From contig NZ_CP009110.1 of assembly GCF_000739085.1 (NCBI RefSeq), forward strand, positions 6,448,001-6,512,000: a DNA stretch of 64,000 bases. The letters run 5' to 3'. This document shows, piece by piece, positions 1 to 64,000 of the stretch (positions are counted from its first letter, which is position 1; the number at the start of each line of letters is the position of its first letter). The notes under the pieces were generated by a model. It had not been told where the DNA came from, did not search any database, and worked only from the letters and a program-made list of their open reading frames with translations. The stretch comes from Amycolatopsis methanolica 239. Lineage in GTDB: Bacteria; Actinomycetota; Actinomycetes; Mycobacteriales; Pseudonocardiaceae. Position numbers and translations under genes: made by a program.

Positions 1-157
1 TGCGGGCGCCGCTGCTGTTCGGGTACATGGTGAGGGTGCCGTCACCGTTGTCCACGACGGGAAAGTCGGTGTTGGCCTGGATCTCAGCGAAGTTCGATCC
101 CGTCCACTGCGTGATCTTGCCGACCTTGGGGGACTTGGTGACGTTGCGAACCGGCAT
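1..157 (-). CDS. Small tail-region protein, 3' end cut by the window edge
   Basis: Start ATG at 157 with a GAAAGGAG ribosome site just upstream. Only the first 52 codons are inside the window here; the complete 98-aa gene is at 37683..37979. The product is unrecognised. It follows the tail genes and precedes the lysis genes. Confidence 0.85.
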   Translation of the reverse strand, partial: MPVRNVTKSPKVGKITQWTGSNFAEIQANTDFPVVDNGDGTLTMYPNSSGAR

Positions 158-179
158 GGTGCTGCCGCTCCTTTCGGGG

Positions 180-701
180 TTACGGTTTCTCCCACGCCAC
201 CCAGAACTTGCACACACCCTCGATGGTGTTGCCGACCAAGTTCTGGGCGACCAGCGAGTTCTGCCACGTGCTCACGCGCAGGATGTCGCCGTTGTTGAGG
301 CGCCAACCGAACGAGCCCTTGAGCGAGGTGACGTCGCCCTGGGTGTTGAACGGCTGGTTGTCGTAGGCCAGCGAGTTGGGGTTGGTGGGCACGCCAGTGT
401 TGTTCCGGGTGAGCGTGGCCACCCGCTTCCCGCCGGTATTGGCGTTCTGCGAGTAGTGGATCTCGAACCCGCCGGTGTAGTAGCCGTCTTTCCGGATGGT
501 GATCCGGGTCGGGTTGGCGGGGTCCCACATGGACAGACCAAGCGGGCTGGTCCAGTTCTCGGAGAAGGTGGTCCACGTGACGTCGGTGTCGGCCTTGTCC
601 GCGATCGTCAGCGTGGCGTTCATGATGAGCGTGCACGCCGGCTTGTCGCTGTCGGCGTTGAGCCTGTCGGCGGTGACGTCCTCGCCCGCGAGCCAGCTCA
701 T
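180..701 (-). CDS. C1q-like tail / host-contact protein
   Basis: 173 aa. ATG at 701 overlaps the stop of the 922-aa tail gene as ATGA and has GGAGGTG upstream. Residues 40-173 alternate aromatic, glycine and polar residues (for example DGYYTGGFEIHYSQN and LNNGDILRVSTWQ), a pattern typical of C1q/TNF-like jelly-roll domains at the tail tip of actinophages. The fold is an inference. Position directly after the large tail protein fits a role in host-surface contact. No frameshift or truncation is seen. Confidence 0.75.
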   Translation of the reverse strand: MSWLAGEDVTADRLNADSDKPACTLIMNATLTIADKADTDVTWTTFSENWTSPLGLSMWDPANPTRITIRKDGYYTGGFEIHYSQNANTGGKRVATLTRNNTGVPTNPNSLAYDNQPFNTQGDVTSLKGSFGWRLNNGDILRVSTWQNSLVAQNLVGNTIEGVCKFWVAWEKP

Positions 702-3466
702 ACCTTGACACCTCCAGCAACGATGGCGGGGCGCGCGAGCTGGACGGCGGCGCCGGCCGCGTGGGACTTGGTGATGCCGTTGACCGAGCGGATGACGGTG
801 AACGTCTGGGTGTTCGTGGTGCCGCTGATCGCGGTGACCCGCATTTCTTCGCCGCCGACCTTGATCCGGATCGGGAACTCCGCGCCGTAGGTTGCCGAGT
901 CGATCCACCGCGCACTGCCGGCCGCGGTCACGACCGTGAACGTGGTGGCCGTCGCGGTGATCGCGGTCGCGAGTGTGCTGTTGGTGGCGTCGGCCTTCAC
1001 GCCTACCCCGCCCACGGTGGCGGTGTCCCAGGCCGCGCCCGGTCGGCAGTTGAACGTGAACGAGTGCTCGAACGGCTTCAGGGTCTCGGTGTAGCCGAGG
1101 ATGAGCAGGTCGATCAGGTCCGGCTTGAAGTTGGCGATGGTGATCCGGTCGGCGATGTTGGCGTCGCGCACCTGGGCGCACAGCGTGGTGTTCGCCGCCA
1201 CGCGGGGGTTGGCGAGGTTGATCGACACGGTGGGGTACCGGGGCGACTCGTCGGTTCCCAGGTGCAGCCGCCAGGCGGCGATGTCCTTGGCGATCGAGTC
1301 CACCCAGACGTTGAACTCCTCGGACGCGTCGTAGGTCCCGACGCCGCCCTCCTGCGGTGGCTTGGTCGACAGCCGCCCGGTGGTCTTGGTCAACCGGTAG
1401 GAGGAGCCGTTGGTGCGGGTGGCGGTGAAGTCGTTGACGAGCGCCTGGTCGTCGTTGACCGGGGCGGGCACGTCGGACAGCTGCCCGGCGGTGTAGTCGA
1501 AGGCGATCCGCACGTCCTGGTGCAGCAACGACGGGTAGGTGCGGTAGGTGCCATCGATCGAGCCGCGGTTCTCGTAGAACACGCCGTTGTCCGCCCGGGC
1601 GACATCCTCCAGCAGGTCCAGGAACACCTTCGGCCGCTGTGGCCCGAGCTTGGTCCACACCTCGGTCTGTCCGAACGCACCACGGTAGGAGCCCAGATAG
1701 AACCCGTTCTCCACCGACAGGCGGCCCGCGCGGGTGTAGGCCTCCTCGCCGTTGTAGGCGGCCAGCTGCTGGGCGAAGTCGAACAGGTCGGTCACCGCCG
1801 GCTGCACCGCGACGTGCCCGATCCCGACACCGGCGACGTCCATGTCCGGTCCGATGTAGACGTCGGTGACCCGGCCAAGGGTGCGGCCGTTGACCGTGCC
1901 CGGCCCGCCGGTTAGCCCGACCCCGGCGCCCGGTTCAAGGGTGGCGATCCGCCAGCGGATGTTGCCGCCCTGCTGGGACAGGTCGATCTGCAGCAGCACG
2001 TTCTTGTCGACCATGTTGAAGCCGATCGCGCCACTGTCGCCGACGTAGACGACGGCGCGGTCGAACCACATCAGCTTGAGCGCGCCGCCGGTGTGCCAGG
2101 TCAGCCGCCACCGGGAGATGTCGCCGGAGGTGTGGATCGTGGCGAGCGCCTCGCCGTCGGCCAGGCCGGTGGCTGGGAAGGAGACCAGGAACCGGACCAT
2201 GCCTGCGCCGGACGGGTACGAGGGCACGACGCCCCACAGCGTGCCGTTGTTCAGGGCCAGCATGTCTGCCGAGCAGGCGAACTCGCCGTTCGACGCGAAA
2301 TTGATCTTGCCCTGGGTGATCTGCATCGGGTCGACGCCGTCGATCGCCGAAGCGGCCGAGGTGGCTTCCCGGCCGTCCTCGCACGGCCAGTACGCCACGG
2401 GCGCGTTCGTCTCGGCCTGCAGGTACGCGCGCTTGAGCGTGGACAGCACCGGGGTGGCGCCCTGCTGCAGCCGCCGGAACACCCCGGCGGCCTCGACGTC
2501 GGCCCACCGGTTGTGGTCGGAGCGGTCGTTGCGTGGCGTGATCGAGGCGATCTCGCCGAAGAACCGCGGCGAACGCACGTCCAGGTCGTCGTAGTCGAAG
2601 GTGACCGGAACGTTGGTGTTGCCGCCTGCCACGCCCGAGCGGATGCCGACCGATCCGGCGGCCTGCGGCATGGCCTCGCTCTGCACGTAGCCGAGCCAGT
2701 CGTACGGCTCGGGCGTGCCGGCCACCCAGGCCTTGAACCGGACCTGCTGGCCCTCCAGTAGCACCCGCATCCGCACGTCCTGGGTCGTGGGTGCGAGCGT
2801 GATGCCGGTGCCCAGGTCGGTGAGCAGGTTGGTCTCCGCGCCCGCTTTGACGTATCGGACGCCGATCCGGTATTCGCCGGTCGGGGACACCAGGGCCCGC
2901 AGCATGATGTAGTTGCCCAGGTCGGCGAACCGCATCAGCAGATTCAGCGGCTCCAGGTTGGCGCCGGTCACCGTGGTGACCGGCACGTGCACTGTCGCGG
3001 CGATGTCGACGTCGCGCTGCTGGAACCCCGCCAGCCACGACATCCGGTACTGGCCCGCGCCAGTCAGGATGTGGTGGCCCTTGCCGCCGTTCTCGGGGAA
3101 GTCGGGCAGCCCGTTGCCGCCGTTCCAGGCATGCAGCCAGGTCTGCCCGGTGTCGGTCTGGGCCCACCCGTTGGCATTGGTCCGGCTGAACGTCGAGCGG
3201 GCGGTGCGCACGCCGACACGCACCGGCGTGTTACGCCCGAGCACGCCGTAGTAGGGCGAGCCGGCGTAGTCCGGGTCGTACTGCTGGTTGTCGTTGCGCA
3301 GCCGGAACCGGCACTGCGCTGCGGTGGCCAGCTTGGAGGACTCGTTGGCCCGGGGCTTGCTGATCTGCACGCCCTGGGCGACCATCACGTCGCCGGAGAC
3401 GTCGATCCAGTTGCCGGACAGGAACAGCTCGGTGCGCACGTCGAGCGGGTCGGTGGGAAAGGCCAT
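698..3466 (-). CDS. Large minor tail protein (tail tip)
   Basis: 922 aa. ATG at 3466 sits in an ATGA overlap with the tape-measure stop; longer in-frame extension upstream is a shadow of the tape measure. The N-terminal part resembles distal-tail/baseplate proteins. The middle (about residues 190-520) has beta-rich stretches like LamG/concanavalin-type modules, including an APVAYWPCEDG motif common in actinophage minor tail proteins. The last about 90 residues form a Thr/Val-rich module ending in a GITKSHAAG motif. Placement after the tape measure gives the structural assignment; receptor or sugar binding is inferred. Confidence 0.85.
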   Translation of the reverse strand: MAFPTDPLDVRTELFLSGNWIDVSGDVMVAQGVQISKPRANESSKLATAAQCRFRLRNDNQQYDPDYAGSPYYGVLGRNTPVRVGVRTARSTFSRTNANGWAQTDTGQTWLHAWNGGNGLPDFPENGGKGHHILTGAGQYRMSWLAGFQQRDVDIAATVHVPVTTVTGANLEPLNLLMRFADLGNYIMLRALVSPTGEYRIGVRYVKAGAETNLLTDLGTGITLAPTTQDVRMRVLLEGQQVRFKAWVAGTPEPYDWLGYVQSEAMPQAAGSVGIRSGVAGGNTNVPVTFDYDDLDVRSPRFFGEIASITPRNDRSDHNRWADVEAAGVFRRLQQGATPVLSTLKRAYLQAETNAPVAYWPCEDGREATSAASAIDGVDPMQITQGKINFASNGEFACSADMLALNNGTLWGVVPSYPSGAGMVRFLVSFPATGLADGEALATIHTSGDISRWRLTWHTGGALKLMWFDRAVVYVGDSGAIGFNMVDKNVLLQIDLSQQGGNIRWRIATLEPGAGVGLTGGPGTVNGRTLGRVTDVYIGPDMDVAGVGIGHVAVQPAVTDLFDFAQQLAAYNGEEAYTRAGRLSVENGFYLGSYRGAFGQTEVWTKLGPQRPKVFLDLLEDVARADNGVFYENRGSIDGTYRTYPSLLHQDVRIAFDYTAGQLSDVPAPVNDDQALVNDFTATRTNGSSYRLTKTTGRLSTKPPQEGGVGTYDASEEFNVWVDSIAKDIAAWRLHLGTDESPRYPTVSINLANPRVAANTTLCAQVRDANIADRITIANFKPDLIDLLILGYTETLKPFEHSFTFNCRPGAAWDTATVGGVGVKADATNSTLATAITATATTFTVVTAAGSARWIDSATYGAEFPIRIKVGGEEMRVTAISGTTNTQTFTVIRSVNGITKSHAAGAAVQLARPAIVAGGVKV

Positions 3467-5637
3467 CACGCCGCCCCGTTTCCGAGGACCAGCTGCACGT
3501 TGCCTCCCTCTTTCCGGATGGCGTTGCGAAGGATTTCCAGCAGCAGTTCGTCGAGCCGGGTGCCGGCCGAGTCGATGACGACGACGGCCTGGCCCCCGCC
3601 GCCGCCCGCGGCGAACCCGCCGACGGCGCTGCTCGCGGCGGCGGCCGCGGTGGTGGCCGCGCTGGCCGCGGCGGGCCGCGGGAGCGCGGCCGCGGCGACC
3701 TCTTCGGAGGCGGCGGCGACCCGGTCGACCATGCTGGACAGGCCGTTGATCGCGCCCAGCCCGACCATTTCCATCGCCCATTCGGCCTCTTTGGACGGTG
3801 AGGCGATGCCGAGGAAGCCGAGCACGGCGTCCCAGGCGTTCTTGACGATGCCGAGCAGCTTGTCCTTGATCGCGCCTGCGAAGTTGCCGATGCCGTTGAT
3901 CAGGCCGCGCACGAGGTCGCCGCCCGCGTTCCACAGCAGGCTCCCGAGGCTGCCCAGGGCGCCGAGGATCATGCCGGGCAGGCCGCGGACCCAGTTCACC
4001 AGGTCGTTGAACCGCTGGATCGCCCAGTCCCGGGCCTGCCCGATCCACCCGCCGATCAATCCGGGCAGCTGGCCGAACCAGCTGAGTATCCCGCGGATCA
4101 CGCCGACCGCGGTGCCGATCGCGTTCTGGACCCAGCTGAACGCCGCAGGCACGGCGGACACCAACCAGGACACCGCACCGGCCAGGCCACCGAGGATCGC
4201 GCCGGCGAACCCGGCCAGCCAGCCGATAATGGCGCCGATCGCCGGGGCCAGCAGGTTGATCAGCCACTCGGCGAACTGGGCTACCAGCAACAGCAGCGGC
4301 GTGAGCGCGACGACGAGCTCGCCGAGCGGGACGAGCAGCTGCACCAGCGGGGGCAGCAGCGCCACCGCCGCGGCAATGATCGCGCCGAGCACCGGCTGCA
4401 GCGCTTGCAGCACGGTCAGCACCGCGGTGCCGAGGATCATGGCGAACTGCCCGATCATCGGGATCAGCGGCACGATCGCGCCAGCCAGCTCGGACAACGC
4501 GTCCGCGGCGAACTGGGAGACCAGCATCGCGATCTCGCCCACGATCGGCAGCAAGTCACCGATCGCCGGGGCGAGCGCCCCGGCCAGCTGCGCCGCGATG
4601 TCGGCGAGCACCGGCACCAGCGGCATGATCGGGCTGAGCAGCGACACGAACGCCGGCACCAGCGGCGTCACCGCGTCCAGGATCTGCGTCAGCGCAGGGA
4701 TCACGCTGCTGACCAGGACCTCTCCGAGGCTGGTGAAGATCTGGGTGATCGCGGGGCCCGCAGCCTGCAGCACCCGGCCGAAGGCCTCCGCGAGCGGACC
4801 GAGAGCCGTAGCCACGCCCGCGAGCACCGGGCCAAGGGACTGAATCACCGGGATCAGCGCGCCGACGAGGCCATCGAGCAGCGTCGTGATCACCGGCATG
4901 ATCGCTTCGAGGATCGGGCCGCCAGCCTGCGCGAGCGCGCCGAGCAGCGACCCGAGCAACGAGAGGATGTCCGGCAGCGCCGTTCCGACCGCGGTCAGCG
5001 CCTGGCCCACCGCGCCGGCCGCCGGGGCGAGGTTGGCCACCAGCTGGCCGACGCCGGCGCCCGCGCCCGCCAGGAGGTCGGCTAGTCCGTCGAACACCGG
5101 TCCGGCCGACTGAACCGCGGTGAGCAGCCCGGGCATGGCCTGCACGGCGAAGCCGGTCACGCCCTCGGTCAGGGTGGTCAGGTAGGGGCCGATGGCGCCG
5201 AAGACCTGCCGGATCGCGGGCAGCAGCTGCTGGAAGGTCTGGCCTAGCTGCCCGGCGATGCCGACGAACGTGGGCACCAGCGGCGCCGCCGCGTCGGTCA
5301 GGCTGGACTGCACCTGGTCGCCAAGCGTCGAGAACGCGCTGACGACCTGGGTGTTCTCCTTGAGCGCCATCGCGCCGAGCCCGGCGAAGGCCAACGGCAC
5401 GCCACCGAGCGCGGCACTCGCGGCCAGCGCCGAGGCGGCCGAGGCGGCCCCGAACACGGTGAACGCCTTGGACAGTCCCAGGACCCCGGAGATGTTGTCC
5501 CGGGCCATGTTCGAGGTGCTCTCGCCCGCCACCCGCATCACTGCCGCGGTGGCCAGCGCCTCGCGCCGGATCTCGCCGAACACCTTCGACACACCGTCGC
5601 GGCCGAGGATGTTGAACAGCAGGGAGGTGTCCGCCAT
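3466..5637 (-). CDS. Tail tape measure protein
   Basis: 723 aa, ATG at 5637 with a GAGGGGGG ribosome site. Long hydrophobic Ala/Leu/Val/Ile-rich helical stretches fill most of the protein, with Gly/Trp-rich membrane-like segments around residues 455-560 and an Ala-rich tail. It lies between the tail chaperone pair and the minor tail gene, the canonical position. At about 0.15 nm per residue (family rule) it would set a tail near 110 nm. Such proteins are chaperoned by G/GT and scaffold the tail tube. Confidence 0.95.
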   Translation of the reverse strand: MADTSLLFNILGRDGVSKVFGEIRREALATAAVMRVAGESTSNMARDNISGVLGLSKAFTVFGAASAASALAASAALGGVPLAFAGLGAMALKENTQVVSAFSTLGDQVQSSLTDAAAPLVPTFVGIAGQLGQTFQQLLPAIRQVFGAIGPYLTTLTEGVTGFAVQAMPGLLTAVQSAGPVFDGLADLLAGAGAGVGQLVANLAPAAGAVGQALTAVGTALPDILSLLGSLLGALAQAGGPILEAIMPVITTLLDGLVGALIPVIQSLGPVLAGVATALGPLAEAFGRVLQAAGPAITQIFTSLGEVLVSSVIPALTQILDAVTPLVPAFVSLLSPIMPLVPVLADIAAQLAGALAPAIGDLLPIVGEIAMLVSQFAADALSELAGAIVPLIPMIGQFAMILGTAVLTVLQALQPVLGAIIAAAVALLPPLVQLLVPLGELVVALTPLLLLVAQFAEWLINLLAPAIGAIIGWLAGFAGAILGGLAGAVSWLVSAVPAAFSWVQNAIGTAVGVIRGILSWFGQLPGLIGGWIGQARDWAIQRFNDLVNWVRGLPGMILGALGSLGSLLWNAGGDLVRGLINGIGNFAGAIKDKLLGIVKNAWDAVLGFLGIASPSKEAEWAMEMVGLGAINGLSSMVDRVAAASEEVAAAALPRPAAASAATTAAAAASSAVGGFAAGGGGGQAVVVIDSAGTRLDELLLEILRNAIRKEGGNVQLVLGNGAA

Positions 5638-5659
5638 GACACCCCCCTCGGGCCGCTAT

Positions 5660-6207
5660 TCAGGTGTTGTGCTTGGCACGACTGCGAATCAGGTCTTCGA
5701 TGTAGTCACAGGCGCTGGTCAGCTCCTGGACGGTGAGCAGCTCGCGTTGCTCCCACGGCCGAATGTTCAGCTCGGCCGAGATCGCTAGGGCGTACTTTTC
5801 GCGCCGCTGCTCGAGGGGGCTTTTCCCGCCGCGCTCTCCGGCGCCTTGGCGATCTGGGCGTCGATCGCCGAGAGGATGTACGCGCGCTGGCTGTCGTCGA
5901 GACCGGGCGCGGACGCGGCCGCCTCGCGCATCTTCTCCAGCTCGGGCGCCTCGAACTCCACGGTCAGCTCACCGACGGTGAAGTCGACGTCCTCGAGCTT
6001 GAGCGTGGGGTGTGTCAGCTTCTGCAGGTGCCACAGCAGCACCCGCCGTGCCTTCGCCCCGCCCTTGAGCAGCATCACCTGGAACTCGTCCCAGGTCAGC
6101 GGGTGCATCCGGGCCTCGATCGCCTCGGCATCGGCGGCGCGGACCTTGGCCGGATCCCAGGTCCAGCTCTGTGTTTCCTGCCCCTGCGGGGTGTAGGTGA
6201 CCAGCAA
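5660..6207 (-). CDS. Tail assembly chaperone GT (programmed -1 frameshift product)
   Basis: Reading the first 129 codons of the G gene, then slipping -1 at 5821..5827, continues for 53 codons to a TGA at 5660..5662, giving 182 aa. The extension (starting SPLEQRREKYALAISAEL) is charged and helical, is well conserved in character with gpT-like tails, and has no start codon or ribosome site of its own. It stops 22 bases before the tape-measure ATG. The 3' part overlaps nothing else on this strand. Confidence 0.85.
5785..6207 (-). CDS. Tail assembly chaperone G
   Basis: 140 aa. The only start after the in-frame stop of the upstream gene is TTG at 6207, preceded by GGGAAGG. It ends at 5785 unless ribosomes slip back one base at GGGAAAA (5821..5827). 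Position immediately before the tape measure plus the shift site identify it as the short member of the G/GT pair that binds the tape measure during tail assembly. Confidence 0.88.
   Translation of the reverse strand: MLVTYTPQGQETQSWTWDPAKVRAADAEAIEARMHPLTWDEFQVMLLKGGAKARRVLLWHLQKLTHPTLKLEDVDFTVGELTVEFEAPELEKMREAAASAPGLDDSQRAYILSAIDAQIAKAPESAAGKAPSSSGAKSTP
5821..5827 (-). other. -1 ribosomal frameshift slippery heptamer
   Basis: The minus strand reads G GGA AAA in the G frame, an exact X XXY YYZ heptamer. After the slip the codons GGG and AAA still pair, and the next codon begins the GT extension. Equivalent slippery sites in the same place are established in lambda-like and actinophage tail operons. 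Confidence 0.88.
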
Positions 6208-6210
6208 CGT

Positions 6211-6702
6211 TCACACCTTCCCGGCGAGTCGGTCCGCCGTCTTCTTCATCGCGTCGACGACCGCGCGTCGGAAGTCGTTGCGGCGGCCGGCCAACGTCTC
6301 GTCGAACCAGCCCGGTTTGCCGCGCTGGTGCACTTCCTGCCCGGTGTTGAACACCTTGTGCCTCCACCCTTTGGCGGAGTTGAACCGGCGCGGTGCGTGC
6401 CGGAAACCGCGCACGTTCGGGGTTTCCCGCGCCACCACCCGCGCGCCGACCGCGGGTCCGGAGGTCTTGGCGACCACCTGGATCTTCTGCCCGATCGCCG
6501 ACCGGATCGACCGCCCCGCGTGCCCCTGCGAGGTGACCGAGCGGATTGCCTGGCGCGTGGCCTGCCGAGCTGGCTGTGCGGCGGCGCGGATGTCGCGCAT
6601 CAGGTCCCGGCGCAGCGCCTTGCCGTTCTCCTCGGTGCGCAGCGCCCGCGCCAGCTCCTTCAGCCGCCTTTCCGGGCCGGACAGGTCCAGCTCGGCTGGC
6701 AT
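6211..6702 (-). CDS. HK97 gp10-like tail completion / minor structural protein
   Basis: 163 aa, ATG at 6702 in an ATGA overlap with the upstream tail-tube gene. Basic, helical N-terminus (PERRLKELARALR) followed by Arg/Lys-rich stretches, as in small gp10-type head-tail joining proteins. Its stop is in frame with, and three bases before, the TTG of tail chaperone G. Function is assigned from size, charge and place in the head-tail block; an alternative is an unclassified minor tail protein. Confidence 0.65.
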   Translation of the reverse strand: MPAELDLSGPERRLKELARALRTEENGKALRRDLMRDIRAAAQPARQATRQAIRSVTSQGHAGRSIRSAIGQKIQVVAKTSGPAVGARVVARETPNVRGFRHAPRRFNSAKGWRHKVFNTGQEVHQRGKPGWFDETLAGRRNDFRRAVVDAMKKTADRLAGKV

Positions 6703-7112
6703 CAGGACACGACGCGGGAGACCGCGCCCGATGTCGGGAACTCGACGTCGACCTCGGCCACGTTGCCGACGTCACCGGCGATCGGCTTCCAGGACTTGAT
6801 CAGCACGGTGCCGGTGTAGCCGGGGTTGGAGGCGCCGCGGGCGGCGTTGGACAGCCGCACCTCGAACGGCACCAGCGTGCCGAACAGCGGCCACATGATC
6901 GAGTCGAGCCCGGCCGCGGCGACGTCCTGCTTGAGCGTCACCGACAGGCTGCCTTCCTTGAGGCCGCCCAGGACCTCTTTCCAGCCACCGCTGCCGAAGG
7001 TGGTCACGTCCTCGTCGGCGACCTCCGCGGTCAGCTCGATCTTGGACGCGTTGTTCGAGAGGTCGTTGGCGTTGAGCGACAGGAAGGCCGCCAGCAGGAC
7101 CATCTTGGCCAT
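6702..7112 (-). CDS. Major tail (tube) protein, short paralogue
   Basis: 136 aa. The core motif AEVADEDVTTFGSGGWKEV (about residues 30-48) is shared with the next upstream gene, so both belong to one phage tail-tube family. ATG at 7112, 15 bases after the stop of the larger paralogue, with a GAAAGGGG ribosome site between. It is probably a tube-forming or tube-capping subunit. Confidence 0.82.
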   Translation of the reverse strand: MAKMVLLAAFLSLNANDLSNNASKIELTAEVADEDVTTFGSGGWKEVLGGLKEGSLSVTLKQDVAAAGLDSIMWPLFGTLVPFEVRLSNAARGASNPGYTGTVLIKSWKPIAGDVGNVAEVDVEFPTSGAVSRVVS

Positions 7113-7127
7113 GAGCGAGTGCCCCTT

Positions 7128-7862
7128 TCAGGCGATACCGAGTGCGACGACGAACAGGAACGACGGCGCGGTTCCAGCAACGGTCCACTTCGGACGGAAC
7201 CACGTGTCGGTGAGCGGGCCGGGCACGCGGAGGATCTGCCCGCCCCGGGCGGTGGCGGCCGCGAACGTGAGCCGGTCGGTGGGGGCGGCGAACCCCGACG
7301 CGGTGTCGGACTCGATCGCCACGGTCAGCGACGGCGTGGCGGTCCCGGCGACCGACAGCACGTGCAGCGCGGCGTACAGCTGCTTGCCGGCGGGCACCGC
7401 GCCGAGCTGCGTGCCGACTCCGGTTCCGGAAGCAGTGCGTGCGGTGCCGGGCGGGTGCGCAACCTGACCGCGCACGAGCGGCCAGCTCGAGTTGGCTTTG
7501 CCGCTCCAGGGCGCCATGCTGCCGACTTCGCCACCGAGCGCGTAGGACCCGGTTAGCGCGTTGGTGAAGTACGCCAGGTCGCCGACGTTCGCGCCGGCCG
7601 GGCCCGCGCTCCACGGCCCGAGACCGCCGAGCGCGGTCCACTGAGCGTCGTCCACCATCGACAGGTCACCGGCTTCCCAGAATCCCTCCGCGGTGATCTC
7701 GGTCGCCGCCAGCCCGGCCTTGACTTCCTTCCAGCCGCCGCTGCCGAAAGTGGTCGCGTCCTCGTCGGCGACCTCGGCGGAGATCTCCAGCTTGTTGCTG
7801 GCGCCGGTGAGGTCCGCGCCGCCGGTGAACAGGCGGACGTTGGTCAGAACGAACTTGCCCAT
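7128..7862 (-). CDS. Major tail (tube) protein, long paralogue
   Basis: 244 aa, ATG at 7862 overlapping the stop of the tail-terminator-like gene (ATGA). Residues about 26-60 match the 136-aa neighbour (AEVADEDATTFGSGGWKEV). The extra about 110 C-terminal residues are Gly/Ala/Thr-rich beta-like sequence, reminiscent of Ig-like or decoration domains added to tail tubes. Which of the two paralogues builds most of the tube cannot be read from sequence. Confidence 0.8.
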   Translation of the reverse strand: MGKFVLTNVRLFTGGADLTGASNKLEISAEVADEDATTFGSGGWKEVKAGLAATEITAEGFWEAGDLSMVDDAQWTALGGLGPWSAGPAGANVGDLAYFTNALTGSYALGGEVGSMAPWSGKANSSWPLVRGQVAHPPGTARTASGTGVGTQLGAVPAGKQLYAALHVLSVAGTATPSLTVAIESDTASGFAAPTDRLTFAAATARGGQILRVPGPLTDTWFRPKWTVAGTAPSFLFVVALGIA

Positions 7863-8272
7863 CAGGCCCCCGATCCGATGACGTGGACGGACAGCTGTGC
7901 GCCGAAGAACTGGGATGTGCCGTGCTCGTAGAGCCCGTAGCCGAACACCCGCGTCACGCGGGAGTCATCGCACGCGCCGCCGAGGGTGCGGTCGGATTGC
8001 AGCGCCGCCTTGAGCGAACGGGGCCCACCGCCGGTGAGGTATTGGTCGAGCTTGGCCTGGGCCTGCTTGTCGGTGGCGTGGGAGACCAGCACCCGGCAGG
8101 TGGCGGTCAGCTCGTCCAGCCCGCGGCCGAACGCCCGGTCGAAATCGATCTCGTACTCGGCCACGAAGAACATGGGCGGGGTGACCGAGTCCGGGGTGTA
8201 GGGCAGGCAGATCAGCCCGGTGATCGCCTTCGCGTTGGCGGCCAGCCCCGACCGCACGGCCTCGATATCCAC
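7862..8272 (-). CDS. Tail terminator-like protein
   Basis: 136 aa. GTG at 8272 has AGGGGG eight bases upstream. Pattern of a small alpha/beta protein with the N-terminal helix MDIEAVRSGLAAN typical of gpU-like tail-completion proteins. It lies between the gp6-like connector and the tube genes, where the terminator normally sits. The call rests mainly on gene order. Confidence 0.62.
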   Translation of the reverse strand: MDIEAVRSGLAANAKAITGLICLPYTPDSVTPPMFFVAEYEIDFDRAFGRGLDELTATCRVLVSHATDKQAQAKLDQYLTGGGPRSLKAALQSDRTLGGACDDSRVTRVFGYGLYEHGTSQFFGAQLSVHVIGSGA

Positions 8273-8282
8273 TCCGTGCCCC

Positions 8283-8879
8283 CTACGCGATGCCGATGAG
8301 GATCAGGTGCTGGATCAGCGCCTGGACGTCGGGGTCCACCCGCGACAGCCGGATCAGGCCCCACTCGGCCGAGCCCATGACGCCCTCGGGCGAGTCCTTG
8401 CGCCGGAACAGCCGAGCGGCCTGCAGCAGCGCCGCCGAGACCACCTCGTCGGGCACCGCGGGCCAGCCCCACCGCGCGGTGATCCGCACCCAGCGCGTGC
8501 CCCACTCGCCGGAATCCCGCAGCAGCCCGGTCACCGGCTCGTTGTCCAGCAGCGCGTTCTCCGGCACCACGGCGTAGTCGGCGACCGCGGTCCACGGCCC
8601 GGTCCTGCTGTCGGCGCTCTCGACGATGAGGCCGGCAGCGTCGCCGATGTCGGGCAGGAGCAGCGTGTCACCGTCGTCCTCGCACACCAGCCGCCCGAGG
8701 GTCCGGAACTCGCGCCGCACCGGGGCGGGGTCGAGGTAGAACCGGCGCCCGGTGGTGCGGTCGATCGCGCGCGAGGCGGCGGTGTGCGCCTGCTGTACCA
8801 GGTTGTCCTGGGTCGTGTCATCGGCGGGGATGCTCAGCGAGGCCTTGAGCTGCGCCAGGGTGCCGTACTCGTTGGCCAC
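8283..8879 (-). CDS. Head-tail connector (HK97 gp6-like)
   Basis: 198 aa, GTG at 8879. N-terminal helix pattern (LAQLKASLSIPADDTTQDNL) and a long C-terminal helix with VSAALLQAARLFRRKDSPEG are the hallmarks of gp6-type connector/adaptor proteins that ring the portal. Weak ribosome site; the upstream stop is only six bases away, so translation may be coupled. Confidence 0.8.
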   Translation of the reverse strand: MANEYGTLAQLKASLSIPADDTTQDNLVQQAHTAASRAIDRTTGRRFYLDPAPVRREFRTLGRLVCEDDGDTLLLPDIGDAAGLIVESADSRTGPWTAVADYAVVPENALLDNEPVTGLLRDSGEWGTRWVRITARWGWPAVPDEVVSAALLQAARLFRRKDSPEGVMGSAEWGLIRLSRVDPDVQALIQHLILIGIA

Positions 8880-8885
8880 GGGTGA

Positions 8886-9236
8886 TCAGCCGCGGGTCTC
8901 GGGCTTGGCCGCGCGACCGCCACCCCGGGAGCGCCGGGCGGCCTTCTCCGGCTTGGAGTCGGCGTCGGCCGGCTGTGCAGCCGCGGAAGCCTCGTCGTCG
9001 GCTGCCCGCGTGACCTCGTCGTCCTGTGGCACGTCGTCCTCCTTGTCGGCGGCCTGCTCGGCCTGATCGACCGGTTCGGTCGGAAGCTGGGTGCGCTCGT
9101 CCTTGATGAGCTCGGCGCGCACGCCGTCGGCCCACTTGACGGCTTCCTCCTCCGGCAGTTCGATCTCGGATCCAGGCGCCCACGAGAACTCGGTGCCGGA
9201 CACGCCCTGCAGCACGCGAATGCGCACTCGATCCAC
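8886..9236 (-). CDS. Acidic structural-region protein of unknown function
   Basis: 116 aa. GTG at 9236 with a clear GGGAGG site chooses this start. The first 45 residues look folded; the rest is Asp/Glu/Ala/Lys-rich and probably disordered, ending in a basic RRSRGGGRAAK stretch. Lies between the capsid and connector genes, a usual place for small head proteins. No domain recognised. Confidence 0.75.
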   Translation of the reverse strand: MDRVRIRVLQGVSGTEFSWAPGSEIELPEEEAVKWADGVRAELIKDERTQLPTEPVDQAEQAADKEDDVPQDDEVTRAADDEASAAAQPADADSKPEKAARRSRGGGRAAKPETRG

Positions 9237-9307
9237 GGTTTCCTCCCGTGCGGTGGTGGGGGCCGGTGGGGCCGGAGCGGTGTCCGGCCCCACCGGGGGA
9301 AGGGGAA

Positions 9308-10540
9308 TCAGGTAGCCGGGTGCGCGTAGGCGCGGATGGCCGCGGCGTCGTCGGGCTTGCCGTCGAGCCGGGCGAACCCGAGGAAGCCGACCTGCAGGAA
9401 GTCCGCGTAGCGCTCGGTCAGGCGCAGCGTCTGCACGTCGAGCACCTGGCGGACGATGTAGCCGGCCGCGATGTCGCCGAACACGATCGACTTGGCGCTC
9501 GCCGCGGGGACGGGCATCTTGTTGTCGATCGTGTAGGGGAACCCGTTGATGGTGGACGGGAACCCGGGCGCCGGTACCGGCACCCACAGCGGCCGGTTGT
9601 CGGCGTCCTTGAGCTTGCGGATCATCTTCAGCGCCGAGTCGCTGAGCAGGTAGCGGGCGTTCGTGCGGTACGCCGGGTCGACGGAGTGCTCGAGGTCGAC
9701 CAGGTCGTCGTAGATGATGCTGGTGACCTGGCCGGCAGCGCCGGTCTTGCCCACCGTGATGTTGGTGGTGATGCCCTCCGGCTGGTTGGTTCCGGTACCG
9801 GTCGCCAGGTGCCCAGCGACGGCGCGGCCGATGCGCTCGCCCAGCTTCCGCGGCAGCCAGACGTTGATGTCGAACGCCGAATCCTGCAGCAGCTGCAGCG
9901 ACACCCGCACCAGCTTGGACGTGTAGGTGTGCGCGAGCAGCTTCCGCTGCCCCAGCACCACATCCTGCTCGGTGACCTGGGTGTTCTCGCCGAGGATCGC
10001 GCCCTCGTTGCCGGTGTCGTCGTTCGTCGGCCACGGCAGGTCGTTGCCCGTCGAGGTCGTGATGACGGTCGCGACGTTGAGCAGGCCGCCGAAGGCCTTC
10101 ATCGTCTCGCTCATCACGGCCCGGAAACCTTCCGGCACCAGGTAGCCGCCGGCGGTGTCGGTGGACACGCCCTGCGCCCGCAGCTCGGAGAAGTTCTCCA
10201 TCAGCAGCTGGCGCTGCTCGCCGGACAGGCGGTCCATGCCGCCGCGCATGTAGCGCTCGAACGCCTCGCTGTACCGCTGCGCGGCCTCGTCCCCTCCGCC
10301 GACCGGGGCGCCAGAGCTGGTCACGACCTGGGACCGGTCGACGGTCTCCAGCTGCGCGAAGCGCTCCAGGCGCTCGATGTCGCCGGACACCTCGGTCAGG
10401 CGCGTCTCGGCCTGGTCCCAGTTGGCCCGCTCCTCGGCGGTGAGGTCGCGGTTCTCGGCCGCTGCAGCGTCGCGGATGTCGCACATCCGCTTCCACACCG
10501 TGTTCTGCTCCTCGATGAGCCGCTTGAGCTGTTCGCTCAC
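9308..10540 (-). CDS. Major capsid protein (HK97 fold)
   Basis: 410 aa. GTG at 10540 with GAGGAAGGA upstream; in-frame sequence further upstream is a shadow of the protease. Residues 1-75 form a charged coiled coil like the HK97 delta/scaffold domain, then a Gly/Ser linker (VTSSGAPVGGG), then the shell domain with GGYLVPEGF, LPWPTNDDTGN and a DFLQVGFLGFARLDG end. The adjacent S78-type protease probably removes the delta domain during maturation. Confidence 0.95.
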   Translation of the reverse strand: MSEQLKRLIEEQNTVWKRMCDIRDAAAAENRDLTAEERANWDQAETRLTEVSGDIERLERFAQLETVDRSQVVTSSGAPVGGGDEAAQRYSEAFERYMRGGMDRLSGEQRQLLMENFSELRAQGVSTDTAGGYLVPEGFRAVMSETMKAFGGLLNVATVITTSTGNDLPWPTNDDTGNEGAILGENTQVTEQDVVLGQRKLLAHTYTSKLVRVSLQLLQDSAFDINVWLPRKLGERIGRAVAGHLATGTGTNQPEGITTNITVGKTGAAGQVTSIIYDDLVDLEHSVDPAYRTNARYLLSDSALKMIRKLKDADNRPLWVPVPAPGFPSTINGFPYTIDNKMPVPAASAKSIVFGDIAAGYIVRQVLDVQTLRLTERYADFLQVGFLGFARLDGKPDDAAAIRAYAHPAT

Positions 10541-10542
10541 GA

Positions 10543-11334
10543 TCAGTTGTCCTTCCTCAGGGGCAGCCCGTACCGGGCCGCGTAGGCGGTCAGCAGGTCG
10601 CTGGGGGACAACCGAGTGGTCTCGCCCGGCTCGGTGCCGTCCGCGCGAGTGGTCTCGCCCGGCTCGCGTTCGACGACCTTCAGCAGGTCGAGCAGCTCGG
10701 GTTTGTACGCCGCGCGACGTTCGATCGCCACGGGGTCGCCGCGGTGCGCCAGGGCGGCCGCGACCGAGTTGAGCTCGGCCTGAGTCTCTTCGTAGGCGGG
10801 GAATGTCACCGCCGACACTTCGATCAGCCGCACCTCCAGGATGCGGCGCACGTCCACTTCGAACGGCTCGTCGTAGCCGTCGACGTCGACCTCTTCGGTG
10901 GCCCACTCGTCCTTGACCACGTAGAAACCGAACGACATGCCGGTGATGTTCTTGTTGCGCACGTTGGCTTTCAGATCGCGCACATAGGACAGTTCCGTGT
11001 CCAGGGCGGAGTCCACCGGCAAGCCCTTGTCGTCCTGGGACAGGTTCAGCGTGCCTGCCGACACCCGAGACACCACGTAGTAGGAGTCGTGGTCGATGAG
11101 GAACCGGGCGTCGCCCTCGGCCAGCGTCTTGGTGAACGCGCCCGGCGCGATCTCCTCGTAGAACCCCCACCGCAGCGGGTTGCCGATCGCCGTGCGGGAG
11201 TTGAACACCGCCGCGTAGCCGCGGAACCGCTCGCCGCCCTCGACGTCGGCGTCAGCCCGGATCGACACACCAGCGGTGGCCAGCGGCAACCGCCGCCGTT
11301 CCTCAGCTGTCGCCCGCGTCAGGATCGTCGTCAT
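10543..11334 (-). CDS. HK97-family prohead protease (peptidase U35/S78)
   Basis: 263 aa from ATG 11334, chosen because GAGG lies nine bases upstream; a GTG three codons earlier (11343) is possible. Expected catalytic residues are visible: His82 in FLIDHDSYY and Ser134 in TGMSFGF, followed by EVSAVTFPAY. It overlaps the portal 3' end by 32 bases and directly precedes the capsid gene. The enzyme cleaves the capsid delta domain and other prohead proteins. Confidence 0.92.
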   Translation of the reverse strand: MTTILTRATAEERRRLPLATAGVSIRADADVEGGERFRGYAAVFNSRTAIGNPLRWGFYEEIAPGAFTKTLAEGDARFLIDHDSYYVVSRVSAGTLNLSQDDKGLPVDSALDTELSYVRDLKANVRNKNITGMSFGFYVVKDEWATEEVDVDGYDEPFEVDVRRILEVRLIEVSAVTFPAYEETQAELNSVAAALAHRGDPVAIERRAAYKPELLDLLKVVEREPGETTRADGTEPGETTRLSPSDLLTAYAARYGLPLRKDN

Positions 11335-12586
11335 CGTCCACACCCTCGCTACTGGTCGAGTCGGGTTCGGATTGGTCGTTGGGATCGCTGCCCAGCGGCG
11401 CCATGTTCAGCGGCTGCAAATAGACGTCGCCGCCCTCGATCGGCGGCATGTTCTCCTTGCCGCGTATGTCGTTCGCGCTCATCGCACCCACTTCGCGCAT
11501 CACGCGGTAGAACTCCGCCCGCGCCTTGGAGTCGCCGCGCAACAGGCCCTCGACGTTGTACTCGGCGTAATCCTCCGGCGCGGTCGGCCAGATCAGCTCC
11601 TTGGTGATGCGCTGCTCGGTCGGCACCAGCCACACCGGGTGCAGGTCGAACTGCACGAAGCCCAGCGCCTGCTGCTCCAGCCCGGTGCCCCACGATGTCG
11701 ACTTCTCGGTCTCCATCAGCAGGAACAGCGGCACGCCGAACATCCGCGCGACCTCGACCACCTGGAACCGGCGCGACTCCAGAAACTGTGCGTCGCGAAA
11801 CGGCATCGTGATCGGCTGGAACGAAGCCCCAGAGTCCAGCACCGCGATGTCGTAGGCGGCCTCAGCGCCGGAGTGCTTGGCCTTCCACTGCCGCTTCAGC
11901 ACCTCGGCCTGGTCAGGGTTGAGCCGCTGCTCGGTCTGCAGCACCCCGGAGAGCATGGCGCCCTGGCCGAAGAACTTCGCCCCGGACTTCTCCGCGGCGA
12001 GCGCCAGGCCCACGCCCTGCGCCGCGGCCCGGATCGGGGAGACCCCGCACACCCCGTCGTAACCCAGCCCAGGAATGTGCAGGACCTCGCGCGAGGTGAG
12101 CGGGTGCTGCCGCCCCTGGTCGTCGGTGACCTGGAAGATCTTGCCGCCGGGCAGCGCGTCGGTGGGCCTGACCCGGTCGACCTGCACGCGGTCAGGCCGG
12201 ATCGGCCACAGCTCGACGACCTCGCCAGCGCGGTTGCGGACCTTCTGCAGGTAGGCGTTGCCCCACAGCACGCGATGCACATAGGACAGCCGCCACAGCT
12301 CGTACGCAGTCAGCTCCGGGTGGGGATCCCGGAGCAGCCGCGGGGTGGTGCGCGCGCGGGTGCTCTCCCGGTAGCTGTGCAGCGGCAGCGCCGCCGACAC
12401 CGAGGAGATCAGCGACACCGACCGCCACACCGCCGGCATGTGCAGCGCGGTCAGCTCCGACACCGGCACGCCAGCGTCGGAGCTCGCGCCCGTCATCCAG
12501 TTCAGCAGCGACGTCGACGTCAGCGGAACGGCCGGGTTCTCGACGCTGCGGGTGATCGCCCGCGCGACGGCGCGACCGAGCGTCAT
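11303..12586 (-). CDS. Portal protein (HK97 family)
   Basis: 427 aa, ATG at 12586 in an ATGA overlap with the small membrane gene. Features of the phage_portal family: N-terminal ALHMPAVWRSVSLISS, then WGNAYLQKVRNRAGEVVELWP, and EVARMFGVPLFLL in the stem/crown region. Acidic, disordered C-terminal tail (DDDDDPDAGDS) overlaps the protease start. It forms the dodecameric DNA-entry ring at one capsid vertex. Confidence 0.95.
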   Translation of the reverse strand: MTLGRAVARAITRSVENPAVPLTSTSLLNWMTGASSDAGVPVSELTALHMPAVWRSVSLISSVSAALPLHSYRESTRARTTPRLLRDPHPELTAYELWRLSYVHRVLWGNAYLQKVRNRAGEVVELWPIRPDRVQVDRVRPTDALPGGKIFQVTDDQGRQHPLTSREVLHIPGLGYDGVCGVSPIRAAAQGVGLALAAEKSGAKFFGQGAMLSGVLQTEQRLNPDQAEVLKRQWKAKHSGAEAAYDIAVLDSGASFQPITMPFRDAQFLESRRFQVVEVARMFGVPLFLLMETEKSTSWGTGLEQQALGFVQFDLHPVWLVPTEQRITKELIWPTAPEDYAEYNVEGLLRGDSKARAEFYRVMREVGAMSANDIRGKENMPPIEGGDVYLQPLNMAPLGSDPNDQSEPDSTSSEGVDDDDDPDAGDS

Positions 12587-12804
12587 CCGTCACCCCGTGC
12601 CTTCTCGGCCCGCCACGCGCTGCGCGCCGCTCCGAGCGCGGCTCCGATCGCCCCCGCCAGCGGCGAGCCCTTGCGCTGCGGCCGCAGGTTGGCCCAGACC
12701 ACCAGCAGAAGCCCGGCGCCGAGCAGCGCCAACGGCGGCCACAGCAGGTACAGGAACGCCACGACGAGCGCGTAACCGACCGCCTCGACCAGGTTGCTCA
12801 GCAC
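12583..12804 (-). CDS. Small membrane protein between terminase and portal
   Basis: 73 aa, GTG at 12804 with GAAGGGG upstream. Residues about 7-40 are strongly hydrophobic (two short or one long membrane span), then a basic tail. Unrecognised. Its place inside the packaging block with tight overlaps shows it is translated with the head genes. Confidence 0.75.
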   Translation of the reverse strand: MLSNLVEAVGYALVVAFLYLLWPPLALLGAGLLLVVWANLRPQRKGSPLAGAIGAALGAARSAWRAEKARGDG

Positions 12805-12817
12805 TGCGCGCCCCTTC

Positions 12818-14365
12818 TCACCAGATGTTCGGCGGACCCTCGTCCGCCGTGATCACGTCGATACGGGCCAGGAAGGCCCACCGCGCCAACGTCACCGTCA
12901 CCAGCGGGCTGATGTCGGAGTCGGCGGTCTTGCGCGCCCACGCGTAGGCGTCACCCAACGGCCGCGGCTTCGCGCCGGCGACCGCCGTGTTGAGCTGCGA
13001 CTGGTCGATGTGCCGCAGCGTCCCCTGCGTCACCGCGTCGACCAGGTGCCCGCACGCGGCCGCCACCTCGCTGGAGGTCGGGATCGCCAGCTGCCCGCGC
13101 TTGGGCTCCGACGGGTCCTCCGGCACGGTGATGCCGACCTTCTTCAGGTCCAGCAGCAGCGACCCCGCCGGCCCCTTCACATCCAGCGCGATCGCGACCG
13201 GGTTCCACCGCGCGACGAGCTCCACCAGCCGCTGCACAACCCAGTCGGTGCCCGGCCGGCGGTCAATGAGCTCGACGTGGCCCAGCCCGTCCGCCCGCGG
13301 CGAGTAGAGGCCGATCGATGCCCAGTCCCGCTTGGGGGTCACGTCGATCGCGAAGGCGACGTCCTCGCCGGCCTGCGAGGTCACGTCTACGCACCCGGCC
13401 GGCGCCGGGGTGCTCCACCGCTGGTAGTCCAGCGGGCCGCCCTCGGTGGCCGGCGGTGCCGGCCAGATCCCCAGCCGCTCCCGCGCGAACCCGCGCGGGC
13501 TCATCGACTCCAGCTCGTCCTCGACGAAGTCCTCGGAGATCCGGATGCCGTAGGCCGGGTTGGTGGCCGTCCACAGCTCCCGGTCGGAGAGGTCGATGCC
13601 CTCGAGGTTGTCCAGGTCGCCCTCGGCGCCCCAGTCCCGGTATCCCAGGCGGCCGCTGCGGCCCTCAAGTGCCCGCTTGCGGACCCGGAAGAGGATCTCT
13701 CCGCTGTAGGAGCTCAGCGGCGGGCTGGAGGTGTAGATGATCTGCGGGCCCGGCACCTCCATCGAGCGGGCCGACATCGTGGGCAGCAGCGCCTCGTGCT
13801 GCTCGTCGGTGTAGGCGAACGTCTCGTCGATGATGTTCAGGTCGCCGGTGAAGCCACGGCCGGAGGCCTTGCTGCGGGCGATGAACTTGATCTCCTGGCC
13901 GGTGTCGAGCCGCTCGAAACCCTCCTCGCCGTTGGTGTTGGAGATCTTGATCAGGATGCCGTCGACGTCGACCAGGTTCTCGTTGTCGCCGACCTGCTCG
14001 CCGAGGTTCCTGATCAGCCGCTTCAGGCGCCGGAACGCCCGCAGCGCGGTCTTGTACTCGTGCGCACTGAAGATGATCAGCGCCTCCCCGAGCAGGAAGA
14101 ACCCGGCCAGGATGCGGCCCTCGAGGATGCCGCCTTTGCCGTTCTGCCGTCCGACCAGCTCGGCGTATTCGAAGCACGCCCACTTGCCATCCGGCCGCAC
14201 ACCGAGGATGTGCGTCAGGGCCTGCTGCTGCCAGAAGTCCAGTTCTTGCCCGGCCCGCCGACACAGCTCGATCGCCTCGGCGCCGATGCTGTAGACGTAG
14301 GGCGGGATCAGCTCAAGGCGTGGCCTCAGCGCGCCTTTCGGCGATTCGGGCGGTGATGTCGGCAA
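12818..14365 (-). CDS. Terminase large subunit
   Basis: 515 aa from TTG 14365, the only usable start, with AAGGGGG upstream; it overlaps the small-subunit gene by 53 bases. ATPase: Walker A GRQNGKGG (72-79), Walker B LNIIDE (176-181), coupling motif IIYTSS (209-214). Nuclease: FAIDVTPKRDW with Asp341, AIALDVKG further on and GDAYAWAR near the end. It packages concatemeric DNA through the portal and cuts it. The HNH partner upstream suggests a cos-type mechanism (inference). Confidence 0.95.
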   Translation of the reverse strand: MPTSPPESPKGALRPRLELIPPYVYSIGAEAIELCRRAGQELDFWQQQALTHILGVRPDGKWACFEYAELVGRQNGKGGILEGRILAGFFLLGEALIIFSAHEYKTALRAFRRLKRLIRNLGEQVGDNENLVDVDGILIKISNTNGEEGFERLDTGQEIKFIARSKASGRGFTGDLNIIDETFAYTDEQHEALLPTMSARSMEVPGPQIIYTSSPPLSSYSGEILFRVRKRALEGRSGRLGYRDWGAEGDLDNLEGIDLSDRELWTATNPAYGIRISEDFVEDELESMSPRGFARERLGIWPAPPATEGGPLDYQRWSTPAPAGCVDVTSQAGEDVAFAIDVTPKRDWASIGLYSPRADGLGHVELIDRRPGTDWVVQRLVELVARWNPVAIALDVKGPAGSLLLDLKKVGITVPEDPSEPKRGQLAIPTSSEVAAACGHLVDAVTQGTLRHIDQSQLNTAVAGAKPRPLGDAYAWARKTADSDISPLVTVTLARWAFLARIDVITADEGPPNIW

Positions 14366-14906
14366 TGCCCGCCCCCTTCACCCCTCCTGTCGCCGGTGTT
14401 GCACCGGACGTCGCCGAGCCGGTCCGTCCCGGCCGCCCGCGGCCGCGGGACGCGCCGCCCTGCCGCAGTTCGCTCACCAGCTGTTTGAACGCCACCGCCT
14501 GCTGCCGGGCCTCCTTGAGCACCCCGGTCACCACGACCACGAACGTCCGCCCGTCCTCCAGCGGGTCGAGCTCCAACCACGGCCCGTCGCCGTGCAGCTG
14601 GGCGTCGAGCTTGTCGAGCCGGTCCGCCAGGCGACAGGCCTCCAGCAGCACGGCCTGCTCCAGCGGCGCGAGCTTGCCGTCCTGCAGCCCTGCGGCCCAC
14701 AGCTGCCGGCCGCGCGGAGCGAGCCCGGAAGGCACCTCGGGGGCGGTGTTACCCGGCTCCGGAGGAGCCGCGGCCGGAGGCGGCGAAACCGTCTCTCCGG
14801 CCGGTTGTGACGTCACCGCTTTGCATCGCCCTGGAACGCATAAGCCGTGGTCACCGCGCTTGTGAGCCCTGTAACGACGCTGCCGTTCCGCCCCCGAGTC
14901 CGCCAT
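14313..14906 (-). CDS. Terminase small subunit
   Basis: 197 aa. ATG at 14906 is fixed by GGAGGAGCG immediately before it; an upstream in-frame ATG lacks this. Basic N-terminus (RQRRYRAHKRGDH), Pro-rich linker, then helices like P27-type small terminases (APRGRQLWAAGL, LEQAVLLEACRLADRLDKL). Recognises the packaging site and recruits the large subunit, whose start lies inside this gene. Confidence 0.85.
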   Translation of the reverse strand: MADSGAERQRRYRAHKRGDHGLCVPGRCKAVTSQPAGETVSPPPAAAPPEPGNTAPEVPSGLAPRGRQLWAAGLQDGKLAPLEQAVLLEACRLADRLDKLDAQLHGDGPWLELDPLEDGRTFVVVVTGVLKEARQQAVAFKQLVSELRQGGASRGRGRPGRTGSATSGATPATGGVKGAGIADITARIAERRAEATP

Positions 14907-15039
14907 CGCTCCTCCGTGCTCACTCCTGCCCACATTCGGGCCTCCGGGGGGAGAGAAGGGCAGGTGGGCGCGGAGTTGCCCTCGCGCCCGCGCTCAAGAT
15001 CGGGAGCCCCCTCCCCCGCCGATCGTCCGTCCACGGTGG
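14907..15039. other. Intergenic gap upstream of small terminase; possible packaging site
   Basis: 133 bases with G/C tracts between the kinase-like stop and the small terminase start. In cos phages the cohesive-end site usually lies next to the small terminase, so this gap is a candidate. I see no defining motif, and the site could instead be in 15784..15955. Confidence 0.25.
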
Positions 15040-15510
15040 TCACCAGGTGCGGGAGGTCCGGACCGGTGTCGTCGCGGCCGCGGGGCCGGGGTCGGCGTCA
15101 ACCGCGCACGGCCGGTACCGCGCGTACCAGCTACGAATGGCGGCCGCCGTGCCCTCCGGACGGGCGTCGGCGTGGGCACGACGCATGCACTCGGCGGCAC
15201 CTGGGTTGAGCACGTGCACCGCCGTCGCGCGCAGCTGGTGAGCCAGCGCCAGGCGCTGCGCCGGAGCGGGCACCGAGCGCACGACGTAGGCGGTGATCGC
15301 CTCGGCCCGCGCGATGCGCGCGATCTCGTCGAGCATCACCTGCTCGGCCCGCTGCGCGATGACCTCGTCGTGGCCCCAGCGCACCGGGCTCCCGAGCCGC
15401 TGCGCTATCGCGTCCCGGTCGAGCACCAGGTCGCCGGGGTTGGCCAAGGCCTGCGCCAGGGTGGACTTGCCGGCACATGGTGGCCCGGCGATCAGCACCA
15501 CCGTGCGCAT
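15040..15510 (-). CDS. P-loop kinase-like protein in the packaging locus
   Basis: 156 aa, ATG at 15510. Walker A GPPCAGKST at residues 8-16, then LDRDAIAQRLG resembling the second motif of polynucleotide or zeta-toxin-like small kinases. The C-terminal 30 residues are Pro/Ala-rich. Starts four bases after the HNH stop, so it is cotranscribed with packaging genes. Substrate unknown; a nucleic-acid end kinase or a nucleotide kinase are possibilities, none shown. Confidence 0.72.
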   Translation of the reverse strand: MRTVVLIAGPPCAGKSTLAQALANPGDLVLDRDAIAQRLGSPVRWGHDEVIAQRAEQVMLDEIARIARAEAITAYVVRSVPAPAQRLALAHQLRATAVHVLNPGAAECMRRAHADARPEGTAAAIRSWYARYRPCAVDADPGPAAATTPVRTSRTW

Positions 15511-15513
15511 GAG

Positions 15514-15783
15514 CTACCAGCTCCGGGAGGTCTTGATCGCAGGCTGGTAAGTCACGTCCGCTCCCCGTTGGCTGTTGCACCTGCGATGCGCGGGCCGTGC
15601 GTTGTCCAGGGAGTCCGGCCCGCCCAGCGAGCGCGGCACGATGTGGTCGACCGTGAACGACATCGGGTGTTCGTGGTGCAGCGCCAGGTTGATCGGGTGA
15701 CCGCAGATTCCGCAGGTGCAGCGGCCGGCCTGCACGCACAGGTCCCGCACCCGCGCGCAGACCAGCCGCCACACACTCGGCAC
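15514..15783 (-). CDS. HNH endonuclease (packaging-associated)
   Basis: 89 aa from GTG 15783, chosen because GGAGGAGGG lies upstream; the longer in-frame reading crosses a terminator-like hairpin. Zinc CTCGICG and RRCNSQRG pairs flank the HNH core FTVDHIVPRSLGGPDSLDN. HNH proteins beside the terminase are an established part of cos-type packaging machines, so it probably helps genome-end cutting. First gene of the late operon. Confidence 0.87.
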   Translation of the reverse strand: MPSVWRLVCARVRDLCVQAGRCTCGICGHPINLALHHEHPMSFTVDHIVPRSLGGPDSLDNARPAHRRCNSQRGADVTYQPAIKTSRSW

Positions 15784-15816
15784 CGGGCACCCTCCTCCGC
15801 TGCCCGTCGCCACGCA

Positions 15817-15860
15817 CGCGAAAGCCCCGATCGGCAGGGGGTCCGATCGGGGCTTTCGCG
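15817..15860 (-). terminator. Perfect 18-bp hairpin in the late leader
   Basis: Arms 15817..15834 and 15843..15860 are perfectly complementary with an 8-base loop; stem includes AAAGCCCCGATCGG. It lies between a candidate promoter (15890..15920) and the HNH gene. It could stop transcription from upstream genes or act as an early terminator in the late leader. Confidence 0.75.
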
Positions 15861-15889
15861 TTCTGGGCACACTGCGCCTAAGTGACGTC

Positions 15890-15920
15890 AGTATGCGTGA
15901 TGATCACCGGTGGTCGTCAA
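15890..15920 (-). promoter_or_regulatory. Candidate late promoter
   Basis: Minus strand shows TTGACG (15915..15920) and CATACT (15890..15895) with a 19-base spacer, slightly long. A TGACGTCA palindrome (15883..15890) falls at the expected start point. Transcription would run into the 15817..15860 hairpin before reaching the packaging and head genes. Confidence 0.4.
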
Positions 15921-15955
15921 CAGGGGGCGCGTCGCGCGTGTCGCGGCGTTCGGGC

Positions 15956-16225
15956 TCAGCGGCCGGCCGACGTCGTTCCGTCGGTCTCGCGCCATGCGCC
16001 AGCATCATGACCGGCGGCGGCGAGGGCGTCGTAGACGTTGCGGCGGGTCAGTCCCGCCGCTTCGGCGAGCTGGGCGCCGGTGGCCCCGGCCAGCTTGGCA
16101 GTGACGAGCTCCTCGTTTCGCTTCGCGCGGACCCGGTCGGCCAAGGCCTCGATCCGGGCCAGCTGCGCGGCCCGCTTGCGGACCTGCTCGAGCTCGGGCG
16201 GTGGAGGTGTGGGCTTGCGCGGCAT
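15956..16225 (-). CDS. Small helix-turn-helix protein
   Basis: 89 aa, ATG at 16225 with GGGAGC upstream. N-terminal Pro-rich segment, a charged helix (QLARIEALADRVRAKRNEEL), then a helix-turn-helix-like GATGAQLAEAAGLTRRNVYDAL at about 49-70. Lies just before the late leader, so it may control late transcription or bind phage DNA. Exact role unknown. Confidence 0.7.
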   Translation of the reverse strand: MPRKPTPPPPELEQVRKRAAQLARIEALADRVRAKRNEELVTAKLAGATGAQLAEAAGLTRRNVYDALAAAGHDAGAWRETDGTTSAGR

Positions 16226-16343
16226 GACGTGCTCCCGGTTATCCTGGCGTCGGAGTTTCTTCCACTCGGCCCCGGTGTGCTGTGCAAGAGCCGCCGGGGC
16301 ATTTTCGTGGCCCGCTACAGAGGGAAGGGTCCGGGGTGGAGCG

Positions 16344-16374
16344 CCGGGGCGGCGGCTGGGTGCCGCCGCCCCGG
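16344..16374 (-). terminator. Terminator after the 125-aa gene
   Basis: Perfect 13-bp G/C stem (16344..16356 with 16362..16374) and a 5-base loop, seven bases downstream of the stop of 16381..16758. Confidence 0.8.
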
Positions 16375-16380
16375 GTTGGT

Positions 16381-16758
16381 TCATCCGATGATGGAGCCGA
16401 GGTGCTTGGCGTCGAGACGCCCGCGCACCACCCGCACCGTGCAGCCGAACTTGAACCGGACATCAGCCCGGTTGTTCACGCCCCGCCAGTTGTACCGGTC
16501 CGAGACGGTGGTGGCCCGGGCCCTGATGGTCTGGGCGGTCCACTGCTCGAACTCGGCGTTGTCCTGGACGTGGGCCTGGACGGTGATGGTGTTGCCCGCC
16601 ACCGCGACCACGAGGATCACGGTCGAGGGCATCCGGCCCTCGTGCTGGTCGACCTTGAGGTCGCTCAAGATCCGACCGGCCACCCGGTAGAGGTCCTCGC
16701 CAGCACTTTCGTGATAGCGGACCCCGTAGAACCGGTCATCGGCGAACTTGTCGTCCAT
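16381..16758 (-). CDS. Single-gene unit, unknown function
   Basis: 125 aa, ATG at 16758 with GAAGGAA upstream. Mixed alpha/beta composition: an N-terminal YGVRYHESAGEDLYRVAGRI helix region, a hydrophobic strand STVILVVAVAG and a C-terminal DVRFKFGCTVRVVRG strand. No family recognised. It has its own promoter/operator region upstream and a strong terminator downstream, so it is regulated separately from both neighbours. Confidence 0.75.
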   Translation of the reverse strand: MDDKFADDRFYGVRYHESAGEDLYRVAGRILSDLKVDQHEGRMPSTVILVVAVAGNTITVQAHVQDNAEFEQWTAQTIRARATTVSDRYNWRGVNNRADVRFKFGCTVRVVRGRLDAKHLGSIIG

Positions 16759-16842
16759 CCGGAGTTCCTTCCACTCTGTAGTTATCCCCCGGCGGGTGGT
16801 GCAAGCACCCGGTCCCGGGGGCCGCCCCGTTCGGGACTTCTT

Positions 16843-16883
16843 AATTATGTACCCCCGGGACTCACTATCGCAAGTGGATAGTG
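16843..16883 (-). promoter_or_regulatory. AT-rich promoter with overlapping inverted-repeat operator
   Basis: On the minus strand TTGCGA (16868..16873) and CATAAT (16843..16848; 19-base spacer) form a candidate promoter for the 125-aa gene. An inverted repeat, CACTATC (16863..16869) and GATAGTG (16877..16883), spans the -35 box, as a repressor site would. AT-rich bases here contrast with the GC-rich surroundings. Confidence 0.5.
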
Positions 16884-16899
16884 TGTGGTGCGGAGCACA

Positions 16900-17322
16900 C
16901 TACTGGGCGGCGAGCTCGCGGGCCTTGGCCTCAGCCAGTTCGTGCGCCCGCTCCGGAGTGGACGCGTAGGCAGTCAGGTGGTGAACGTCGGTGCCGCTCA
17001 CCGCGCGCTCCAGCTCGCCGGCGTCGGTGTCGACGTGCACCCGCTCGCCGGGCATGTCGGCGGTGTCGAACACGACCCGGGATGCGCCGCGAAGCTTCGC
17101 CGGCGCGGACAGCTGCCAGCTGCCGCCCTGCACGCTCGCCCGGCACGCCCACACATGCGCGACGAACCCGACTCCGGCCTGGGCCACGCGCACGGGCGCG
17201 ACGATGTGCCCCTCGCCGAGCTCGGCGGCGAGCTTGCCCGCGGTCTCGGCGTCTGGCCATGCGGCGAGGATCTCCGGGAACTCGCCGAGTCGCAGGATCG
17301 CGTGCAAGGTCTGCTCACTCAT
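16900..17322 (-). CDS. Unknown early protein
   Basis: 140 aa, ATG at 17322 (AGGAGG nine bases upstream; the ATG at 17331 is too close to it). Overlaps the upstream gene by eight bases. Predicted helix-strand mix with a Glu/Ala-rich C-terminal helix (TPERAHELAEAKARELAAQ). Last gene of the leftward run that begins at 19995. Confidence 0.72.
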   Translation of the reverse strand: MSEQTLHAILRLGEFPEILAAWPDAETAGKLAAELGEGHIVAPVRVAQAGVGFVAHVWACRASVQGGSWQLSAPAKLRGASRVVFDTADMPGERVHVDTDAGELERAVSGTDVHHLTAYASTPERAHELAEAKARELAAQ

Positions 17323-18031
17323 GCTGGTCATCCTCCTCGATCGGCCGGATGGTGCCAGTCCACCCGCCGTTGCCCTCCGCTCCGGAGCGCAGCCGTGGAC
17401 GCGACGGCTGCGCCTGGTCCTGCTGCTCGAGCACCTCACGCAGCAGTTCGAAGTTCGCCGGCGGCCAGCAGTGCTGGCACGCCAGGCACACGCACCCGCG
17501 CTCCGGATCGATCTGCAGCGCGGGCACTTGCACGTGCCCGTGCTCCTGGTCCCCGCGCCACACCATTCCGGCGCCGCACGCCGGGCAGGCCGCGGCCATG
17601 TGCAGCTGGCGCGGTGGGTCCAGCAGGTTGTTGATCTGGGCCGCCCAGTACTGCAGTTCATGCACGACCCAGGCGACCCGGTCACCGTCGGCCCATCGGC
17701 CTGCGATCGCCGCGGCCGCGCGGAACCGGGAGACCGGATCGGCGTCGGCCACCATCGCGTTGTAGTGCAGCTCGGCCGCGGCGCGCTCGACTTGGCGCCG
17801 CAGGTCCGCGGCGGCGAGCCGGAGCGGTTCGGTCGTGCGCGCGCCGCTGGCCTTGCCGGTCTCGCCGCCGTGCGCGAGCGCCTGGTCCAGCTGCTCGAGC
17901 AACGATGGCGCGTGATGCGTGGTGGTCGTCAGGTCCTCGCGGACGATTTTGCGTTCGATCGGGTCGACGAGCGCGGCGAGCGCTCGCCGCAGCTCGCCCT
18001 GCAAGGCGCGCAGAGTGCGCTGATCGGTCAT
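17315..18031 (-). CDS. Putative zinc-binding protein
   Basis: 238 aa, ATG at 18031 in an ATGA overlap. N-terminal 120 residues are helical and charged. CPACGAG followed about 25 residues later by CVCLACQHCW gives a likely zinc ribbon near residues 145-190, then an acidic C-terminus. Nucleic-acid binding is a reasonable guess; no specific family recognised. Confidence 0.72.
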   Translation of the reverse strand: MTDQRTLRALQGELRRALAALVDPIERKIVREDLTTTTHHAPSLLEQLDQALAHGGETGKASGARTTEPLRLAAADLRRQVERAAAELHYNAMVADADPVSRFRAAAAIAGRWADGDRVAWVVHELQYWAAQINNLLDPPRQLHMAAACPACGAGMVWRGDQEHGHVQVPALQIDPERGCVCLACQHCWPPANFELLREVLEQQDQAQPSRPRLRSGAEGNGGWTGTIRPIEEDDQHE

Positions 18032-18486
18032 CGGGTCCCCCGTGCGTGGATTGTGCGTGGTGGCCGCGGCCGGTGGTCCGGGCCGGTGTTGCGGTGGCGG
18101 CGCAGGTGCAGCGCGCGCATCTTCGGATCCGTCGGCGGTGCCGGCCGGGCCAGCCCGGCGTGCTGCAGGCACTCGGCCATCGCGTTGACGGTCGGCACAA
18201 GGCTCGCGAAGGCCTGCGCCACGCCCTCGACCAGCTGTCGCCAGACCGGAGCGGCTCCGCGCAGCACGACCGCTGCGGCCTCCAGCCGCCGCTCGGCTTC
18301 CTGCTCTCTCGCCCGGGCCAGCGCCGCGCGCAGGACGTCGGCCTCCGGGGTGACCTGCACGCGGCTCGCCGCCCAGAGCCGCTGGTGCACCTCGCAGCAG
18401 AAGTCCGGCGACGGTGAGTCGCCGAGGGGGCCGCCGCACCAGTGGCAGCCGATCGCCTGGTCGATCAGCTCGATGATGTCGGTCAT
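18028..18486 (-). CDS. Small Cys/His-cluster protein
   Basis: 152 aa, ATG at 18486 overlapping the previous stop (ATGA). N-terminal GCHWCGGPLGDSPSPDFCCE is a short zinc-knuckle-like cluster, like those that read as FCS/zinc fingers in actinophages. The middle is a long Ala/Glu/Arg helix; the C-terminus is basic (RRHRNTGPDHRPRPP). Confidence 0.7.
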   Translation of the reverse strand: MTDIIELIDQAIGCHWCGGPLGDSPSPDFCCEVHQRLWAASRVQVTPEADVLRAALARAREQEAERRLEAAAVVLRGAAPVWRQLVEGVAQAFASLVPTVNAMAECLQHAGLARPAPPTDPKMRALHLRRHRNTGPDHRPRPPRTIHARGTR

Positions 18487-18686
18487 GCCCGCTCGGCTCC
18501 GGTCTGCTCGATCTGGTCGACAAGCGCGAGCAGCGCGTAGCCGACGCCGAGCGTCGCCGCGCTGTCGATGTGCTCGAACGGCAGGTGTTGCACCTCGTCG
18601 GTGTAGGCGTCGAGTTGCTGGGCCGCGCGGTCGAGCCAGGCGCGGGCCTGGCCGGCCGCGGGTGGCCGCGGGGTCATGGGGTCCAT
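18483..18686 (-). CDS. Small helical protein, unknown
   Basis: 67 aa, ATG at 18686; an ATG three codons later is an alternative. Overlaps the 75-aa gene upstream by 13 bases and the next gene by four. Helical throughout, no motif. Retained because the tight overlaps fit the operon pattern. Confidence 0.62.
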   Translation of the reverse strand: MDPMTPRPPAAGQARAWLDRAAQQLDAYTDEVQHLPFEHIDSAATLGVGYALLALVDQIEQTGAERA

Positions 18687-18901
18687 CGTTCGGAGTCCCT
18701 TCCTTCCTGTCGTTCGGCTTTCGCGATCCGCTGGTGGTGCGCTGGGCCGCGCAACGGCTCGCCGGTGATGACGTTCGTGCAGGTCTTGCCTGGCTGGGCG
18801 TTGCAGCGTGGGCAGTCGGTGGTCTCGGCGTCCTCGCGGGTCATGAGGAAGTTGCCGAGCTCGTCGAGGCGCCGGAGCTCGCCCGCGGTGTAGCGGCTCA
18901 C
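18674..18901 (-). CDS. Actinophage-type zinc-finger protein
   Basis: 75 aa from GTG 18901, which forms a GTGA overlap with the HNH-domain gene stop. Contains CPRCNAQPGKTC with HH about 20 residues on (GPAHHQR), a short zinc motif common in actinophage early regions. Longer upstream reading is a shadow of the neighbour. Confidence 0.7.
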   Translation of the reverse strand: MSRYTAGELRRLDELGNFLMTREDAETTDCPRCNAQPGKTCTNVITGEPLRGPAHHQRIAKAERQEGRDSERWTP

Positions 18902-19995
18902 GGCGGACCGTCCGAACCGGGCAGGCTCTGCTCGCACTCGACGCACCCGGTGTCGACCGGGTAGCCGTGCACGCACAGCTCGGCCTGGTCCTCGTCGACA
19001 TCGTCCGGGGCGGGCGGGGTGTAGCCGGTGATGCCCTTGGCGTAGGGGCTGGGGGCGAGGTTCCCTCGTGCGGTGGTGGGTGGTCCGACGGTGGGGCGTT
19101 TCCCGGTTGGTCCGGCGTCTCCCACTCGGTCTTTCCAGGACGGTTTCAGTGCGGCACCCATCCCGGCCCCGCCCCTACCCAGCCCGACCGTGGTGCCGCC
19201 GCTGATGCCGTCGCGGATCTGCCCGTTTCCGGGCGCGACCTGCCCATTCGTGTAGGTCGGGGCGGGAGTGTCCGTGCCGTCCGGTGGATCCGGCGTCCTG
19301 GCCGGATCTGGATCGGATCCAACTGCGGATCTGGGTCCGGGTGCTGATGTGGCGTTGATCTTGCGCTGATCGGACGTTGGTCCGTCGTTGATCTTGTCCG
19401 GGTCGGGCGGGGGCAGGAGGTCCATGCCGGCGACCTCGGGCGTGCAGTCCTGCTTGCGCGAATTGCAGCCGCGGCAGGCCACGACGAGGTTGTCCGCTCC
19501 GGCGGCGATCTTCGGGTCGACGTGGTCGAACACGCCGCCCGCCGGGGTCTTGCGGTCCTGCCAGCGGACCTCGATGCCGCAGTAGCGGCAGCGGCTGCCG
19601 TCGCGGGCGCGCACCGCGGCCTTGAGCTGCGGGTCGCGCAGCTCGCGCCGCTTTGCCTTGTGCACGTCGTTCTCCGACCGGGACGGGTTGCGGTCGAGGA
19701 ACCCGTGCACGTAGAACCCGCCGAGCTCGGCGGGCCAGTCGCGGCCCTCCAGGCAGCGGCACTCGTCGCCGTGTTGGTGCAGGAACGGGCCCCGGTCGGC
19801 CACGCGCATCTCGGTCAGCGCACGCAGTTCGGCCCGGGAGGCGATCTCCCGGGCCTTGTCGGCAGGAATCCAGCCGTCCGTCCGTTGCGCCGAGCAGTAC
19901 AGCTTCATGCGCTGTACGGCGCCGTAGGCGGCGTTTCCCACCGCTCGCACGAGAACGTCGTCGTACTCGACGTCGTCCGTCCGCAGCCACGGCAT
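18898..19995 (-). CDS. HNH-domain protein with disordered C-terminus
   Basis: 365 aa, ATG at 19995. Residues 1-110 include a conserved-looking MPWLRTDDVEYDDVLVRAVG start seen in actinobacterial phage replication-region proteins. HNH core: SRCRYCG (C136, C139), VFDHVDPK (D157, H158) and CRGCNSRK. The last about 170 residues are Pro/Gly/Thr-rich with a final CVHGYPVDTGCVEC cluster. First gene of its operon, downstream of a terminator. Replication or recombination role is inferred. Confidence 0.8.
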   Translation of the reverse strand: MPWLRTDDVEYDDVLVRAVGNAAYGAVQRMKLYCSAQRTDGWIPADKAREIASRAELRALTEMRVADRGPFLHQHGDECRCLEGRDWPAELGGFYVHGFLDRNPSRSENDVHKAKRRELRDPQLKAAVRARDGSRCRYCGIEVRWQDRKTPAGGVFDHVDPKIAAGADNLVVACRGCNSRKQDCTPEVAGMDLLPPPDPDKINDGPTSDQRKINATSAPGPRSAVGSDPDPARTPDPPDGTDTPAPTYTNGQVAPGNGQIRDGISGGTTVGLGRGGAGMGAALKPSWKDRVGDAGPTGKRPTVGPPTTARGNLAPSPYAKGITGYTPPAPDDVDEDQAELCVHGYPVDTGCVECEQSLPGSDGPP

Positions 19996-20094
19996 CGGTC
20001 ACCGCCCGCCGCTCGGCACGGACACCGCGCAGCACTGGCCGCTGCCCTCCAACGGTGATTCCTCCAGCATCGTGCTTGTCCACTTCGGATAGGT

Positions 20095-20134
20095 GACCGG
20101 CCGCGCCCCCGGGGAAGCAGGGGCGCGGCCGGTC
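20095..20134 (-). terminator. Terminator closing the early operon
   Basis: Perfect 15-bp stem (20095..20109 with 20120..20134; GACCGGCCGCGCCCC arm) and 10-base loop, about 40 bases past the stop of the 43-aa gene. Confidence 0.85.
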
Positions 20135-20174
20135 GGCTGTGACGGCGCTCAAGGCGAGCGCCGAGATCGGGTAA

Positions 20175-20306
20175 TCAGGTCTGCTGGTCCGGCGCCGGCT
20201 CGCGGTGCGCCCCGTCGCTCTCGTCGCGTGCGTCGTCGGTGGCGGGCACGGGGTGTTTGCCCCAGAGGCTCCATGCGGCGGGCGGGATCGGCGGCTGCTC
20301 AGGCAT
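20175..20306 (-). CDS. 43-aa protein
   Basis: ATG at 20306 in an ATGA overlap with the 123-aa gene; TGA at 20175..20177, then the operon terminator. Begins MPEQPPIPPAAWSLWGKHP, a Pro/Trp motif frequent in tiny actinophage proteins; acidic end. Short, but the coupling and the terminator support it. Confidence 0.65.
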   Translation of the reverse strand: MPEQPPIPPAAWSLWGKHPVPATDDARDESDGAHREPAPDQQT

Positions 20307-20677
20307 CAGCGGGGGGTCTCCTGGTGGGTGAGAGCGGCGCGGAGGTCCCGGATCAGGTCGGCGGGGTCCGGGTCGCGGCCGTCCTCGAACTCGGCCTCGT
20401 CACGGTCCAGCCGGGCGAGCGCAGCGTCGATGCGGGCCTGGAGGTCGTCGCGCTCGCGGCGCGTGGCCATGAGCCGGCCGCGGTCCTCGACCGCCTCCTG
20501 CCGGTACTGGAGGCAGTTCGCGTGCAGCCGCTCCAGCTCGGCGAGGATCTTGCCAGCGAGGTCGGCGACCTTCGCGGCGCTCGGCTCCGGCACGCGTCCG
20601 GCTGCCCAGTTCTCGGCGTAGGCGCGCAGGGCGATCGCCGAGGCACGCGGGCCCGCCATTTTCGACTTCTCGGTCAT
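20306..20677 (-). CDS. Coiled-coil protein
   Basis: 123 aa. ATG at 20677 (GAGGAG eight bases upstream, ATGA overlap). Residues 30-115 are a continuous charged helix with heptad-like spacing (AKVADLAGKILAELERLHANC; ERDDLQARIDAALARL). No enzyme motif. Likely oligomeric. Confidence 0.72.
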   Translation of the reverse strand: MTEKSKMAGPRASAIALRAYAENWAAGRVPEPSAAKVADLAGKILAELERLHANCLQYRQEAVEDRGRLMATRRERDDLQARIDAALARLDRDEAEFEDGRDPDPADLIRDLRAALTHQETPR

Positions 20678-21357
20678 CGCTTGCGCTCCTCGCGTCGGTG
20701 GAGCACGGCTGCGGCGGTGTTGGCGACGTCCTCCCACAGCGACACGCCCGGGTTGAACGGCGAGCGCGTCTCCGACCAGTTGTCGTTGGGGTCCCACAGC
20801 GCGGCGAGCTCGTCGGCGATCTCCCTACCCGCGTCGCACGGCTCGCACGGACGTCGAATCAGCTGGCGGAGGGCGTCCGGAATCCGGATGTCGAGCACGA
20901 TGACGACATCCTCAGGGGCCTGAGCCGGAGCGGTCTCGGGGCCGCGCTCGAGCACACGGACGGTCGTGGGCAGCACGGCGTACGGCGTCGGCTCGCCGGG
21001 CTTGAGCACGGCCAGCCAGCCGCGCCGGTTGATGTCTTCGTCGTCGACCAGCGTGCCCTCTACGACGGGGAAGTCCCGTCCGCCGTAGCCGCGGACCCGG
21101 TCGCCGGGCCGGGGCTCCGGTCGGCCGAACCGCTGCTCAGCATCGGCGCTGAGCTTGAACAGGTCCTGCGCCGTCAGGACCTGCCCAGTGAGGACTGGGG
21201 CGGAGGCGATGCCGCGCGGGTAGCGGGCGCGCAGCGCGGTGCGGACCTTCTCACGGTCAGTGTCGCGGATGGCCGGCCCGGTGCCGGTGTTGCAGAGGCA
21301 CAAGGCGTCGTGGACGAGCTGCACTATGTCGTCGGTGATGTCGGTCGGGCCGGTCAC
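20674..21357 (-). CDS. Unknown early protein
   Basis: 227 aa, GTG at 21357 (GTGA overlap with the LuxR-type gene). A central RPGDRVRGYGGRDFPVVEGTLVDD segment reads like a small beta-barrel such as a Tudor/SH3 fold. A CEPCDAGREIADELAALWDP motif follows near residue 180. No family assigned. Confidence 0.72.
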   Translation of the reverse strand: MTGPTDITDDIVQLVHDALCLCNTGTGPAIRDTDREKVRTALRARYPRGIASAPVLTGQVLTAQDLFKLSADAEQRFGRPEPRPGDRVRGYGGRDFPVVEGTLVDDEDINRRGWLAVLKPGEPTPYAVLPTTVRVLERGPETAPAQAPEDVVIVLDIRIPDALRQLIRRPCEPCDAGREIADELAALWDPNDNWSETRSPFNPGVSLWEDVANTAAAVLHRREERKR

Positions 21358-21806
21358 TGAGGGCCTCCGGTGGTGTCGAGGATGTTGCGCTGGCAGGCGA
21401 GGAACACGGCGTGCGCGCGGTCGCGGGCGCCGAGCTTGTGGAACATGCGGCGAGCGTGGGTCTTGACGGTGTCCTCGGAGATGTGGAGCTCACGGCCGAT
21501 GTCGGCGTTCGTGAGGCCCTGGGACATGCCGTGCAGGACCTCGACCTCGCGCTCGGTGAGGCCGGCCAGCACGGCGGGCGGGTTGGTCTCCGACAGCGCC
21601 GGGCGTTCGGGCGCGCGGACCGGGCGCCCGGAGACCTTGCCGGGGCCGCCGGTGACGTAGCGACGCTGCCGGGCGGGGCCGTCGGGGATGCGCTTGACGT
21701 CGATGCCGTAGCTCGACAGCACGCCCATGACGAGCGGGACGGCGTCAGGGTGGATCTGCAGCCCGGTGTACCGGCTGCGGTCGTCGTCAGCGAGTGCGGC
21801 GGTCAT
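21354..21806 (-). CDS. LuxR-type helix-turn-helix regulator
   Basis: 150 aa from ATG 21806 (AAAGGA upstream). C-terminal GerE/LuxR domain: LTEREVEVLHGMSQGLTNAD then IGRELHISEDTVKTHARRMF. No receiver domain; the first about 70 residues are a different small domain. It probably binds DNA as a dimer and may time early or middle genes. Overlaps both neighbours. Confidence 0.87.
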   Translation of the reverse strand: MTAALADDDRSRYTGLQIHPDAVPLVMGVLSSYGIDVKRIPDGPARQRRYVTGGPGKVSGRPVRAPERPALSETNPPAVLAGLTEREVEVLHGMSQGLTNADIGRELHISEDTVKTHARRMFHKLGARDRAHAVFLACQRNILDTTGGPQ

Positions 21807-21936
21807 CGTTGTCCTTTGTGGATTCGGCACGCCGGTGGGCGTGCAGGTAGTCGGCGGCGGAGTCGAGAAGCACGCCGGCGGCCCAGACGGCCAGGCGCGC
21901 GGTGTGGGCGAGGGCCAGGGCGACGACGGCGTTCAC
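21787..21936 (-). CDS. 49-aa hydrophobic protein
   Basis: GTG at 21936 makes a GTGA overlap with the upstream stop. Residues 3-30 are hydrophobic/amphipathic (AVVALALAHTARLAVWAAG), then a charged tail. It overlaps the start of the LuxR-type gene by 20 bases. May sit at the membrane. Confidence 0.6.
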   Translation of the reverse strand: MNAVVALALAHTARLAVWAAGVLLDSAADYLHAHRRAESTKDNDDRRTR

Positions 21937-22469
21937 GGGCGGGACCTCAGTTCGTGGTCGGTGCAGGCCGGCCACCAGGCGCGCACGTCGGTGCCGGCGC
22001 CGCGGGTGATCCGGTCGCCGTCGTGGACGAGGCACTTGGGGTAGCGGCCGGGACGGCGGTAGCGGCAGTTGCCGCAGCGGCGCCCGGGCGCGGCCCGGTC
22101 GGCGGCAGGCGCGGCGCCGGGGTGCAGCTTCACGGGGTAGCCCAGCGCGGCGGTGAGCGGGTGCGCACCGGCGGCGAGGTACTGGCCCTGCCGTTCGGTC
22201 CGGCGGGCGTCCGGGGACGCCTCGCCGAGCCGGTAGAGCGGGGCCGCGGTGTACTCGAACGGGCCGCCGGGGCGGCCGACCGTCCACACCACCCAGAAGT
22301 GGTGCCGGCCGCTGTCCGGGTCGGCGGCGACCTGGACCACGCGGCCGCGCCAGGACGCGTCCCGGTGGTAGCCGACCCGCTCCCCGACGGCGAACAGCGG
22401 CCGGTGCTCCGCAGGGCCCGAGCTGCCGCCCCACAGCGGCAGCGAGTGCTGGTCGGACTGCTTGGTCAT
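21933..22469 (-). CDS. Putative small zinc-binding protein
   Basis: 178 aa from ATG 22469, one base past the upstream stop (TGATG); a GTG one codon earlier is possible. Early segment VGERVGYHRDASWRGRVVQV looks like an SH3-like strand set. C-terminal RRCGNCRYRRPGRYPKC... with a later CTDH pair is a likely zinc site. Confidence 0.7.
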   Translation of the reverse strand: MTKQSDQHSLPLWGGSSGPAEHRPLFAVGERVGYHRDASWRGRVVQVAADPDSGRHHFWVVWTVGRPGGPFEYTAAPLYRLGEASPDARRTERQGQYLAAGAHPLTAALGYPVKLHPGAAPAADRAAPGRRCGNCRYRRPGRYPKCLVHDGDRITRGAGTDVRAWWPACTDHELRSRP

Positions 22470-23095
22470 CACGTCGCGTCACCCCCGCGCAGGAGTTGCC
22501 GGGCGGTGTCGAGGCGAGCCCAGTCGGCCGGGTCGCCGCCGAGGTCCGGGTGCGACTTGCGGGCGGCGATCCGGAGCAGGCCGCGGATGTCGGAGTCGGT
22601 GAGCTGCAGCGGGTGCACCGCGCCGGTGAACTCGCGGAGCCAGTCCAGCGCCTCGCGCTTGGTGGAGAACGGCGCAGCCGGGCGAGCGCCTTCGATCGCG
22701 CGCCACCCGGCGTACTGCTCGCCGCGGCTGGACACCCCATAGCGGTCGACGGTGCGCAGCGCGTGCAGCGCGAGCGCGATGGCCCGCACGTTGTCCTGCC
22801 AGGAGTTCGCGAAGGTGTCGCACGGGTAGGACAGCGGTCCGTGCTTGCTCCGGAAGGCCAGCGCCACGCCGTGGTAGCGCACCTTCGCGTTCGAGCGGAG
22901 CATCCCGTCGCGCCGCACGTCCGCGTCGGTGGCCACGACGCGCAGCGCGACCGCGCCCTGCACACCGAGGTGGGCCAGCTCGCGGCTGAGCAGGTCGAGG
23001 GTGTCGGCCCACTTCACGCGGAACGGGCTGGCCCGCGGGTGCGGTGTTGCCGGGTAGGGCCAGGTCGGCATCGGCTCGATCTGGTATCGCATCAT
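22469..23095 (-). CDS. J-domain-like protein
   Basis: 208 aa, ATG at 23095 (ATGA overlap). The C-terminal about 45 residues carry IRGLLRIAARKSHPDLGGD, with the HPD signature that DnaJ-type proteins use to stimulate DnaK, followed by a helix. The rest is an unknown domain. In phages such proteins are thought to recruit host DnaK; that is inference here. Confidence 0.72.
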   Translation of the reverse strand: MMRYQIEPMPTWPYPATPHPRASPFRVKWADTLDLLSRELAHLGVQGAVALRVVATDADVRRDGMLRSNAKVRYHGVALAFRSKHGPLSYPCDTFANSWQDNVRAIALALHALRTVDRYGVSSRGEQYAGWRAIEGARPAAPFSTKREALDWLREFTGAVHPLQLTDSDIRGLLRIAARKSHPDLGGDPADWARLDTARQLLRGGDAT

Positions 23096-23682
23096 CGGCG
23101 CACCACCGCCGAGGATGTGCCCGGGTACGGCTTGCCGCCGCCGGGCTCCTCACACGGCCCGAAGGCCTCGCCGGAGGCGCCCATCGGATAGAGGTGCCGG
23201 TGCGGCCGGACGGTCGCGCCGGCGCGGCGTGCGTGCTCGAGCTCGTTGGCCAGCTCGACCGCCTCGGCCTGTAGCCGGGCTGCGGCGGCCTGCAGGTCGT
23301 CGCGCTCGTGCACGACGGTGCTGAGCTGCTGCTGGACGTCGACCAGCTCACGGCGCGTCCGGTCGTGGGCGGCTTGGTGCTCGGCGCGCTCGCGGTCGGC
23401 GGTTGCGGTGATGCGGTCGAGGTTGCCGCGCACCGTGGCCAGCTCGGCCCGCAGCCGGGTCAGCTCGGCCTGGGTGGCTTCCCGGTCGGCGGCCGCCGCA
23501 CCGGCAGCGCCGCCGCGGGCCAGCAGCGGCTCCACGATCTGCTTGCGCACCGCGGCGGCGAACGCGGTGATCGTGTGGTGCGGTAGCGGTTCGTCGCCGG
23601 CGCGGCGGGCCAGGCGCTCGTCCTCCCGCCGCAACACGACTTCCGGGTCGGGAACGGCGCGGCCGGTGACCGTGGCGGTCAT
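23092..23682 (-). CDS. Coiled-coil protein
   Basis: 196 aa, ATG at 23682 (ATGA overlap). Residues about 65-160 form a long coiled coil rich in Ala/Glu/Arg/Gln; the C-terminus is Gly/Pro-rich (CEEPGGGKPYPG). No catalytic motif. Similar architecture occurs in actinobacterial phage early operons without known function. Confidence 0.72.
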   Translation of the reverse strand: MTATVTGRAVPDPEVVLRREDERLARRAGDEPLPHHTITAFAAAVRKQIVEPLLARGGAAGAAAADREATQAELTRLRAELATVRGNLDRITATADRERAEHQAAHDRTRRELVDVQQQLSTVVHERDDLQAAAARLQAEAVELANELEHARRAGATVRPHRHLYPMGASGEAFGPCEEPGGGKPYPGTSSAVVRR

Positions 23683-24005
23683 GACTCGGCCCACCAGTGC
23701 TCGCGGCAGTGGTCGGTGCCATCCGCCTTCTCGGCCGTGCAGCGGGACTCGCCGCGGCCGTCCGCGCGGGGAGCGCGGAACTCGCAGCGGCCCGGCAGGT
23801 TGGCCTGCAACCACCGCCGCGCCTCACCGACCGCGGCCCCGTGCGCCGCCGCGTCGCGACCGTGGTTGTCGGTGATGGCCTGCCGCATCGTCTTGGGCAG
23901 GCGCTGCCAGGAAGCGCGGCAGGAGAACTTGCTGTGCGGGATCTCGGCGCCGCAGCCGCACGGGCAGGCGTGCATCCGCCGGCGGTGGTCAAGGTGGGCG
24001 CTCAC
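23679..24005 (-). CDS. Putative zinc-finger protein
   Basis: 108 aa from GTG 24005 (GTGA overlap). N-terminal HACPCGCGAEIPHSKFSC and C-terminal CTAEKADGTDHCREHWW look like two Cys/His zinc sites around a helical centre. DNA or RNA binding is likely but unproven. Confidence 0.72.
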   Translation of the reverse strand: MSAHLDHRRRMHACPCGCGAEIPHSKFSCRASWQRLPKTMRQAITDNHGRDAAAHGAAVGEARRWLQANLPGRCEFRAPRADGRGESRCTAEKADGTDHCREHWWAES

Positions 24006-25099
24006 TGGGCACCACCCCGGATCTCCTCGAGGACCTCGGCGAGCCCGTCGACGGGCACCAGGACCTCCCGGGCCTTGCTGCCGCGGGCCGGGCCGAGCAC
24101 GCCGCGCTGTACCAGCTGGTCGATCAGCCGGTTCGCCTTCGTCGCGCCGATGCGCAGCTTGCGCTGCAGCAGCGTCACCGAGCCCAGCTGCCCGGTGATC
24201 AGCACCTCGGCGGCCTGGCACAGCAGGTCGGGGTCTCGCTCGAGGTCGGGGAACTCGGACAGCGGTTCGTCCACAGCGGAGGTGTCGGCTGTGGACAGCA
24301 CGACTCCGGCGCCGTCGCGCAGGATGCTGCTGCCCGGCGGAAGGTCCGCGTCGGCCTCGGGCTTGCGTGGCGGGGGCGGCAGGTCTGGCACGTACACCGC
24401 AGCGTCGGGCTCCTGGCCGGCGCCGTCGATGTCGTCGTCCCACCGGTAGGAGGTGACCGCGCCGATGTAGCTGGTGCCGATCTGCACCAGCAGCGGCGAG
24501 CGCTGGTGGTAGCGGTAGGTCTCCAGCGCGGACTTGCGCGCCTTGGCCACCCGCACGAACGGCTCCAGCGCCGCGGACCCGAAGTCGGTGCGCGGCACCG
24601 CGGGCACGACCCGGCCGGAGGAGTCCCGGTGCTCGAGGAAGTCCGGGCGCCGGACCAGCAGCGACCACACCGTGCGCGGGTACTCCTCGATCCGGCCCGG
24701 CGAAAACTCCAGCCGCAGCCCGTCGGCCTCGAACAGCGCGTCCTCGCTCTCCCGCACGACGAACACGCCCTCGTCGATGCGGATCTCGACCGCGTGTTCC
24801 TTGTGCTCCTTGGCTTTCCGCTTGAACGCGTCGATCACCGTGCGGACGTCGTCGATCCGCCACAGCATCGGCTCGTGCAGCTGCCCGTCCGCGTGCACGT
24901 AGGTCTGGCCCACGGCGAACCCGTTGCACGACGTGCCCACCAGCAGGTCCGTGCGGCCCGGCTCCAGGCCGCGCTCACCGCGGTCGGTGTGCAGCAGCAC
25001 GCCGGCGACCGCGCCGTCCTCCGGATCCTGGGCAGCGGTGTAAACGAGGCTGCCCAGCAGCTCCAGCAGGTTCTTGGTCTCGATGCGGATCGCGCTCAC
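24002..25099 (-). CDS. Clamp-like protein fused to an FtsK-gamma winged helix
   Basis: 365 aa, GTG at 25099 (GTGA overlap). C-terminal residues about 290-355 match the FtsK gamma DNA-reading domain, including VTLLQRKLRIGATKANRLID then LVQRGVLGPARGSKAREVLV, but no FtsK motor is present. The first about 190 residues read like the first sliding-clamp domains (AGVLLHTDRG, LLVGTSCNGFAVGQT). A Pro-rich linker joins them. The clamp similarity is less certain than the FtsK-gamma call. Confidence 0.72.
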   Translation of the reverse strand: MSAIRIETKNLLELLGSLVYTAAQDPEDGAVAGVLLHTDRGERGLEPGRTDLLVGTSCNGFAVGQTYVHADGQLHEPMLWRIDDVRTVIDAFKRKAKEHKEHAVEIRIDEGVFVVRESEDALFEADGLRLEFSPGRIEEYPRTVWSLLVRRPDFLEHRDSSGRVVPAVPRTDFGSAALEPFVRVAKARKSALETYRYHQRSPLLVQIGTSYIGAVTSYRWDDDIDGAGQEPDAAVYVPDLPPPPRKPEADADLPPGSSILRDGAGVVLSTADTSAVDEPLSEFPDLERDPDLLCQAAEVLITGQLGSVTLLQRKLRIGATKANRLIDQLVQRGVLGPARGSKAREVLVPVDGLAEVLEEIRGGAQ

Positions 25100-25344
25100 G
25101 CCGCGTCCCCACCGTCAGCCAGCGGCAGCTCGGGCTGCTCCTCGCGGTGGAACTCACGCGGGTCGACCACCACGCCACCACGGATGTGGATCAGCGGGTG
25201 CTCGCCGCACAGCGTGCAGTTGCCGAACTGGTCGAGCGTCGGCACTGGCCGCAGGGCGTGCCGCCCGTACTCGAGGTCGGCGAACGTCTGTGGCCGCCGC
25301 TCCTGGGCAGCCGCAGGAGCTTGGGCGGTCTGGGTGTCATCCAC
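25096..25344 (-). CDS. Small Cys-pair protein
   Basis: 82 aa, GTG at 25344 with GGAGG eight bases upstream, and a start inside the previous gene. Central NCTLCGEHPLIHIRGG gives one CxxC and two His, a possible minimal zinc site. Acidic C-terminus. Confidence 0.7.
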   Translation of the reverse strand: MDDTQTAQAPAAAQERRPQTFADLEYGRHALRPVPTLDQFGNCTLCGEHPLIHIRGGVVVDPREFHREEQPELPLADGGDAA

Positions 25345-25828
25345 GGGGCTGACCTCCGGAGATCGGGACGAGCATGTGCCCCCGGGCCTCGATCTCGGCC
25401 CGGGTCCGCTCCTCGATAGGGACGGGAATGTCGAACGTGGGGGTCAGCGCCAGCTCCCAACGCCCGGGCGCTGCCTCGCGGTAGTAGTGCGTCGACCCCG
25501 GCGGCTTGTTGGTGCAGCGGTAGACGACCGGCTGAGCGGGCGGCACCGGGCGGCCGCGGCGGAGCGCGGCGACCAGTCGCGCCCACAGCCCGCGCCGCTC
25601 TGGGGTGTCGCGCACGGCCGGCGGCCGCGGCGGCCAGGCGCCGCGCTCCTCGTAGAAGCTGTTCACCGAGACGTGGTCGTCGGCGCGGCCGTGGTGCTGG
25701 CCACCGGCCGAGTCCGGCACGGGCACCTCGCCGGACTCGCGCTGCCAGATCGTGAGGAACGGCACGGTCGGCTCGCGCCGCGCGACCGGGAAGACGTCGG
25801 TGGGGTCGTCGGGCCAGACGGCGATCAC
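25337..25828 (-). CDS. Unknown early protein
   Basis: 163 aa from GTG 25828 (GTGA overlap with the small lipoprotein-like gene); the longer in-frame reading crosses that gene. Short folded-looking ends with a basic Pro-rich middle (RRGRPVPPAQPV). No family recognised. Confidence 0.68.
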   Translation of the reverse strand: MIAVWPDDPTDVFPVARREPTVPFLTIWQRESGEVPVPDSAGGQHHGRADDHVSVNSFYEERGAWPPRPPAVRDTPERRGLWARLVAALRRGRPVPPAQPVVYRCTNKPPGSTHYYREAAPGRWELALTPTFDIPVPIEERTRAEIEARGHMLVPISGGQPRG

Positions 25829-26007
25829 GCGCCCACCCCCGACGGGGTGGCCGGTGCGACGGCCGGAGTTGTGTGCGGCGCTGTGCCGTTCGGCGGGACG
25901 CATGACGTCGTCATCGCGAACAGCGCGCCGAGGGCGAGCAGGGCTGCCGCGGCGCGCTTCGCGCGCTGCTGGGGCGGGGGCGGTGCCTGTACCTTTGTCG
26001 TCATCAC
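25825..26007 (-). CDS. Small membrane-anchored / lipoprotein-like protein
   Basis: 60 aa; GTG at 26007 is best spaced from AAGGAG, with ATG next. After a short Pro-rich, basic N-terminus comes AAAALLALGALFAMTTSC, a signal-like segment ending in Cys that could be an atypical lipobox; the tail is Pro/Thr-rich. Surface role, for instance superinfection exclusion, is speculation. Confidence 0.68.
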   Translation of the reverse strand: MMTTKVQAPPPPQQRAKRAAAALLALGALFAMTTSCVPPNGTAPHTTPAVAPATPSGVGA

Positions 26008-26040
26008 CGGGTGTTGCTCCTTCCGAGGGTTCCGGTGTGC

Positions 26041-26074
26041 GCCCGTCTCGTCGCCTGGTCCGCGCGAGGCGGGC
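26041..26074. terminator. Hairpin after the XRE operon
   Basis: Arms 26041..26050 and 26065..26074 pair with one G-T, 14-base loop. The T run follows on the plus strand, so the leftward use is uncertain. It lies between the 56-aa gene and the lipoprotein-like gene. Confidence 0.5.
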
Positions 26075-26094
26075 TTTTCTGTCGGTGGGCTGTG

Positions 26095-26265
26095 CTAGGC
26101 GGCGCTCTTGCGCTCGGTCATGCCGCGGCGGATCGGCGGCAGCAGGAGGCGAAGGCGGTCGAGGGTCGCTCCGTCTGGGCGAGGTGCCCGCGCGATCACG
26201 CGGTCGATGAACTGCGCGCGCGACTCGCCAGGTTCGATCGCCAACCGGTGAAGGGCGGTCGTCAC
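26095..26265 (-). CDS. 56-aa protein coupled to the XRE regulator
   Basis: GTG at 26265 overlaps the XRE stop as GTGA; TAG at 26095..26097. Begins MTTALHRLAIEPGESRAQFI and ends RKSAA; basic and helical. Not recognised. Coupling to a regulator suggests an accessory control role. Confidence 0.65.
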   Translation of the reverse strand: MTTALHRLAIEPGESRAQFIDRVIARAPRPDGATLDRLRLLLPPIRRGMTERKSAA

Positions 26266-26597
26266 GCCGCCGCTCCAGCGACCCGTTTGGGGCCGCGCGA
26301 AGGCTCCCGGTCGTCCCGACGGGGTGGGGCTTTCGGTTCGCGCTTGGGCTGCTTTGGTGGTTCGTCCGGGAATGACGCGCCACCCTCCGGCGCGAGGCGG
26401 TCGTCGCGCAGCGCTCGGGCGAGCGCGAACTGCCGACGGCGGGAGGGCTTCCCGTCGTGGCCCAACTCGATGTTGCGGAGATACCCGACCGACATGCCGA
26501 CCTCGGCCGCCAACTCGACCGTTGACTTGTCGGCCTGCTCGCGGAGGCGCCGCACGAGCTGGCCGTAGGCCGGTTGAGTGAGTGGAGGTTCGATCAT
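26262..26597 (-). CDS. XRE-family regulator (leftward early repressor/activator)
   Basis: 111 aa from ATG 26597. HTH in LRRLREQADKSTVELAAEVG and MSVGYLRNIELG, then a basic Pro/Lys/Arg-rich tail. The predicted -10 box (26605..26610) lies seven bases before the ATG, so its mRNA is probably leaderless, and operator repeats abut the start codon. It is first in the leftward early run, facing the rightward repressor-like gene across shared operators, like a cro/cI pair. Confidence 0.85.
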   Translation of the reverse strand: MIEPPLTQPAYGQLVRRLREQADKSTVELAAEVGMSVGYLRNIELGHDGKPSRRRQFALARALRDDRLAPEGGASFPDEPPKQPKREPKAPPRRDDREPSRGPKRVAGAAA

Positions 26598-26604
26598 GTG
26601 CAGA

Positions 26605-26633
26605 AAGGTACAGAGAGGTTCAGGGTCGTGCAA
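26605..26633 (-). promoter_or_regulatory. Leftward early promoter
   Basis: Minus-strand TTGCAC (26628..26633), 17-base spacer, TACCTT (26605..26610). Start point expected at or next to the ATG at 26597. Confidence 0.65.
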
Positions 26634-26642
26634 GGTCCAATG

Positions 26643-26671
26643 TTGCACTACCCTGCACTTTTCTGTACTCT
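26643..26671 (+). promoter_or_regulatory. Rightward repressor promoter
   Basis: TTGCAC (26643..26648), 17-base spacer, TACTCT (26666..26671); the mirror image of the leftward promoter. Gives a leader of about 40 bases with AGGAGG (26703..26708) before the ATG at 26718. Confidence 0.65.
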
Positions 26672-26717
26672 TCTGAACCTAACGCCACCAAAGTGCCAGC
26701 TCAGGAGGCTAAATACG

Positions 26718-27221
26718 ATGGCGCAAGCGGAGAGATTGTTGACGCGACGCAGCGGACGCCGGTTCGCTCCCTGTACTTTTCTGAGCTACTCTGCACGCAT
26801 GGACGAGCGCCGGAAGAAGCTCGGGAGACGGGTCGCCCTTGCCCGTCAGCGCGCCGGCTATTCCAGCCAGAAGGCGTTCGCCGACGCCGCCGACCTCAGC
26901 GAGAAGAGTGTCGCCGACGTGGAGCGCGGCGATACGCGCCCGGGCAAGTCGACGTTGTGGAAGATCGAGGGTGCTCTAGGTTGGCCCGACAACGGAGCGG
27001 TTCACTACCTCGAGACTGGTCGCCCCGAAGATCTTGATGCACTGCCGTTGCCATCGACCGCGCCCACAATCGCAGAGCCTCGGCGGAACTACCCAGCCCA
27101 ACTTGAGGACGACACCGAGCGGAAGCTGTGGGACCTCCCCGAACTGTCCGAAGAGGAGCGCTGGAACCTGATCATCTTCTACCGCACGCAGCGCGCGACC
27201 AAGCTCCGTAACACCGGGTGA
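26718..27221 (+). CDS. XRE-family repressor (immunity repressor candidate)
   Basis: 167 aa from ATG 26718, chosen for AGGAGG nine bases upstream. A second start at 26799 (MDERRKKLGRRVALARQRAG) begins right where the HTH domain starts and follows a third operator array. HTH about residues 35-90 (QKAFADAADLSEKSVADVER). C-terminal ELSEEERWNLIIFYRTQRA could be an oligomerisation helix. Divergent from the early operon, so the likely lysogeny repressor. Confidence 0.82.
   Translation: MAQAERLLTRRSGRRFAPCTFLSYSARMDERRKKLGRRVALARQRAGYSSQKAFADAADLSEKSVADVERGDTRPGKSTLWKIEGALGWPDNGAVHYLETGRPEDLDALPLPSTAPTIAEPRRNYPAQLEDDTERKLWDLPELSEEERWNLIIFYRTQRATKLRNTG
26771..26796. promoter_or_regulatory. Third phased operator array inside the repressor gene
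   Basis: CTGTAC (26771), CTGAGC (26781) and CTGCAC (26791), again 10 bases apart, ending three bases before the alternative ATG at 26799. TACTCT (26787..26792) could serve as a -10 for a leaderless short form. Confidence 0.6.
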
Positions 27222-27254
27222 GAGCCACCGCGCCAACTAGGCCAAATGGGTCGT

Positions 27255-27317
27255 TACCGCGCGGTAGTTGATCACGAACCGGAAACGGTTGCTAACTCAA
27301 TCTGGCGACCTTAGATA
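27255..27317 (+). promoter_or_regulatory. Palindromes and candidate leaderless promoter for the 243-aa gene
   Basis: TACCGCGCGGTA is a perfect palindrome (27255..27266); AACCG-GAAA-CGGTT (27277..27290) is a second inverted repeat overlapping TTGCTA (27289..27294). TAGATA (27312..27317) lies 17 bases on, nine before the GTG. There is no ribosome site. Confidence 0.45.
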
Positions 27318-27325
27318 CATCAATC

Positions 27326-28057
27326 GTGAAAAGAATCGACCTACTGGGGAGGCGGTCGAAGCGGAGGGCTGATGCCTATGAGCAGGGCCTTTCGCTGATC
27401 GCGGAGGCTGTCGCCGGCGGATCGTCTCCTAGTTCGAAACGGTCAGGTAAGGCTCACCTGACCGTTGTGCCGCCCCTGGAGCCCGGGGCGCAACGAATTG
27501 CTCACCGAAAGCTTGCACTTCGGCCACGGGCAGAGTTCTGCGGCTGGTTCCTGTCTGGGCTGACGGCGGCGGTCATGCTGGTAACCCTCGTGGCGCTGCG
27601 CGCACCGGCCTCGCCGACGGATGAGGCTGTGCCCGACCGCGCGCCGGAGTTGAGCGTCGCCCCGACGACCGGCGCGCCCGACGAGAACGACGTCAGAATC
27701 CAGGTGGAGCGGCTACGAGCAAACGGGACGGTCAGTTCGACGACGCCAACGACAACCGTCACAGTCACCGCTCCAGCAGCATGGAACGGCTCGCCCAGCA
27801 CCCGCGTAGCGACGCCACCGAGCAGTTCAACCGCGCGTAGCAGCACGCCCCGAACTCCCCCGCCCTCGACGTCCGCAACCGAGCCAGCGCCGCCGGCCGC
27901 GTCCGACCGACCAGCGCCTGGCAACAACGACGACACTGATCAGGACGGGGACACCGCACCATCGGATGGCCAGCCCGCGGATCAGAAGCGCGCGCAAGGA
28001 ACCCCCCACGGCGTGGCGCTCAACCTCGGCGCTCTGCTCGCCGCGGTCCTTGCCTAG
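27326..28057 (+). CDS. Single-span membrane protein with Thr/Pro-rich exterior
   Basis: 243 aa from GTG 27326, leaderless-looking. Basic N-terminus, one membrane span near residues 72-92 (GWFLSGLTAAVMLVTLVALR), then about 130 residues of Thr/Ser/Pro/Ala with TVTVTAP repeats, probably outside the cell. Lies between the repressor and integrase, the usual place for lysogenic-conversion genes; superinfection exclusion or surface change is an inference. It converges with the integrase, overlapping by four bases. Confidence 0.75.
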   Translation: MKRIDLLGRRSKRRADAYEQGLSLIAEAVAGGSSPSSKRSGKAHLTVVPPLEPGAQRIAHRKLALRPRAEFCGWFLSGLTAAVMLVTLVALRAPASPTDEAVPDRAPELSVAPTTGAPDENDVRIQVERLRANGTVSSTTPTTTVTVTAPAAWNGSPSTRVATPPSSSTARSSTPRTPPPSTSATEPAPPAASDRPAPGNNDDTDQDGDTAPSDGQPADQKRAQGTPHGVALNLGALLAAVLA

Positions 28058-29583
28058 CCGGCGAGCCCTCCATGCTCGGTCGGTTCGTCGCGCACCAGCG
28101 CGACGCGTTCCTCCGCGGGCACAAACGGTTGCCTCCGCCCGGCAGGCATGACGTGCAGCTCACCTAGCACGTTCTTCGCGAACAGCAGTCGCATGATCGC
28201 GCGCCGAGCCGCGATCGGGGTGTGCTGCCAGCGTTCCGCCACGTCCGGCCCCGGCTCGATCAGCCCGCGGAGGACGCTGGGTCTCGCCAGCTGCTCCCGC
28301 TCGCGTTCGAGCTTGGCGATCCGCTGCTCCAGGCCCGGTGCGACATCGCTCGCGAACCCGACGGACAGGGTGCCAGCCCGCACCTTCGCCTTGAGTTCGG
28401 CCAGTTCCGCCCGCACGCCCGCGAGCTGGGTGCGGATCCGTTCAATCTCGGCGTCCCGCTCGTCGTCGGCCTGGTCAAGGGCGCCGTACTGGCGCGGGTC
28501 AGCCAGGAATCGCAACGCGATGTCGGTGGCCAGCTCCTCCAACGGGCCCTTCCGGATCGACACGTGAGTGTTCCCGTTGCAGCGATAGGCGTCACGGGAG
28601 CCACCGATGTACGCGACCGGGCTGCCACAGACGCCGCAGCGCGCGATCAAGCTCAGCAGGTGAACCGCTGCGCCCGGCCGGGTGTTGGTGCACGCGTTGG
28701 CCTGCAGGCGTTCCTGCACTGCGTAGAACAGGTCTGGCTGGACGATCGCTTCCCACTGGGCGGTGACCAAGGCCTTGGCGTTCTTCAGGCTCCGGTTCCC
28801 TCGCACGCCTGGCGAGTGCACCCGGAGGCCGGCGTATGCCGGGTTGACCAGCCAGGAGCGCATGTGCTGCTGGGTGACCTTCGTCCCCTTTCGAGTGCGC
28901 AAGCCGCGCTGGTAGAAGTCCTCGGCGATCGCACGCTGCGAGTGCCCTGCGGCGACGCGCCGGAACGCTTCCTCCACCCAGGGCGCCGCCTCTGGGTCGG
29001 GGAACTGGCCGATAAGCTCGCCGGTCTTCGGGTCGTACTTCCGGATGAAGCCGAACCCCGGGATGCCATGCGGTAGCCCCTCGGCGGCGTTGACTGCGAG
29101 CTGGTCGCGCGTGCGCTCGGACGTCTTGGAGGCCTCGGCCGACGCGTCCAGCGCTTCGTCCAGGAGAGCGCGGCGGTCCCGCCAGTCCGCGCAGTTGAAC
29201 AGCCGCCCCATCACCTCCACCCAGATGTAGACCTGGTGTTCCTCGCACAACTCGATCAGCCGGAGCCATTCGGATTCGCGGCGGCTCCCCCGCGACGCCT
29301 CCCACAGCTGCAGGATCTCGCCGCGTTCGAAGTCGCCAGATTCGAGGTCCTGCATCAGCCGCGCGAAGTCGCCCCGCGACCCGCGCGAGTGCCGTGACGC
29401 ACCGCCGACGTCCCGGTATGGCCCTCGGTGATCGGTTCGCCACTGCCGGATCTTGGCCCGCCGCAAGTGCGCCTTATCCTGCCGCGCGGGGCTCGCTTCC
29501 TGACCGTTCGCAGCCTTTTTGGAAACCCGCAGGTACCGACGCGCTAACGACCCGGCCGCCCCGGGCTCGACGAGGGGAGACAT
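28054..29583 (-). CDS. int: Large serine recombinase (integrase)
   Basis: 509 aa from ATG 29583. Resolvase domain begins RRYLRVSKK with catalytic Ser21; GASRHSRGSRGDF follows. Recombinase domain about 170-265 (GIPGFGFIRKYDPKTGEL; HSQRAIAEDFYQRGLRTRKG). Zinc ribbon CGVCGSP (C316, C319) with YRCNG (C335). A coiled coil follows (RIRTQLAGVRAELAELKAK). It integrates the phage by attP x attB recombination. No clear ribosome site; own promoter upstream. Confidence 0.95.
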   Translation of the reverse strand: MSPLVEPGAAGSLARRYLRVSKKAANGQEASPARQDKAHLRRAKIRQWRTDHRGPYRDVGGASRHSRGSRGDFARLMQDLESGDFERGEILQLWEASRGSRRESEWLRLIELCEEHQVYIWVEVMGRLFNCADWRDRRALLDEALDASAEASKTSERTRDQLAVNAAEGLPHGIPGFGFIRKYDPKTGELIGQFPDPEAAPWVEEAFRRVAAGHSQRAIAEDFYQRGLRTRKGTKVTQQHMRSWLVNPAYAGLRVHSPGVRGNRSLKNAKALVTAQWEAIVQPDLFYAVQERLQANACTNTRPGAAVHLLSLIARCGVCGSPVAYIGGSRDAYRCNGNTHVSIRKGPLEELATDIALRFLADPRQYGALDQADDERDAEIERIRTQLAGVRAELAELKAKVRAGTLSVGFASDVAPGLEQRIAKLEREREQLARPSVLRGLIEPGPDVAERWQHTPIAARRAIMRLLFAKNVLGELHVMPAGRRQPFVPAEERVALVRDEPTEHGGLAG

Positions 29584-29609
29584 GGTGAGTAGGGTAAAGC
29601 ACCACGCAG

Positions 29610-29638
29610 AAGGTACGACGACCGAGGCACCTTGTTAA
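29610..29638 (-). promoter_or_regulatory. Integrase promoter
   Basis: Minus-strand TTAACA (29633..29638), 17-base spacer, TACCTT (29610..29615), the same -10 as the leftward early promoter. A short leader of about 20 bases precedes the ATG. Confidence 0.65.
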
Positions 29639-29646
29639 TGGTGCTC

Positions 29647-29693
29647 ACCTCCGTCAGTGCCTTCTGACCTGGTCAGAGCCTACTTACGGAGGT
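29647..29693. other. attP: Candidate attP (47-bp dyad)
   Basis: A dyad centred on 29670: outer arms ACCTCCGT/ACGGAGGT, short AGT/ACT matches, inner arms TCTGACC and GGTCAGA around one T; 18 of 23 base pairs match. Size, symmetry and place beside the integrase promoter suit a serine-integrase attP. The right arm contains the ribosome site of the next gene, so an RNA hairpin is the alternative reading. Confidence 0.5.
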
Positions 29694-29700
29694 CGCCGTC

Positions 29701-29988
29701 GTGGCCCACGACGTTCCCATCCCGCCCACATTCACGCCCCGGAGAGTCCTCGGTCTCCTGCTGGCCCTTCCCCTCGTAGCGATCGCCGTCGCCGCAGCAC
29801 TGCAGGTCGCGATGCCGACTGCAGTGCAGGAACCCGTGGGGCGCCCGCTCGTGATCGAGACCCAGAACGGTGACCCGGACCGGGGCTGGTGCAACCAGCT
29901 CTCGACTCCGCAGCCGGCGCCGGACCTCGAGGCGCTCGCCGAGCAGATCCGCGCCGGCGTCGACTACCAGGCGCGGTGCGGCCGATGA
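29701..29988 (+). CDS. Membrane-anchored small protein
   Basis: 95 aa, GTG at 29701 with GGAGG eight bases upstream. Span near residues 15-38 (RVLGLLLALPLVAIAVAAAL), then a soluble tail with two Cys (GWCNQL, ARCGR). First of five tightly linked rightward genes. Confidence 0.72.
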   Translation: MAHDVPIPPTFTPRRVLGLLLALPLVAIAVAAALQVAMPTAVQEPVGRPLVIETQNGDPDRGWCNQLSTPQPAPDLEALAEQIRAGVDYQARCGR

Positions 29989-30143
29989 GCGGGGCGACCG
30001 GCCGGCGCGCGGTCGTTGCGGTCGCGGTCCTGTTCGGCATCGTGCTCGTGACCCTCCTGGCCGGCCTCGTACCTGACGGGCCCGCGCGGTGCGAGATCCC
30101 CGGTCACCAGCGCACCAGCGTCGTCGAATGTGAGCAGCCATGA
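29985..30143 (+). CDS. 52-aa membrane protein
   Basis: ATG at 29985 in an ATGA overlap. Span RRAVVAVAVLFGIVLVTLLA, then a short tail with two Cys (ARCEIPG, VECEQ). Same layout as its 95-aa neighbour. Confidence 0.68.
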   Translation: MSGATGRRAVVAVAVLFGIVLVTLLAGLVPDGPARCEIPGHQRTSVVECEQP

Positions 30144-30586
30144 CCAGCCTCTACGGCCCCGTCACCGACGCGGACCGCCGCGCCATGCAGCGCCGGCACC
30201 TGGCGGCGTTGAACGAGCTGGTCAAGCTCGGCATGACGCGCAAGCTGCCGCCTCTGGACTGGCACGTCCCGCACTCGTTCAGTCCCCTGGTGGGCATCGT
30301 GGGCGCGGTCGCCCCAGAGCACCACCCCCGGAACGTGTTCGGGGCGTGGCTGGACGCGCTCTCGCGCCACCCACGCGCCAAGGCGAAGCCGCTCGGGTTC
30401 CTCGGCACCGGCGCCACGCTGTCCGACAGGACGACGGCCAGCGGCGAAACCGAGCTGCTCGCGGCCTTCGACGTCCGGGCCGCCAAGGACGCCCCGAGGG
30501 TCGAGGTTGTCCTTCGAGCGAGCTGGTACGAGGCGGAGCTGGACCCCGACACCCGCGCTCTGTCGAAGCCGGCTCGGCGCACATGA
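30140..30586 (+). CDS. Unknown soluble protein
   Basis: 148 aa, ATG at 30140 (ATGA overlap). Helical N-terminus (DRRAMQRRHLAALNELVKLG) and a C-terminal strand region (APRVEVVLRASWYEAEL). No family recognised. Confidence 0.7.
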   Translation: MTSLYGPVTDADRRAMQRRHLAALNELVKLGMTRKLPPLDWHVPHSFSPLVGIVGAVAPEHHPRNVFGAWLDALSRHPRAKAKPLGFLGTGATLSDRTTASGETELLAAFDVRAAKDAPRVEVVLRASWYEAELDPDTRALSKPARRT

Positions 30587-30699
30587 TGCGCCGAGTGGGC
30601 CGCGCGGCGAGCGCCGTGCTCGACCTCGCCGTGATGGTCGCCGTCACGCTGGTGCCGGCGCTGTGCCCCCGGATCAACAACCGCATGGAGACGCGATGA
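30583..30699 (+). CDS. 38-aa hydrophobic protein
   Basis: ATG at 30583 (ATGA overlap; next codon also ATG). Hydrophobic core ASAVLDLAVMVAVTLVPALC suggests one membrane span. Confidence 0.58.
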   Translation: MMRRVGRAASAVLDLAVMVAVTLVPALCPRINNRMETR

Positions 30700-30995
30700 C
30701 CGATGAGCTGATCGCCCGGGTACGCCGCGAGCTCCGGATGTGGGGCGTACCGACGAGCAGTGTGCTGGAACAGGCCGCGCAGGCCATCGCGCGCGCGGTG
30801 TCACCGCTGGAGGTCACCCCGCAGGTGTACCTCGTCGTCAAGCCGGTCGGCGGCATCGTCAGCGCGCACCTCGACGCCGGCCACGCTCACCGCGAAGCGG
30901 GGGCGATGCGGGCCGTTGTGGCTGCGGTGCCGATCGTGGGGGACTACCGGGAGAACGGACCGGATCAGGGGGCGCGCTCGAGCGTCCGCCGGTAG
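30696..30995 (+). CDS. Unknown small protein, end of the rightward operon
   Basis: 99 aa, ATG at 30696 (ATGA overlap). Alpha/beta pattern with QVYLVVKPVGGIVSAHLDAG. Converges with the DUF5753 gene, overlapping its 3' end by 31 bases. Confidence 0.68.
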   Translation: MTDELIARVRRELRMWGVPTSSVLEQAAQAIARAVSPLEVTPQVYLVVKPVGGIVSAHLDAGHAHREAGAMRAVVAAVPIVGDYRENGPDQGARSSVRR

Positions 30996-31855
30996 TCGGC
31001 CGACACGGTGAGCAAGATGGCCCGCGCCTCGTCGTCGTGCTTGGCGCGGTGCCACAGCTCGTCGAAGAGGCCTGAGTAGAACGCGACGTCGGCGCGGTCC
31101 CGGGTGGTGACCTCCGTGTGGAGCAGCTCGATGTTGATGAGGTCGTCGAGGATCCAGAAGCCGTGCAGCGGTGCGACCGGCAGGGGCTGCCCCAGCGGCA
31201 GGATGCGGAGCTGAACGGAGCGCATCCCGAACAGCGCGAGTAGCCGGTCGATCTGGCCGGTCATCACCTCGGCCCACTCCGGGTAGTCGTCCTCGCCGAC
31301 CCACGGCGGCGGGTAGCGCAGCCCGGCCTCGCTGATCAGGAGCTGAATATCCTTGGCGGGGTCGTACATGATGGCCTGGCGCTGCATCCGCGCCGCCGCG
31401 GCCTCCTGCGGGTCCCGGTCGGTTTTGCGCAGCTTTGCCAGCGCGCGGAACACGCTCAGGGCGTAGGCGAACGTCTGCGCGGGCCCAGGCACCAGCGCGG
31501 TCTCGAACACGCGGATGCTCCGGGCCGCGCGCTCGATCGCGCCGAAGTCGGCCTGCAGCTGGCCGTGTCCCTGGCGGGTGCGGTTCTTCCATCGCGCCTC
31601 GTCGAGCCGCAGCGCACGTAGCTCGGCGAACAGCTCGTCGCGTTCCGCGGCCTCCAGCCCGCACTGATCGGCCCACTTCTGCAGTTCGCCGCCGTTCGGG
31701 CTGTCGGTGATCCGCTGCTGGCCGAGCTCGATGCGCGACACCTTCGACTGCTGCCAGCCGAGCGCGGCAGCGAATCCCTGACCGGAGTAGCCGGCGGCCA
31801 CCCGGTACTCGCGCAGGCGGCCGCCGAACTCCTTCCGGCGATCTTCTATGGTCAC
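30965..31855 (-). CDS. XRE regulator with DUF5753 domain
   Basis: 296 aa from GTG 31855 (GAGGAG upstream; GTGA overlap). HTH about residues 12-60 (LREYRVAAGYSGQGFAAALG; QQSKVSRIELGQQ). The rest is DUF5753, with ALVPGPAQTFAYALSVFRAL and PLHGFWILDDLINIELLHTE. In actinobacteria this type controls its own locus, often beside DUF397/DUF6879 partners, as here. Confidence 0.88.
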   Translation of the reverse strand: MTIEDRRKEFGGRLREYRVAAGYSGQGFAAALGWQQSKVSRIELGQQRITDSPNGGELQKWADQCGLEAAERDELFAELRALRLDEARWKNRTRQGHGQLQADFGAIERAARSIRVFETALVPGPAQTFAYALSVFRALAKLRKTDRDPQEAAAARMQRQAIMYDPAKDIQLLISEAGLRYPPPWVGEDDYPEWAEVMTGQIDRLLALFGMRSVQLRILPLGQPLPVAPLHGFWILDDLINIELLHTEVTTRDRADVAFYSGLFDELWHRAKHDDEARAILLTVSADYRRTLERAP

Positions 31856-32385
31856 GGGCTCCTCGCGGTCGCGTACTGGCTCTCGGCGTGCGCGGTGGCC
31901 ACGGACCATACCCGGTCCCGCCACCGACGATGATCAGCTACCACGCGCGGATCCTCGGTCACCTCGGCCCCGAGAACCCCGTTCTCGTCGAACCGCATGA
32001 TCGCGACCCGCGCGTCGTCGAACAGGTAGAAATCGTGCTCGGGCATCTCGCCCAGCGCCCGCGCGTCGCTCTCGCTGATCCAGCGGATGTCCTCGCCAGC
32101 CGCGACGTTGAGCGGGGTGACGGTGAACATCCACCGCAGGTACTCCGTCGGTGGCTCGGTCACCATGCGGACGCGCTCAAGGGTCTTGCCCTCGCTACGA
32201 AACTGCCGGACCCGGGCGAGCCAACGGTCCAGGAACCCGTTGTACGGCCGGCCTTCCTGCCACTGCCGGAACGGCTCGCGTTCGCCAGGCTCGTGGTAGG
32301 TGCCCTGGCACTCCCACCGCCACATGCTGTGCCGGAACCCGGTGAAGAGGGCGGCGAACTCCTCGCCGCGGTTGACCCACGTCAT
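31852..32385 (-). CDS. DUF6879-family protein
   Basis: 177 aa, ATG at 32385 (ATGA overlap). FTGFRHSMWRWECQGTY, LERVRMVTEPPTEYLRWMF, AGEDIRWIS and HDFYLFDDARVAIMRF are the conserved blocks of DUF6879. Function unknown; it recurs next to XRE-DUF5753 genes. Confidence 0.82.
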   Translation of the reverse strand: MTWVNRGEEFAALFTGFRHSMWRWECQGTYHEPGEREPFRQWQEGRPYNGFLDRWLARVRQFRSEGKTLERVRMVTEPPTEYLRWMFTVTPLNVAAGEDIRWISESDARALGEMPEHDFYLFDDARVAIMRFDENGVLGAEVTEDPRVVADHRRWRDRVWSVATAHAESQYATARSP

Positions 32386-32711
32386 CGCGTCGCCGTGGTC
32401 GTCGCTTTCGCGGCCAGCTCGCGCAGGACCTCCTCGAGCTTGGCTGCAGAGTCGGGATCGATGGTGAATCCAGGCCGGTCGGCGTCGGCGAACGGCAGCT
32501 GCTCGAGCGCCTGCAGCGCGATGAACGGCAGCAGCTCGCGCGGCACCTCGACGGCCGACTCGTGCGCCGGCAAGCCGCGCTCCCGCAGGGCGGCGAGCGC
32601 TTCCGGGTCAGTGACGGTCGTGCCCTGCACAACGAGCGTGCCGCGCTCGGTGGCCCACAGGTTCGGGCACCCGGTGTCGTTCGAGCTGGTGCCGATCAGT
32701 CCCATGCGCAT
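32382..32711 (-). CDS. First gene of the XRE-DUF5753/DUF6879 operon
   Basis: 109 aa, ATG at 32711 with AAGGAG five bases upstream. DTGCPNLWATERGTLVVQG is a short strand-rich start like partner proteins of these clusters; the C-terminus is helical. No enzyme motif. Confidence 0.75.
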   Translation of the reverse strand: MRMGLIGTSSNDTGCPNLWATERGTLVVQGTTVTDPEALAALRERGLPAHESAVEVPRELLPFIALQALEQLPFADADRPGFTIDPDSAAKLEEVLRELAAKATTTATR

Positions 32712-32935
32712 AGCTACTCCTTAGGTCGGTGTGCCCGTCACATGGTTCTCGCAATTCCGACCAGTGGCCAGGGTCCGCACGAGTGATCGTAGCCCGCTCG
32801 CCCTGCACATCACGCCATGCCCGTTACTCCGATCGTGTTTGATTGCGCAAACTATGCGATCTATTGCTTGAGCTATGCGATTCGATGCGTCAGCCTGGGG
32901 AGCGTGGAAGGTTCCAGGGCGGAGCGGGAGAGGTC
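32712..32935. promoter_or_regulatory. Divergent control region of the DUF5753 operon
   Basis: 224 bases, AT-richer in the right half. Contains TACGAT on the minus strand (32786..32791), a possible -10 for the leftward operon, and the tandem 21-bp repeat. Confidence 0.4.
32842..32883. repeat. Tandem 21-bp operator-like repeat
   Basis: Two adjacent 21-bp units (32842..32862, 32863..32883) share ATTGC and CTATGCGAT (15/21 identical). They sit between the XRE-DUF5753 operon and the rightward 52-aa gene. Confidence 0.7.
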
Positions 32936-33094
32936 ATGAGCGCGGCAGACGACGAGCCAGCAGAGCTGTGGGCGCGGAAGCCAGCCAACCGCGGGGAGCA
33001 CAGCTACTTCGAACGCCACGACGGCACCATCGTGCTGCACGACGGCACGGAGCTCCCGCCGGAGCCACCCGGCGGCGATCGGGGTACCCGGTGA
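32936..33094 (+). CDS. 52-aa protein
   Basis: ATG at 32936 with GGGAG upstream. Contains EHSYFERHDGTIVLHDGTEL; acidic start, Pro-rich end. Unknown. Confidence 0.6.
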   Translation: MSAADDEPAELWARKPANRGEHSYFERHDGTIVLHDGTELPPEPPGGDRGTR

Positions 33095-33213
33095 GCCGCC
33101 GCCCGCCAGCCCGGAATCGGGGCGTCATCCTGATCCTGTCGATCTTCCTGGTGCTCGCGATCGCGAACGCGATCGCAGTTACCCAAGGGTGGTACTGCCA
33201 GTGTCGACCGTGA
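33091..33213 (+). CDS. 40-aa membrane protein
   Basis: GTG at 33091 (GTGA overlap). One span, ILILSIFLVLAIANAIAV, then a CQC end. Confidence 0.6.
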   Translation: MSRRPPARNRGVILILSIFLVLAIANAIAVTQGWYCQCRP

Positions 33214-33428
33214 CCACAGCTGCCGCACTGATCCTCGCCCGCCTACGGCCAGGAGTCGCCGGCGAGACGCGCCGCGAGGTCCACCTGTTCCCGCAAGACA
33301 GCTGCACCGCGCTCTGCGGCGCCACCTTCCCGACGAGCGACCTTGAGCGCCTCGACGGGTTCCACGGGATGCCGTGCGTGCGGTGCCTCGCCAGGGCGCC
33401 TGGCGGTCGAGGCCTGGCGATTCGGTGA
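33210..33428 (+). CDS. Small Cys-rich protein
   Basis: 72 aa from GTG 33210 (GTGA overlap; GTG at 33201 or 33189 would lengthen it). SCTALCGATF and GMPCVRCLA suggest a zinc-binding pair. Confidence 0.58.
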   Translation: MTTAAALILARLRPGVAGETRREVHLFPQDSCTALCGATFPTSDLERLDGFHGMPCVRCLARAPGGRGLAIR

Positions 33429-33518
33429 CGGCCTGAGCTGCCGGCCGGTGCGGGGCGCTACCTCTCCCGAAGGTCCCCCGACCCCCGCACCGGCCGGTTC
33501 CCACACGTCGGGCCGCGT

Positions 33519-33716
33519 CTACTCCCCGCTGCTTTCGCGCTGTCGGATCTCCGCGATCTGCCGACGCACGTCCTCAACGTTCCACCGCCGATGGCCACGT
33601 AGCGTCGTCTCCGTCGGGACAAGCAGCCCCTGCCGCACGTAGCGATTCAGCGTGCCGCGGCTGATGCCGAGGACCTCCGCGAGCTCGCCAGTGGTGAGGA
33701 GCCGCCGATTGATCAT
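33519..33716 (-). CDS. BldC/MerR-like DNA-binding protein (possible excisionase)
   Basis: 65 aa, ATG at 33716, no ribosome site, so possibly leaderless. TTGELAEVLGISRGTLNRYV is the MerR/BldC-type HTH; RRWNVEDVRRQIAEI follows. BldC-type and phage Xis proteins are known to bind direct repeats head to tail; nine-base repeats lie directly upstream. May regulate itself or help excision. Confidence 0.82.
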   Translation of the reverse strand: MINRRLLTTGELAEVLGISRGTLNRYVRQGLLVPTETTLRGHRRWNVEDVRRQIAEIRQRESSGE

Positions 33717-33803
33717 GAACCGATTGAACCGCTTGGATCGTTCGGCTGGGTGATCGGTAGACCGTTCAAACCGAATGGATCGAATAGACCGTTTGACCCG
33801 TTT
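33717..33803. repeat. Nine-base direct repeats upstream of the BldC-like gene
   Basis: Units begin at 33717, 33726, 33735, then 33759, 33768, 33777, 33786, 33795, each nine bases with core A(C/T)CG and a T-rich end (GAACCGATT, AGACCGTTC, AAACCGAAT and so on). A 15-base gap splits the two groups. Confidence 0.78.
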
Positions 33804-34085
33804 GGCGGAGTGAAACGGCGGTCTCGGATGGCAGCATGAGCGCCGAGCCCGCCCGACGACTCCCCATGTCCCAGTCCCGGGCGGGCTCGCCCCCAGAACT
33901 GCCAGCTGCGGCGGCTGGCAGGGAGCCCCGACCGCGCGTGGATCTGCAGCCGCTCAAACACGTCGCGGCCGGGGCTCCACCCCAAGCCCGTCCTGGCCTG
34001 CGCACCTCCCGCGGGCCAGCCGGAAGCAGAGCCCCGGTCTGCCATCGCCCCCTCGCGGCGGACCGGGGCTCTGTCGCTCGCAGGG
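33804..34085. other. Non-coding stretch with successive hairpins
   Basis: About 280 bases without a convincing gene. Inverted repeats: 33845..33855 with 33878..33888 (11 bp), 33922..33936 with 33964..33978 (15 bp, one mismatch), and the 34028..34072 terminator. ORFs here cross these stems and have weak start sites. Confidence 0.55.
34028..34072 (-). terminator. Terminator after the 64-aa gene
   Basis: Perfect 12-bp stem AGAGCCCCGGTC (34028..34039) with 34061..34072, 14 bases downstream of the 34086 stop. Confidence 0.75.
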
Positions 34086-34280
34086 TCAGCCGCCGCGCTG
34101 CTCGTCGAGTGCGACGAGCTGCTTGCACAGTCGCACCCCCTCCGCGACGTCAGGCGAGTCGAGTGGGGCGCCGGCGCCGACCTTCAGGGCGGCGTCCTCG
34201 CGCAGCCGGGCCAGCGCCTTCTGGCCGTCGTCCAGCCACTGCAGGACGCTCCTGGGCGGCTTGGGTCGTTCGTACGTCAT
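34086..34280 (-). CDS. 64-aa protein
   Basis: ATG at 34280 with AAGGAG six bases upstream. Two helices (VLQWLDDGQKALARLREDAA; VAEGVRLCKQLVALDEQ). Unknown; own terminator on each side. Confidence 0.72.
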   Translation of the reverse strand: MTYERPKPPRSVLQWLDDGQKALARLREDAALKVGAGAPLDSPDVAEGVRLCKQLVALDEQRGG

Positions 34281-34302
34281 GGTGGGCTCCTTCGATGAGA
34301 AA

Positions 34303-34333
34303 GCCGGTCCGGAGCTTCCCCCTCCGGACCGGC
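34303..34333 (-). terminator. Terminator after the C2H2-like gene
   Basis: Perfect 12-bp stem GCCGGTCCGGAG (34303..34314) with 34322..34333, 7-base loop. Confidence 0.8.
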
Positions 34334-34377
34334 GCGAGCCCGACGTTAGAACAGGTGTTCGTCGAACGCAAGTTCGA

Positions 34378-34572
34378 CTACTGGTCGTCGTCGACCCGCT
34401 CCACCTCGCCATCCCAGGCGCGGCCGGAGGCGAGGTGCAGCCACGCCGCGAACGCGGCCGGGTAGTCGGCCGGCGGGATCTGGTGCGCGTCGACGTAGTG
34501 ATCGAAGTCGGCGAAGTCGCCGCGGTGGCAGCCCGGACAGCGCACCTCGGCGGCCGGGAACTCGTCGTCCAT
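34378..34572 (-). CDS. C2H2 zinc-finger-like protein
   Basis: 64 aa, ATG at 34572. VRCPGCHRGDFADFDHYVDAH has Cx2C and later HxxxH spacing of a classical finger. Acidic end. Divergent from the 63-aa gene. Confidence 0.68.
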   Translation of the reverse strand: MDDEFPAAEVRCPGCHRGDFADFDHYVDAHQIPPADYPAAFAAWLHLASGRAWDGEVERVDDDQ

Positions 34573-34616
34573 CCATCCAGGATCGCGCCGCGCGGCGCAC
34601 CGCGCTGGCGGGGAAG

Positions 34617-34625
34617 TTGTCCACA
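34617..34625 (+). promoter_or_regulatory. Perfect actinobacterial DnaA box
   Basis: TTGTCCACA in the divergent gap 34573..34677. One isolated box; no AT-rich unwinding region beside it. Confidence 0.35.
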
Positions 34626-34677
34626 GGCGCTCGAACGGGTCTGTCGGACCGCGCGGTGGTGTGCCAGCGTCGAGGAC

Positions 34678-34869
34678 ATGGACAAGACGCCCCAGCTGCG
34701 CCCGCTGCCGCCGACCGAGCCGGTCGGCCGCTCGCTCGATGTCAACCGCGTCCTGCTCGCGCTCGCCCTCGCCGAGTTCGACTGCGCCCCGGACGAGAAG
34801 CCCGGCCTGCAACGGGCGCAGACCGAGGTGCGCCAGCTCGCTGGCATCCCGGACGCCCACCCCGTCTGA
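34678..34869 (+). CDS. 63-aa protein
   Basis: ATG at 34678 after GAGGAC. Helical (NRVLLALALAEFD; LQRAQTEVRQLAG). Followed by a terminator. Unknown. Confidence 0.65.
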   Translation: MDKTPQLRPLPPTEPVGRSLDVNRVLLALALAEFDCAPDEKPGLQRAQTEVRQLAGIPDAHPV

Positions 34870-34895
34870 TGGCGCAGCTGCGATCAACGCGCGAA

Positions 34896-34937
34896 AACGG
34901 CCCCCGTGACGCCTCGTCGGCGAGCACGGGGGCCGTT
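34896..34937. terminator. Bidirectional terminator
   Basis: Perfect 13-bp stem AACGGCCCCCGTG (34896..34908) with 34925..34937, between the convergent 63-aa and antirepressor genes. Confidence 0.82.
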
Positions 34938-34963
34938 GGTCTTCGAGTTGCTGCTGTCCCGGC

Positions 34964-35749
34964 TTAGGGGGCCGGAACGGGGCGCGACGCCTCGGTGAGC
35001 ACCTCCTCCGGGTACAGGTTCACTTCGCCGTAGAGCTGGTGCTGCGTTTTCTGCGGTCGAATACCGCGGCTGCGGCAGATCTGGCTGGCCCTCTTCCCGA
35101 GCGCGCGGGTGGCGCCGGTCGAGGTGGGCAGGCCCATCTTCCGGGAGTAGCCGAGAGCGGAGTACCAGTTGTGCTTGCCCTCGATGCCGTCGAGGCGGCT
35201 CTCCACTGCGGTCAGCCGCTCGCGCTGTCGCACCTGCTCGACCTCGATCTTGCCGACGCGGCGGATTGTGTCGATCTGCTGCCGCGCCCACTCAGGCAGC
35301 TCGGCGAGATCGGACTCGATCGCCTCGGCCTGCTCAGTCCGCGCCGCGAAGTACGCCTGCGCGTCGGCCACCTCGGGTTTGTTCGGGTCGCCGTTCATCG
35401 CCACGAGGTAGGCGGCCTGCCGGGACAGCTCGTAATCCTCGCCGCCGTTGGGCGCGAATCGCCCGCCGGCCGCCCGGTGCTGCGATGCCATAATTGGTGT
35501 GACCTGCGCGAACTCGCGCGAAACATCCATCCCCGTGTTGCTCGCCGTCTGCATCGCTCGCGCGATAGCCGGCTGGAGGTTCTGCCAACGGGCGTAACCC
35601 ATGAGGCCCTGGAGATGCCGCGCGGACCAGTACTCGGTGCCGTCGGCCCGGGTCTGCTTGATCCGGTCGAACGGCGACGTGGAGTCGTGTCCGGGGTCAC
35701 GATCGCGTGACGCGGCTTCCAGGGAGTTTTCAGCGTTGATAGGGTCCAT
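34964..35749 (-). CDS. DinD/Bro-type phage antirepressor
   Basis: 261 aa from ATG 35749 (GAAAGGA upstream). N-terminal half matches DinD/Bro-N-type proteins: FDRIKQTRADGTEYWSARHL, then YELSRQAAYLVAMNGDPNKP and AYFAARTEQAE. C-terminal half resembles antirepressor DNA-binding ends: GATRALGKRASQICRSRGI and LYGEVNLYPEEVL. Such proteins counter repressors during induction. Confidence 0.82.
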   Translation of the reverse strand: MDPINAENSLEAASRDRDPGHDSTSPFDRIKQTRADGTEYWSARHLQGLMGYARWQNLQPAIARAMQTASNTGMDVSREFAQVTPIMASQHRAAGGRFAPNGGEDYELSRQAAYLVAMNGDPNKPEVADAQAYFAARTEQAEAIESDLAELPEWARQQIDTIRRVGKIEVEQVRQRERLTAVESRLDGIEGKHNWYSALGYSRKMGLPTSTGATRALGKRASQICRSRGIRPQKTQHQLYGEVNLYPEEVLTEASRPVPAP

Positions 35750-35821
35750 CGGTCGCCAAGGTCCTTTCTGTGATGGCGGCCACGGCTCCGGCAGCTGGCA
35801 CTGCGCGGAACCCCGAGAGTC

Positions 35822-35850
35822 GGCCCGGGCTGTAGGAAGCAGCCCGGGCC
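35822..35850 (-). terminator. Hairpin in the antirepressor leader
   Basis: Perfect 11-bp stem GGCCCGGGCTG (35822..35832) with 35840..35850, 7-base loop. A possible 17-codon ORF (35854..35907, minus) ends four bases before it. Could be an attenuator or end a tiny transcript. Confidence 0.6.
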
Positions 35851-35866
35851 TTCTCATTGGTACCGA

Positions 35867-35894
35867 ACCTTACACCGCTTCTCCGGCATGTCGA
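35867..35894 (-). promoter_or_regulatory. Candidate antirepressor promoter
   Basis: Minus-strand TCGACA (35889..35894), 16-base spacer, TAAGGT (35867..35872). Confidence 0.35.
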
Positions 35895-35940
35895 GCCCTA
35901 CCCGCATCATTCGCTCGTGTGTGCCCACAAATGTCTGCTG

Positions 35941-36160
35941 AAGTCCACACAAGTCCACGTGCGAGAGCGTCCGAAGAGTGTCTGCGCTGGTCACGATGAT
36001 GAAGTGTCGCGATTAGCCGCTATTAGTCGCGGATAGTCGTGGTGGGCCGCGATAAGTCTCAAGAGACTAGAAGAGTTCCCGAGAGTTTTAGAGAGGAATA
36101 AACTGCAACAGATAACAACCGGCAGCAACGGACAGCAACAGGCCGCAACACACAGCAACC
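35941..36160. repeat. Block of 10-bp-phased degenerate repeats
   Basis: From 36001 to 36160 the sequence divides into sixteen successive 10-mers in three families. Units at 36001-36060 end in (T/G)AG(T/C)CGC-like cores (GATTAGCCGC, TATTAGTCGC, GGATAGTCGT). Units at 36061-36100 begin RAGAG. Units at 36101-36160 carry CAAC at positions 6-9, GCAAC in five of six. Before this, AAGTCCACAC and AAGTCCACGT (35941..35960) keep the same register. No gene is present in 35908..36208. Confidence 0.8.
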
Positions 36161-36202
36161 CCAACGGGTCCGGGCGGCCACTACGCCCCCGGACCCGTTG
36201 GG
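36160..36202 (-). terminator. Late-operon terminator
   Basis: Perfect 15-bp stem (36160..36174 with 36188..36202; CCCAACGGGTCCGGG arm), 13-base loop, just after the holin stop. Confidence 0.88.
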
Positions 36203-36208
36203 CGCTGT

Positions 36209-36385
36209 TCAGCCGATCGGCTTGTTCGGTACGCGCCACACGCCGTAGACCGTGCCGGCGGCGAGCGCGAGCGCGGACGCGACGGTGCCGTACTCGCTCC
36301 AGTCCAGGACGTTGTCCGCCAGGATCGGGCCGACGGCTGTGCACAGGCCGCCGATGGCGGCGACGATCGCCTTCAGTGCGTGCAT
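36209..36385 (-). CDS. Holin-like membrane protein
   Basis: 58 aa, ATG at 36385 with GAGG upstream. Two short hydrophobic segments (LKAIVAAIGGLCTAVGPIL; GTVASALALAAGTVYGVW) around a charged turn. Directly after the endolysin; probably forms the lysis pore. Confidence 0.75.
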   Translation of the reverse strand: MHALKAIVAAIGGLCTAVGPILADNVLDWSEYGTVASALALAAGTVYGVWRVPNKPIG

Positions 36386-36399
36386 GGTGGGGATTCCTC

Positions 36400-37101
36400 T
36401 CAGTAGCCGAGCGCGGCCCACGTGCGCGGGCCCACGATCCCGTCGACGGCCAGCCCGGACCGCCGCTGGAACTCCTTGACGACCGCCTCGGTCTTGGCGC
36501 CGAACACCCCGTCGACCGTCAGCTTCGAGTAGGCCGGGTAGCCGCGGTTGAGGGTCTGCTGCAGCTGGGTCACCGCGGCCCCGGTCGAGCCGCGCCGGAT
36601 GGTCGGCTTGCTCGAGCTCCCGCCCGTCGACGGCGGCGGCGCCGGGGCGGCCGGGCCGCCGCCCGCGATGCCCCACCCGGCGCGGTCGTCGTAGGCGCCG
36701 CTCTGGGTCAGGCTCACGTGCACGTGGCTCGTGTGCGGGTTCGAGCCGGTGTAGACCTTCCAGCCCGAGAAGTCGGGCTTCGTGATCCTGCGGTTGAAGA
36801 TCACGTACCCGCCGTTGGTGAGCCGGTGGTCGCCGGTGCGGCCGTCGTGGCCCGTGAGGCCGCGCTGCCGCAGGTACTCCGCGAGCCACCCGGCGTCGAT
36901 GCCGTCGACGTCGATGTCCACCGCGCGCACCACGCCCAGGCCGTCCTCGCGGTCGATGACCCACGGGTTGTGGTCGGAGGAGCGGGAGGCGTGCGCGGCA
37001 TCGCCGATCGTGCCGTCGCTGGTCTTGTCGCGGTTCGGCCACCTGGTGTTGACCTCGTTGCGGAGGTCCACCAGGGCGTAGGCCAGGCGCCAGGCCACCA
37101 T
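36400..37101 (-). CDS. Endolysin: M15-type peptidase plus peptidoglycan-binding domain
   Basis: 233 aa, ATG at 37101 (ATGA overlap). Peptidase part: SDHNPW, VVRAVDIDVDG and HTSHVHVSL provide the metal-binding His/Asp pattern of VanY/M15_4-like enzymes. Gly/Pro/Ser linker, then a C-terminal PG_binding_1 repeat (AVTQLQQTLNRGYP; VDGVFGAKTEAVVKEFQRRS). No signal peptide, so release by the holin is expected. Confidence 0.9.
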   Translation of the reverse strand: MVAWRLAYALVDLRNEVNTRWPNRDKTSDGTIGDAAHASRSSDHNPWVIDREDGLGVVRAVDIDVDGIDAGWLAEYLRQRGLTGHDGRTGDHRLTNGGYVIFNRRITKPDFSGWKVYTGSNPHTSHVHVSLTQSGAYDDRAGWGIAGGGPAAPAPPPSTGGSSSKPTIRRGSTGAAVTQLQQTLNRGYPAYSKLTVDGVFGAKTEAVVKEFQRRSGLAVDGIVGPRTWAALGY

Positions 37102-37244
37102 CAGGCCTCACTCCCCTCGGGCTCGTCCGCGGGACGGCCGGTGTCGGCGGGCGCGTCGGCGTCCTCGCCGGCGTAGGCCCAGGGGTCCTCGTGGGTCTCC
37201 TCGCCCGCGGTCACGGCCGCGGGCTCATCGTCCGGAGTGGACAT
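37101..37244 (-). CDS. Acidic 47-aa protein in the lysis cassette
   Basis: ATG at 37244 with GGAAGGAA upstream; stop overlaps the endolysin start. Very acidic and Pro-rich, likely disordered. Unknown. Confidence 0.7.
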   Translation of the reverse strand: MSTPDDEPAAVTAGEETHEDPWAYAGEDADAPADTGRPADEPEGSEA

Positions 37245-37263
37245 ACCAGTTTCCTTCCCTGAG

Positions 37264-37284
37264 CCGGATCCACGGTGGATCCGG
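37264..37284 (-). terminator. Compact palindrome in the lysis cassette
   Basis: CCGGATCCAC, one G, then its exact complement (37264..37284), between two lysis genes. May form a hairpin or be a binding site. Confidence 0.45.
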
Positions 37285-37288
37285 GCGC

Positions 37289-37648
37289 CTACTTGCCGAG
37301 CGCGATGACCGCGATGACGACGCCGGCGAGGGCGATGAGCGCCGAGACGGCGGCGATCCAAGTGCCAACGCTCCATCGGCGCCCGGCGATCGCGCGGTCT
37401 GCGTCGGCCCGGACGGCGGCGATCGCGCTGGCGGCCTCCGCACGTGCCGCAGCGACGGCCTGCTCGGCCTCGGCGCGGGCCTCCCGGATCGCGCGGTCTT
37501 GCTGGTCGGCGCGCATCTCGAGCTTGGCGACCCTCACGGCGTGGTCGCCGACCGTGTCTCGGATCTGGGCGGCGAAACTGTCGAACGAGCGCTGCAGCTC
37601 GCCGAGCCGCTCGCGGATGTACTCCCAGGCTTCGCCGGGCTGCGTCAC
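37289..37648 (-). CDS. Coiled-coil protein with C-terminal membrane span
   Basis: 119 aa, GTG at 37648 with GGAGGG upstream. Long charged coiled coil (AKLEMRADQQDRAIREARAE) and a final span (IAAVSALIALAGVVIAVIAL). The tail-anchored layout occurs in actinophage lysis cassettes; a holin-regulating or second-holin role is inferred. Confidence 0.75.
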   Translation of the reverse strand: MTQPGEAWEYIRERLGELQRSFDSFAAQIRDTVGDHAVRVAKLEMRADQQDRAIREARAEAEQAVAAARAEAASAIAAVRADADRAIAGRRWSVGTWIAAVSALIALAGVVIAVIALGK

Positions 37649-37682
37649 TCCTCCTGCCCTCCTCCTCGTCGTCGGGGCGGGA

Positions 37683-37979
37683 TCAGGTGGTGGTGATGTT
37701 GTAGGCGTGCGCGTCGCCCTCGGGCACGTCCTGGAAGTCGCCGCGCTGGATCTCCTCGTCGTAGAAGAACTCGCGGTTGAAGACGTTGATGTCGACCGGA
37801 ATCCAAGCGCCGGTGGGCACGCTGCGGGCGCCGCTGCTGTTCGGGTACATGGTGAGGGTGCCGTCACCGTTGTCCACGACGGGAAAGTCGGTGTTGGCCT
37901 GGATCTCAGCGAAGTTCGATCCCGTCCACTGCGTGATCTTGCCGACCTTGGGGGACTTGGTGACGTTGCGAACCGGCAT
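37683..37979 (-). CDS. Small tail-region protein (complete copy)
   Basis: 98 aa, ATG at 37979 (GAAAGGAG). Strand-rich (FPVVDNGDGTLTMYPN; GAWIPVDINVFNREFFYDE). The junction 37822/37823 lies inside it. Its partial copy is at 1..157. Confidence 0.82.
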   Translation of the reverse strand: MPVRNVTKSPKVGKITQWTGSNFAEIQANTDFPVVDNGDGTLTMYPNSSGARSVPTGAWIPVDINVFNREFFYDEEIQRGDFQDVPEGDAHAYNITTT

Positions 37980-38001
37980 GGTGCTGCCGCTCCTTTCGGG
38001 G

Positions 38002-38523
38002 TTACGGTTTCTCCCACGCCACCCAGAACTTGCACACACCCTCGATGGTGTTGCCGACCAAGTTCTGGGCGACCAGCGAGTTCTGCCACGTGCTCACGCG
38101 CAGGATGTCGCCGTTGTTGAGGCGCCAACCGAACGAGCCCTTGAGCGAGGTGACGTCGCCCTGGGTGTTGAACGGCTGGTTGTCGTAGGCCAGCGAGTTG
38201 GGGTTGGTGGGCACGCCAGTGTTGTTCCGGGTGAGCGTGGCCACCCGCTTCCCGCCGGTATTGGCGTTCTGCGAGTAGTGGATCTCGAACCCGCCGGTGT
38301 AGTAGCCGTCTTTCCGGATGGTGATCCGGGTCGGGTTGGCGGGGTCCCACATGGACAGACCAAGCGGGCTGGTCCAGTTCTCGGAGAAGGTGGTCCACGT
38401 GACGTCGGTGTCGGCCTTGTCCGCGATCGTCAGCGTGGCGTTCATGATGAGCGTGCACGCCGGCTTGTCGCTGTCGGCGTTGAGCCTGTCGGCGGTGACG
38501 TCCTCGCCCGCGAGCCAGCTCAT
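38002..38523 (-). CDS. C1q-like tail protein, second copy
   Basis: Counterpart of 180..701; 173 aa, same start and ATGA overlap. Confidence 0.75.
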   Translation of the reverse strand: MSWLAGEDVTADRLNADSDKPACTLIMNATLTIADKADTDVTWTTFSENWTSPLGLSMWDPANPTRITIRKDGYYTGGFEIHYSQNANTGGKRVATLTRNNTGVPTNPNSLAYDNQPFNTQGDVTSLKGSFGWRLNNGDILRVSTWQNSLVAQNLVGNTIEGVCKFWVAWEKP

Positions 38524-41288
38524 ACCTTGACACCTCCAGCAACGATGGCGGGGCGCGCGAGCTGGACGGCGGCGCCGGCCGCGTGGGACTTGGTGATGCC
38601 GTTGACCGAGCGGATGACGGTGAACGTCTGGGTGTTCGTGGTGCCGCTGATCGCGGTGACCCGCATTTCTTCGCCGCCGACCTTGATCCGGATCGGGAAC
38701 TCCGCGCCGTAGGTTGCCGAGTCGATCCACCGCGCACTGCCGGCCGCGGTCACGACCGTGAACGTGGTGGCCGTCGCGGTGATCGCGGTCGCGAGTGTGC
38801 TGTTGGTGGCGTCGGCCTTCACGCCTACCCCGCCCACGGTGGCGGTGTCCCAGGCCGCGCCCGGTCGGCAGTTGAACGTGAACGAGTGCTCGAACGGCTT
38901 CAGGGTCTCGGTGTAGCCGAGGATGAGCAGGTCGATCAGGTCCGGCTTGAAGTTGGCGATGGTGATCCGGTCGGCGATGTTGGCGTCGCGCACCTGGGCG
39001 CACAGCGTGGTGTTCGCCGCCACGCGGGGGTTGGCGAGGTTGATCGACACGGTGGGGTACCGGGGCGACTCGTCGGTTCCCAGGTGCAGCCGCCAGGCGG
39101 CGATGTCCTTGGCGATCGAGTCCACCCAGACGTTGAACTCCTCGGACGCGTCGTAGGTCCCGACGCCGCCCTCCTGCGGTGGCTTGGTCGACAGCCGCCC
39201 GGTGGTCTTGGTCAACCGGTAGGAGGAGCCGTTGGTGCGGGTGGCGGTGAAGTCGTTGACGAGCGCCTGGTCGTCGTTGACCGGGGCGGGCACGTCGGAC
39301 AGCTGCCCGGCGGTGTAGTCGAAGGCGATCCGCACGTCCTGGTGCAGCAACGACGGGTAGGTGCGGTAGGTGCCATCGATCGAGCCGCGGTTCTCGTAGA
39401 ACACGCCGTTGTCCGCCCGGGCGACATCCTCCAGCAGGTCCAGGAACACCTTCGGCCGCTGTGGCCCGAGCTTGGTCCACACCTCGGTCTGTCCGAACGC
39501 ACCACGGTAGGAGCCCAGATAGAACCCGTTCTCCACCGACAGGCGGCCCGCGCGGGTGTAGGCCTCCTCGCCGTTGTAGGCGGCCAGCTGCTGGGCGAAG
39601 TCGAACAGGTCGGTCACCGCCGGCTGCACCGCGACGTGCCCGATCCCGACACCGGCGACGTCCATGTCCGGTCCGATGTAGACGTCGGTGACCCGGCCAA
39701 GGGTGCGGCCGTTGACCGTGCCCGGCCCGCCGGTTAGCCCGACCCCGGCGCCCGGTTCAAGGGTGGCGATCCGCCAGCGGATGTTGCCGCCCTGCTGGGA
39801 CAGGTCGATCTGCAGCAGCACGTTCTTGTCGACCATGTTGAAGCCGATCGCGCCACTGTCGCCGACGTAGACGACGGCGCGGTCGAACCACATCAGCTTG
39901 AGCGCGCCGCCGGTGTGCCAGGTCAGCCGCCACCGGGAGATGTCGCCGGAGGTGTGGATCGTGGCGAGCGCCTCGCCGTCGGCCAGGCCGGTGGCTGGGA
40001 AGGAGACCAGGAACCGGACCATGCCTGCGCCGGACGGGTACGAGGGCACGACGCCCCACAGCGTGCCGTTGTTCAGGGCCAGCATGTCTGCCGAGCAGGC
40101 GAACTCGCCGTTCGACGCGAAATTGATCTTGCCCTGGGTGATCTGCATCGGGTCGACGCCGTCGATCGCCGAAGCGGCCGAGGTGGCTTCCCGGCCGTCC
40201 TCGCACGGCCAGTACGCCACGGGCGCGTTCGTCTCGGCCTGCAGGTACGCGCGCTTGAGCGTGGACAGCACCGGGGTGGCGCCCTGCTGCAGCCGCCGGA
40301 ACACCCCGGCGGCCTCGACGTCGGCCCACCGGTTGTGGTCGGAGCGGTCGTTGCGTGGCGTGATCGAGGCGATCTCGCCGAAGAACCGCGGCGAACGCAC
40401 GTCCAGGTCGTCGTAGTCGAAGGTGACCGGAACGTTGGTGTTGCCGCCTGCCACGCCCGAGCGGATGCCGACCGATCCGGCGGCCTGCGGCATGGCCTCG
40501 CTCTGCACGTAGCCGAGCCAGTCGTACGGCTCGGGCGTGCCGGCCACCCAGGCCTTGAACCGGACCTGCTGGCCCTCCAGTAGCACCCGCATCCGCACGT
40601 CCTGGGTCGTGGGTGCGAGCGTGATGCCGGTGCCCAGGTCGGTGAGCAGGTTGGTCTCCGCGCCCGCTTTGACGTATCGGACGCCGATCCGGTATTCGCC
40701 GGTCGGGGACACCAGGGCCCGCAGCATGATGTAGTTGCCCAGGTCGGCGAACCGCATCAGCAGATTCAGCGGCTCCAGGTTGGCGCCGGTCACCGTGGTG
40801 ACCGGCACGTGCACTGTCGCGGCGATGTCGACGTCGCGCTGCTGGAACCCCGCCAGCCACGACATCCGGTACTGGCCCGCGCCAGTCAGGATGTGGTGGC
40901 CCTTGCCGCCGTTCTCGGGGAAGTCGGGCAGCCCGTTGCCGCCGTTCCAGGCATGCAGCCAGGTCTGCCCGGTGTCGGTCTGGGCCCACCCGTTGGCATT
41001 GGTCCGGCTGAACGTCGAGCGGGCGGTGCGCACGCCGACACGCACCGGCGTGTTACGCCCGAGCACGCCGTAGTAGGGCGAGCCGGCGTAGTCCGGGTCG
41101 TACTGCTGGTTGTCGTTGCGCAGCCGGAACCGGCACTGCGCTGCGGTGGCCAGCTTGGAGGACTCGTTGGCCCGGGGCTTGCTGATCTGCACGCCCTGGG
41201 CGACCATCACGTCGCCGGAGACGTCGATCCAGTTGCCGGACAGGAACAGCTCGGTGCGCACGTCGAGCGGGTCGGTGGGAAAGGCCAT
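38520..41288 (-). CDS. Large minor tail protein, second copy
   Basis: Counterpart of 698..3466; 922 aa. Confidence 0.85.
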   Translation of the reverse strand: MAFPTDPLDVRTELFLSGNWIDVSGDVMVAQGVQISKPRANESSKLATAAQCRFRLRNDNQQYDPDYAGSPYYGVLGRNTPVRVGVRTARSTFSRTNANGWAQTDTGQTWLHAWNGGNGLPDFPENGGKGHHILTGAGQYRMSWLAGFQQRDVDIAATVHVPVTTVTGANLEPLNLLMRFADLGNYIMLRALVSPTGEYRIGVRYVKAGAETNLLTDLGTGITLAPTTQDVRMRVLLEGQQVRFKAWVAGTPEPYDWLGYVQSEAMPQAAGSVGIRSGVAGGNTNVPVTFDYDDLDVRSPRFFGEIASITPRNDRSDHNRWADVEAAGVFRRLQQGATPVLSTLKRAYLQAETNAPVAYWPCEDGREATSAASAIDGVDPMQITQGKINFASNGEFACSADMLALNNGTLWGVVPSYPSGAGMVRFLVSFPATGLADGEALATIHTSGDISRWRLTWHTGGALKLMWFDRAVVYVGDSGAIGFNMVDKNVLLQIDLSQQGGNIRWRIATLEPGAGVGLTGGPGTVNGRTLGRVTDVYIGPDMDVAGVGIGHVAVQPAVTDLFDFAQQLAAYNGEEAYTRAGRLSVENGFYLGSYRGAFGQTEVWTKLGPQRPKVFLDLLEDVARADNGVFYENRGSIDGTYRTYPSLLHQDVRIAFDYTAGQLSDVPAPVNDDQALVNDFTATRTNGSSYRLTKTTGRLSTKPPQEGGVGTYDASEEFNVWVDSIAKDIAAWRLHLGTDESPRYPTVSINLANPRVAANTTLCAQVRDANIADRITIANFKPDLIDLLILGYTETLKPFEHSFTFNCRPGAAWDTATVGGVGVKADATNSTLATAITATATTFTVVTAAGSARWIDSATYGAEFPIRIKVGGEEMRVTAISGTTNTQTFTVIRSVNGITKSHAAGAAVQLARPAIVAGGVKV

Positions 41289-43459
41289 CACGCCGCCCCG
41301 TTTCCGAGGACCAGCTGCACGTTGCCTCCCTCTTTCCGGATGGCGTTGCGAAGGATTTCCAGCAGCAGTTCGTCGAGCCGGGTGCCGGCCGAGTCGATGA
41401 CGACGACGGCCTGGCCCCCGCCGCCGCCCGCGGCGAACCCGCCGACGGCGCTGCTCGCGGCGGCGGCCGCGGTGGTGGCCGCGCTGGCCGCGGCGGGCCG
41501 CGGGAGCGCGGCCGCGGCGACCTCTTCGGAGGCGGCGGCGACCCGGTCGACCATGCTGGACAGGCCGTTGATCGCGCCCAGCCCGACCATTTCCATCGCC
41601 CATTCGGCCTCTTTGGACGGTGAGGCGATGCCGAGGAAGCCGAGCACGGCGTCCCAGGCGTTCTTGACGATGCCGAGCAGCTTGTCCTTGATCGCGCCTG
41701 CGAAGTTGCCGATGCCGTTGATCAGGCCGCGCACGAGGTCGCCGCCCGCGTTCCACAGCAGGCTCCCGAGGCTGCCCAGGGCGCCGAGGATCATGCCGGG
41801 CAGGCCGCGGACCCAGTTCACCAGGTCGTTGAACCGCTGGATCGCCCAGTCCCGGGCCTGCCCGATCCACCCGCCGATCAATCCGGGCAGCTGGCCGAAC
41901 CAGCTGAGTATCCCGCGGATCACGCCGACCGCGGTGCCGATCGCGTTCTGGACCCAGCTGAACGCCGCAGGCACGGCGGACACCAACCAGGACACCGCAC
42001 CGGCCAGGCCACCGAGGATCGCGCCGGCGAACCCGGCCAGCCAGCCGATAATGGCGCCGATCGCCGGGGCCAGCAGGTTGATCAGCCACTCGGCGAACTG
42101 GGCTACCAGCAACAGCAGCGGCGTGAGCGCGACGACGAGCTCGCCGAGCGGGACGAGCAGCTGCACCAGCGGGGGCAGCAGCGCCACCGCCGCGGCAATG
42201 ATCGCGCCGAGCACCGGCTGCAGCGCTTGCAGCACGGTCAGCACCGCGGTGCCGAGGATCATGGCGAACTGCCCGATCATCGGGATCAGCGGCACGATCG
42301 CGCCAGCCAGCTCGGACAACGCGTCCGCGGCGAACTGGGAGACCAGCATCGCGATCTCGCCCACGATCGGCAGCAAGTCACCGATCGCCGGGGCGAGCGC
42401 CCCGGCCAGCTGCGCCGCGATGTCGGCGAGCACCGGCACCAGCGGCATGATCGGGCTGAGCAGCGACACGAACGCCGGCACCAGCGGCGTCACCGCGTCC
42501 AGGATCTGCGTCAGCGCAGGGATCACGCTGCTGACCAGGACCTCTCCGAGGCTGGTGAAGATCTGGGTGATCGCGGGGCCCGCAGCCTGCAGCACCCGGC
42601 CGAAGGCCTCCGCGAGCGGACCGAGAGCCGTAGCCACGCCCGCGAGCACCGGGCCAAGGGACTGAATCACCGGGATCAGCGCGCCGACGAGGCCATCGAG
42701 CAGCGTCGTGATCACCGGCATGATCGCTTCGAGGATCGGGCCGCCAGCCTGCGCGAGCGCGCCGAGCAGCGACCCGAGCAACGAGAGGATGTCCGGCAGC
42801 GCCGTTCCGACCGCGGTCAGCGCCTGGCCCACCGCGCCGGCCGCCGGGGCGAGGTTGGCCACCAGCTGGCCGACGCCGGCGCCCGCGCCCGCCAGGAGGT
42901 CGGCTAGTCCGTCGAACACCGGTCCGGCCGACTGAACCGCGGTGAGCAGCCCGGGCATGGCCTGCACGGCGAAGCCGGTCACGCCCTCGGTCAGGGTGGT
43001 CAGGTAGGGGCCGATGGCGCCGAAGACCTGCCGGATCGCGGGCAGCAGCTGCTGGAAGGTCTGGCCTAGCTGCCCGGCGATGCCGACGAACGTGGGCACC
43101 AGCGGCGCCGCCGCGTCGGTCAGGCTGGACTGCACCTGGTCGCCAAGCGTCGAGAACGCGCTGACGACCTGGGTGTTCTCCTTGAGCGCCATCGCGCCGA
43201 GCCCGGCGAAGGCCAACGGCACGCCACCGAGCGCGGCACTCGCGGCCAGCGCCGAGGCGGCCGAGGCGGCCCCGAACACGGTGAACGCCTTGGACAGTCC
43301 CAGGACCCCGGAGATGTTGTCCCGGGCCATGTTCGAGGTGCTCTCGCCCGCCACCCGCATCACTGCCGCGGTGGCCAGCGCCTCGCGCCGGATCTCGCCG
43401 AACACCTTCGACACACCGTCGCGGCCGAGGATGTTGAACAGCAGGGAGGTGTCCGCCAT
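41288..43459 (-). CDS. Tape measure protein, second copy
   Basis: Counterpart of 3466..5637; 723 aa. Confidence 0.95.
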   Translation of the reverse strand: MADTSLLFNILGRDGVSKVFGEIRREALATAAVMRVAGESTSNMARDNISGVLGLSKAFTVFGAASAASALAASAALGGVPLAFAGLGAMALKENTQVVSAFSTLGDQVQSSLTDAAAPLVPTFVGIAGQLGQTFQQLLPAIRQVFGAIGPYLTTLTEGVTGFAVQAMPGLLTAVQSAGPVFDGLADLLAGAGAGVGQLVANLAPAAGAVGQALTAVGTALPDILSLLGSLLGALAQAGGPILEAIMPVITTLLDGLVGALIPVIQSLGPVLAGVATALGPLAEAFGRVLQAAGPAITQIFTSLGEVLVSSVIPALTQILDAVTPLVPAFVSLLSPIMPLVPVLADIAAQLAGALAPAIGDLLPIVGEIAMLVSQFAADALSELAGAIVPLIPMIGQFAMILGTAVLTVLQALQPVLGAIIAAAVALLPPLVQLLVPLGELVVALTPLLLLVAQFAEWLINLLAPAIGAIIGWLAGFAGAILGGLAGAVSWLVSAVPAAFSWVQNAIGTAVGVIRGILSWFGQLPGLIGGWIGQARDWAIQRFNDLVNWVRGLPGMILGALGSLGSLLWNAGGDLVRGLINGIGNFAGAIKDKLLGIVKNAWDAVLGFLGIASPSKEAEWAMEMVGLGAINGLSSMVDRVAAASEEVAAAALPRPAAASAATTAAAAASSAVGGFAAGGGGGQAVVVIDSAGTRLDELLLEILRNAIRKEGGNVQLVLGNGAA

Positions 43460-43481
43460 GACACCCCCCTCGGGCCGCTAT

Positions 43482-44029
43482 TCAGGTGTTGTGCTTGGCA
43501 CGACTGCGAATCAGGTCTTCGATGTAGTCACAGGCGCTGGTCAGCTCCTGGACGGTGAGCAGCTCGCGTTGCTCCCACGGCCGAATGTTCAGCTCGGCCG
43601 AGATCGCTAGGGCGTACTTTTCGCGCCGCTGCTCGAGGGGGCTTTTCCCGCCGCGCTCTCCGGCGCCTTGGCGATCTGGGCGTCGATCGCCGAGAGGATG
43701 TACGCGCGCTGGCTGTCGTCGAGACCGGGCGCGGACGCGGCCGCCTCGCGCATCTTCTCCAGCTCGGGCGCCTCGAACTCCACGGTCAGCTCACCGACGG
43801 TGAAGTCGACGTCCTCGAGCTTGAGCGTGGGGTGTGTCAGCTTCTGCAGGTGCCACAGCAGCACCCGCCGTGCCTTCGCCCCGCCCTTGAGCAGCATCAC
43901 CTGGAACTCGTCCCAGGTCAGCGGGTGCATCCGGGCCTCGATCGCCTCGGCATCGGCGGCGCGGACCTTGGCCGGATCCCAGGTCCAGCTCTGTGTTTCC
44001 TGCCCCTGCGGGGTGTAGGTGACCAGCAA
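43482..44029 (-). CDS. Tail chaperone GT, second copy
   Basis: Counterpart of 5660..6207, through the shift site 43643..43649. Confidence 0.85.
43607..44029 (-). CDS. Tail chaperone G, second copy
   Basis: Counterpart of 5785..6207; TTG start. Confidence 0.88.
   Translation of the reverse strand: MLVTYTPQGQETQSWTWDPAKVRAADAEAIEARMHPLTWDEFQVMLLKGGAKARRVLLWHLQKLTHPTLKLEDVDFTVGELTVEFEAPELEKMREAAASAPGLDDSQRAYILSAIDAQIAKAPESAAGKAPSSSGAKSTP
43643..43649 (-). other. -1 slippery heptamer, second copy
   Basis: GGGAAAA on the minus strand, as at 5821..5827. Confidence 0.88.
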
Positions 44030-44032
44030 CGT

Positions 44033-44524
44033 TCACACCTTCCCGGCGAGTCGGTCCGCCGTCTTCTTCATCGCGTCGACGACCGCGCGTCGGAAGTCGT
44101 TGCGGCGGCCGGCCAACGTCTCGTCGAACCAGCCCGGTTTGCCGCGCTGGTGCACTTCCTGCCCGGTGTTGAACACCTTGTGCCTCCACCCTTTGGCGGA
44201 GTTGAACCGGCGCGGTGCGTGCCGGAAACCGCGCACGTTCGGGGTTTCCCGCGCCACCACCCGCGCGCCGACCGCGGGTCCGGAGGTCTTGGCGACCACC
44301 TGGATCTTCTGCCCGATCGCCGACCGGATCGACCGCCCCGCGTGCCCCTGCGAGGTGACCGAGCGGATTGCCTGGCGCGTGGCCTGCCGAGCTGGCTGTG
44401 CGGCGGCGCGGATGTCGCGCATCAGGTCCCGGCGCAGCGCCTTGCCGTTCTCCTCGGTGCGCAGCGCCCGCGCCAGCTCCTTCAGCCGCCTTTCCGGGCC
44501 GGACAGGTCCAGCTCGGCTGGCAT
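44033..44524 (-). CDS. gp10-like protein, second copy
   Basis: Counterpart of 6211..6702; 163 aa. Confidence 0.65.
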   Translation of the reverse strand: MPAELDLSGPERRLKELARALRTEENGKALRRDLMRDIRAAAQPARQATRQAIRSVTSQGHAGRSIRSAIGQKIQVVAKTSGPAVGARVVARETPNVRGFRHAPRRFNSAKGWRHKVFNTGQEVHQRGKPGWFDETLAGRRNDFRRAVVDAMKKTADRLAGKV

Positions 44525-44934
44525 CAGGACACGACGCGGGAGACCGCGCCCGATGTCGGGAACTCGACGTCGACCTCGGCCACGTTGCCGACGTCACCGG
44601 CGATCGGCTTCCAGGACTTGATCAGCACGGTGCCGGTGTAGCCGGGGTTGGAGGCGCCGCGGGCGGCGTTGGACAGCCGCACCTCGAACGGCACCAGCGT
44701 GCCGAACAGCGGCCACATGATCGAGTCGAGCCCGGCCGCGGCGACGTCCTGCTTGAGCGTCACCGACAGGCTGCCTTCCTTGAGGCCGCCCAGGACCTCT
44801 TTCCAGCCACCGCTGCCGAAGGTGGTCACGTCCTCGTCGGCGACCTCCGCGGTCAGCTCGATCTTGGACGCGTTGTTCGAGAGGTCGTTGGCGTTGAGCG
44901 ACAGGAAGGCCGCCAGCAGGACCATCTTGGCCAT
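44524..44934 (-). CDS. Short tail-tube paralogue, second copy
   Basis: Counterpart of 6702..7112; 136 aa. Confidence 0.82.
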   Translation of the reverse strand: MAKMVLLAAFLSLNANDLSNNASKIELTAEVADEDVTTFGSGGWKEVLGGLKEGSLSVTLKQDVAAAGLDSIMWPLFGTLVPFEVRLSNAARGASNPGYTGTVLIKSWKPIAGDVGNVAEVDVEFPTSGAVSRVVS

Positions 44935-44949
44935 GAGCGAGTGCCCCTT

Positions 44950-45684
44950 TCAGGCGATACCGAGTGCGACGACGAACAGGAACGACGGCGCGGTTCCAGC
45001 AACGGTCCACTTCGGACGGAACCACGTGTCGGTGAGCGGGCCGGGCACGCGGAGGATCTGCCCGCCCCGGGCGGTGGCGGCCGCGAACGTGAGCCGGTCG
45101 GTGGGGGCGGCGAACCCCGACGCGGTGTCGGACTCGATCGCCACGGTCAGCGACGGCGTGGCGGTCCCGGCGACCGACAGCACGTGCAGCGCGGCGTACA
45201 GCTGCTTGCCGGCGGGCACCGCGCCGAGCTGCGTGCCGACTCCGGTTCCGGAAGCAGTGCGTGCGGTGCCGGGCGGGTGCGCAACCTGACCGCGCACGAG
45301 CGGCCAGCTCGAGTTGGCTTTGCCGCTCCAGGGCGCCATGCTGCCGACTTCGCCACCGAGCGCGTAGGACCCGGTTAGCGCGTTGGTGAAGTACGCCAGG
45401 TCGCCGACGTTCGCGCCGGCCGGGCCCGCGCTCCACGGCCCGAGACCGCCGAGCGCGGTCCACTGAGCGTCGTCCACCATCGACAGGTCACCGGCTTCCC
45501 AGAATCCCTCCGCGGTGATCTCGGTCGCCGCCAGCCCGGCCTTGACTTCCTTCCAGCCGCCGCTGCCGAAAGTGGTCGCGTCCTCGTCGGCGACCTCGGC
45601 GGAGATCTCCAGCTTGTTGCTGGCGCCGGTGAGGTCCGCGCCGCCGGTGAACAGGCGGACGTTGGTCAGAACGAACTTGCCCAT
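44950..45684 (-). CDS. Long tail-tube paralogue, second copy
   Basis: Counterpart of 7128..7862; 244 aa. Confidence 0.8.
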   Translation of the reverse strand: MGKFVLTNVRLFTGGADLTGASNKLEISAEVADEDATTFGSGGWKEVKAGLAATEITAEGFWEAGDLSMVDDAQWTALGGLGPWSAGPAGANVGDLAYFTNALTGSYALGGEVGSMAPWSGKANSSWPLVRGQVAHPPGTARTASGTGVGTQLGAVPAGKQLYAALHVLSVAGTATPSLTVAIESDTASGFAAPTDRLTFAAATARGGQILRVPGPLTDTWFRPKWTVAGTAPSFLFVVALGIA

Positions 45685-46094
45685 CAGGCCCCCGATCCGA
45701 TGACGTGGACGGACAGCTGTGCGCCGAAGAACTGGGATGTGCCGTGCTCGTAGAGCCCGTAGCCGAACACCCGCGTCACGCGGGAGTCATCGCACGCGCC
45801 GCCGAGGGTGCGGTCGGATTGCAGCGCCGCCTTGAGCGAACGGGGCCCACCGCCGGTGAGGTATTGGTCGAGCTTGGCCTGGGCCTGCTTGTCGGTGGCG
45901 TGGGAGACCAGCACCCGGCAGGTGGCGGTCAGCTCGTCCAGCCCGCGGCCGAACGCCCGGTCGAAATCGATCTCGTACTCGGCCACGAAGAACATGGGCG
46001 GGGTGACCGAGTCCGGGGTGTAGGGCAGGCAGATCAGCCCGGTGATCGCCTTCGCGTTGGCGGCCAGCCCCGACCGCACGGCCTCGATATCCAC
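45684..46094 (-). CDS. Tail terminator-like protein, second copy
   Basis: Counterpart of 7862..8272; GTG start. Confidence 0.62.
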   Translation of the reverse strand: MDIEAVRSGLAANAKAITGLICLPYTPDSVTPPMFFVAEYEIDFDRAFGRGLDELTATCRVLVSHATDKQAQAKLDQYLTGGGPRSLKAALQSDRTLGGACDDSRVTRVFGYGLYEHGTSQFFGAQLSVHVIGSGA

Positions 46095-46104
46095 TCCGTG
46101 CCCC

Positions 46105-46701
46105 CTACGCGATGCCGATGAGGATCAGGTGCTGGATCAGCGCCTGGACGTCGGGGTCCACCCGCGACAGCCGGATCAGGCCCCACTCGGCCGAGCCCAT
46201 GACGCCCTCGGGCGAGTCCTTGCGCCGGAACAGCCGAGCGGCCTGCAGCAGCGCCGCCGAGACCACCTCGTCGGGCACCGCGGGCCAGCCCCACCGCGCG
46301 GTGATCCGCACCCAGCGCGTGCCCCACTCGCCGGAATCCCGCAGCAGCCCGGTCACCGGCTCGTTGTCCAGCAGCGCGTTCTCCGGCACCACGGCGTAGT
46401 CGGCGACCGCGGTCCACGGCCCGGTCCTGCTGTCGGCGCTCTCGACGATGAGGCCGGCAGCGTCGCCGATGTCGGGCAGGAGCAGCGTGTCACCGTCGTC
46501 CTCGCACACCAGCCGCCCGAGGGTCCGGAACTCGCGCCGCACCGGGGCGGGGTCGAGGTAGAACCGGCGCCCGGTGGTGCGGTCGATCGCGCGCGAGGCG
46601 GCGGTGTGCGCCTGCTGTACCAGGTTGTCCTGGGTCGTGTCATCGGCGGGGATGCTCAGCGAGGCCTTGAGCTGCGCCAGGGTGCCGTACTCGTTGGCCA
46701 C
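46105..46701 (-). CDS. Head-tail connector, second copy
   Basis: Counterpart of 8283..8879; 198 aa. Confidence 0.8.
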   Translation of the reverse strand: MANEYGTLAQLKASLSIPADDTTQDNLVQQAHTAASRAIDRTTGRRFYLDPAPVRREFRTLGRLVCEDDGDTLLLPDIGDAAGLIVESADSRTGPWTAVADYAVVPENALLDNEPVTGLLRDSGEWGTRWVRITARWGWPAVPDEVVSAALLQAARLFRRKDSPEGVMGSAEWGLIRLSRVDPDVQALIQHLILIGIA

Positions 46702-46707
46702 GGGTGA

Positions 46708-47058
46708 TCAGCCGCGGGTCTCGGGCTTGGCCGCGCGACCGCCACCCCGGGAGCGCCGGGCGGCCTTCTCCGGCTTGGAGTCGGCGTCGGCCGGCTGTGC
46801 AGCCGCGGAAGCCTCGTCGTCGGCTGCCCGCGTGACCTCGTCGTCCTGTGGCACGTCGTCCTCCTTGTCGGCGGCCTGCTCGGCCTGATCGACCGGTTCG
46901 GTCGGAAGCTGGGTGCGCTCGTCCTTGATGAGCTCGGCGCGCACGCCGTCGGCCCACTTGACGGCTTCCTCCTCCGGCAGTTCGATCTCGGATCCAGGCG
47001 CCCACGAGAACTCGGTGCCGGACACGCCCTGCAGCACGCGAATGCGCACTCGATCCAC
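46708..47058 (-). CDS. Acidic structural-region protein, second copy
   Basis: Counterpart of 8886..9236; 116 aa. Confidence 0.75.
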   Translation of the reverse strand: MDRVRIRVLQGVSGTEFSWAPGSEIELPEEEAVKWADGVRAELIKDERTQLPTEPVDQAEQAADKEDDVPQDDEVTRAADDEASAAAQPADADSKPEKAARRSRGGGRAAKPETRG

Positions 47059-47129
47059 GGTTTCCTCCCGTGCGGTGGTGGGGGCCGGTGGGGCCGGAGC
47101 GGTGTCCGGCCCCACCGGGGGAAGGGGAA

Positions 47130-48362
47130 TCAGGTAGCCGGGTGCGCGTAGGCGCGGATGGCCGCGGCGTCGTCGGGCTTGCCGTCGAGCCGGGCGAACC
47201 CGAGGAAGCCGACCTGCAGGAAGTCCGCGTAGCGCTCGGTCAGGCGCAGCGTCTGCACGTCGAGCACCTGGCGGACGATGTAGCCGGCCGCGATGTCGCC
47301 GAACACGATCGACTTGGCGCTCGCCGCGGGGACGGGCATCTTGTTGTCGATCGTGTAGGGGAACCCGTTGATGGTGGACGGGAACCCGGGCGCCGGTACC
47401 GGCACCCACAGCGGCCGGTTGTCGGCGTCCTTGAGCTTGCGGATCATCTTCAGCGCCGAGTCGCTGAGCAGGTAGCGGGCGTTCGTGCGGTACGCCGGGT
47501 CGACGGAGTGCTCGAGGTCGACCAGGTCGTCGTAGATGATGCTGGTGACCTGGCCGGCAGCGCCGGTCTTGCCCACCGTGATGTTGGTGGTGATGCCCTC
47601 CGGCTGGTTGGTTCCGGTACCGGTCGCCAGGTGCCCAGCGACGGCGCGGCCGATGCGCTCGCCCAGCTTCCGCGGCAGCCAGACGTTGATGTCGAACGCC
47701 GAATCCTGCAGCAGCTGCAGCGACACCCGCACCAGCTTGGACGTGTAGGTGTGCGCGAGCAGCTTCCGCTGCCCCAGCACCACATCCTGCTCGGTGACCT
47801 GGGTGTTCTCGCCGAGGATCGCGCCCTCGTTGCCGGTGTCGTCGTTCGTCGGCCACGGCAGGTCGTTGCCCGTCGAGGTCGTGATGACGGTCGCGACGTT
47901 GAGCAGGCCGCCGAAGGCCTTCATCGTCTCGCTCATCACGGCCCGGAAACCTTCCGGCACCAGGTAGCCGCCGGCGGTGTCGGTGGACACGCCCTGCGCC
48001 CGCAGCTCGGAGAAGTTCTCCATCAGCAGCTGGCGCTGCTCGCCGGACAGGCGGTCCATGCCGCCGCGCATGTAGCGCTCGAACGCCTCGCTGTACCGCT
48101 GCGCGGCCTCGTCCCCTCCGCCGACCGGGGCGCCAGAGCTGGTCACGACCTGGGACCGGTCGACGGTCTCCAGCTGCGCGAAGCGCTCCAGGCGCTCGAT
48201 GTCGCCGGACACCTCGGTCAGGCGCGTCTCGGCCTGGTCCCAGTTGGCCCGCTCCTCGGCGGTGAGGTCGCGGTTCTCGGCCGCTGCAGCGTCGCGGATG
48301 TCGCACATCCGCTTCCACACCGTGTTCTGCTCCTCGATGAGCCGCTTGAGCTGTTCGCTCAC
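47130..48362 (-). CDS. Major capsid protein, second copy
   Basis: Counterpart of 9308..10540; 410 aa. Confidence 0.95.
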   Translation of the reverse strand: MSEQLKRLIEEQNTVWKRMCDIRDAAAAENRDLTAEERANWDQAETRLTEVSGDIERLERFAQLETVDRSQVVTSSGAPVGGGDEAAQRYSEAFERYMRGGMDRLSGEQRQLLMENFSELRAQGVSTDTAGGYLVPEGFRAVMSETMKAFGGLLNVATVITTSTGNDLPWPTNDDTGNEGAILGENTQVTEQDVVLGQRKLLAHTYTSKLVRVSLQLLQDSAFDINVWLPRKLGERIGRAVAGHLATGTGTNQPEGITTNITVGKTGAAGQVTSIIYDDLVDLEHSVDPAYRTNARYLLSDSALKMIRKLKDADNRPLWVPVPAPGFPSTINGFPYTIDNKMPVPAASAKSIVFGDIAAGYIVRQVLDVQTLRLTERYADFLQVGFLGFARLDGKPDDAAAIRAYAHPAT

Positions 48363-48364
48363 GA

Positions 48365-49156
48365 TCAGTTGTCCTTCCTCAGGGGCAGCCCGTACCGGGC
48401 CGCGTAGGCGGTCAGCAGGTCGCTGGGGGACAACCGAGTGGTCTCGCCCGGCTCGGTGCCGTCCGCGCGAGTGGTCTCGCCCGGCTCGCGTTCGACGACC
48501 TTCAGCAGGTCGAGCAGCTCGGGTTTGTACGCCGCGCGACGTTCGATCGCCACGGGGTCGCCGCGGTGCGCCAGGGCGGCCGCGACCGAGTTGAGCTCGG
48601 CCTGAGTCTCTTCGTAGGCGGGGAATGTCACCGCCGACACTTCGATCAGCCGCACCTCCAGGATGCGGCGCACGTCCACTTCGAACGGCTCGTCGTAGCC
48701 GTCGACGTCGACCTCTTCGGTGGCCCACTCGTCCTTGACCACGTAGAAACCGAACGACATGCCGGTGATGTTCTTGTTGCGCACGTTGGCTTTCAGATCG
48801 CGCACATAGGACAGTTCCGTGTCCAGGGCGGAGTCCACCGGCAAGCCCTTGTCGTCCTGGGACAGGTTCAGCGTGCCTGCCGACACCCGAGACACCACGT
48901 AGTAGGAGTCGTGGTCGATGAGGAACCGGGCGTCGCCCTCGGCCAGCGTCTTGGTGAACGCGCCCGGCGCGATCTCCTCGTAGAACCCCCACCGCAGCGG
49001 GTTGCCGATCGCCGTGCGGGAGTTGAACACCGCCGCGTAGCCGCGGAACCGCTCGCCGCCCTCGACGTCGGCGTCAGCCCGGATCGACACACCAGCGGTG
49101 GCCAGCGGCAACCGCCGCCGTTCCTCAGCTGTCGCCCGCGTCAGGATCGTCGTCAT
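48365..49156 (-). CDS. Prohead protease, second copy
   Basis: Counterpart of 10543..11334; same His and Ser motifs. Confidence 0.92.
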   Translation of the reverse strand: MTTILTRATAEERRRLPLATAGVSIRADADVEGGERFRGYAAVFNSRTAIGNPLRWGFYEEIAPGAFTKTLAEGDARFLIDHDSYYVVSRVSAGTLNLSQDDKGLPVDSALDTELSYVRDLKANVRNKNITGMSFGFYVVKDEWATEEVDVDGYDEPFEVDVRRILEVRLIEVSAVTFPAYEETQAELNSVAAALAHRGDPVAIERRAAYKPELLDLLKVVEREPGETTRADGTEPGETTRLSPSDLLTAYAARYGLPLRKDN

Positions 49157-50408
49157 CGTCCACACCCTCGCTACTGGTCGAGTCGGGTTCGGATTGGTCG
49201 TTGGGATCGCTGCCCAGCGGCGCCATGTTCAGCGGCTGCAAATAGACGTCGCCGCCCTCGATCGGCGGCATGTTCTCCTTGCCGCGTATGTCGTTCGCGC
49301 TCATCGCACCCACTTCGCGCATCACGCGGTAGAACTCCGCCCGCGCCTTGGAGTCGCCGCGCAACAGGCCCTCGACGTTGTACTCGGCGTAATCCTCCGG
49401 CGCGGTCGGCCAGATCAGCTCCTTGGTGATGCGCTGCTCGGTCGGCACCAGCCACACCGGGTGCAGGTCGAACTGCACGAAGCCCAGCGCCTGCTGCTCC
49501 AGCCCGGTGCCCCACGATGTCGACTTCTCGGTCTCCATCAGCAGGAACAGCGGCACGCCGAACATCCGCGCGACCTCGACCACCTGGAACCGGCGCGACT
49601 CCAGAAACTGTGCGTCGCGAAACGGCATCGTGATCGGCTGGAACGAAGCCCCAGAGTCCAGCACCGCGATGTCGTAGGCGGCCTCAGCGCCGGAGTGCTT
49701 GGCCTTCCACTGCCGCTTCAGCACCTCGGCCTGGTCAGGGTTGAGCCGCTGCTCGGTCTGCAGCACCCCGGAGAGCATGGCGCCCTGGCCGAAGAACTTC
49801 GCCCCGGACTTCTCCGCGGCGAGCGCCAGGCCCACGCCCTGCGCCGCGGCCCGGATCGGGGAGACCCCGCACACCCCGTCGTAACCCAGCCCAGGAATGT
49901 GCAGGACCTCGCGCGAGGTGAGCGGGTGCTGCCGCCCCTGGTCGTCGGTGACCTGGAAGATCTTGCCGCCGGGCAGCGCGTCGGTGGGCCTGACCCGGTC
50001 GACCTGCACGCGGTCAGGCCGGATCGGCCACAGCTCGACGACCTCGCCAGCGCGGTTGCGGACCTTCTGCAGGTAGGCGTTGCCCCACAGCACGCGATGC
50101 ACATAGGACAGCCGCCACAGCTCGTACGCAGTCAGCTCCGGGTGGGGATCCCGGAGCAGCCGCGGGGTGGTGCGCGCGCGGGTGCTCTCCCGGTAGCTGT
50201 GCAGCGGCAGCGCCGCCGACACCGAGGAGATCAGCGACACCGACCGCCACACCGCCGGCATGTGCAGCGCGGTCAGCTCCGACACCGGCACGCCAGCGTC
50301 GGAGCTCGCGCCCGTCATCCAGTTCAGCAGCGACGTCGACGTCAGCGGAACGGCCGGGTTCTCGACGCTGCGGGTGATCGCCCGCGCGACGGCGCGACCG
50401 AGCGTCAT
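49125..50408 (-). CDS. Portal protein, second copy
   Basis: Counterpart of 11303..12586; 427 aa. Confidence 0.95.
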   Translation of the reverse strand: MTLGRAVARAITRSVENPAVPLTSTSLLNWMTGASSDAGVPVSELTALHMPAVWRSVSLISSVSAALPLHSYRESTRARTTPRLLRDPHPELTAYELWRLSYVHRVLWGNAYLQKVRNRAGEVVELWPIRPDRVQVDRVRPTDALPGGKIFQVTDDQGRQHPLTSREVLHIPGLGYDGVCGVSPIRAAAQGVGLALAAEKSGAKFFGQGAMLSGVLQTEQRLNPDQAEVLKRQWKAKHSGAEAAYDIAVLDSGASFQPITMPFRDAQFLESRRFQVVEVARMFGVPLFLLMETEKSTSWGTGLEQQALGFVQFDLHPVWLVPTEQRITKELIWPTAPEDYAEYNVEGLLRGDSKARAEFYRVMREVGAMSANDIRGKENMPPIEGGDVYLQPLNMAPLGSDPNDQSEPDSTSSEGVDDDDDPDAGDS

Positions 50409-50626
50409 CCGTCACCCCGTGCCTTCTCGGCCCGCCACGCGCTGCGCGCCGCTCCGAGCGCGGCTCCGATCGCCCCCGCCAGCGGCGAGCCCTTGCGCTG
50501 CGGCCGCAGGTTGGCCCAGACCACCAGCAGAAGCCCGGCGCCGAGCAGCGCCAACGGCGGCCACAGCAGGTACAGGAACGCCACGACGAGCGCGTAACCG
50601 ACCGCCTCGACCAGGTTGCTCAGCAC
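50405..50626 (-). CDS. Small membrane protein, second copy
   Basis: Counterpart of 12583..12804; 73 aa. Confidence 0.75.
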   Translation of the reverse strand: MLSNLVEAVGYALVVAFLYLLWPPLALLGAGLLLVVWANLRPQRKGSPLAGAIGAALGAARSAWRAEKARGDG

Positions 50627-50639
50627 TGCGCGCCCCTTC

Positions 50640-52187
50640 TCACCAGATGTTCGGCGGACCCTCGTCCGCCGTGATCACGTCGATACGGGCCAGGAAGGCC
50701 CACCGCGCCAACGTCACCGTCACCAGCGGGCTGATGTCGGAGTCGGCGGTCTTGCGCGCCCACGCGTAGGCGTCACCCAACGGCCGCGGCTTCGCGCCGG
50801 CGACCGCCGTGTTGAGCTGCGACTGGTCGATGTGCCGCAGCGTCCCCTGCGTCACCGCGTCGACCAGGTGCCCGCACGCGGCCGCCACCTCGCTGGAGGT
50901 CGGGATCGCCAGCTGCCCGCGCTTGGGCTCCGACGGGTCCTCCGGCACGGTGATGCCGACCTTCTTCAGGTCCAGCAGCAGCGACCCCGCCGGCCCCTTC
51001 ACATCCAGCGCGATCGCGACCGGGTTCCACCGCGCGACGAGCTCCACCAGCCGCTGCACAACCCAGTCGGTGCCCGGCCGGCGGTCAATGAGCTCGACGT
51101 GGCCCAGCCCGTCCGCCCGCGGCGAGTAGAGGCCGATCGATGCCCAGTCCCGCTTGGGGGTCACGTCGATCGCGAAGGCGACGTCCTCGCCGGCCTGCGA
51201 GGTCACGTCTACGCACCCGGCCGGCGCCGGGGTGCTCCACCGCTGGTAGTCCAGCGGGCCGCCCTCGGTGGCCGGCGGTGCCGGCCAGATCCCCAGCCGC
51301 TCCCGCGCGAACCCGCGCGGGCTCATCGACTCCAGCTCGTCCTCGACGAAGTCCTCGGAGATCCGGATGCCGTAGGCCGGGTTGGTGGCCGTCCACAGCT
51401 CCCGGTCGGAGAGGTCGATGCCCTCGAGGTTGTCCAGGTCGCCCTCGGCGCCCCAGTCCCGGTATCCCAGGCGGCCGCTGCGGCCCTCAAGTGCCCGCTT
51501 GCGGACCCGGAAGAGGATCTCTCCGCTGTAGGAGCTCAGCGGCGGGCTGGAGGTGTAGATGATCTGCGGGCCCGGCACCTCCATCGAGCGGGCCGACATC
51601 GTGGGCAGCAGCGCCTCGTGCTGCTCGTCGGTGTAGGCGAACGTCTCGTCGATGATGTTCAGGTCGCCGGTGAAGCCACGGCCGGAGGCCTTGCTGCGGG
51701 CGATGAACTTGATCTCCTGGCCGGTGTCGAGCCGCTCGAAACCCTCCTCGCCGTTGGTGTTGGAGATCTTGATCAGGATGCCGTCGACGTCGACCAGGTT
51801 CTCGTTGTCGCCGACCTGCTCGCCGAGGTTCCTGATCAGCCGCTTCAGGCGCCGGAACGCCCGCAGCGCGGTCTTGTACTCGTGCGCACTGAAGATGATC
51901 AGCGCCTCCCCGAGCAGGAAGAACCCGGCCAGGATGCGGCCCTCGAGGATGCCGCCTTTGCCGTTCTGCCGTCCGACCAGCTCGGCGTATTCGAAGCACG
52001 CCCACTTGCCATCCGGCCGCACACCGAGGATGTGCGTCAGGGCCTGCTGCTGCCAGAAGTCCAGTTCTTGCCCGGCCCGCCGACACAGCTCGATCGCCTC
52101 GGCGCCGATGCTGTAGACGTAGGGCGGGATCAGCTCAAGGCGTGGCCTCAGCGCGCCTTTCGGCGATTCGGGCGGTGATGTCGGCAA
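50640..52187 (-). CDS. Terminase large subunit, second copy
   Basis: Counterpart of 12818..14365; 515 aa, TTG start. Confidence 0.95.
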   Translation of the reverse strand: MPTSPPESPKGALRPRLELIPPYVYSIGAEAIELCRRAGQELDFWQQQALTHILGVRPDGKWACFEYAELVGRQNGKGGILEGRILAGFFLLGEALIIFSAHEYKTALRAFRRLKRLIRNLGEQVGDNENLVDVDGILIKISNTNGEEGFERLDTGQEIKFIARSKASGRGFTGDLNIIDETFAYTDEQHEALLPTMSARSMEVPGPQIIYTSSPPLSSYSGEILFRVRKRALEGRSGRLGYRDWGAEGDLDNLEGIDLSDRELWTATNPAYGIRISEDFVEDELESMSPRGFARERLGIWPAPPATEGGPLDYQRWSTPAPAGCVDVTSQAGEDVAFAIDVTPKRDWASIGLYSPRADGLGHVELIDRRPGTDWVVQRLVELVARWNPVAIALDVKGPAGSLLLDLKKVGITVPEDPSEPKRGQLAIPTSSEVAAACGHLVDAVTQGTLRHIDQSQLNTAVAGAKPRPLGDAYAWARKTADSDISPLVTVTLARWAFLARIDVITADEGPPNIW

Positions 52188-52728
52188 TGCCCGCCCCCTT
52201 CACCCCTCCTGTCGCCGGTGTTGCACCGGACGTCGCCGAGCCGGTCCGTCCCGGCCGCCCGCGGCCGCGGGACGCGCCGCCCTGCCGCAGTTCGCTCACC
52301 AGCTGTTTGAACGCCACCGCCTGCTGCCGGGCCTCCTTGAGCACCCCGGTCACCACGACCACGAACGTCCGCCCGTCCTCCAGCGGGTCGAGCTCCAACC
52401 ACGGCCCGTCGCCGTGCAGCTGGGCGTCGAGCTTGTCGAGCCGGTCCGCCAGGCGACAGGCCTCCAGCAGCACGGCCTGCTCCAGCGGCGCGAGCTTGCC
52501 GTCCTGCAGCCCTGCGGCCCACAGCTGCCGGCCGCGCGGAGCGAGCCCGGAAGGCACCTCGGGGGCGGTGTTACCCGGCTCCGGAGGAGCCGCGGCCGGA
52601 GGCGGCGAAACCGTCTCTCCGGCCGGTTGTGACGTCACCGCTTTGCATCGCCCTGGAACGCATAAGCCGTGGTCACCGCGCTTGTGAGCCCTGTAACGAC
52701 GCTGCCGTTCCGCCCCCGAGTCCGCCAT
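52135..52728 (-). CDS. Terminase small subunit, second copy
   Basis: Counterpart of 14313..14906; 197 aa. Confidence 0.85.
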   Translation of the reverse strand: MADSGAERQRRYRAHKRGDHGLCVPGRCKAVTSQPAGETVSPPPAAAPPEPGNTAPEVPSGLAPRGRQLWAAGLQDGKLAPLEQAVLLEACRLADRLDKLDAQLHGDGPWLELDPLEDGRTFVVVVTGVLKEARQQAVAFKQLVSELRQGGASRGRGRPGRTGSATSGATPATGGVKGAGIADITARIAERRAEATP

Positions 52729-52861
52729 CGCTCCTCCGTGCTCACTCCTGCCCACATTCGGGCCTCCGGGGGGAGAGAAGGGCAGGTGGGCGCGGAGTTG
52801 CCCTCGCGCCCGCGCTCAAGATCGGGAGCCCCCTCCCCCGCCGATCGTCCGTCCACGGTGG

Positions 52862-53332
52862 TCACCAGGTGCGGGAGGTCCGGACCGGTGTCGTCGCGGC
52901 CGCGGGGCCGGGGTCGGCGTCAACCGCGCACGGCCGGTACCGCGCGTACCAGCTACGAATGGCGGCCGCCGTGCCCTCCGGACGGGCGTCGGCGTGGGCA
53001 CGACGCATGCACTCGGCGGCACCTGGGTTGAGCACGTGCACCGCCGTCGCGCGCAGCTGGTGAGCCAGCGCCAGGCGCTGCGCCGGAGCGGGCACCGAGC
53101 GCACGACGTAGGCGGTGATCGCCTCGGCCCGCGCGATGCGCGCGATCTCGTCGAGCATCACCTGCTCGGCCCGCTGCGCGATGACCTCGTCGTGGCCCCA
53201 GCGCACCGGGCTCCCGAGCCGCTGCGCTATCGCGTCCCGGTCGAGCACCAGGTCGCCGGGGTTGGCCAAGGCCTGCGCCAGGGTGGACTTGCCGGCACAT
53301 GGTGGCCCGGCGATCAGCACCACCGTGCGCAT
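52862..53332 (-). CDS. P-loop kinase-like protein, second copy
   Basis: Counterpart of 15040..15510; 156 aa. Confidence 0.72.
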   Translation of the reverse strand: MRTVVLIAGPPCAGKSTLAQALANPGDLVLDRDAIAQRLGSPVRWGHDEVIAQRAEQVMLDEIARIARAEAITAYVVRSVPAPAQRLALAHQLRATAVHVLNPGAAECMRRAHADARPEGTAAAIRSWYARYRPCAVDADPGPAAATTPVRTSRTW

Positions 53333-53335
53333 GAG

Positions 53336-53605
53336 CTACCAGCTCCGGGAGGTCTTGATCGCAGGCTGGTAAGTCACGTCCGCTCCCCGTTGGCTGTTGC
53401 ACCTGCGATGCGCGGGCCGTGCGTTGTCCAGGGAGTCCGGCCCGCCCAGCGAGCGCGGCACGATGTGGTCGACCGTGAACGACATCGGGTGTTCGTGGTG
53501 CAGCGCCAGGTTGATCGGGTGACCGCAGATTCCGCAGGTGCAGCGGCCGGCCTGCACGCACAGGTCCCGCACCCGCGCGCAGACCAGCCGCCACACACTC
53601 GGCAC
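53336..53605 (-). CDS. HNH endonuclease, second copy
   Basis: Counterpart of 15514..15783; GTG start. Confidence 0.87.
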   Translation of the reverse strand: MPSVWRLVCARVRDLCVQAGRCTCGICGHPINLALHHEHPMSFTVDHIVPRSLGGPDSLDNARPAHRRCNSQRGADVTYQPAIKTSRSW

Positions 53606-53638
53606 CGGGCACCCTCCTCCGCTGCCCGTCGCCACGCA

Positions 53639-53682
53639 CGCGAAAGCCCCGATCGGCAGGGGGTCCGATCGGGGCTTTCGCG
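53639..53682 (-). terminator. 18-bp late-leader hairpin, second copy
   Basis: Same stem and loop as 15817..15860. Confidence 0.75.
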
Positions 53683-53711
53683 TTCTGGGCACACTGCGCC
53701 TAAGTGACGTC

Positions 53712-53742
53712 AGTATGCGTGATGATCACCGGTGGTCGTCAA
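53712..53742 (-). promoter_or_regulatory. Candidate late promoter, second copy
   Basis: Same boxes as 15890..15920. Confidence 0.4.
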
Positions 53743-53777
53743 CAGGGGGCGCGTCGCGCGTGTCGCGGCGTTCGGGC

Positions 53778-54047
53778 TCAGCGGCCGGCCGACGTCGTTC
53801 CGTCGGTCTCGCGCCATGCGCCAGCATCATGACCGGCGGCGGCGAGGGCGTCGTAGACGTTGCGGCGGGTCAGTCCCGCCGCTTCGGCGAGCTGGGCGCC
53901 GGTGGCCCCGGCCAGCTTGGCAGTGACGAGCTCCTCGTTTCGCTTCGCGCGGACCCGGTCGGCCAAGGCCTCGATCCGGGCCAGCTGCGCGGCCCGCTTG
54001 CGGACCTGCTCGAGCTCGGGCGGTGGAGGTGTGGGCTTGCGCGGCAT
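53778..54047 (-). CDS. Small HTH protein, second copy
   Basis: Counterpart of 15956..16225; 89 aa. Confidence 0.7.
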   Translation of the reverse strand: MPRKPTPPPPELEQVRKRAAQLARIEALADRVRAKRNEELVTAKLAGATGAQLAEAAGLTRRNVYDALAAAGHDAGAWRETDGTTSAGR

Positions 54048-54165
54048 GACGTGCTCCCGGTTATCCTGGCGTCGGAGTTTCTTCCACTCGGCCCCGGTGT
54101 GCTGTGCAAGAGCCGCCGGGGCATTTTCGTGGCCCGCTACAGAGGGAAGGGTCCGGGGTGGAGCG

Positions 54166-54196
54166 CCGGGGCGGCGGCTGGGTGCCGCCGCCCCGG
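54166..54196 (-). terminator. 13-bp terminator, second copy
   Basis: Same as 16344..16374. Confidence 0.8.
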
Positions 54197-54202
54197 GTTG
54201 GT

Positions 54203-54580
54203 TCATCCGATGATGGAGCCGAGGTGCTTGGCGTCGAGACGCCCGCGCACCACCCGCACCGTGCAGCCGAACTTGAACCGGACATCAGCCCGGTTGTTCA
54301 CGCCCCGCCAGTTGTACCGGTCCGAGACGGTGGTGGCCCGGGCCCTGATGGTCTGGGCGGTCCACTGCTCGAACTCGGCGTTGTCCTGGACGTGGGCCTG
54401 GACGGTGATGGTGTTGCCCGCCACCGCGACCACGAGGATCACGGTCGAGGGCATCCGGCCCTCGTGCTGGTCGACCTTGAGGTCGCTCAAGATCCGACCG
54501 GCCACCCGGTAGAGGTCCTCGCCAGCACTTTCGTGATAGCGGACCCCGTAGAACCGGTCATCGGCGAACTTGTCGTCCAT
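54203..54580 (-). CDS. 125-aa unknown protein, second copy
   Basis: Counterpart of 16381..16758. Confidence 0.75.
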   Translation of the reverse strand: MDDKFADDRFYGVRYHESAGEDLYRVAGRILSDLKVDQHEGRMPSTVILVVAVAGNTITVQAHVQDNAEFEQWTAQTIRARATTVSDRYNWRGVNNRADVRFKFGCTVRVVRGRLDAKHLGSIIG

Positions 54581-54664
54581 CCGGAGTTCCTTCCACTCTG
54601 TAGTTATCCCCCGGCGGGTGGTGCAAGCACCCGGTCCCGGGGGCCGCCCCGTTCGGGACTTCTT

Positions 54665-54705
54665 AATTATGTACCCCCGGGACTCACTATCGCAAGTGGA
54701 TAGTG
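54665..54705 (-). promoter_or_regulatory. Promoter/operator, second copy
   Basis: Same as 16843..16883. Confidence 0.5.
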
Positions 54706-54721
54706 TGTGGTGCGGAGCACA

Positions 54722-55144
54722 CTACTGGGCGGCGAGCTCGCGGGCCTTGGCCTCAGCCAGTTCGTGCGCCCGCTCCGGAGTGGACGCGTAGGCAGTCAGG
54801 TGGTGAACGTCGGTGCCGCTCACCGCGCGCTCCAGCTCGCCGGCGTCGGTGTCGACGTGCACCCGCTCGCCGGGCATGTCGGCGGTGTCGAACACGACCC
54901 GGGATGCGCCGCGAAGCTTCGCCGGCGCGGACAGCTGCCAGCTGCCGCCCTGCACGCTCGCCCGGCACGCCCACACATGCGCGACGAACCCGACTCCGGC
55001 CTGGGCCACGCGCACGGGCGCGACGATGTGCCCCTCGCCGAGCTCGGCGGCGAGCTTGCCCGCGGTCTCGGCGTCTGGCCATGCGGCGAGGATCTCCGGG
55101 AACTCGCCGAGTCGCAGGATCGCGTGCAAGGTCTGCTCACTCAT
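54722..55144 (-). CDS. 140-aa early protein, second copy
   Basis: Counterpart of 16900..17322. Confidence 0.72.
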   Translation of the reverse strand: MSEQTLHAILRLGEFPEILAAWPDAETAGKLAAELGEGHIVAPVRVAQAGVGFVAHVWACRASVQGGSWQLSAPAKLRGASRVVFDTADMPGERVHVDTDAGELERAVSGTDVHHLTAYASTPERAHELAEAKARELAAQ

Positions 55145-55853
55145 GCTGGTCATCCTCCTCGATCGGCCGGATGGTGCCAGTCCACCCGCCGTTGCCCTCC
55201 GCTCCGGAGCGCAGCCGTGGACGCGACGGCTGCGCCTGGTCCTGCTGCTCGAGCACCTCACGCAGCAGTTCGAAGTTCGCCGGCGGCCAGCAGTGCTGGC
55301 ACGCCAGGCACACGCACCCGCGCTCCGGATCGATCTGCAGCGCGGGCACTTGCACGTGCCCGTGCTCCTGGTCCCCGCGCCACACCATTCCGGCGCCGCA
55401 CGCCGGGCAGGCCGCGGCCATGTGCAGCTGGCGCGGTGGGTCCAGCAGGTTGTTGATCTGGGCCGCCCAGTACTGCAGTTCATGCACGACCCAGGCGACC
55501 CGGTCACCGTCGGCCCATCGGCCTGCGATCGCCGCGGCCGCGCGGAACCGGGAGACCGGATCGGCGTCGGCCACCATCGCGTTGTAGTGCAGCTCGGCCG
55601 CGGCGCGCTCGACTTGGCGCCGCAGGTCCGCGGCGGCGAGCCGGAGCGGTTCGGTCGTGCGCGCGCCGCTGGCCTTGCCGGTCTCGCCGCCGTGCGCGAG
55701 CGCCTGGTCCAGCTGCTCGAGCAACGATGGCGCGTGATGCGTGGTGGTCGTCAGGTCCTCGCGGACGATTTTGCGTTCGATCGGGTCGACGAGCGCGGCG
55801 AGCGCTCGCCGCAGCTCGCCCTGCAAGGCGCGCAGAGTGCGCTGATCGGTCAT
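55137..55853 (-). CDS. Zinc-binding 238-aa protein, second copy
   Basis: Counterpart of 17315..18031. Confidence 0.72.
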   Translation of the reverse strand: MTDQRTLRALQGELRRALAALVDPIERKIVREDLTTTTHHAPSLLEQLDQALAHGGETGKASGARTTEPLRLAAADLRRQVERAAAELHYNAMVADADPVSRFRAAAAIAGRWADGDRVAWVVHELQYWAAQINNLLDPPRQLHMAAACPACGAGMVWRGDQEHGHVQVPALQIDPERGCVCLACQHCWPPANFELLREVLEQQDQAQPSRPRLRSGAEGNGGWTGTIRPIEEDDQHE

Positions 55854-56308
55854 CGGGTCCCCCGTGCGTGGATTGTGCGTGGTGGCCGCGGCCGGTGGTC
55901 CGGGCCGGTGTTGCGGTGGCGGCGCAGGTGCAGCGCGCGCATCTTCGGATCCGTCGGCGGTGCCGGCCGGGCCAGCCCGGCGTGCTGCAGGCACTCGGCC
56001 ATCGCGTTGACGGTCGGCACAAGGCTCGCGAAGGCCTGCGCCACGCCCTCGACCAGCTGTCGCCAGACCGGAGCGGCTCCGCGCAGCACGACCGCTGCGG
56101 CCTCCAGCCGCCGCTCGGCTTCCTGCTCTCTCGCCCGGGCCAGCGCCGCGCGCAGGACGTCGGCCTCCGGGGTGACCTGCACGCGGCTCGCCGCCCAGAG
56201 CCGCTGGTGCACCTCGCAGCAGAAGTCCGGCGACGGTGAGTCGCCGAGGGGGCCGCCGCACCAGTGGCAGCCGATCGCCTGGTCGATCAGCTCGATGATG
56301 TCGGTCAT
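55850..56308 (-). CDS. Cys/His-cluster protein, second copy
   Basis: Counterpart of 18028..18486; 152 aa. Confidence 0.7.
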   Translation of the reverse strand: MTDIIELIDQAIGCHWCGGPLGDSPSPDFCCEVHQRLWAASRVQVTPEADVLRAALARAREQEAERRLEAAAVVLRGAAPVWRQLVEGVAQAFASLVPTVNAMAECLQHAGLARPAPPTDPKMRALHLRRHRNTGPDHRPRPPRTIHARGTR

Positions 56309-56508
56309 GCCCGCTCGGCTCCGGTCTGCTCGATCTGGTCGACAAGCGCGAGCAGCGCGTAGCCGACGCCGAGCGTCGCCGCGCTGTCGATGTGCTCGAA
56401 CGGCAGGTGTTGCACCTCGTCGGTGTAGGCGTCGAGTTGCTGGGCCGCGCGGTCGAGCCAGGCGCGGGCCTGGCCGGCCGCGGGTGGCCGCGGGGTCATG
56501 GGGTCCAT
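56305..56508 (-). CDS. 67-aa protein, second copy
   Basis: Counterpart of 18483..18686. Confidence 0.62.
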   Translation of the reverse strand: MDPMTPRPPAAGQARAWLDRAAQQLDAYTDEVQHLPFEHIDSAATLGVGYALLALVDQIEQTGAERA

Positions 56509-56723
56509 CGTTCGGAGTCCCTTCCTTCCTGTCGTTCGGCTTTCGCGATCCGCTGGTGGTGCGCTGGGCCGCGCAACGGCTCGCCGGTGATGACGTTCGT
56601 GCAGGTCTTGCCTGGCTGGGCGTTGCAGCGTGGGCAGTCGGTGGTCTCGGCGTCCTCGCGGGTCATGAGGAAGTTGCCGAGCTCGTCGAGGCGCCGGAGC
56701 TCGCCCGCGGTGTAGCGGCTCAC
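56496..56723 (-). CDS. Actinophage zinc-finger protein, second copy
   Basis: Counterpart of 18674..18901; 75 aa. Confidence 0.7.
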   Translation of the reverse strand: MSRYTAGELRRLDELGNFLMTREDAETTDCPRCNAQPGKTCTNVITGEPLRGPAHHQRIAKAERQEGRDSERWTP

Positions 56724-57817
56724 GGCGGACCGTCCGAACCGGGCAGGCTCTGCTCGCACTCGACGCACCCGGTGTCGACCGGGTAGCCGTGCACGCACAG
56801 CTCGGCCTGGTCCTCGTCGACATCGTCCGGGGCGGGCGGGGTGTAGCCGGTGATGCCCTTGGCGTAGGGGCTGGGGGCGAGGTTCCCTCGTGCGGTGGTG
56901 GGTGGTCCGACGGTGGGGCGTTTCCCGGTTGGTCCGGCGTCTCCCACTCGGTCTTTCCAGGACGGTTTCAGTGCGGCACCCATCCCGGCCCCGCCCCTAC
57001 CCAGCCCGACCGTGGTGCCGCCGCTGATGCCGTCGCGGATCTGCCCGTTTCCGGGCGCGACCTGCCCATTCGTGTAGGTCGGGGCGGGAGTGTCCGTGCC
57101 GTCCGGTGGATCCGGCGTCCTGGCCGGATCTGGATCGGATCCAACTGCGGATCTGGGTCCGGGTGCTGATGTGGCGTTGATCTTGCGCTGATCGGACGTT
57201 GGTCCGTCGTTGATCTTGTCCGGGTCGGGCGGGGGCAGGAGGTCCATGCCGGCGACCTCGGGCGTGCAGTCCTGCTTGCGCGAATTGCAGCCGCGGCAGG
57301 CCACGACGAGGTTGTCCGCTCCGGCGGCGATCTTCGGGTCGACGTGGTCGAACACGCCGCCCGCCGGGGTCTTGCGGTCCTGCCAGCGGACCTCGATGCC
57401 GCAGTAGCGGCAGCGGCTGCCGTCGCGGGCGCGCACCGCGGCCTTGAGCTGCGGGTCGCGCAGCTCGCGCCGCTTTGCCTTGTGCACGTCGTTCTCCGAC
57501 CGGGACGGGTTGCGGTCGAGGAACCCGTGCACGTAGAACCCGCCGAGCTCGGCGGGCCAGTCGCGGCCCTCCAGGCAGCGGCACTCGTCGCCGTGTTGGT
57601 GCAGGAACGGGCCCCGGTCGGCCACGCGCATCTCGGTCAGCGCACGCAGTTCGGCCCGGGAGGCGATCTCCCGGGCCTTGTCGGCAGGAATCCAGCCGTC
57701 CGTCCGTTGCGCCGAGCAGTACAGCTTCATGCGCTGTACGGCGCCGTAGGCGGCGTTTCCCACCGCTCGCACGAGAACGTCGTCGTACTCGACGTCGTCC
57801 GTCCGCAGCCACGGCAT
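56720..57817 (-). CDS. HNH-domain protein, second copy
   Basis: Counterpart of 18898..19995; 365 aa. Confidence 0.8.
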   Translation of the reverse strand: MPWLRTDDVEYDDVLVRAVGNAAYGAVQRMKLYCSAQRTDGWIPADKAREIASRAELRALTEMRVADRGPFLHQHGDECRCLEGRDWPAELGGFYVHGFLDRNPSRSENDVHKAKRRELRDPQLKAAVRARDGSRCRYCGIEVRWQDRKTPAGGVFDHVDPKIAAGADNLVVACRGCNSRKQDCTPEVAGMDLLPPPDPDKINDGPTSDQRKINATSAPGPRSAVGSDPDPARTPDPPDGTDTPAPTYTNGQVAPGNGQIRDGISGGTTVGLGRGGAGMGAALKPSWKDRVGDAGPTGKRPTVGPPTTARGNLAPSPYAKGITGYTPPAPDDVDEDQAELCVHGYPVDTGCVECEQSLPGSDGPP

Positions 57818-57916
57818 CGGTCACCGCCCGCCGCTCGGCACGGACACCGCGCAGCACTGGCCGCTGCCCTCCAACGGTGATTCCTCCAGCATCGTGCTTG
57901 TCCACTTCGGATAGGT

Positions 57917-57956
57917 GACCGGCCGCGCCCCCGGGGAAGCAGGGGCGCGGCCGGTC
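57917..57956 (-). terminator. Early-operon terminator, second copy
   Basis: Same as 20095..20134. Confidence 0.85.
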
Positions 57957-57996
57957 GGCTGTGACGGCGCTCAAGGCGAGCGCCGAGATCGGGTAA

Positions 57997-58128
57997 TCAG
58001 GTCTGCTGGTCCGGCGCCGGCTCGCGGTGCGCCCCGTCGCTCTCGTCGCGTGCGTCGTCGGTGGCGGGCACGGGGTGTTTGCCCCAGAGGCTCCATGCGG
58101 CGGGCGGGATCGGCGGCTGCTCAGGCAT
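57997..58128 (-). CDS. 43-aa protein, second copy
   Basis: Counterpart of 20175..20306. Confidence 0.65.
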   Translation of the reverse strand: MPEQPPIPPAAWSLWGKHPVPATDDARDESDGAHREPAPDQQT

Positions 58129-58499
58129 CAGCGGGGGGTCTCCTGGTGGGTGAGAGCGGCGCGGAGGTCCCGGATCAGGTCGGCGGGGTCCGGGTCGCGG
58201 CCGTCCTCGAACTCGGCCTCGTCACGGTCCAGCCGGGCGAGCGCAGCGTCGATGCGGGCCTGGAGGTCGTCGCGCTCGCGGCGCGTGGCCATGAGCCGGC
58301 CGCGGTCCTCGACCGCCTCCTGCCGGTACTGGAGGCAGTTCGCGTGCAGCCGCTCCAGCTCGGCGAGGATCTTGCCAGCGAGGTCGGCGACCTTCGCGGC
58401 GCTCGGCTCCGGCACGCGTCCGGCTGCCCAGTTCTCGGCGTAGGCGCGCAGGGCGATCGCCGAGGCACGCGGGCCCGCCATTTTCGACTTCTCGGTCAT
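58128..58499 (-). CDS. Coiled-coil 123-aa protein, second copy
   Basis: Counterpart of 20306..20677. Confidence 0.72.
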   Translation of the reverse strand: MTEKSKMAGPRASAIALRAYAENWAAGRVPEPSAAKVADLAGKILAELERLHANCLQYRQEAVEDRGRLMATRRERDDLQARIDAALARLDRDEAEFEDGRDPDPADLIRDLRAALTHQETPR

Positions 58500-59179
58500 C
58501 GCTTGCGCTCCTCGCGTCGGTGGAGCACGGCTGCGGCGGTGTTGGCGACGTCCTCCCACAGCGACACGCCCGGGTTGAACGGCGAGCGCGTCTCCGACCA
58601 GTTGTCGTTGGGGTCCCACAGCGCGGCGAGCTCGTCGGCGATCTCCCTACCCGCGTCGCACGGCTCGCACGGACGTCGAATCAGCTGGCGGAGGGCGTCC
58701 GGAATCCGGATGTCGAGCACGATGACGACATCCTCAGGGGCCTGAGCCGGAGCGGTCTCGGGGCCGCGCTCGAGCACACGGACGGTCGTGGGCAGCACGG
58801 CGTACGGCGTCGGCTCGCCGGGCTTGAGCACGGCCAGCCAGCCGCGCCGGTTGATGTCTTCGTCGTCGACCAGCGTGCCCTCTACGACGGGGAAGTCCCG
58901 TCCGCCGTAGCCGCGGACCCGGTCGCCGGGCCGGGGCTCCGGTCGGCCGAACCGCTGCTCAGCATCGGCGCTGAGCTTGAACAGGTCCTGCGCCGTCAGG
59001 ACCTGCCCAGTGAGGACTGGGGCGGAGGCGATGCCGCGCGGGTAGCGGGCGCGCAGCGCGGTGCGGACCTTCTCACGGTCAGTGTCGCGGATGGCCGGCC
59101 CGGTGCCGGTGTTGCAGAGGCACAAGGCGTCGTGGACGAGCTGCACTATGTCGTCGGTGATGTCGGTCGGGCCGGTCAC
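58496..59179 (-). CDS. 227-aa early protein, second copy
   Basis: Counterpart of 20674..21357. Confidence 0.72.
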   Translation of the reverse strand: MTGPTDITDDIVQLVHDALCLCNTGTGPAIRDTDREKVRTALRARYPRGIASAPVLTGQVLTAQDLFKLSADAEQRFGRPEPRPGDRVRGYGGRDFPVVEGTLVDDEDINRRGWLAVLKPGEPTPYAVLPTTVRVLERGPETAPAQAPEDVVIVLDIRIPDALRQLIRRPCEPCDAGREIADELAALWDPNDNWSETRSPFNPGVSLWEDVANTAAAVLHRREERKR

Positions 59180-59628
59180 TGAGGGCCTCCGGTGGTGTCG
59201 AGGATGTTGCGCTGGCAGGCGAGGAACACGGCGTGCGCGCGGTCGCGGGCGCCGAGCTTGTGGAACATGCGGCGAGCGTGGGTCTTGACGGTGTCCTCGG
59301 AGATGTGGAGCTCACGGCCGATGTCGGCGTTCGTGAGGCCCTGGGACATGCCGTGCAGGACCTCGACCTCGCGCTCGGTGAGGCCGGCCAGCACGGCGGG
59401 CGGGTTGGTCTCCGACAGCGCCGGGCGTTCGGGCGCGCGGACCGGGCGCCCGGAGACCTTGCCGGGGCCGCCGGTGACGTAGCGACGCTGCCGGGCGGGG
59501 CCGTCGGGGATGCGCTTGACGTCGATGCCGTAGCTCGACAGCACGCCCATGACGAGCGGGACGGCGTCAGGGTGGATCTGCAGCCCGGTGTACCGGCTGC
59601 GGTCGTCGTCAGCGAGTGCGGCGGTCAT
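59176..59628 (-). CDS. LuxR-type regulator, second copy
   Basis: Counterpart of 21354..21806; 150 aa. Confidence 0.87.
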   Translation of the reverse strand: MTAALADDDRSRYTGLQIHPDAVPLVMGVLSSYGIDVKRIPDGPARQRRYVTGGPGKVSGRPVRAPERPALSETNPPAVLAGLTEREVEVLHGMSQGLTNADIGRELHISEDTVKTHARRMFHKLGARDRAHAVFLACQRNILDTTGGPQ

Positions 59629-59758
59629 CGTTGTCCTTTGTGGATTCGGCACGCCGGTGGGCGTGCAGGTAGTCGGCGGCGGAGTCGAGAAGCACGCCGG
59701 CGGCCCAGACGGCCAGGCGCGCGGTGTGGGCGAGGGCCAGGGCGACGACGGCGTTCAC
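59609..59758 (-). CDS. 49-aa hydrophobic protein, second copy
   Basis: Counterpart of 21787..21936. Confidence 0.6.
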   Translation of the reverse strand: MNAVVALALAHTARLAVWAAGVLLDSAADYLHAHRRAESTKDNDDRRTR

Positions 59759-60291
59759 GGGCGGGACCTCAGTTCGTGGTCGGTGCAGGCCGGCCACCAG
59801 GCGCGCACGTCGGTGCCGGCGCCGCGGGTGATCCGGTCGCCGTCGTGGACGAGGCACTTGGGGTAGCGGCCGGGACGGCGGTAGCGGCAGTTGCCGCAGC
59901 GGCGCCCGGGCGCGGCCCGGTCGGCGGCAGGCGCGGCGCCGGGGTGCAGCTTCACGGGGTAGCCCAGCGCGGCGGTGAGCGGGTGCGCACCGGCGGCGAG
60001 GTACTGGCCCTGCCGTTCGGTCCGGCGGGCGTCCGGGGACGCCTCGCCGAGCCGGTAGAGCGGGGCCGCGGTGTACTCGAACGGGCCGCCGGGGCGGCCG
60101 ACCGTCCACACCACCCAGAAGTGGTGCCGGCCGCTGTCCGGGTCGGCGGCGACCTGGACCACGCGGCCGCGCCAGGACGCGTCCCGGTGGTAGCCGACCC
60201 GCTCCCCGACGGCGAACAGCGGCCGGTGCTCCGCAGGGCCCGAGCTGCCGCCCCACAGCGGCAGCGAGTGCTGGTCGGACTGCTTGGTCAT
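59755..60291 (-). CDS. Zinc-binding 178-aa protein, second copy
   Basis: Counterpart of 21933..22469. Confidence 0.7.
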   Translation of the reverse strand: MTKQSDQHSLPLWGGSSGPAEHRPLFAVGERVGYHRDASWRGRVVQVAADPDSGRHHFWVVWTVGRPGGPFEYTAAPLYRLGEASPDARRTERQGQYLAAGAHPLTAALGYPVKLHPGAAPAADRAAPGRRCGNCRYRRPGRYPKCLVHDGDRITRGAGTDVRAWWPACTDHELRSRP

Positions 60292-60917
60292 CACGTCGCG
60301 TCACCCCCGCGCAGGAGTTGCCGGGCGGTGTCGAGGCGAGCCCAGTCGGCCGGGTCGCCGCCGAGGTCCGGGTGCGACTTGCGGGCGGCGATCCGGAGCA
60401 GGCCGCGGATGTCGGAGTCGGTGAGCTGCAGCGGGTGCACCGCGCCGGTGAACTCGCGGAGCCAGTCCAGCGCCTCGCGCTTGGTGGAGAACGGCGCAGC
60501 CGGGCGAGCGCCTTCGATCGCGCGCCACCCGGCGTACTGCTCGCCGCGGCTGGACACCCCATAGCGGTCGACGGTGCGCAGCGCGTGCAGCGCGAGCGCG
60601 ATGGCCCGCACGTTGTCCTGCCAGGAGTTCGCGAAGGTGTCGCACGGGTAGGACAGCGGTCCGTGCTTGCTCCGGAAGGCCAGCGCCACGCCGTGGTAGC
60701 GCACCTTCGCGTTCGAGCGGAGCATCCCGTCGCGCCGCACGTCCGCGTCGGTGGCCACGACGCGCAGCGCGACCGCGCCCTGCACACCGAGGTGGGCCAG
60801 CTCGCGGCTGAGCAGGTCGAGGGTGTCGGCCCACTTCACGCGGAACGGGCTGGCCCGCGGGTGCGGTGTTGCCGGGTAGGGCCAGGTCGGCATCGGCTCG
60901 ATCTGGTATCGCATCAT
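60291..60917 (-). CDS. J-domain-like protein, second copy
   Basis: Counterpart of 22469..23095; 208 aa. Confidence 0.72.
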   Translation of the reverse strand: MMRYQIEPMPTWPYPATPHPRASPFRVKWADTLDLLSRELAHLGVQGAVALRVVATDADVRRDGMLRSNAKVRYHGVALAFRSKHGPLSYPCDTFANSWQDNVRAIALALHALRTVDRYGVSSRGEQYAGWRAIEGARPAAPFSTKREALDWLREFTGAVHPLQLTDSDIRGLLRIAARKSHPDLGGDPADWARLDTARQLLRGGDAT

Positions 60918-61504
60918 CGGCGCACCACCGCCGAGGATGTGCCCGGGTACGGCTTGCCGCCGCCGGGCTCCTCACACGGCCCGAAGGCCTCGCCGGAGGC
61001 GCCCATCGGATAGAGGTGCCGGTGCGGCCGGACGGTCGCGCCGGCGCGGCGTGCGTGCTCGAGCTCGTTGGCCAGCTCGACCGCCTCGGCCTGTAGCCGG
61101 GCTGCGGCGGCCTGCAGGTCGTCGCGCTCGTGCACGACGGTGCTGAGCTGCTGCTGGACGTCGACCAGCTCACGGCGCGTCCGGTCGTGGGCGGCTTGGT
61201 GCTCGGCGCGCTCGCGGTCGGCGGTTGCGGTGATGCGGTCGAGGTTGCCGCGCACCGTGGCCAGCTCGGCCCGCAGCCGGGTCAGCTCGGCCTGGGTGGC
61301 TTCCCGGTCGGCGGCCGCCGCACCGGCAGCGCCGCCGCGGGCCAGCAGCGGCTCCACGATCTGCTTGCGCACCGCGGCGGCGAACGCGGTGATCGTGTGG
61401 TGCGGTAGCGGTTCGTCGCCGGCGCGGCGGGCCAGGCGCTCGTCCTCCCGCCGCAACACGACTTCCGGGTCGGGAACGGCGCGGCCGGTGACCGTGGCGG
61501 TCAT
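60914..61504 (-). CDS. Coiled-coil 196-aa protein, second copy
   Basis: Counterpart of 23092..23682. Confidence 0.72.
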   Translation of the reverse strand: MTATVTGRAVPDPEVVLRREDERLARRAGDEPLPHHTITAFAAAVRKQIVEPLLARGGAAGAAAADREATQAELTRLRAELATVRGNLDRITATADRERAEHQAAHDRTRRELVDVQQQLSTVVHERDDLQAAAARLQAEAVELANELEHARRAGATVRPHRHLYPMGASGEAFGPCEEPGGGKPYPGTSSAVVRR

Positions 61505-61827
61505 GACTCGGCCCACCAGTGCTCGCGGCAGTGGTCGGTGCCATCCGCCTTCTCGGCCGTGCAGCGGGACTCGCCGCGGCCGTCCGCGCGGGGAGCGCGG
61601 AACTCGCAGCGGCCCGGCAGGTTGGCCTGCAACCACCGCCGCGCCTCACCGACCGCGGCCCCGTGCGCCGCCGCGTCGCGACCGTGGTTGTCGGTGATGG
61701 CCTGCCGCATCGTCTTGGGCAGGCGCTGCCAGGAAGCGCGGCAGGAGAACTTGCTGTGCGGGATCTCGGCGCCGCAGCCGCACGGGCAGGCGTGCATCCG
61801 CCGGCGGTGGTCAAGGTGGGCGCTCAC
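61501..61827 (-). CDS. Zinc-finger 108-aa protein, second copy
   Basis: Counterpart of 23679..24005. Confidence 0.72.
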   Translation of the reverse strand: MSAHLDHRRRMHACPCGCGAEIPHSKFSCRASWQRLPKTMRQAITDNHGRDAAAHGAAVGEARRWLQANLPGRCEFRAPRADGRGESRCTAEKADGTDHCREHWWAES

Positions 61828-62921
61828 TGGGCACCACCCCGGATCTCCTCGAGGACCTCGGCGAGCCCGTCGACGGGCACCAGGACCTCCCGGGCCTTGC
61901 TGCCGCGGGCCGGGCCGAGCACGCCGCGCTGTACCAGCTGGTCGATCAGCCGGTTCGCCTTCGTCGCGCCGATGCGCAGCTTGCGCTGCAGCAGCGTCAC
62001 CGAGCCCAGCTGCCCGGTGATCAGCACCTCGGCGGCCTGGCACAGCAGGTCGGGGTCTCGCTCGAGGTCGGGGAACTCGGACAGCGGTTCGTCCACAGCG
62101 GAGGTGTCGGCTGTGGACAGCACGACTCCGGCGCCGTCGCGCAGGATGCTGCTGCCCGGCGGAAGGTCCGCGTCGGCCTCGGGCTTGCGTGGCGGGGGCG
62201 GCAGGTCTGGCACGTACACCGCAGCGTCGGGCTCCTGGCCGGCGCCGTCGATGTCGTCGTCCCACCGGTAGGAGGTGACCGCGCCGATGTAGCTGGTGCC
62301 GATCTGCACCAGCAGCGGCGAGCGCTGGTGGTAGCGGTAGGTCTCCAGCGCGGACTTGCGCGCCTTGGCCACCCGCACGAACGGCTCCAGCGCCGCGGAC
62401 CCGAAGTCGGTGCGCGGCACCGCGGGCACGACCCGGCCGGAGGAGTCCCGGTGCTCGAGGAAGTCCGGGCGCCGGACCAGCAGCGACCACACCGTGCGCG
62501 GGTACTCCTCGATCCGGCCCGGCGAAAACTCCAGCCGCAGCCCGTCGGCCTCGAACAGCGCGTCCTCGCTCTCCCGCACGACGAACACGCCCTCGTCGAT
62601 GCGGATCTCGACCGCGTGTTCCTTGTGCTCCTTGGCTTTCCGCTTGAACGCGTCGATCACCGTGCGGACGTCGTCGATCCGCCACAGCATCGGCTCGTGC
62701 AGCTGCCCGTCCGCGTGCACGTAGGTCTGGCCCACGGCGAACCCGTTGCACGACGTGCCCACCAGCAGGTCCGTGCGGCCCGGCTCCAGGCCGCGCTCAC
62801 CGCGGTCGGTGTGCAGCAGCACGCCGGCGACCGCGCCGTCCTCCGGATCCTGGGCAGCGGTGTAAACGAGGCTGCCCAGCAGCTCCAGCAGGTTCTTGGT
62901 CTCGATGCGGATCGCGCTCAC
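61824..62921 (-). CDS. Clamp-like/FtsK-gamma fusion, second copy
   Basis: Counterpart of 24002..25099; 365 aa. Confidence 0.72.
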   Translation of the reverse strand: MSAIRIETKNLLELLGSLVYTAAQDPEDGAVAGVLLHTDRGERGLEPGRTDLLVGTSCNGFAVGQTYVHADGQLHEPMLWRIDDVRTVIDAFKRKAKEHKEHAVEIRIDEGVFVVRESEDALFEADGLRLEFSPGRIEEYPRTVWSLLVRRPDFLEHRDSSGRVVPAVPRTDFGSAALEPFVRVAKARKSALETYRYHQRSPLLVQIGTSYIGAVTSYRWDDDIDGAGQEPDAAVYVPDLPPPPRKPEADADLPPGSSILRDGAGVVLSTADTSAVDEPLSEFPDLERDPDLLCQAAEVLITGQLGSVTLLQRKLRIGATKANRLIDQLVQRGVLGPARGSKAREVLVPVDGLAEVLEEIRGGAQ

Positions 62922-63166
62922 GCCGCGTCCCCACCGTCAGCCAGCGGCAGCTCGGGCTGCTCCTCGCGGTGGAACTCACGCGGGTCGACCACCACGCCAC
63001 CACGGATGTGGATCAGCGGGTGCTCGCCGCACAGCGTGCAGTTGCCGAACTGGTCGAGCGTCGGCACTGGCCGCAGGGCGTGCCGCCCGTACTCGAGGTC
63101 GGCGAACGTCTGTGGCCGCCGCTCCTGGGCAGCCGCAGGAGCTTGGGCGGTCTGGGTGTCATCCAC
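62918..63166 (-). CDS. 82-aa Cys-pair protein, second copy
   Basis: Counterpart of 25096..25344. Confidence 0.7.
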   Translation of the reverse strand: MDDTQTAQAPAAAQERRPQTFADLEYGRHALRPVPTLDQFGNCTLCGEHPLIHIRGGVVVDPREFHREEQPELPLADGGDAA

Positions 63167-63650
63167 GGGGCTGACCTCCGGAGATCGGGACGAGCATGTG
63201 CCCCCGGGCCTCGATCTCGGCCCGGGTCCGCTCCTCGATAGGGACGGGAATGTCGAACGTGGGGGTCAGCGCCAGCTCCCAACGCCCGGGCGCTGCCTCG
63301 CGGTAGTAGTGCGTCGACCCCGGCGGCTTGTTGGTGCAGCGGTAGACGACCGGCTGAGCGGGCGGCACCGGGCGGCCGCGGCGGAGCGCGGCGACCAGTC
63401 GCGCCCACAGCCCGCGCCGCTCTGGGGTGTCGCGCACGGCCGGCGGCCGCGGCGGCCAGGCGCCGCGCTCCTCGTAGAAGCTGTTCACCGAGACGTGGTC
63501 GTCGGCGCGGCCGTGGTGCTGGCCACCGGCCGAGTCCGGCACGGGCACCTCGCCGGACTCGCGCTGCCAGATCGTGAGGAACGGCACGGTCGGCTCGCGC
63601 CGCGCGACCGGGAAGACGTCGGTGGGGTCGTCGGGCCAGACGGCGATCAC
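63159..63650 (-). CDS. 163-aa early protein, second copy
   Basis: Counterpart of 25337..25828; GTG start. Confidence 0.68.
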   Translation of the reverse strand: MIAVWPDDPTDVFPVARREPTVPFLTIWQRESGEVPVPDSAGGQHHGRADDHVSVNSFYEERGAWPPRPPAVRDTPERRGLWARLVAALRRGRPVPPAQPVVYRCTNKPPGSTHYYREAAPGRWELALTPTFDIPVPIEERTRAEIEARGHMLVPISGGQPRG

Positions 63651-63829
63651 GCGCCCACCCCCGACGGGGTGGCCGGTGCGACGGCCGGAGTTGTGTGCGG
63701 CGCTGTGCCGTTCGGCGGGACGCATGACGTCGTCATCGCGAACAGCGCGCCGAGGGCGAGCAGGGCTGCCGCGGCGCGCTTCGCGCGCTGCTGGGGCGGG
63801 GGCGGTGCCTGTACCTTTGTCGTCATCAC
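63647..63829 (-). CDS. Lipoprotein-like 60-aa protein, second copy
   Basis: Counterpart of 25825..26007. Confidence 0.68.
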   Translation of the reverse strand: MMTTKVQAPPPPQQRAKRAAAALLALGALFAMTTSCVPPNGTAPHTTPAVAPATPSGVGA

Positions 63830-63862
63830 CGGGTGTTGCTCCTTCCGAGGGTTCCGGTGTGC

Positions 63863-63896
63863 GCCCGTCTCGTCGCCTGGTCCGCGCGAGGCGGGC
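63863..63896. terminator. Hairpin, second copy
   Basis: Same as 26041..26074. Confidence 0.5.
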
Positions 63897-63916
63897 TTTT
63901 CTGTCGGTGGGCTGTG

Positions 63917-64000
63917 CTAGGCGGCGCTCTTGCGCTCGGTCATGCCGCGGCGGATCGGCGGCAGCAGGAGGCGAAGGCGGTCGAGGGTCGCTCCGTCTGG
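63917..64000 (-). CDS. 56-aa protein, 5' part cut by the window end
   Basis: 3' portion of the counterpart of 26095..26265; its start lies beyond 64000. Confidence 0.6.
   Translation of the reverse strand, partial: PDGATLDRLRLLLPPIRRGMTERKSAA

Follow-up and report, generated by a model that had tools for sequence, protein, structure and literature searches.

Polar half-sites one helical turn apart at a probable lysis-lysogeny switch in an Amycolatopsis prophage and its relatives

In a prophage of Amycolatopsis methanolica 239, the promoters of a divergent pair of genes for XRE-family helix-turn-helix (HTH) proteins are overlaid with arrays of polar hexamers that follow one another at steps of 10 bp, i.e. 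one helical turn. This region is probably a lysis-lysogeny switch in which a CI-like and a Cro-like XRE protein compete for one-turn half-sites over three promoters. Sequence comparison establishes the arrays themselves, the retention of their phasing in relatives, an inner promoter within the repressor gene, a link between recognition helices and box letters, and the recurrence of AA tails on one of the two proteins.

Arrays and promoters of the switch

The window, by which we mean the whole 64-kb stretch of DNA analysed, contains the following elements between and within the two divergent genes:

26262..26597, (-) strand: left XRE gene, Cro-like, opening the leftward operon; encodes 111 aa ending in GAAA, from a leaderless start
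26598..26633, (-) strand: leftward array at P_L, TTGCAC-CTGAAC-CTGTAC-CTGCAC, exact 10-bp step
26633-26628 and 26610-26605, (-) strand: P_L -35 and -10 (TACCTT), both inside the leftward array
26643..26678, (+) strand: rightward array at P_R, TTGCAC-CTGCAC-CTGTAC-CTGAAC, exact 10-bp step
26643-26648 and 26666-26671, (+) strand: P_R -35 and -10 (TACTCT), both inside the rightward array
26703-26708, (+) strand: AGGAGG, Shine-Dalgarno sequence of the long repressor form, with ATG at 26718
26718..27221, (+) strand: right XRE gene, encoding the CI-like repressor; 167 aa in the long form (start at 26718) and 140 aa in the predicted short form (start at 26799)

Direct reading confirms what an earlier, sequence-only reading of this DNA had described, i.e. 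two four-box YTGNAC arrays inverted about a dyad centre at 26638 with every step exactly 10 bp; both are composed of one set of boxes, numbers 2 and 4 having changed places. The boxes are polar, YTGNAC having ends that do not complement each other, and C, T or A may stand at N. That TTGCAC, the first box, doubles as a -35 element is borne out by its spacing of 17 bp to TACCTT on the (-) strand and 17 bp to TACTCT on the (+) strand, and the third box provides an extended -10 (TGTAC). Since boxes thus double as -35 and extended -10 elements, occupied arrays should exclude RNA polymerase; moreover, as 9 bp separate the -35 box of P_L from that of P_R, the polymerases at these two promoters should exclude each other. 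The proposal that the leftward gene is leaderless is supported: TACCTT ends 7 nt from the ATG at 26597, and the left -10 lies at a leaderless distance, 5-9 nt 5' of ATG or GTG, in 29 of 35 related loci (described below). The mirror-image arrangement holds in the window (centre 26638) but not as a general layout, as the leftward arrays of loci L094, L069, L077 and L078 point, partly or wholly, the same way along the DNA as the rightward arrays; the polarity of an array is therefore not tied to that of its promoter.

Such runs are rare. Arrays of three or more boxes were absent from 200 Markov shuffles of the 64 kb, in which arrays of two arose 0.36 times per shuffle, and the only arrays of four in the real window are those at P_L and P_R. 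Throughout the 7.24-Mb genome, runs of three exact boxes are confined to this switch and its identical second copy, at a distance of 37,822 bp. Nine of 397 genomes of the order, the window's own included, contain exact runs of four, and those in the other genomes, classed by their letters, are of different kinds, mostly repeated CTGGAC or repeated 10-mers. This pattern search for four exact boxes in the 397 genomes recovered no relative of the switch, indicating that letters are not conserved, only spacing. When 290-bp sliding segments were scanned over one element period, lag-10 self-similarity reached p ≤ 0.01 in five of 259, two of them at the switch and three at 35.8-36.4 kb. We note separately a second 10-bp-phased region at window 35990-36165, in one register over approximately 170 bp, with three motifs in succession, TAGTCG, AGAGTT-like and GCAAC (the last six times); it adjoins a long inverted repeat (approximately 36163-36205) and is flanked by a phrog_8036 gene and an endolysin-like gene.

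Phasing in related elements

Relatives were collected with a repressor profile. A search of 390 genomes of the family gave 24 places in 19 genomes, from which 21 loci (the first set) were retained after dropping the duplicate copies L074 and L075 and L073, a near copy of L072. A held-out set, used as a blind test, comprised 20 of 22 new places with E ≤ 2.5e-11 and was chosen by protein score alone; G429 (already present as L027) and G346 were omitted, as were places weaker than this E value. Membership of the low-scoring held-out loci L102, L104 and L109-L111 is doubtful, and these were kept in the phasing and start-signal counts.

Comparison of operators across these 41 loci shows one-turn phasing to be kept, as expected of half-site arrays rather than of spaced dyads, whilst the letters vary. 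In the pooled first set (21 loci), excess identity 5' of the repressor gene was +0.073 at lag 10, the next best value being +0.024 at lag 20, and this signal was absent from coding sequence. Mean lag-10 z values 5' of the repressor were 3.04 (21 loci) and 2.79 (20 held-out loci); p ≤ 0.01 was reached in 13/21 first-set and 14/20 held-out loci, leaving 8/21 and 6/20 short of that level, as against 0/20 for the downstream coding sequences of the held-out loci and 0/23 for regions 5' of XRE hits outside the group. Box letters differ by element, and include YTGNAC (window), TGGCA, CTGTA, CTGCA, CTGCG, CATGCGGGAC, GTCAGAAGAG and TGCATCTCTT, among others.

Four of the 41 loci (L061, L071, L103 and L108) instead show 9-bp phasing at p ≤ 0.01, and 9 is also the best step in L072. 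Palindromic cores are found among these 9-bp relatives, i.e. TACGTA (L072), TTGCAA (L061) and TGCGCA (L103), and recall repeats of the RptR type; RptR dimers bind 9-bp direct repeats that each contain a 6-bp palindrome (PMC12255303). These loci and this precedent would fit a scheme in which a single dimer sits compactly on each box, within one major groove, and an array is a row of separate dimers. We nevertheless consider this unlikely, because the window's boxes are polar, with ends that are not self-complementary, and because polar boxes at 10 bp predominate among the relatives; furthermore, RptR reportedly lacks a close structural homologue in the PDB (PMC12255303), whereas both proteins here have ordinary XRE folds.

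The 10-bp period might alternatively arise mostly from promoter elements, the TTG of the -35 and the TG of the extended -10 being 20 bp apart, with ordinary XRE dimers occupying some boxes only. In the window box 1 is indeed the -35 and box 3 the extended -10, and SinR, an XRE relative of both proteins, shows a tenfold preference for inverted as against tandem half-sites (PMC3163267), which cautions against assuming head-to-tail binding by XRE proteins. Boxes 2 and 4, however, belong to no promoter element, 10-bp steps persist in relatives whose letters do not resemble promoters (CATGCGGGAC, GTCAGAAGAG, TGCATCTCTT), and lag 10 stands far above lag 20 in the pooled data, so that we regard this explanation as improbable.

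Beyond the family, tblastn searches of phages found no match to the left protein and five weak records for the right one, including LilSpotty (L082), which reaches lag-10 p ≤ 0.01, and prophiGD05-3 (L083), which does not. A class-wide profile search located repressor relatives in five of 394 genomes besides the window's own. As only two of these eight outer loci (six class-level, two phages) reach lag-10 p ≤ 0.01, the design is thinly represented at most, within what was searched, once the family is left.

An inner promoter and two predicted repressor forms

The repressor gene contains three further elements:

26718..26798, (+) strand: Arg-rich N-terminal extension of the long form, 27 codons
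26771..26796, (+) strand: third array, CTGTAC (26771), CTGAGC (26781) and CTGCAC (26791), over the inner promoter
26787..26792, (+) strand: inner -10, TACTCT, six bases 5' of the inner start at 26799

A third array of three YTGNAC boxes had been claimed here; two boxes (26771 and 26791) are exact, but CTGAGC at 26781 breaks the pattern, so that the array consists of two exact boxes plus one that is off by one. The associated proposal, of a shorter repressor form starting at ATG 26799, gains from conservation of a candidate inner promoter with boxes on it. Inner starts were picked by eye ahead of the -10 test in the first set and by a fixed rule in the held-out set. YANNNT is placed exactly six bases 5' of the inner start in 18/21 first-set and 11/20 held-out loci, compared with 0.3-0.4% of codon pairs. 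With starts set by the fixed rule, nine of the 20 held-out loci have no inner -10; the rule puts at least one start, that of L103, in the wrong place. T occupies position -7 of the inner start, a wobble position at which it is silent in the protein, in 20/21 and 13/20 loci against a background of 7%. Hexamers of the intergenic arrays also recur in the 38 bp 5' of the inner start, with 152 hits against 10.5 expected from equal-length coding stretches (39 loci), and at least two such hexamers are present in 24 of the 39. Recurrence of the -10, of the T at -7 and of the box hexamers together identifies an inner leaderless promoter with its own box array as a conserved part of the switch. A scheme in which neither the third array nor the inner start serves a promoter, and these codons are kept for a conserved peptide (H/Y-S-x-R-M/V), is very improbable, for, although the frame is open upstream and residues recur among loci, the T at -7 is wobble-silent yet kept and YANNNT has its exact placement six bases from the start.

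The right protein scores above the Pfam cut-off for both HTH_3 and HTH_31. In its AlphaFold2 model the HTH region (residues 31-110) has pLDDT of approximately 90 or more and residues 1-16 fall below 50; the inner Met lies mid-helix, in a helix that continues into the HTH. The inner start would yield a short isoform of the repressor.

Start signals for the long form were found in 34 of 41 loci, with an ATG 22-40 codons upstream; 24 of these are leaderless with a -10 and 10 have a Shine-Dalgarno sequence, so the AGGAGG leader described for the rightward gene, present in the window (26703-26708), is the less common type. The 34 extensions average 24.6% Arg and 4.7% Asp plus Glu, and 27 residues is their commonest length. 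The gene's frame through this stretch is open in 37 of 41 loci, compared with 26 and 27 for the other two frames. GC content by codon position within the extension (0.638, 0.665, 0.598) is unlike that of ordinary genes of such genomes; as the pattern is not coding-like, it failed as proof that the extension is translated. At the level of sequence, two conserved start signals point to putative in-frame nested repressor products.

Two proteins and a possibly shared set of boxes

The left protein likewise exceeds the Pfam cut-off for HTH_31 and HTH_3, and has homologues in 36 of 42 loci. AlphaFold2 models of both proteins adopt a Cro/CI-type helical fold, for which Foldseek matches include C.BclI, SinR, ClgR and 434 Cro; the best E values for the two models are 8.7e-3 and 3.7e-4, and a profile search agrees.

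To relate the proteins to the boxes, loci were compared in pairs: the likeness of their phased boxes was set against that of each protein's recognition helix and, separately, against that of the remainder of its HTH domain. The test covered 35 loci and DNA outside both HTH-coding parts; the permutations ignore phylogeny beyond the "rest" covariates. Partial correlations with box letters were 0.284 for the right helix and 0.25 for the left (0/1000 permutations each), against 0.04 (right) and 0.007 (left) for the rest of the domain. In a control with unphased hexamers the values were 0.244 for the right helix (1/1000) and -0.053 for the left; when lag 10 alone was used, the right domain outside its helix gave 0.11 (75/1000). 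A looser test, in which regions may overlap left HTH codons and L102, L104 and L111 are left out, gave somewhat higher values and an unchanged outcome. The tracking of box letters by both recognition helices points to a CI/Cro-like arrangement in which the two proteins would share their boxes.

The C-termini of the two proteins differ. AA ends 20/35 left and 0/41 right proteins, a terminal A is found in 29/35 and 1/41, respectively, and a tail motif P..RxD..GP[KR]R is present in 14/35 left proteins. The example in the window is:

26262-26360, (-) strand: C-terminal tail of the left protein

A Pro-rich basic tail, EPPxQPxxEPxxPPRRxD..GPxRV, ending in AA, is common to left proteins whose HTH domains differ strongly. 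By analogy, the AA end may be an ssrA-like degron that makes the left protein short-lived; BPs provides the precedent for ssrA-like tags in actinophage switches (PMC4557955).

Prophage setting

The chromosome that carries the switch is a single 7.24-Mb contig, and the switch resides in a 37.8-kb prophage that encodes portal, terminase and tape-measure proteins. This element occurs twice, head to tail, each copy measuring 37,822 bp, with zero mismatches between them and a CGAC core at their junction; the 64-kb window covers most of both:

-8203..29622 and 29619..67440 (window coordinates): prophage copies, att core CGAC
28054-29583: serine recombinase, adjoining the att core

The tandem copies may be a real tandem lysogen or an effect of assembly. 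The same switch adjoins tyrosine integrases in Prauserella muralis and A. taiwanensis (loci L024 and L053 belong to the latter genome, of the same genus as the host), rather than the serine enzyme seen here. No similar DNA was found in phage and plasmid collections. Other genes of the prophage include an early leftward gene at window 24002-25099 (FtsK gamma domain, phrog_6152) and, as apparent cargo toward the other end, an XRE-DUF5753 gene beside a DUF6879 gene (30965-32385).

Proposed mechanism

In the mechanism that we propose, three promoters would be under common control: P_L, leaderless, for the lytic operon; P_R for the long repressor; and the inner promoter for a leaderless short form, i.e. 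the repressor minus its 27-residue Arg-rich arm. Repressor along P_L would hold the lytic operon off, whilst identical boxes over P_R and the inner promoter would lead to autoregulation, and the left protein, presumably labile, would compete at all three promoters. We infer the direction of each of these regulatory effects.

How the boxes are occupied is a separate matter. Head-to-tail binding, with one subunit per turn on one face of the DNA and cooperativity between neighbours, would be the simplest reading of polar boxes at 10 bp, and has precedents in Apl and BldC; we consider the chances that it applies here to be about evenly balanced. More tentatively, and with slightly less than even confidence, we suggest that a whole group of actinobacterial prophages uses CI/Cro-type XRE proteins as head-to-tail chains on shared polar half-sites, under a conserved grammar (a 10-bp step, three mostly leaderless promoters and two repressor forms) within which the letters and both helices change together.

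Phage CI and Cro proteins are textbook dimers on dyads. If the present reading is correct, there would be a second way to build a CI/Cro switch, close to Apl, Cox and BldC but made with the most common HTH family of bacteria. The many elements in which box letters vary in step with recognition helices offer a direct test of XRE recognition rules: they form a set of independent repressors with predicted operators and, if the reading holds, a natural library of orthogonal switches. With the inner leaderless promoter and the AA tail, proteolysis and the ratio of isoforms would become components of the decision that can be tested.

Comparison with known systems

No published account of the same design was found in the literature searched, which took in few subscription journals; two neighbouring papers reportedly deal with a monomeric mycobacteriophage repressor (PMC9283540) and with RdfS (PMC11963761). 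As in lambda CI/Cro, a divergent HTH pair has seemingly shared operators and overlapping promoters. Lambda-type operators, however, are spaced dyads for dimers. The operators described here are not built as such dyads but consist of polar half-sites that follow one another at 10 bp, and the repressor gene contains a leaderless promoter of its own. L5-type stoperator immunity was considered and rejected: exact runs occur only at the switch, and the few pairs with one mismatch found elsewhere in the window lie scattered.

The isoforms of the phiC31 repressor share a C-terminus. There are three of them, the c repressor has dispersed binding sites in the genome, and its gene is not in a divergent pair (PMC4557955); the present system would resemble phiC31 in having several predicted repressor forms in an actinophage context, here with two starts and a box array over the inner one. 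BPs carries its ssrA-like C-terminal tag on the repressor and loses it on integration (PMC4557955), whereas in the present switch it is the Cro-like protein that bears the AA tail. Integration-dependent immunity of the BPs type was rejected, as the att core (29619-29622) lies outside the repressor gene (26718-27221), approximately 2.4 kb away.

Direct repeats are also bound by the P2 C repressor (two 8-bp repeats 22 bp apart), lambda CII and the omega repressor (PMC4752584), none of which is described in that source as a CI/Cro pair sharing long one-turn arrays. BldC of Streptomyces forms head-to-tail oligomers on direct repeats of varying number (PMC5859096), but is a MerR-like winged-helix protein that uses 9-bp repeats and regulates host development, whereas the proteins here are XRE by both Pfam and fold.

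The closest likeness is to Apl of coliphage 186 (and P2 Cox), whose arrays between pR and pL are likewise built of direct repeats spaced by one helical turn. Apl recognises 6-bp operators arranged in this way at the lysis-lysogeny promoters, binds as monomers with strong cooperativity between neighbours, and represses both promoters (PMC7498355). Apl and Cox are, however, recombination directionality factors that also bind att and act where the promoters face each other, whereas here an XRE HTH pair is combined with divergent promoters and three sets of arrays. Unlike the case for Apl and Cox, no box pairs, allowing up to one mismatch, are present near the att core at approximately 29620, which speaks against a directionality-factor role for the left protein. 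On the best reading of these analogies, the switch would work like the Apl arrays of phage 186, with a different protein family, promoter layout and isoform design.

Follow-up and report, generated by a model that had tools for sequence, protein, structure and literature searches.

Phage repressors are mostly regarded as dimers that read palindromes, and the lambda CII site is made of two half-sites, TTGC-N6-TTGC. Head-to-tail cooperative binding by HTH proteins has a known signature, direct repeats spaced by one helical turn, as with phage 186 Apl and the Xis proteins of lambda, Gifsy-1 and Pukovnik (PMC7498355), and such repeats are likewise bound by BldC (PMC5859096) and RdfS (PMC11963761). 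The 186 Apl operators, at pR-pL and at att, hold five to seven loosely conserved direct repeats 10-11 bp apart in a lysis-lysogeny control region (PMC7498355). In Streptomyces BldC and RdfS/Xis-type filaments, wHTH proteins oligomerize head-to-tail with one protomer per turn and tolerate degenerate repeats (PMC5859096, PMC11963761); the BldC repeats follow AATT-N4-C. The P2 C repressor also acts on direct repeats, not on a palindrome, and uses two repeats 22 bp apart (PMC4752584).

The window, by which we mean the whole 64,000-nt stretch of DNA analysed here, lies within a 7.24-Mb actinobacterial chromosome and contains, at 36001-36160, a block of 10-bp repeats which, by analogy, is most likely lysis-lysogeny control DNA working like these known one-turn direct-repeat operators. 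The surrounding element is a 37,822-bp prophage that occurs twice in tandem, the two copies being identical (window -8203..29618 and 29619..67440; G000:C1:6439797-6515440); this is either a double lysogen or comes from the assembly. The features around the block are as follows.

28054..29583, minus strand: large serine integrase
29619..29622, unstranded: attP-like core CGAC (4-bp repeat overhang) between the two tandem prophage copies
33519..33716, minus strand: 65-aa BldC/Xis-like wHTH protein, downstream of the antirepressor and on the same strand, a candidate for a filament-forming binder
34964..35749, minus strand: antirepressor, Bro-N-like, 261 aa
35817..35855, minus strand: leader hairpin before the antirepressor (leader fold z -3.75)
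35867..35894, minus strand: candidate antirepressor-operon promoter, TCGACA-N16-TAAGGT, weak by consensus and placed just downstream of the block
35941..35960, unstranded: two AAGTCCAC 10-mers (units at 35941 and 35951) in the register of the block
36001..36060, unstranded: sub-array 1, six TAGTCGC-like 10-mers (CGACTA on the minus strand)
36061..36100, unstranded: sub-array 2, four RAGAG 10-mers, GC 0.40
36101..36160, unstranded: sub-array 3, six 10-mers with CAAC at positions 6-9 (on the minus strand six GTTGCN5, the spacing TTGC-N6-TTGC)
36160..36202, unstranded: 15-bp perfect inverted repeat (hairpin), probable end of the late/lysis operon
36209..36385, minus strand: small holin-like gene at the end of the lysis cassette, assigned by position and frame, with a relative in L042
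36400..37101, minus strand: endolysin

The stretch 36001-36160 divides without gaps into sixteen consecutive 10-mers of three families on one 10.0-bp register, and their grouping into six TAGTCGC-like, four RAGAG and six CAAC units is exactly that of the original prediction, made from the letters of the DNA. The two AAGTCCAC 10-mers keep this register as it had claimed, and its start of the span at 35941 is right if both are counted; between 35961 and 36000 the 10-bp periodicity is weak. Identity at lag 10 is 0.587 over 36001-36160, compared with 0.262 +/- 0.035 in dinucleotide-preserving shuffles, none of 5000 of which reaches this value, and the autocorrelation asked for in the original prediction is thereby borne out. 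At lags 20, 30 and 40 the identity is still 0.54, 0.49 and 0.45, the period is 10.0 and not 10.25 or 10.5, and nowhere else in the 64 kb does a 10-bp periodicity reach this strength. The three families are truly distinct, with mean identities (out of 10) of 6.1, 5.2 and 6.9 within families, 2.6, 1.9 and 3.7 between them, and 2.5 in the background. Also as predicted, the block is AT-richer than its surroundings (GC 0.52, and 0.40 in sub-array 2, versus ~0.70 in flanking DNA) and lies outside genes, with the late-operon hairpin on one side and the leader of the antirepressor, which starts at 35749, on the other. The candidate promoter at 35867..35894 was not detected by a stricter promoter scan.

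The block appears to be a DNA element and not a structured RNA: its RNA folding does not go beyond that of shuffles and no Rfam family matches it, and the reading as an RNA element was dropped on these two grounds. Across the host genome, the TAGTCG pair pattern is confined to the two prophage copies, and a host regulon motif was rejected for this reason. No close DNA relative was found among known phages or within the genus.

When set beside the described systems, the block resembles the Apl operators in its loosely conserved, one-turn direct repeats, but it has three families instead of one motif, and it lies before an antirepressor whereas the Apl array lies between pR and pL; no Apl homologue was found. 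Like RDF- and Apl-type sites, the block consists of direct repeats in tandem with a spacing of about one helical turn; the phage has the BldC/Xis-like gene, whose product is a candidate for the protein that would bind them. The families of the block differ from BldC repeats and are not specially AT-rich except in sub-array 2; their consensuses, GATTAGTCGC, AAGAGTTTTA and GACAGCAACA, do not follow AATT-N4-C, and sub-array 1 alone (GATTAGCCGC, TATTAGTCGC) is distantly similar to it. The minus strand of sub-array 3 repeats the CII pattern TTGC-N6-TTGC five times over, with one unit TTGT, a likeness that comes from general knowledge and not from a membership test; no CII-family protein was found. 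Like P2 C sites, the repeats are direct, but three to sixteen units follow one another at 10 bp.

Within this phage, the closest grammar is found at the immunity switch between two divergent XRE genes.

26262..26597, minus strand: Cro-like XRE protein, 111 aa
26598..26637, plus strand: immunity operator array A, four GTNCAG 10-mers in 10-bp steps, first prophage copy
26639..26678, minus strand: immunity operator array B, four 10-mers
26767..26796, minus strand: immunity operator array C, three 10-mers, abutting the repressor start codon
26799..27221, plus strand: XRE repressor, 140 aa

Eleven GTNCAG 10-mers thus stand in three sub-arrays with exact 10-bp steps, beside both XRE start codons. 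When periods of 7-14 were compared in 14 non-coding stretches of the prophage, 10 bp was best only in the block and in the immunity switch. The two motifs are not the same. A matrix built from the eleven immunity sites finds sub-array 2 as its next-best plus-strand place in the prophage, but weakly (z 4.5 versus ~8.3 for true sites), and no GTNCAG core on 10-bp steps occurs in the block, where sub-array 2 alone resembles it, again weakly. Because this match is weak, identity of the block motif with the immunity motif was rejected, and the block is not simply made of further copies of the immunity operator.

One-turn spacing is shared by homologous control regions. Among the loci at hand, 10 bp was the best period in 10 of 15 divergent XRE-XRE regions, some of which had already been noticed for their arrays; the test was therefore repeated on homologues fetched by protein similarity alone, a set free of selection by arrays. 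Here 10 was the best of the periods 7-14 in nine of the 15 regions upstream of repressor homologues (p 1.8e-5), and it was also best at both of two new viral loci upstream of such homologues, which gives 11/17 for the pooled set (best of eight periods, p ~7e-7). The motifs in these regions often retain a CAG/CTG core, as do AGGTCAGAAT AGGACAGAAG AGGTCAGTTG in L570. In Gordonia and Mycobacterium phages, 10 bp was favoured in only one of nine immunity regions. Arrays of 10 bp as a general actinophage rule were rejected on this result, and they are therefore a trait of one repressor group.

Relatives were found via the terminase. In two further prophages, L354 and L356, the lysis cassette is followed directly by an antirepressor, in each case of a different family than the one in the window, and both carry a 10-bp array at this junction, with the units GCTAGTCGAC GCTAGTAGCG GCTAGTCCGC before a P22_AR_N antirepressor in L354, and with five AGCCCATTAC units plus TTACTTCTGC-type units before a Bro-N+KilAC antirepressor in L356. 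The best 10-bp scores over 60 bp at the window, L354 and L356 junctions are 0.70, 0.52 and 0.84, compared with shuffle maxima of 0.53, 0.47 and 0.48. Array motifs differ among the junctions, and the window (sub-array 1) and L356 share 13 of the 14 bases of TAGTCGCGNATAGT, which one of 60 shuffles reaches. A fourth prophage, L589, in which a related antirepressor follows a late-type gene, has no array, so that the comparison gives an array in three of four prophages. The expectation in the original prediction that close relatives would keep the phasing is mostly upheld, in that the phase is kept with differing motifs in two prophages and is absent in one. Lysis regions lacking an adjacent antirepressor showed no array, either in the endolysin relatives scanned (L412, L415 and L416 among them read through) or in four further prophages. 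The array therefore tends to accompany the antirepressor unit rather than lysis, a rule that is not strict and comes from a small sample. The hairpin at 35817-35855 is a strong GC hairpin, possibly an attenuator, and by eye hairpins occupy the corresponding place before the L354 and L356 antirepressors.

A wider version of this association was rejected. Upstream of antirepressor relatives, 10 bp was in no clear excess over other periods, and the family-wide homologues of a second antirepressor mostly have no arrays; hence arrays are not a property of antirepressors in general but of particular arrangements. Arrays of GTTGC and TAGYCG in 10-bp steps are present in many unrelated viral contigs, but arrays just as numerous and as long were obtained with TAGYCG spaced at 11 bp (50 loci) and with a scrambled motif spaced at 10 bp (70 loci), and a phage-wide conserved TAGTCG/GTTGC motif was discarded because of these controls.

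Since one-turn repeats are a signature of head-to-tail HTH binding and the phage encodes suitable HTH proteins, we propose that the block probably controls, in cis, the leftward antirepressor operon of this temperate phage. It would be a composite operator for the antirepressor promoter, bound head-to-tail by small phage HTH proteins in a way comparable to the sites of 186 Apl, Cox, BldC or lambda CII. In this model we infer protein binding, its cooperativity, the position of the promoter and the effects on antirepressor and induction. At least sixteen sites one helical turn apart would all face one side of the DNA, and small phage-encoded HTH proteins would bind them head-to-tail and cooperatively, upstream of the antirepressor-operon promoter; the bound block would set the timing of the antirepressor and, through it, of repressor neutralization and prophage induction. 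The three motif families would most simply reflect three specificities, or else three seed sites of fewer proteins, and their shared register would allow the bound proteins to abut, so that two or three regulators may share one register on a composite operator. The suggestion in the original prediction that sites on one face act as in cooperative operators gains support from the one-turn direct repeats at the phage's own immunity switch and upstream of homologous repressors, and also from the arrays that two other prophages carry where lysis genes and antirepressor meet.

The likeliest binders are the XRE Cro/repressor pair and the 65-aa BldC/Xis-like protein, all of them candidates. The XRE proteins are counted here because homologous genes accompany 10-bp arrays. 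The 65-aa protein (33519..33716) matches the BldC structures 6ama and 6amk by sequence, its model (pLDDT 86) resembles MerR-type wHTH domains including those of BldC-DNA complexes, and in the alignment it conserves the base-contacting Arg30 and the minor-groove His46 of BldC. For this protein we only hypothesize a role as binder of the block, because the block lacks the AATT-N4-C consensus and the L354 and L356 arrays showed no BldC-like gene next to them.

Two aspects appear unusual, an XRE repressor group with one-turn arrays in its control regions, and three site families on one register before an antirepressor. Tentatively, and with somewhat less confidence than in the composite operator itself, we suggest that an XRE-type prophage repressor group in Pseudonocardiaceae may read tandem 10-bp direct repeats, not palindromes, and that the antirepressor promoter of this phage may have a second, composite array joining three DNA specificities on one helical register, with several regulators sharing one nucleoprotein filament that would decide induction. 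If true, a direct-repeat repressor group combined with a composite three-family array would amount to a different design of lysis-lysogeny switch, and the block would be a compact natural substrate for studying how different HTH proteins share one DNA-bound filament.

Arrays of this kind have other possible origins and uses. The 10-mers could be iterons read by the initiator of a phage replication origin, with the AT-richer sub-array 2 as the melting region; the local GC of 0.40 at 36061-36100 would suit this, and in the unrelated viral contigs L302, L291, L234, L232, L162 and L197, 10-bp GTTGC-type arrays lie inside or overlap homologous replication-initiation genes, three of them near anti-repressor genes. 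However, the sole replication-like gene found in this phage (18898-19995, copy 56720-57817) is far from the block and neither contains nor adjoins an array, the nearest parallel within the phage is the immunity switch and not the replication gene, and arrays recur beside antirepressors in relatives; an origin therefore seems unlikely. We consider it rather less likely still that the block is a functionless, neutral tandem-repeat remnant of slippage. Tandem arrays with 10- and 11-bp periods, whatever their motif, are no rarity in viral contigs, but slippage does not yield 160 bp of three families that share a register and yet diverge heavily within each, and it would explain neither why homologous control regions prefer 10 bp to other periods nor why arrays recur at the lysis-antirepressor junction of other prophages.

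The att sites of large serine integrases are short and have no accessory arms, and the block is 6.4 kb from the att core. Both points speak against a recombination-directionality (excisionase) site, which we regard as very improbable even though the phage encodes an Xis/BldC-like protein and RDFs bind one-turn direct repeats (PMC7498355). A partition centromere of ParR or ParB type, which the original prediction had left open, shares phased direct repeats with ParR-type centromeres, but no ParA, ParM, actin-like or ParB/ParR-type gene was found among the proteins scanned, and the phage integrates via its serine integrase and is present as a tandem prophage. We give this reading the least credence, as barely plausible, and the interpretation in the original prediction is in this sense partly supported.

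Other parts of the prophage also encode DNA-reading or regulator-like proteins. At one prophage end, 30965-32711 holds a module of XRE-DUF5753, DUF6879 and a 109-aa protein that resembles host regulators, and homologues of the XRE-DUF5753 and 109-aa proteins lie at the corresponding end of the G175 prophage (L383 1434-2246, L356 19680). The phage protein phrog_6152 (24002-25099, copy 61824-62921) has a C-terminal, DNA-sequence-reading FtsK gamma domain without the motor, and a phage-encoded LuxR/GerE-type HTH protein is located in the early region (21354-21830). Outside this prophage, a TAGTC 10-bp array occurs near a host sensor-kinase-like gene at an apparent element end in the same-genus genome G015 (L373 14440-14490), and an unrelated viral contig (L290 4500-4760) carries a 10-bp array much like the window block, whose motif also changes three times while the register is kept (CAGACTTCCG, GTTGCATTGA, then units of the ATATC type).
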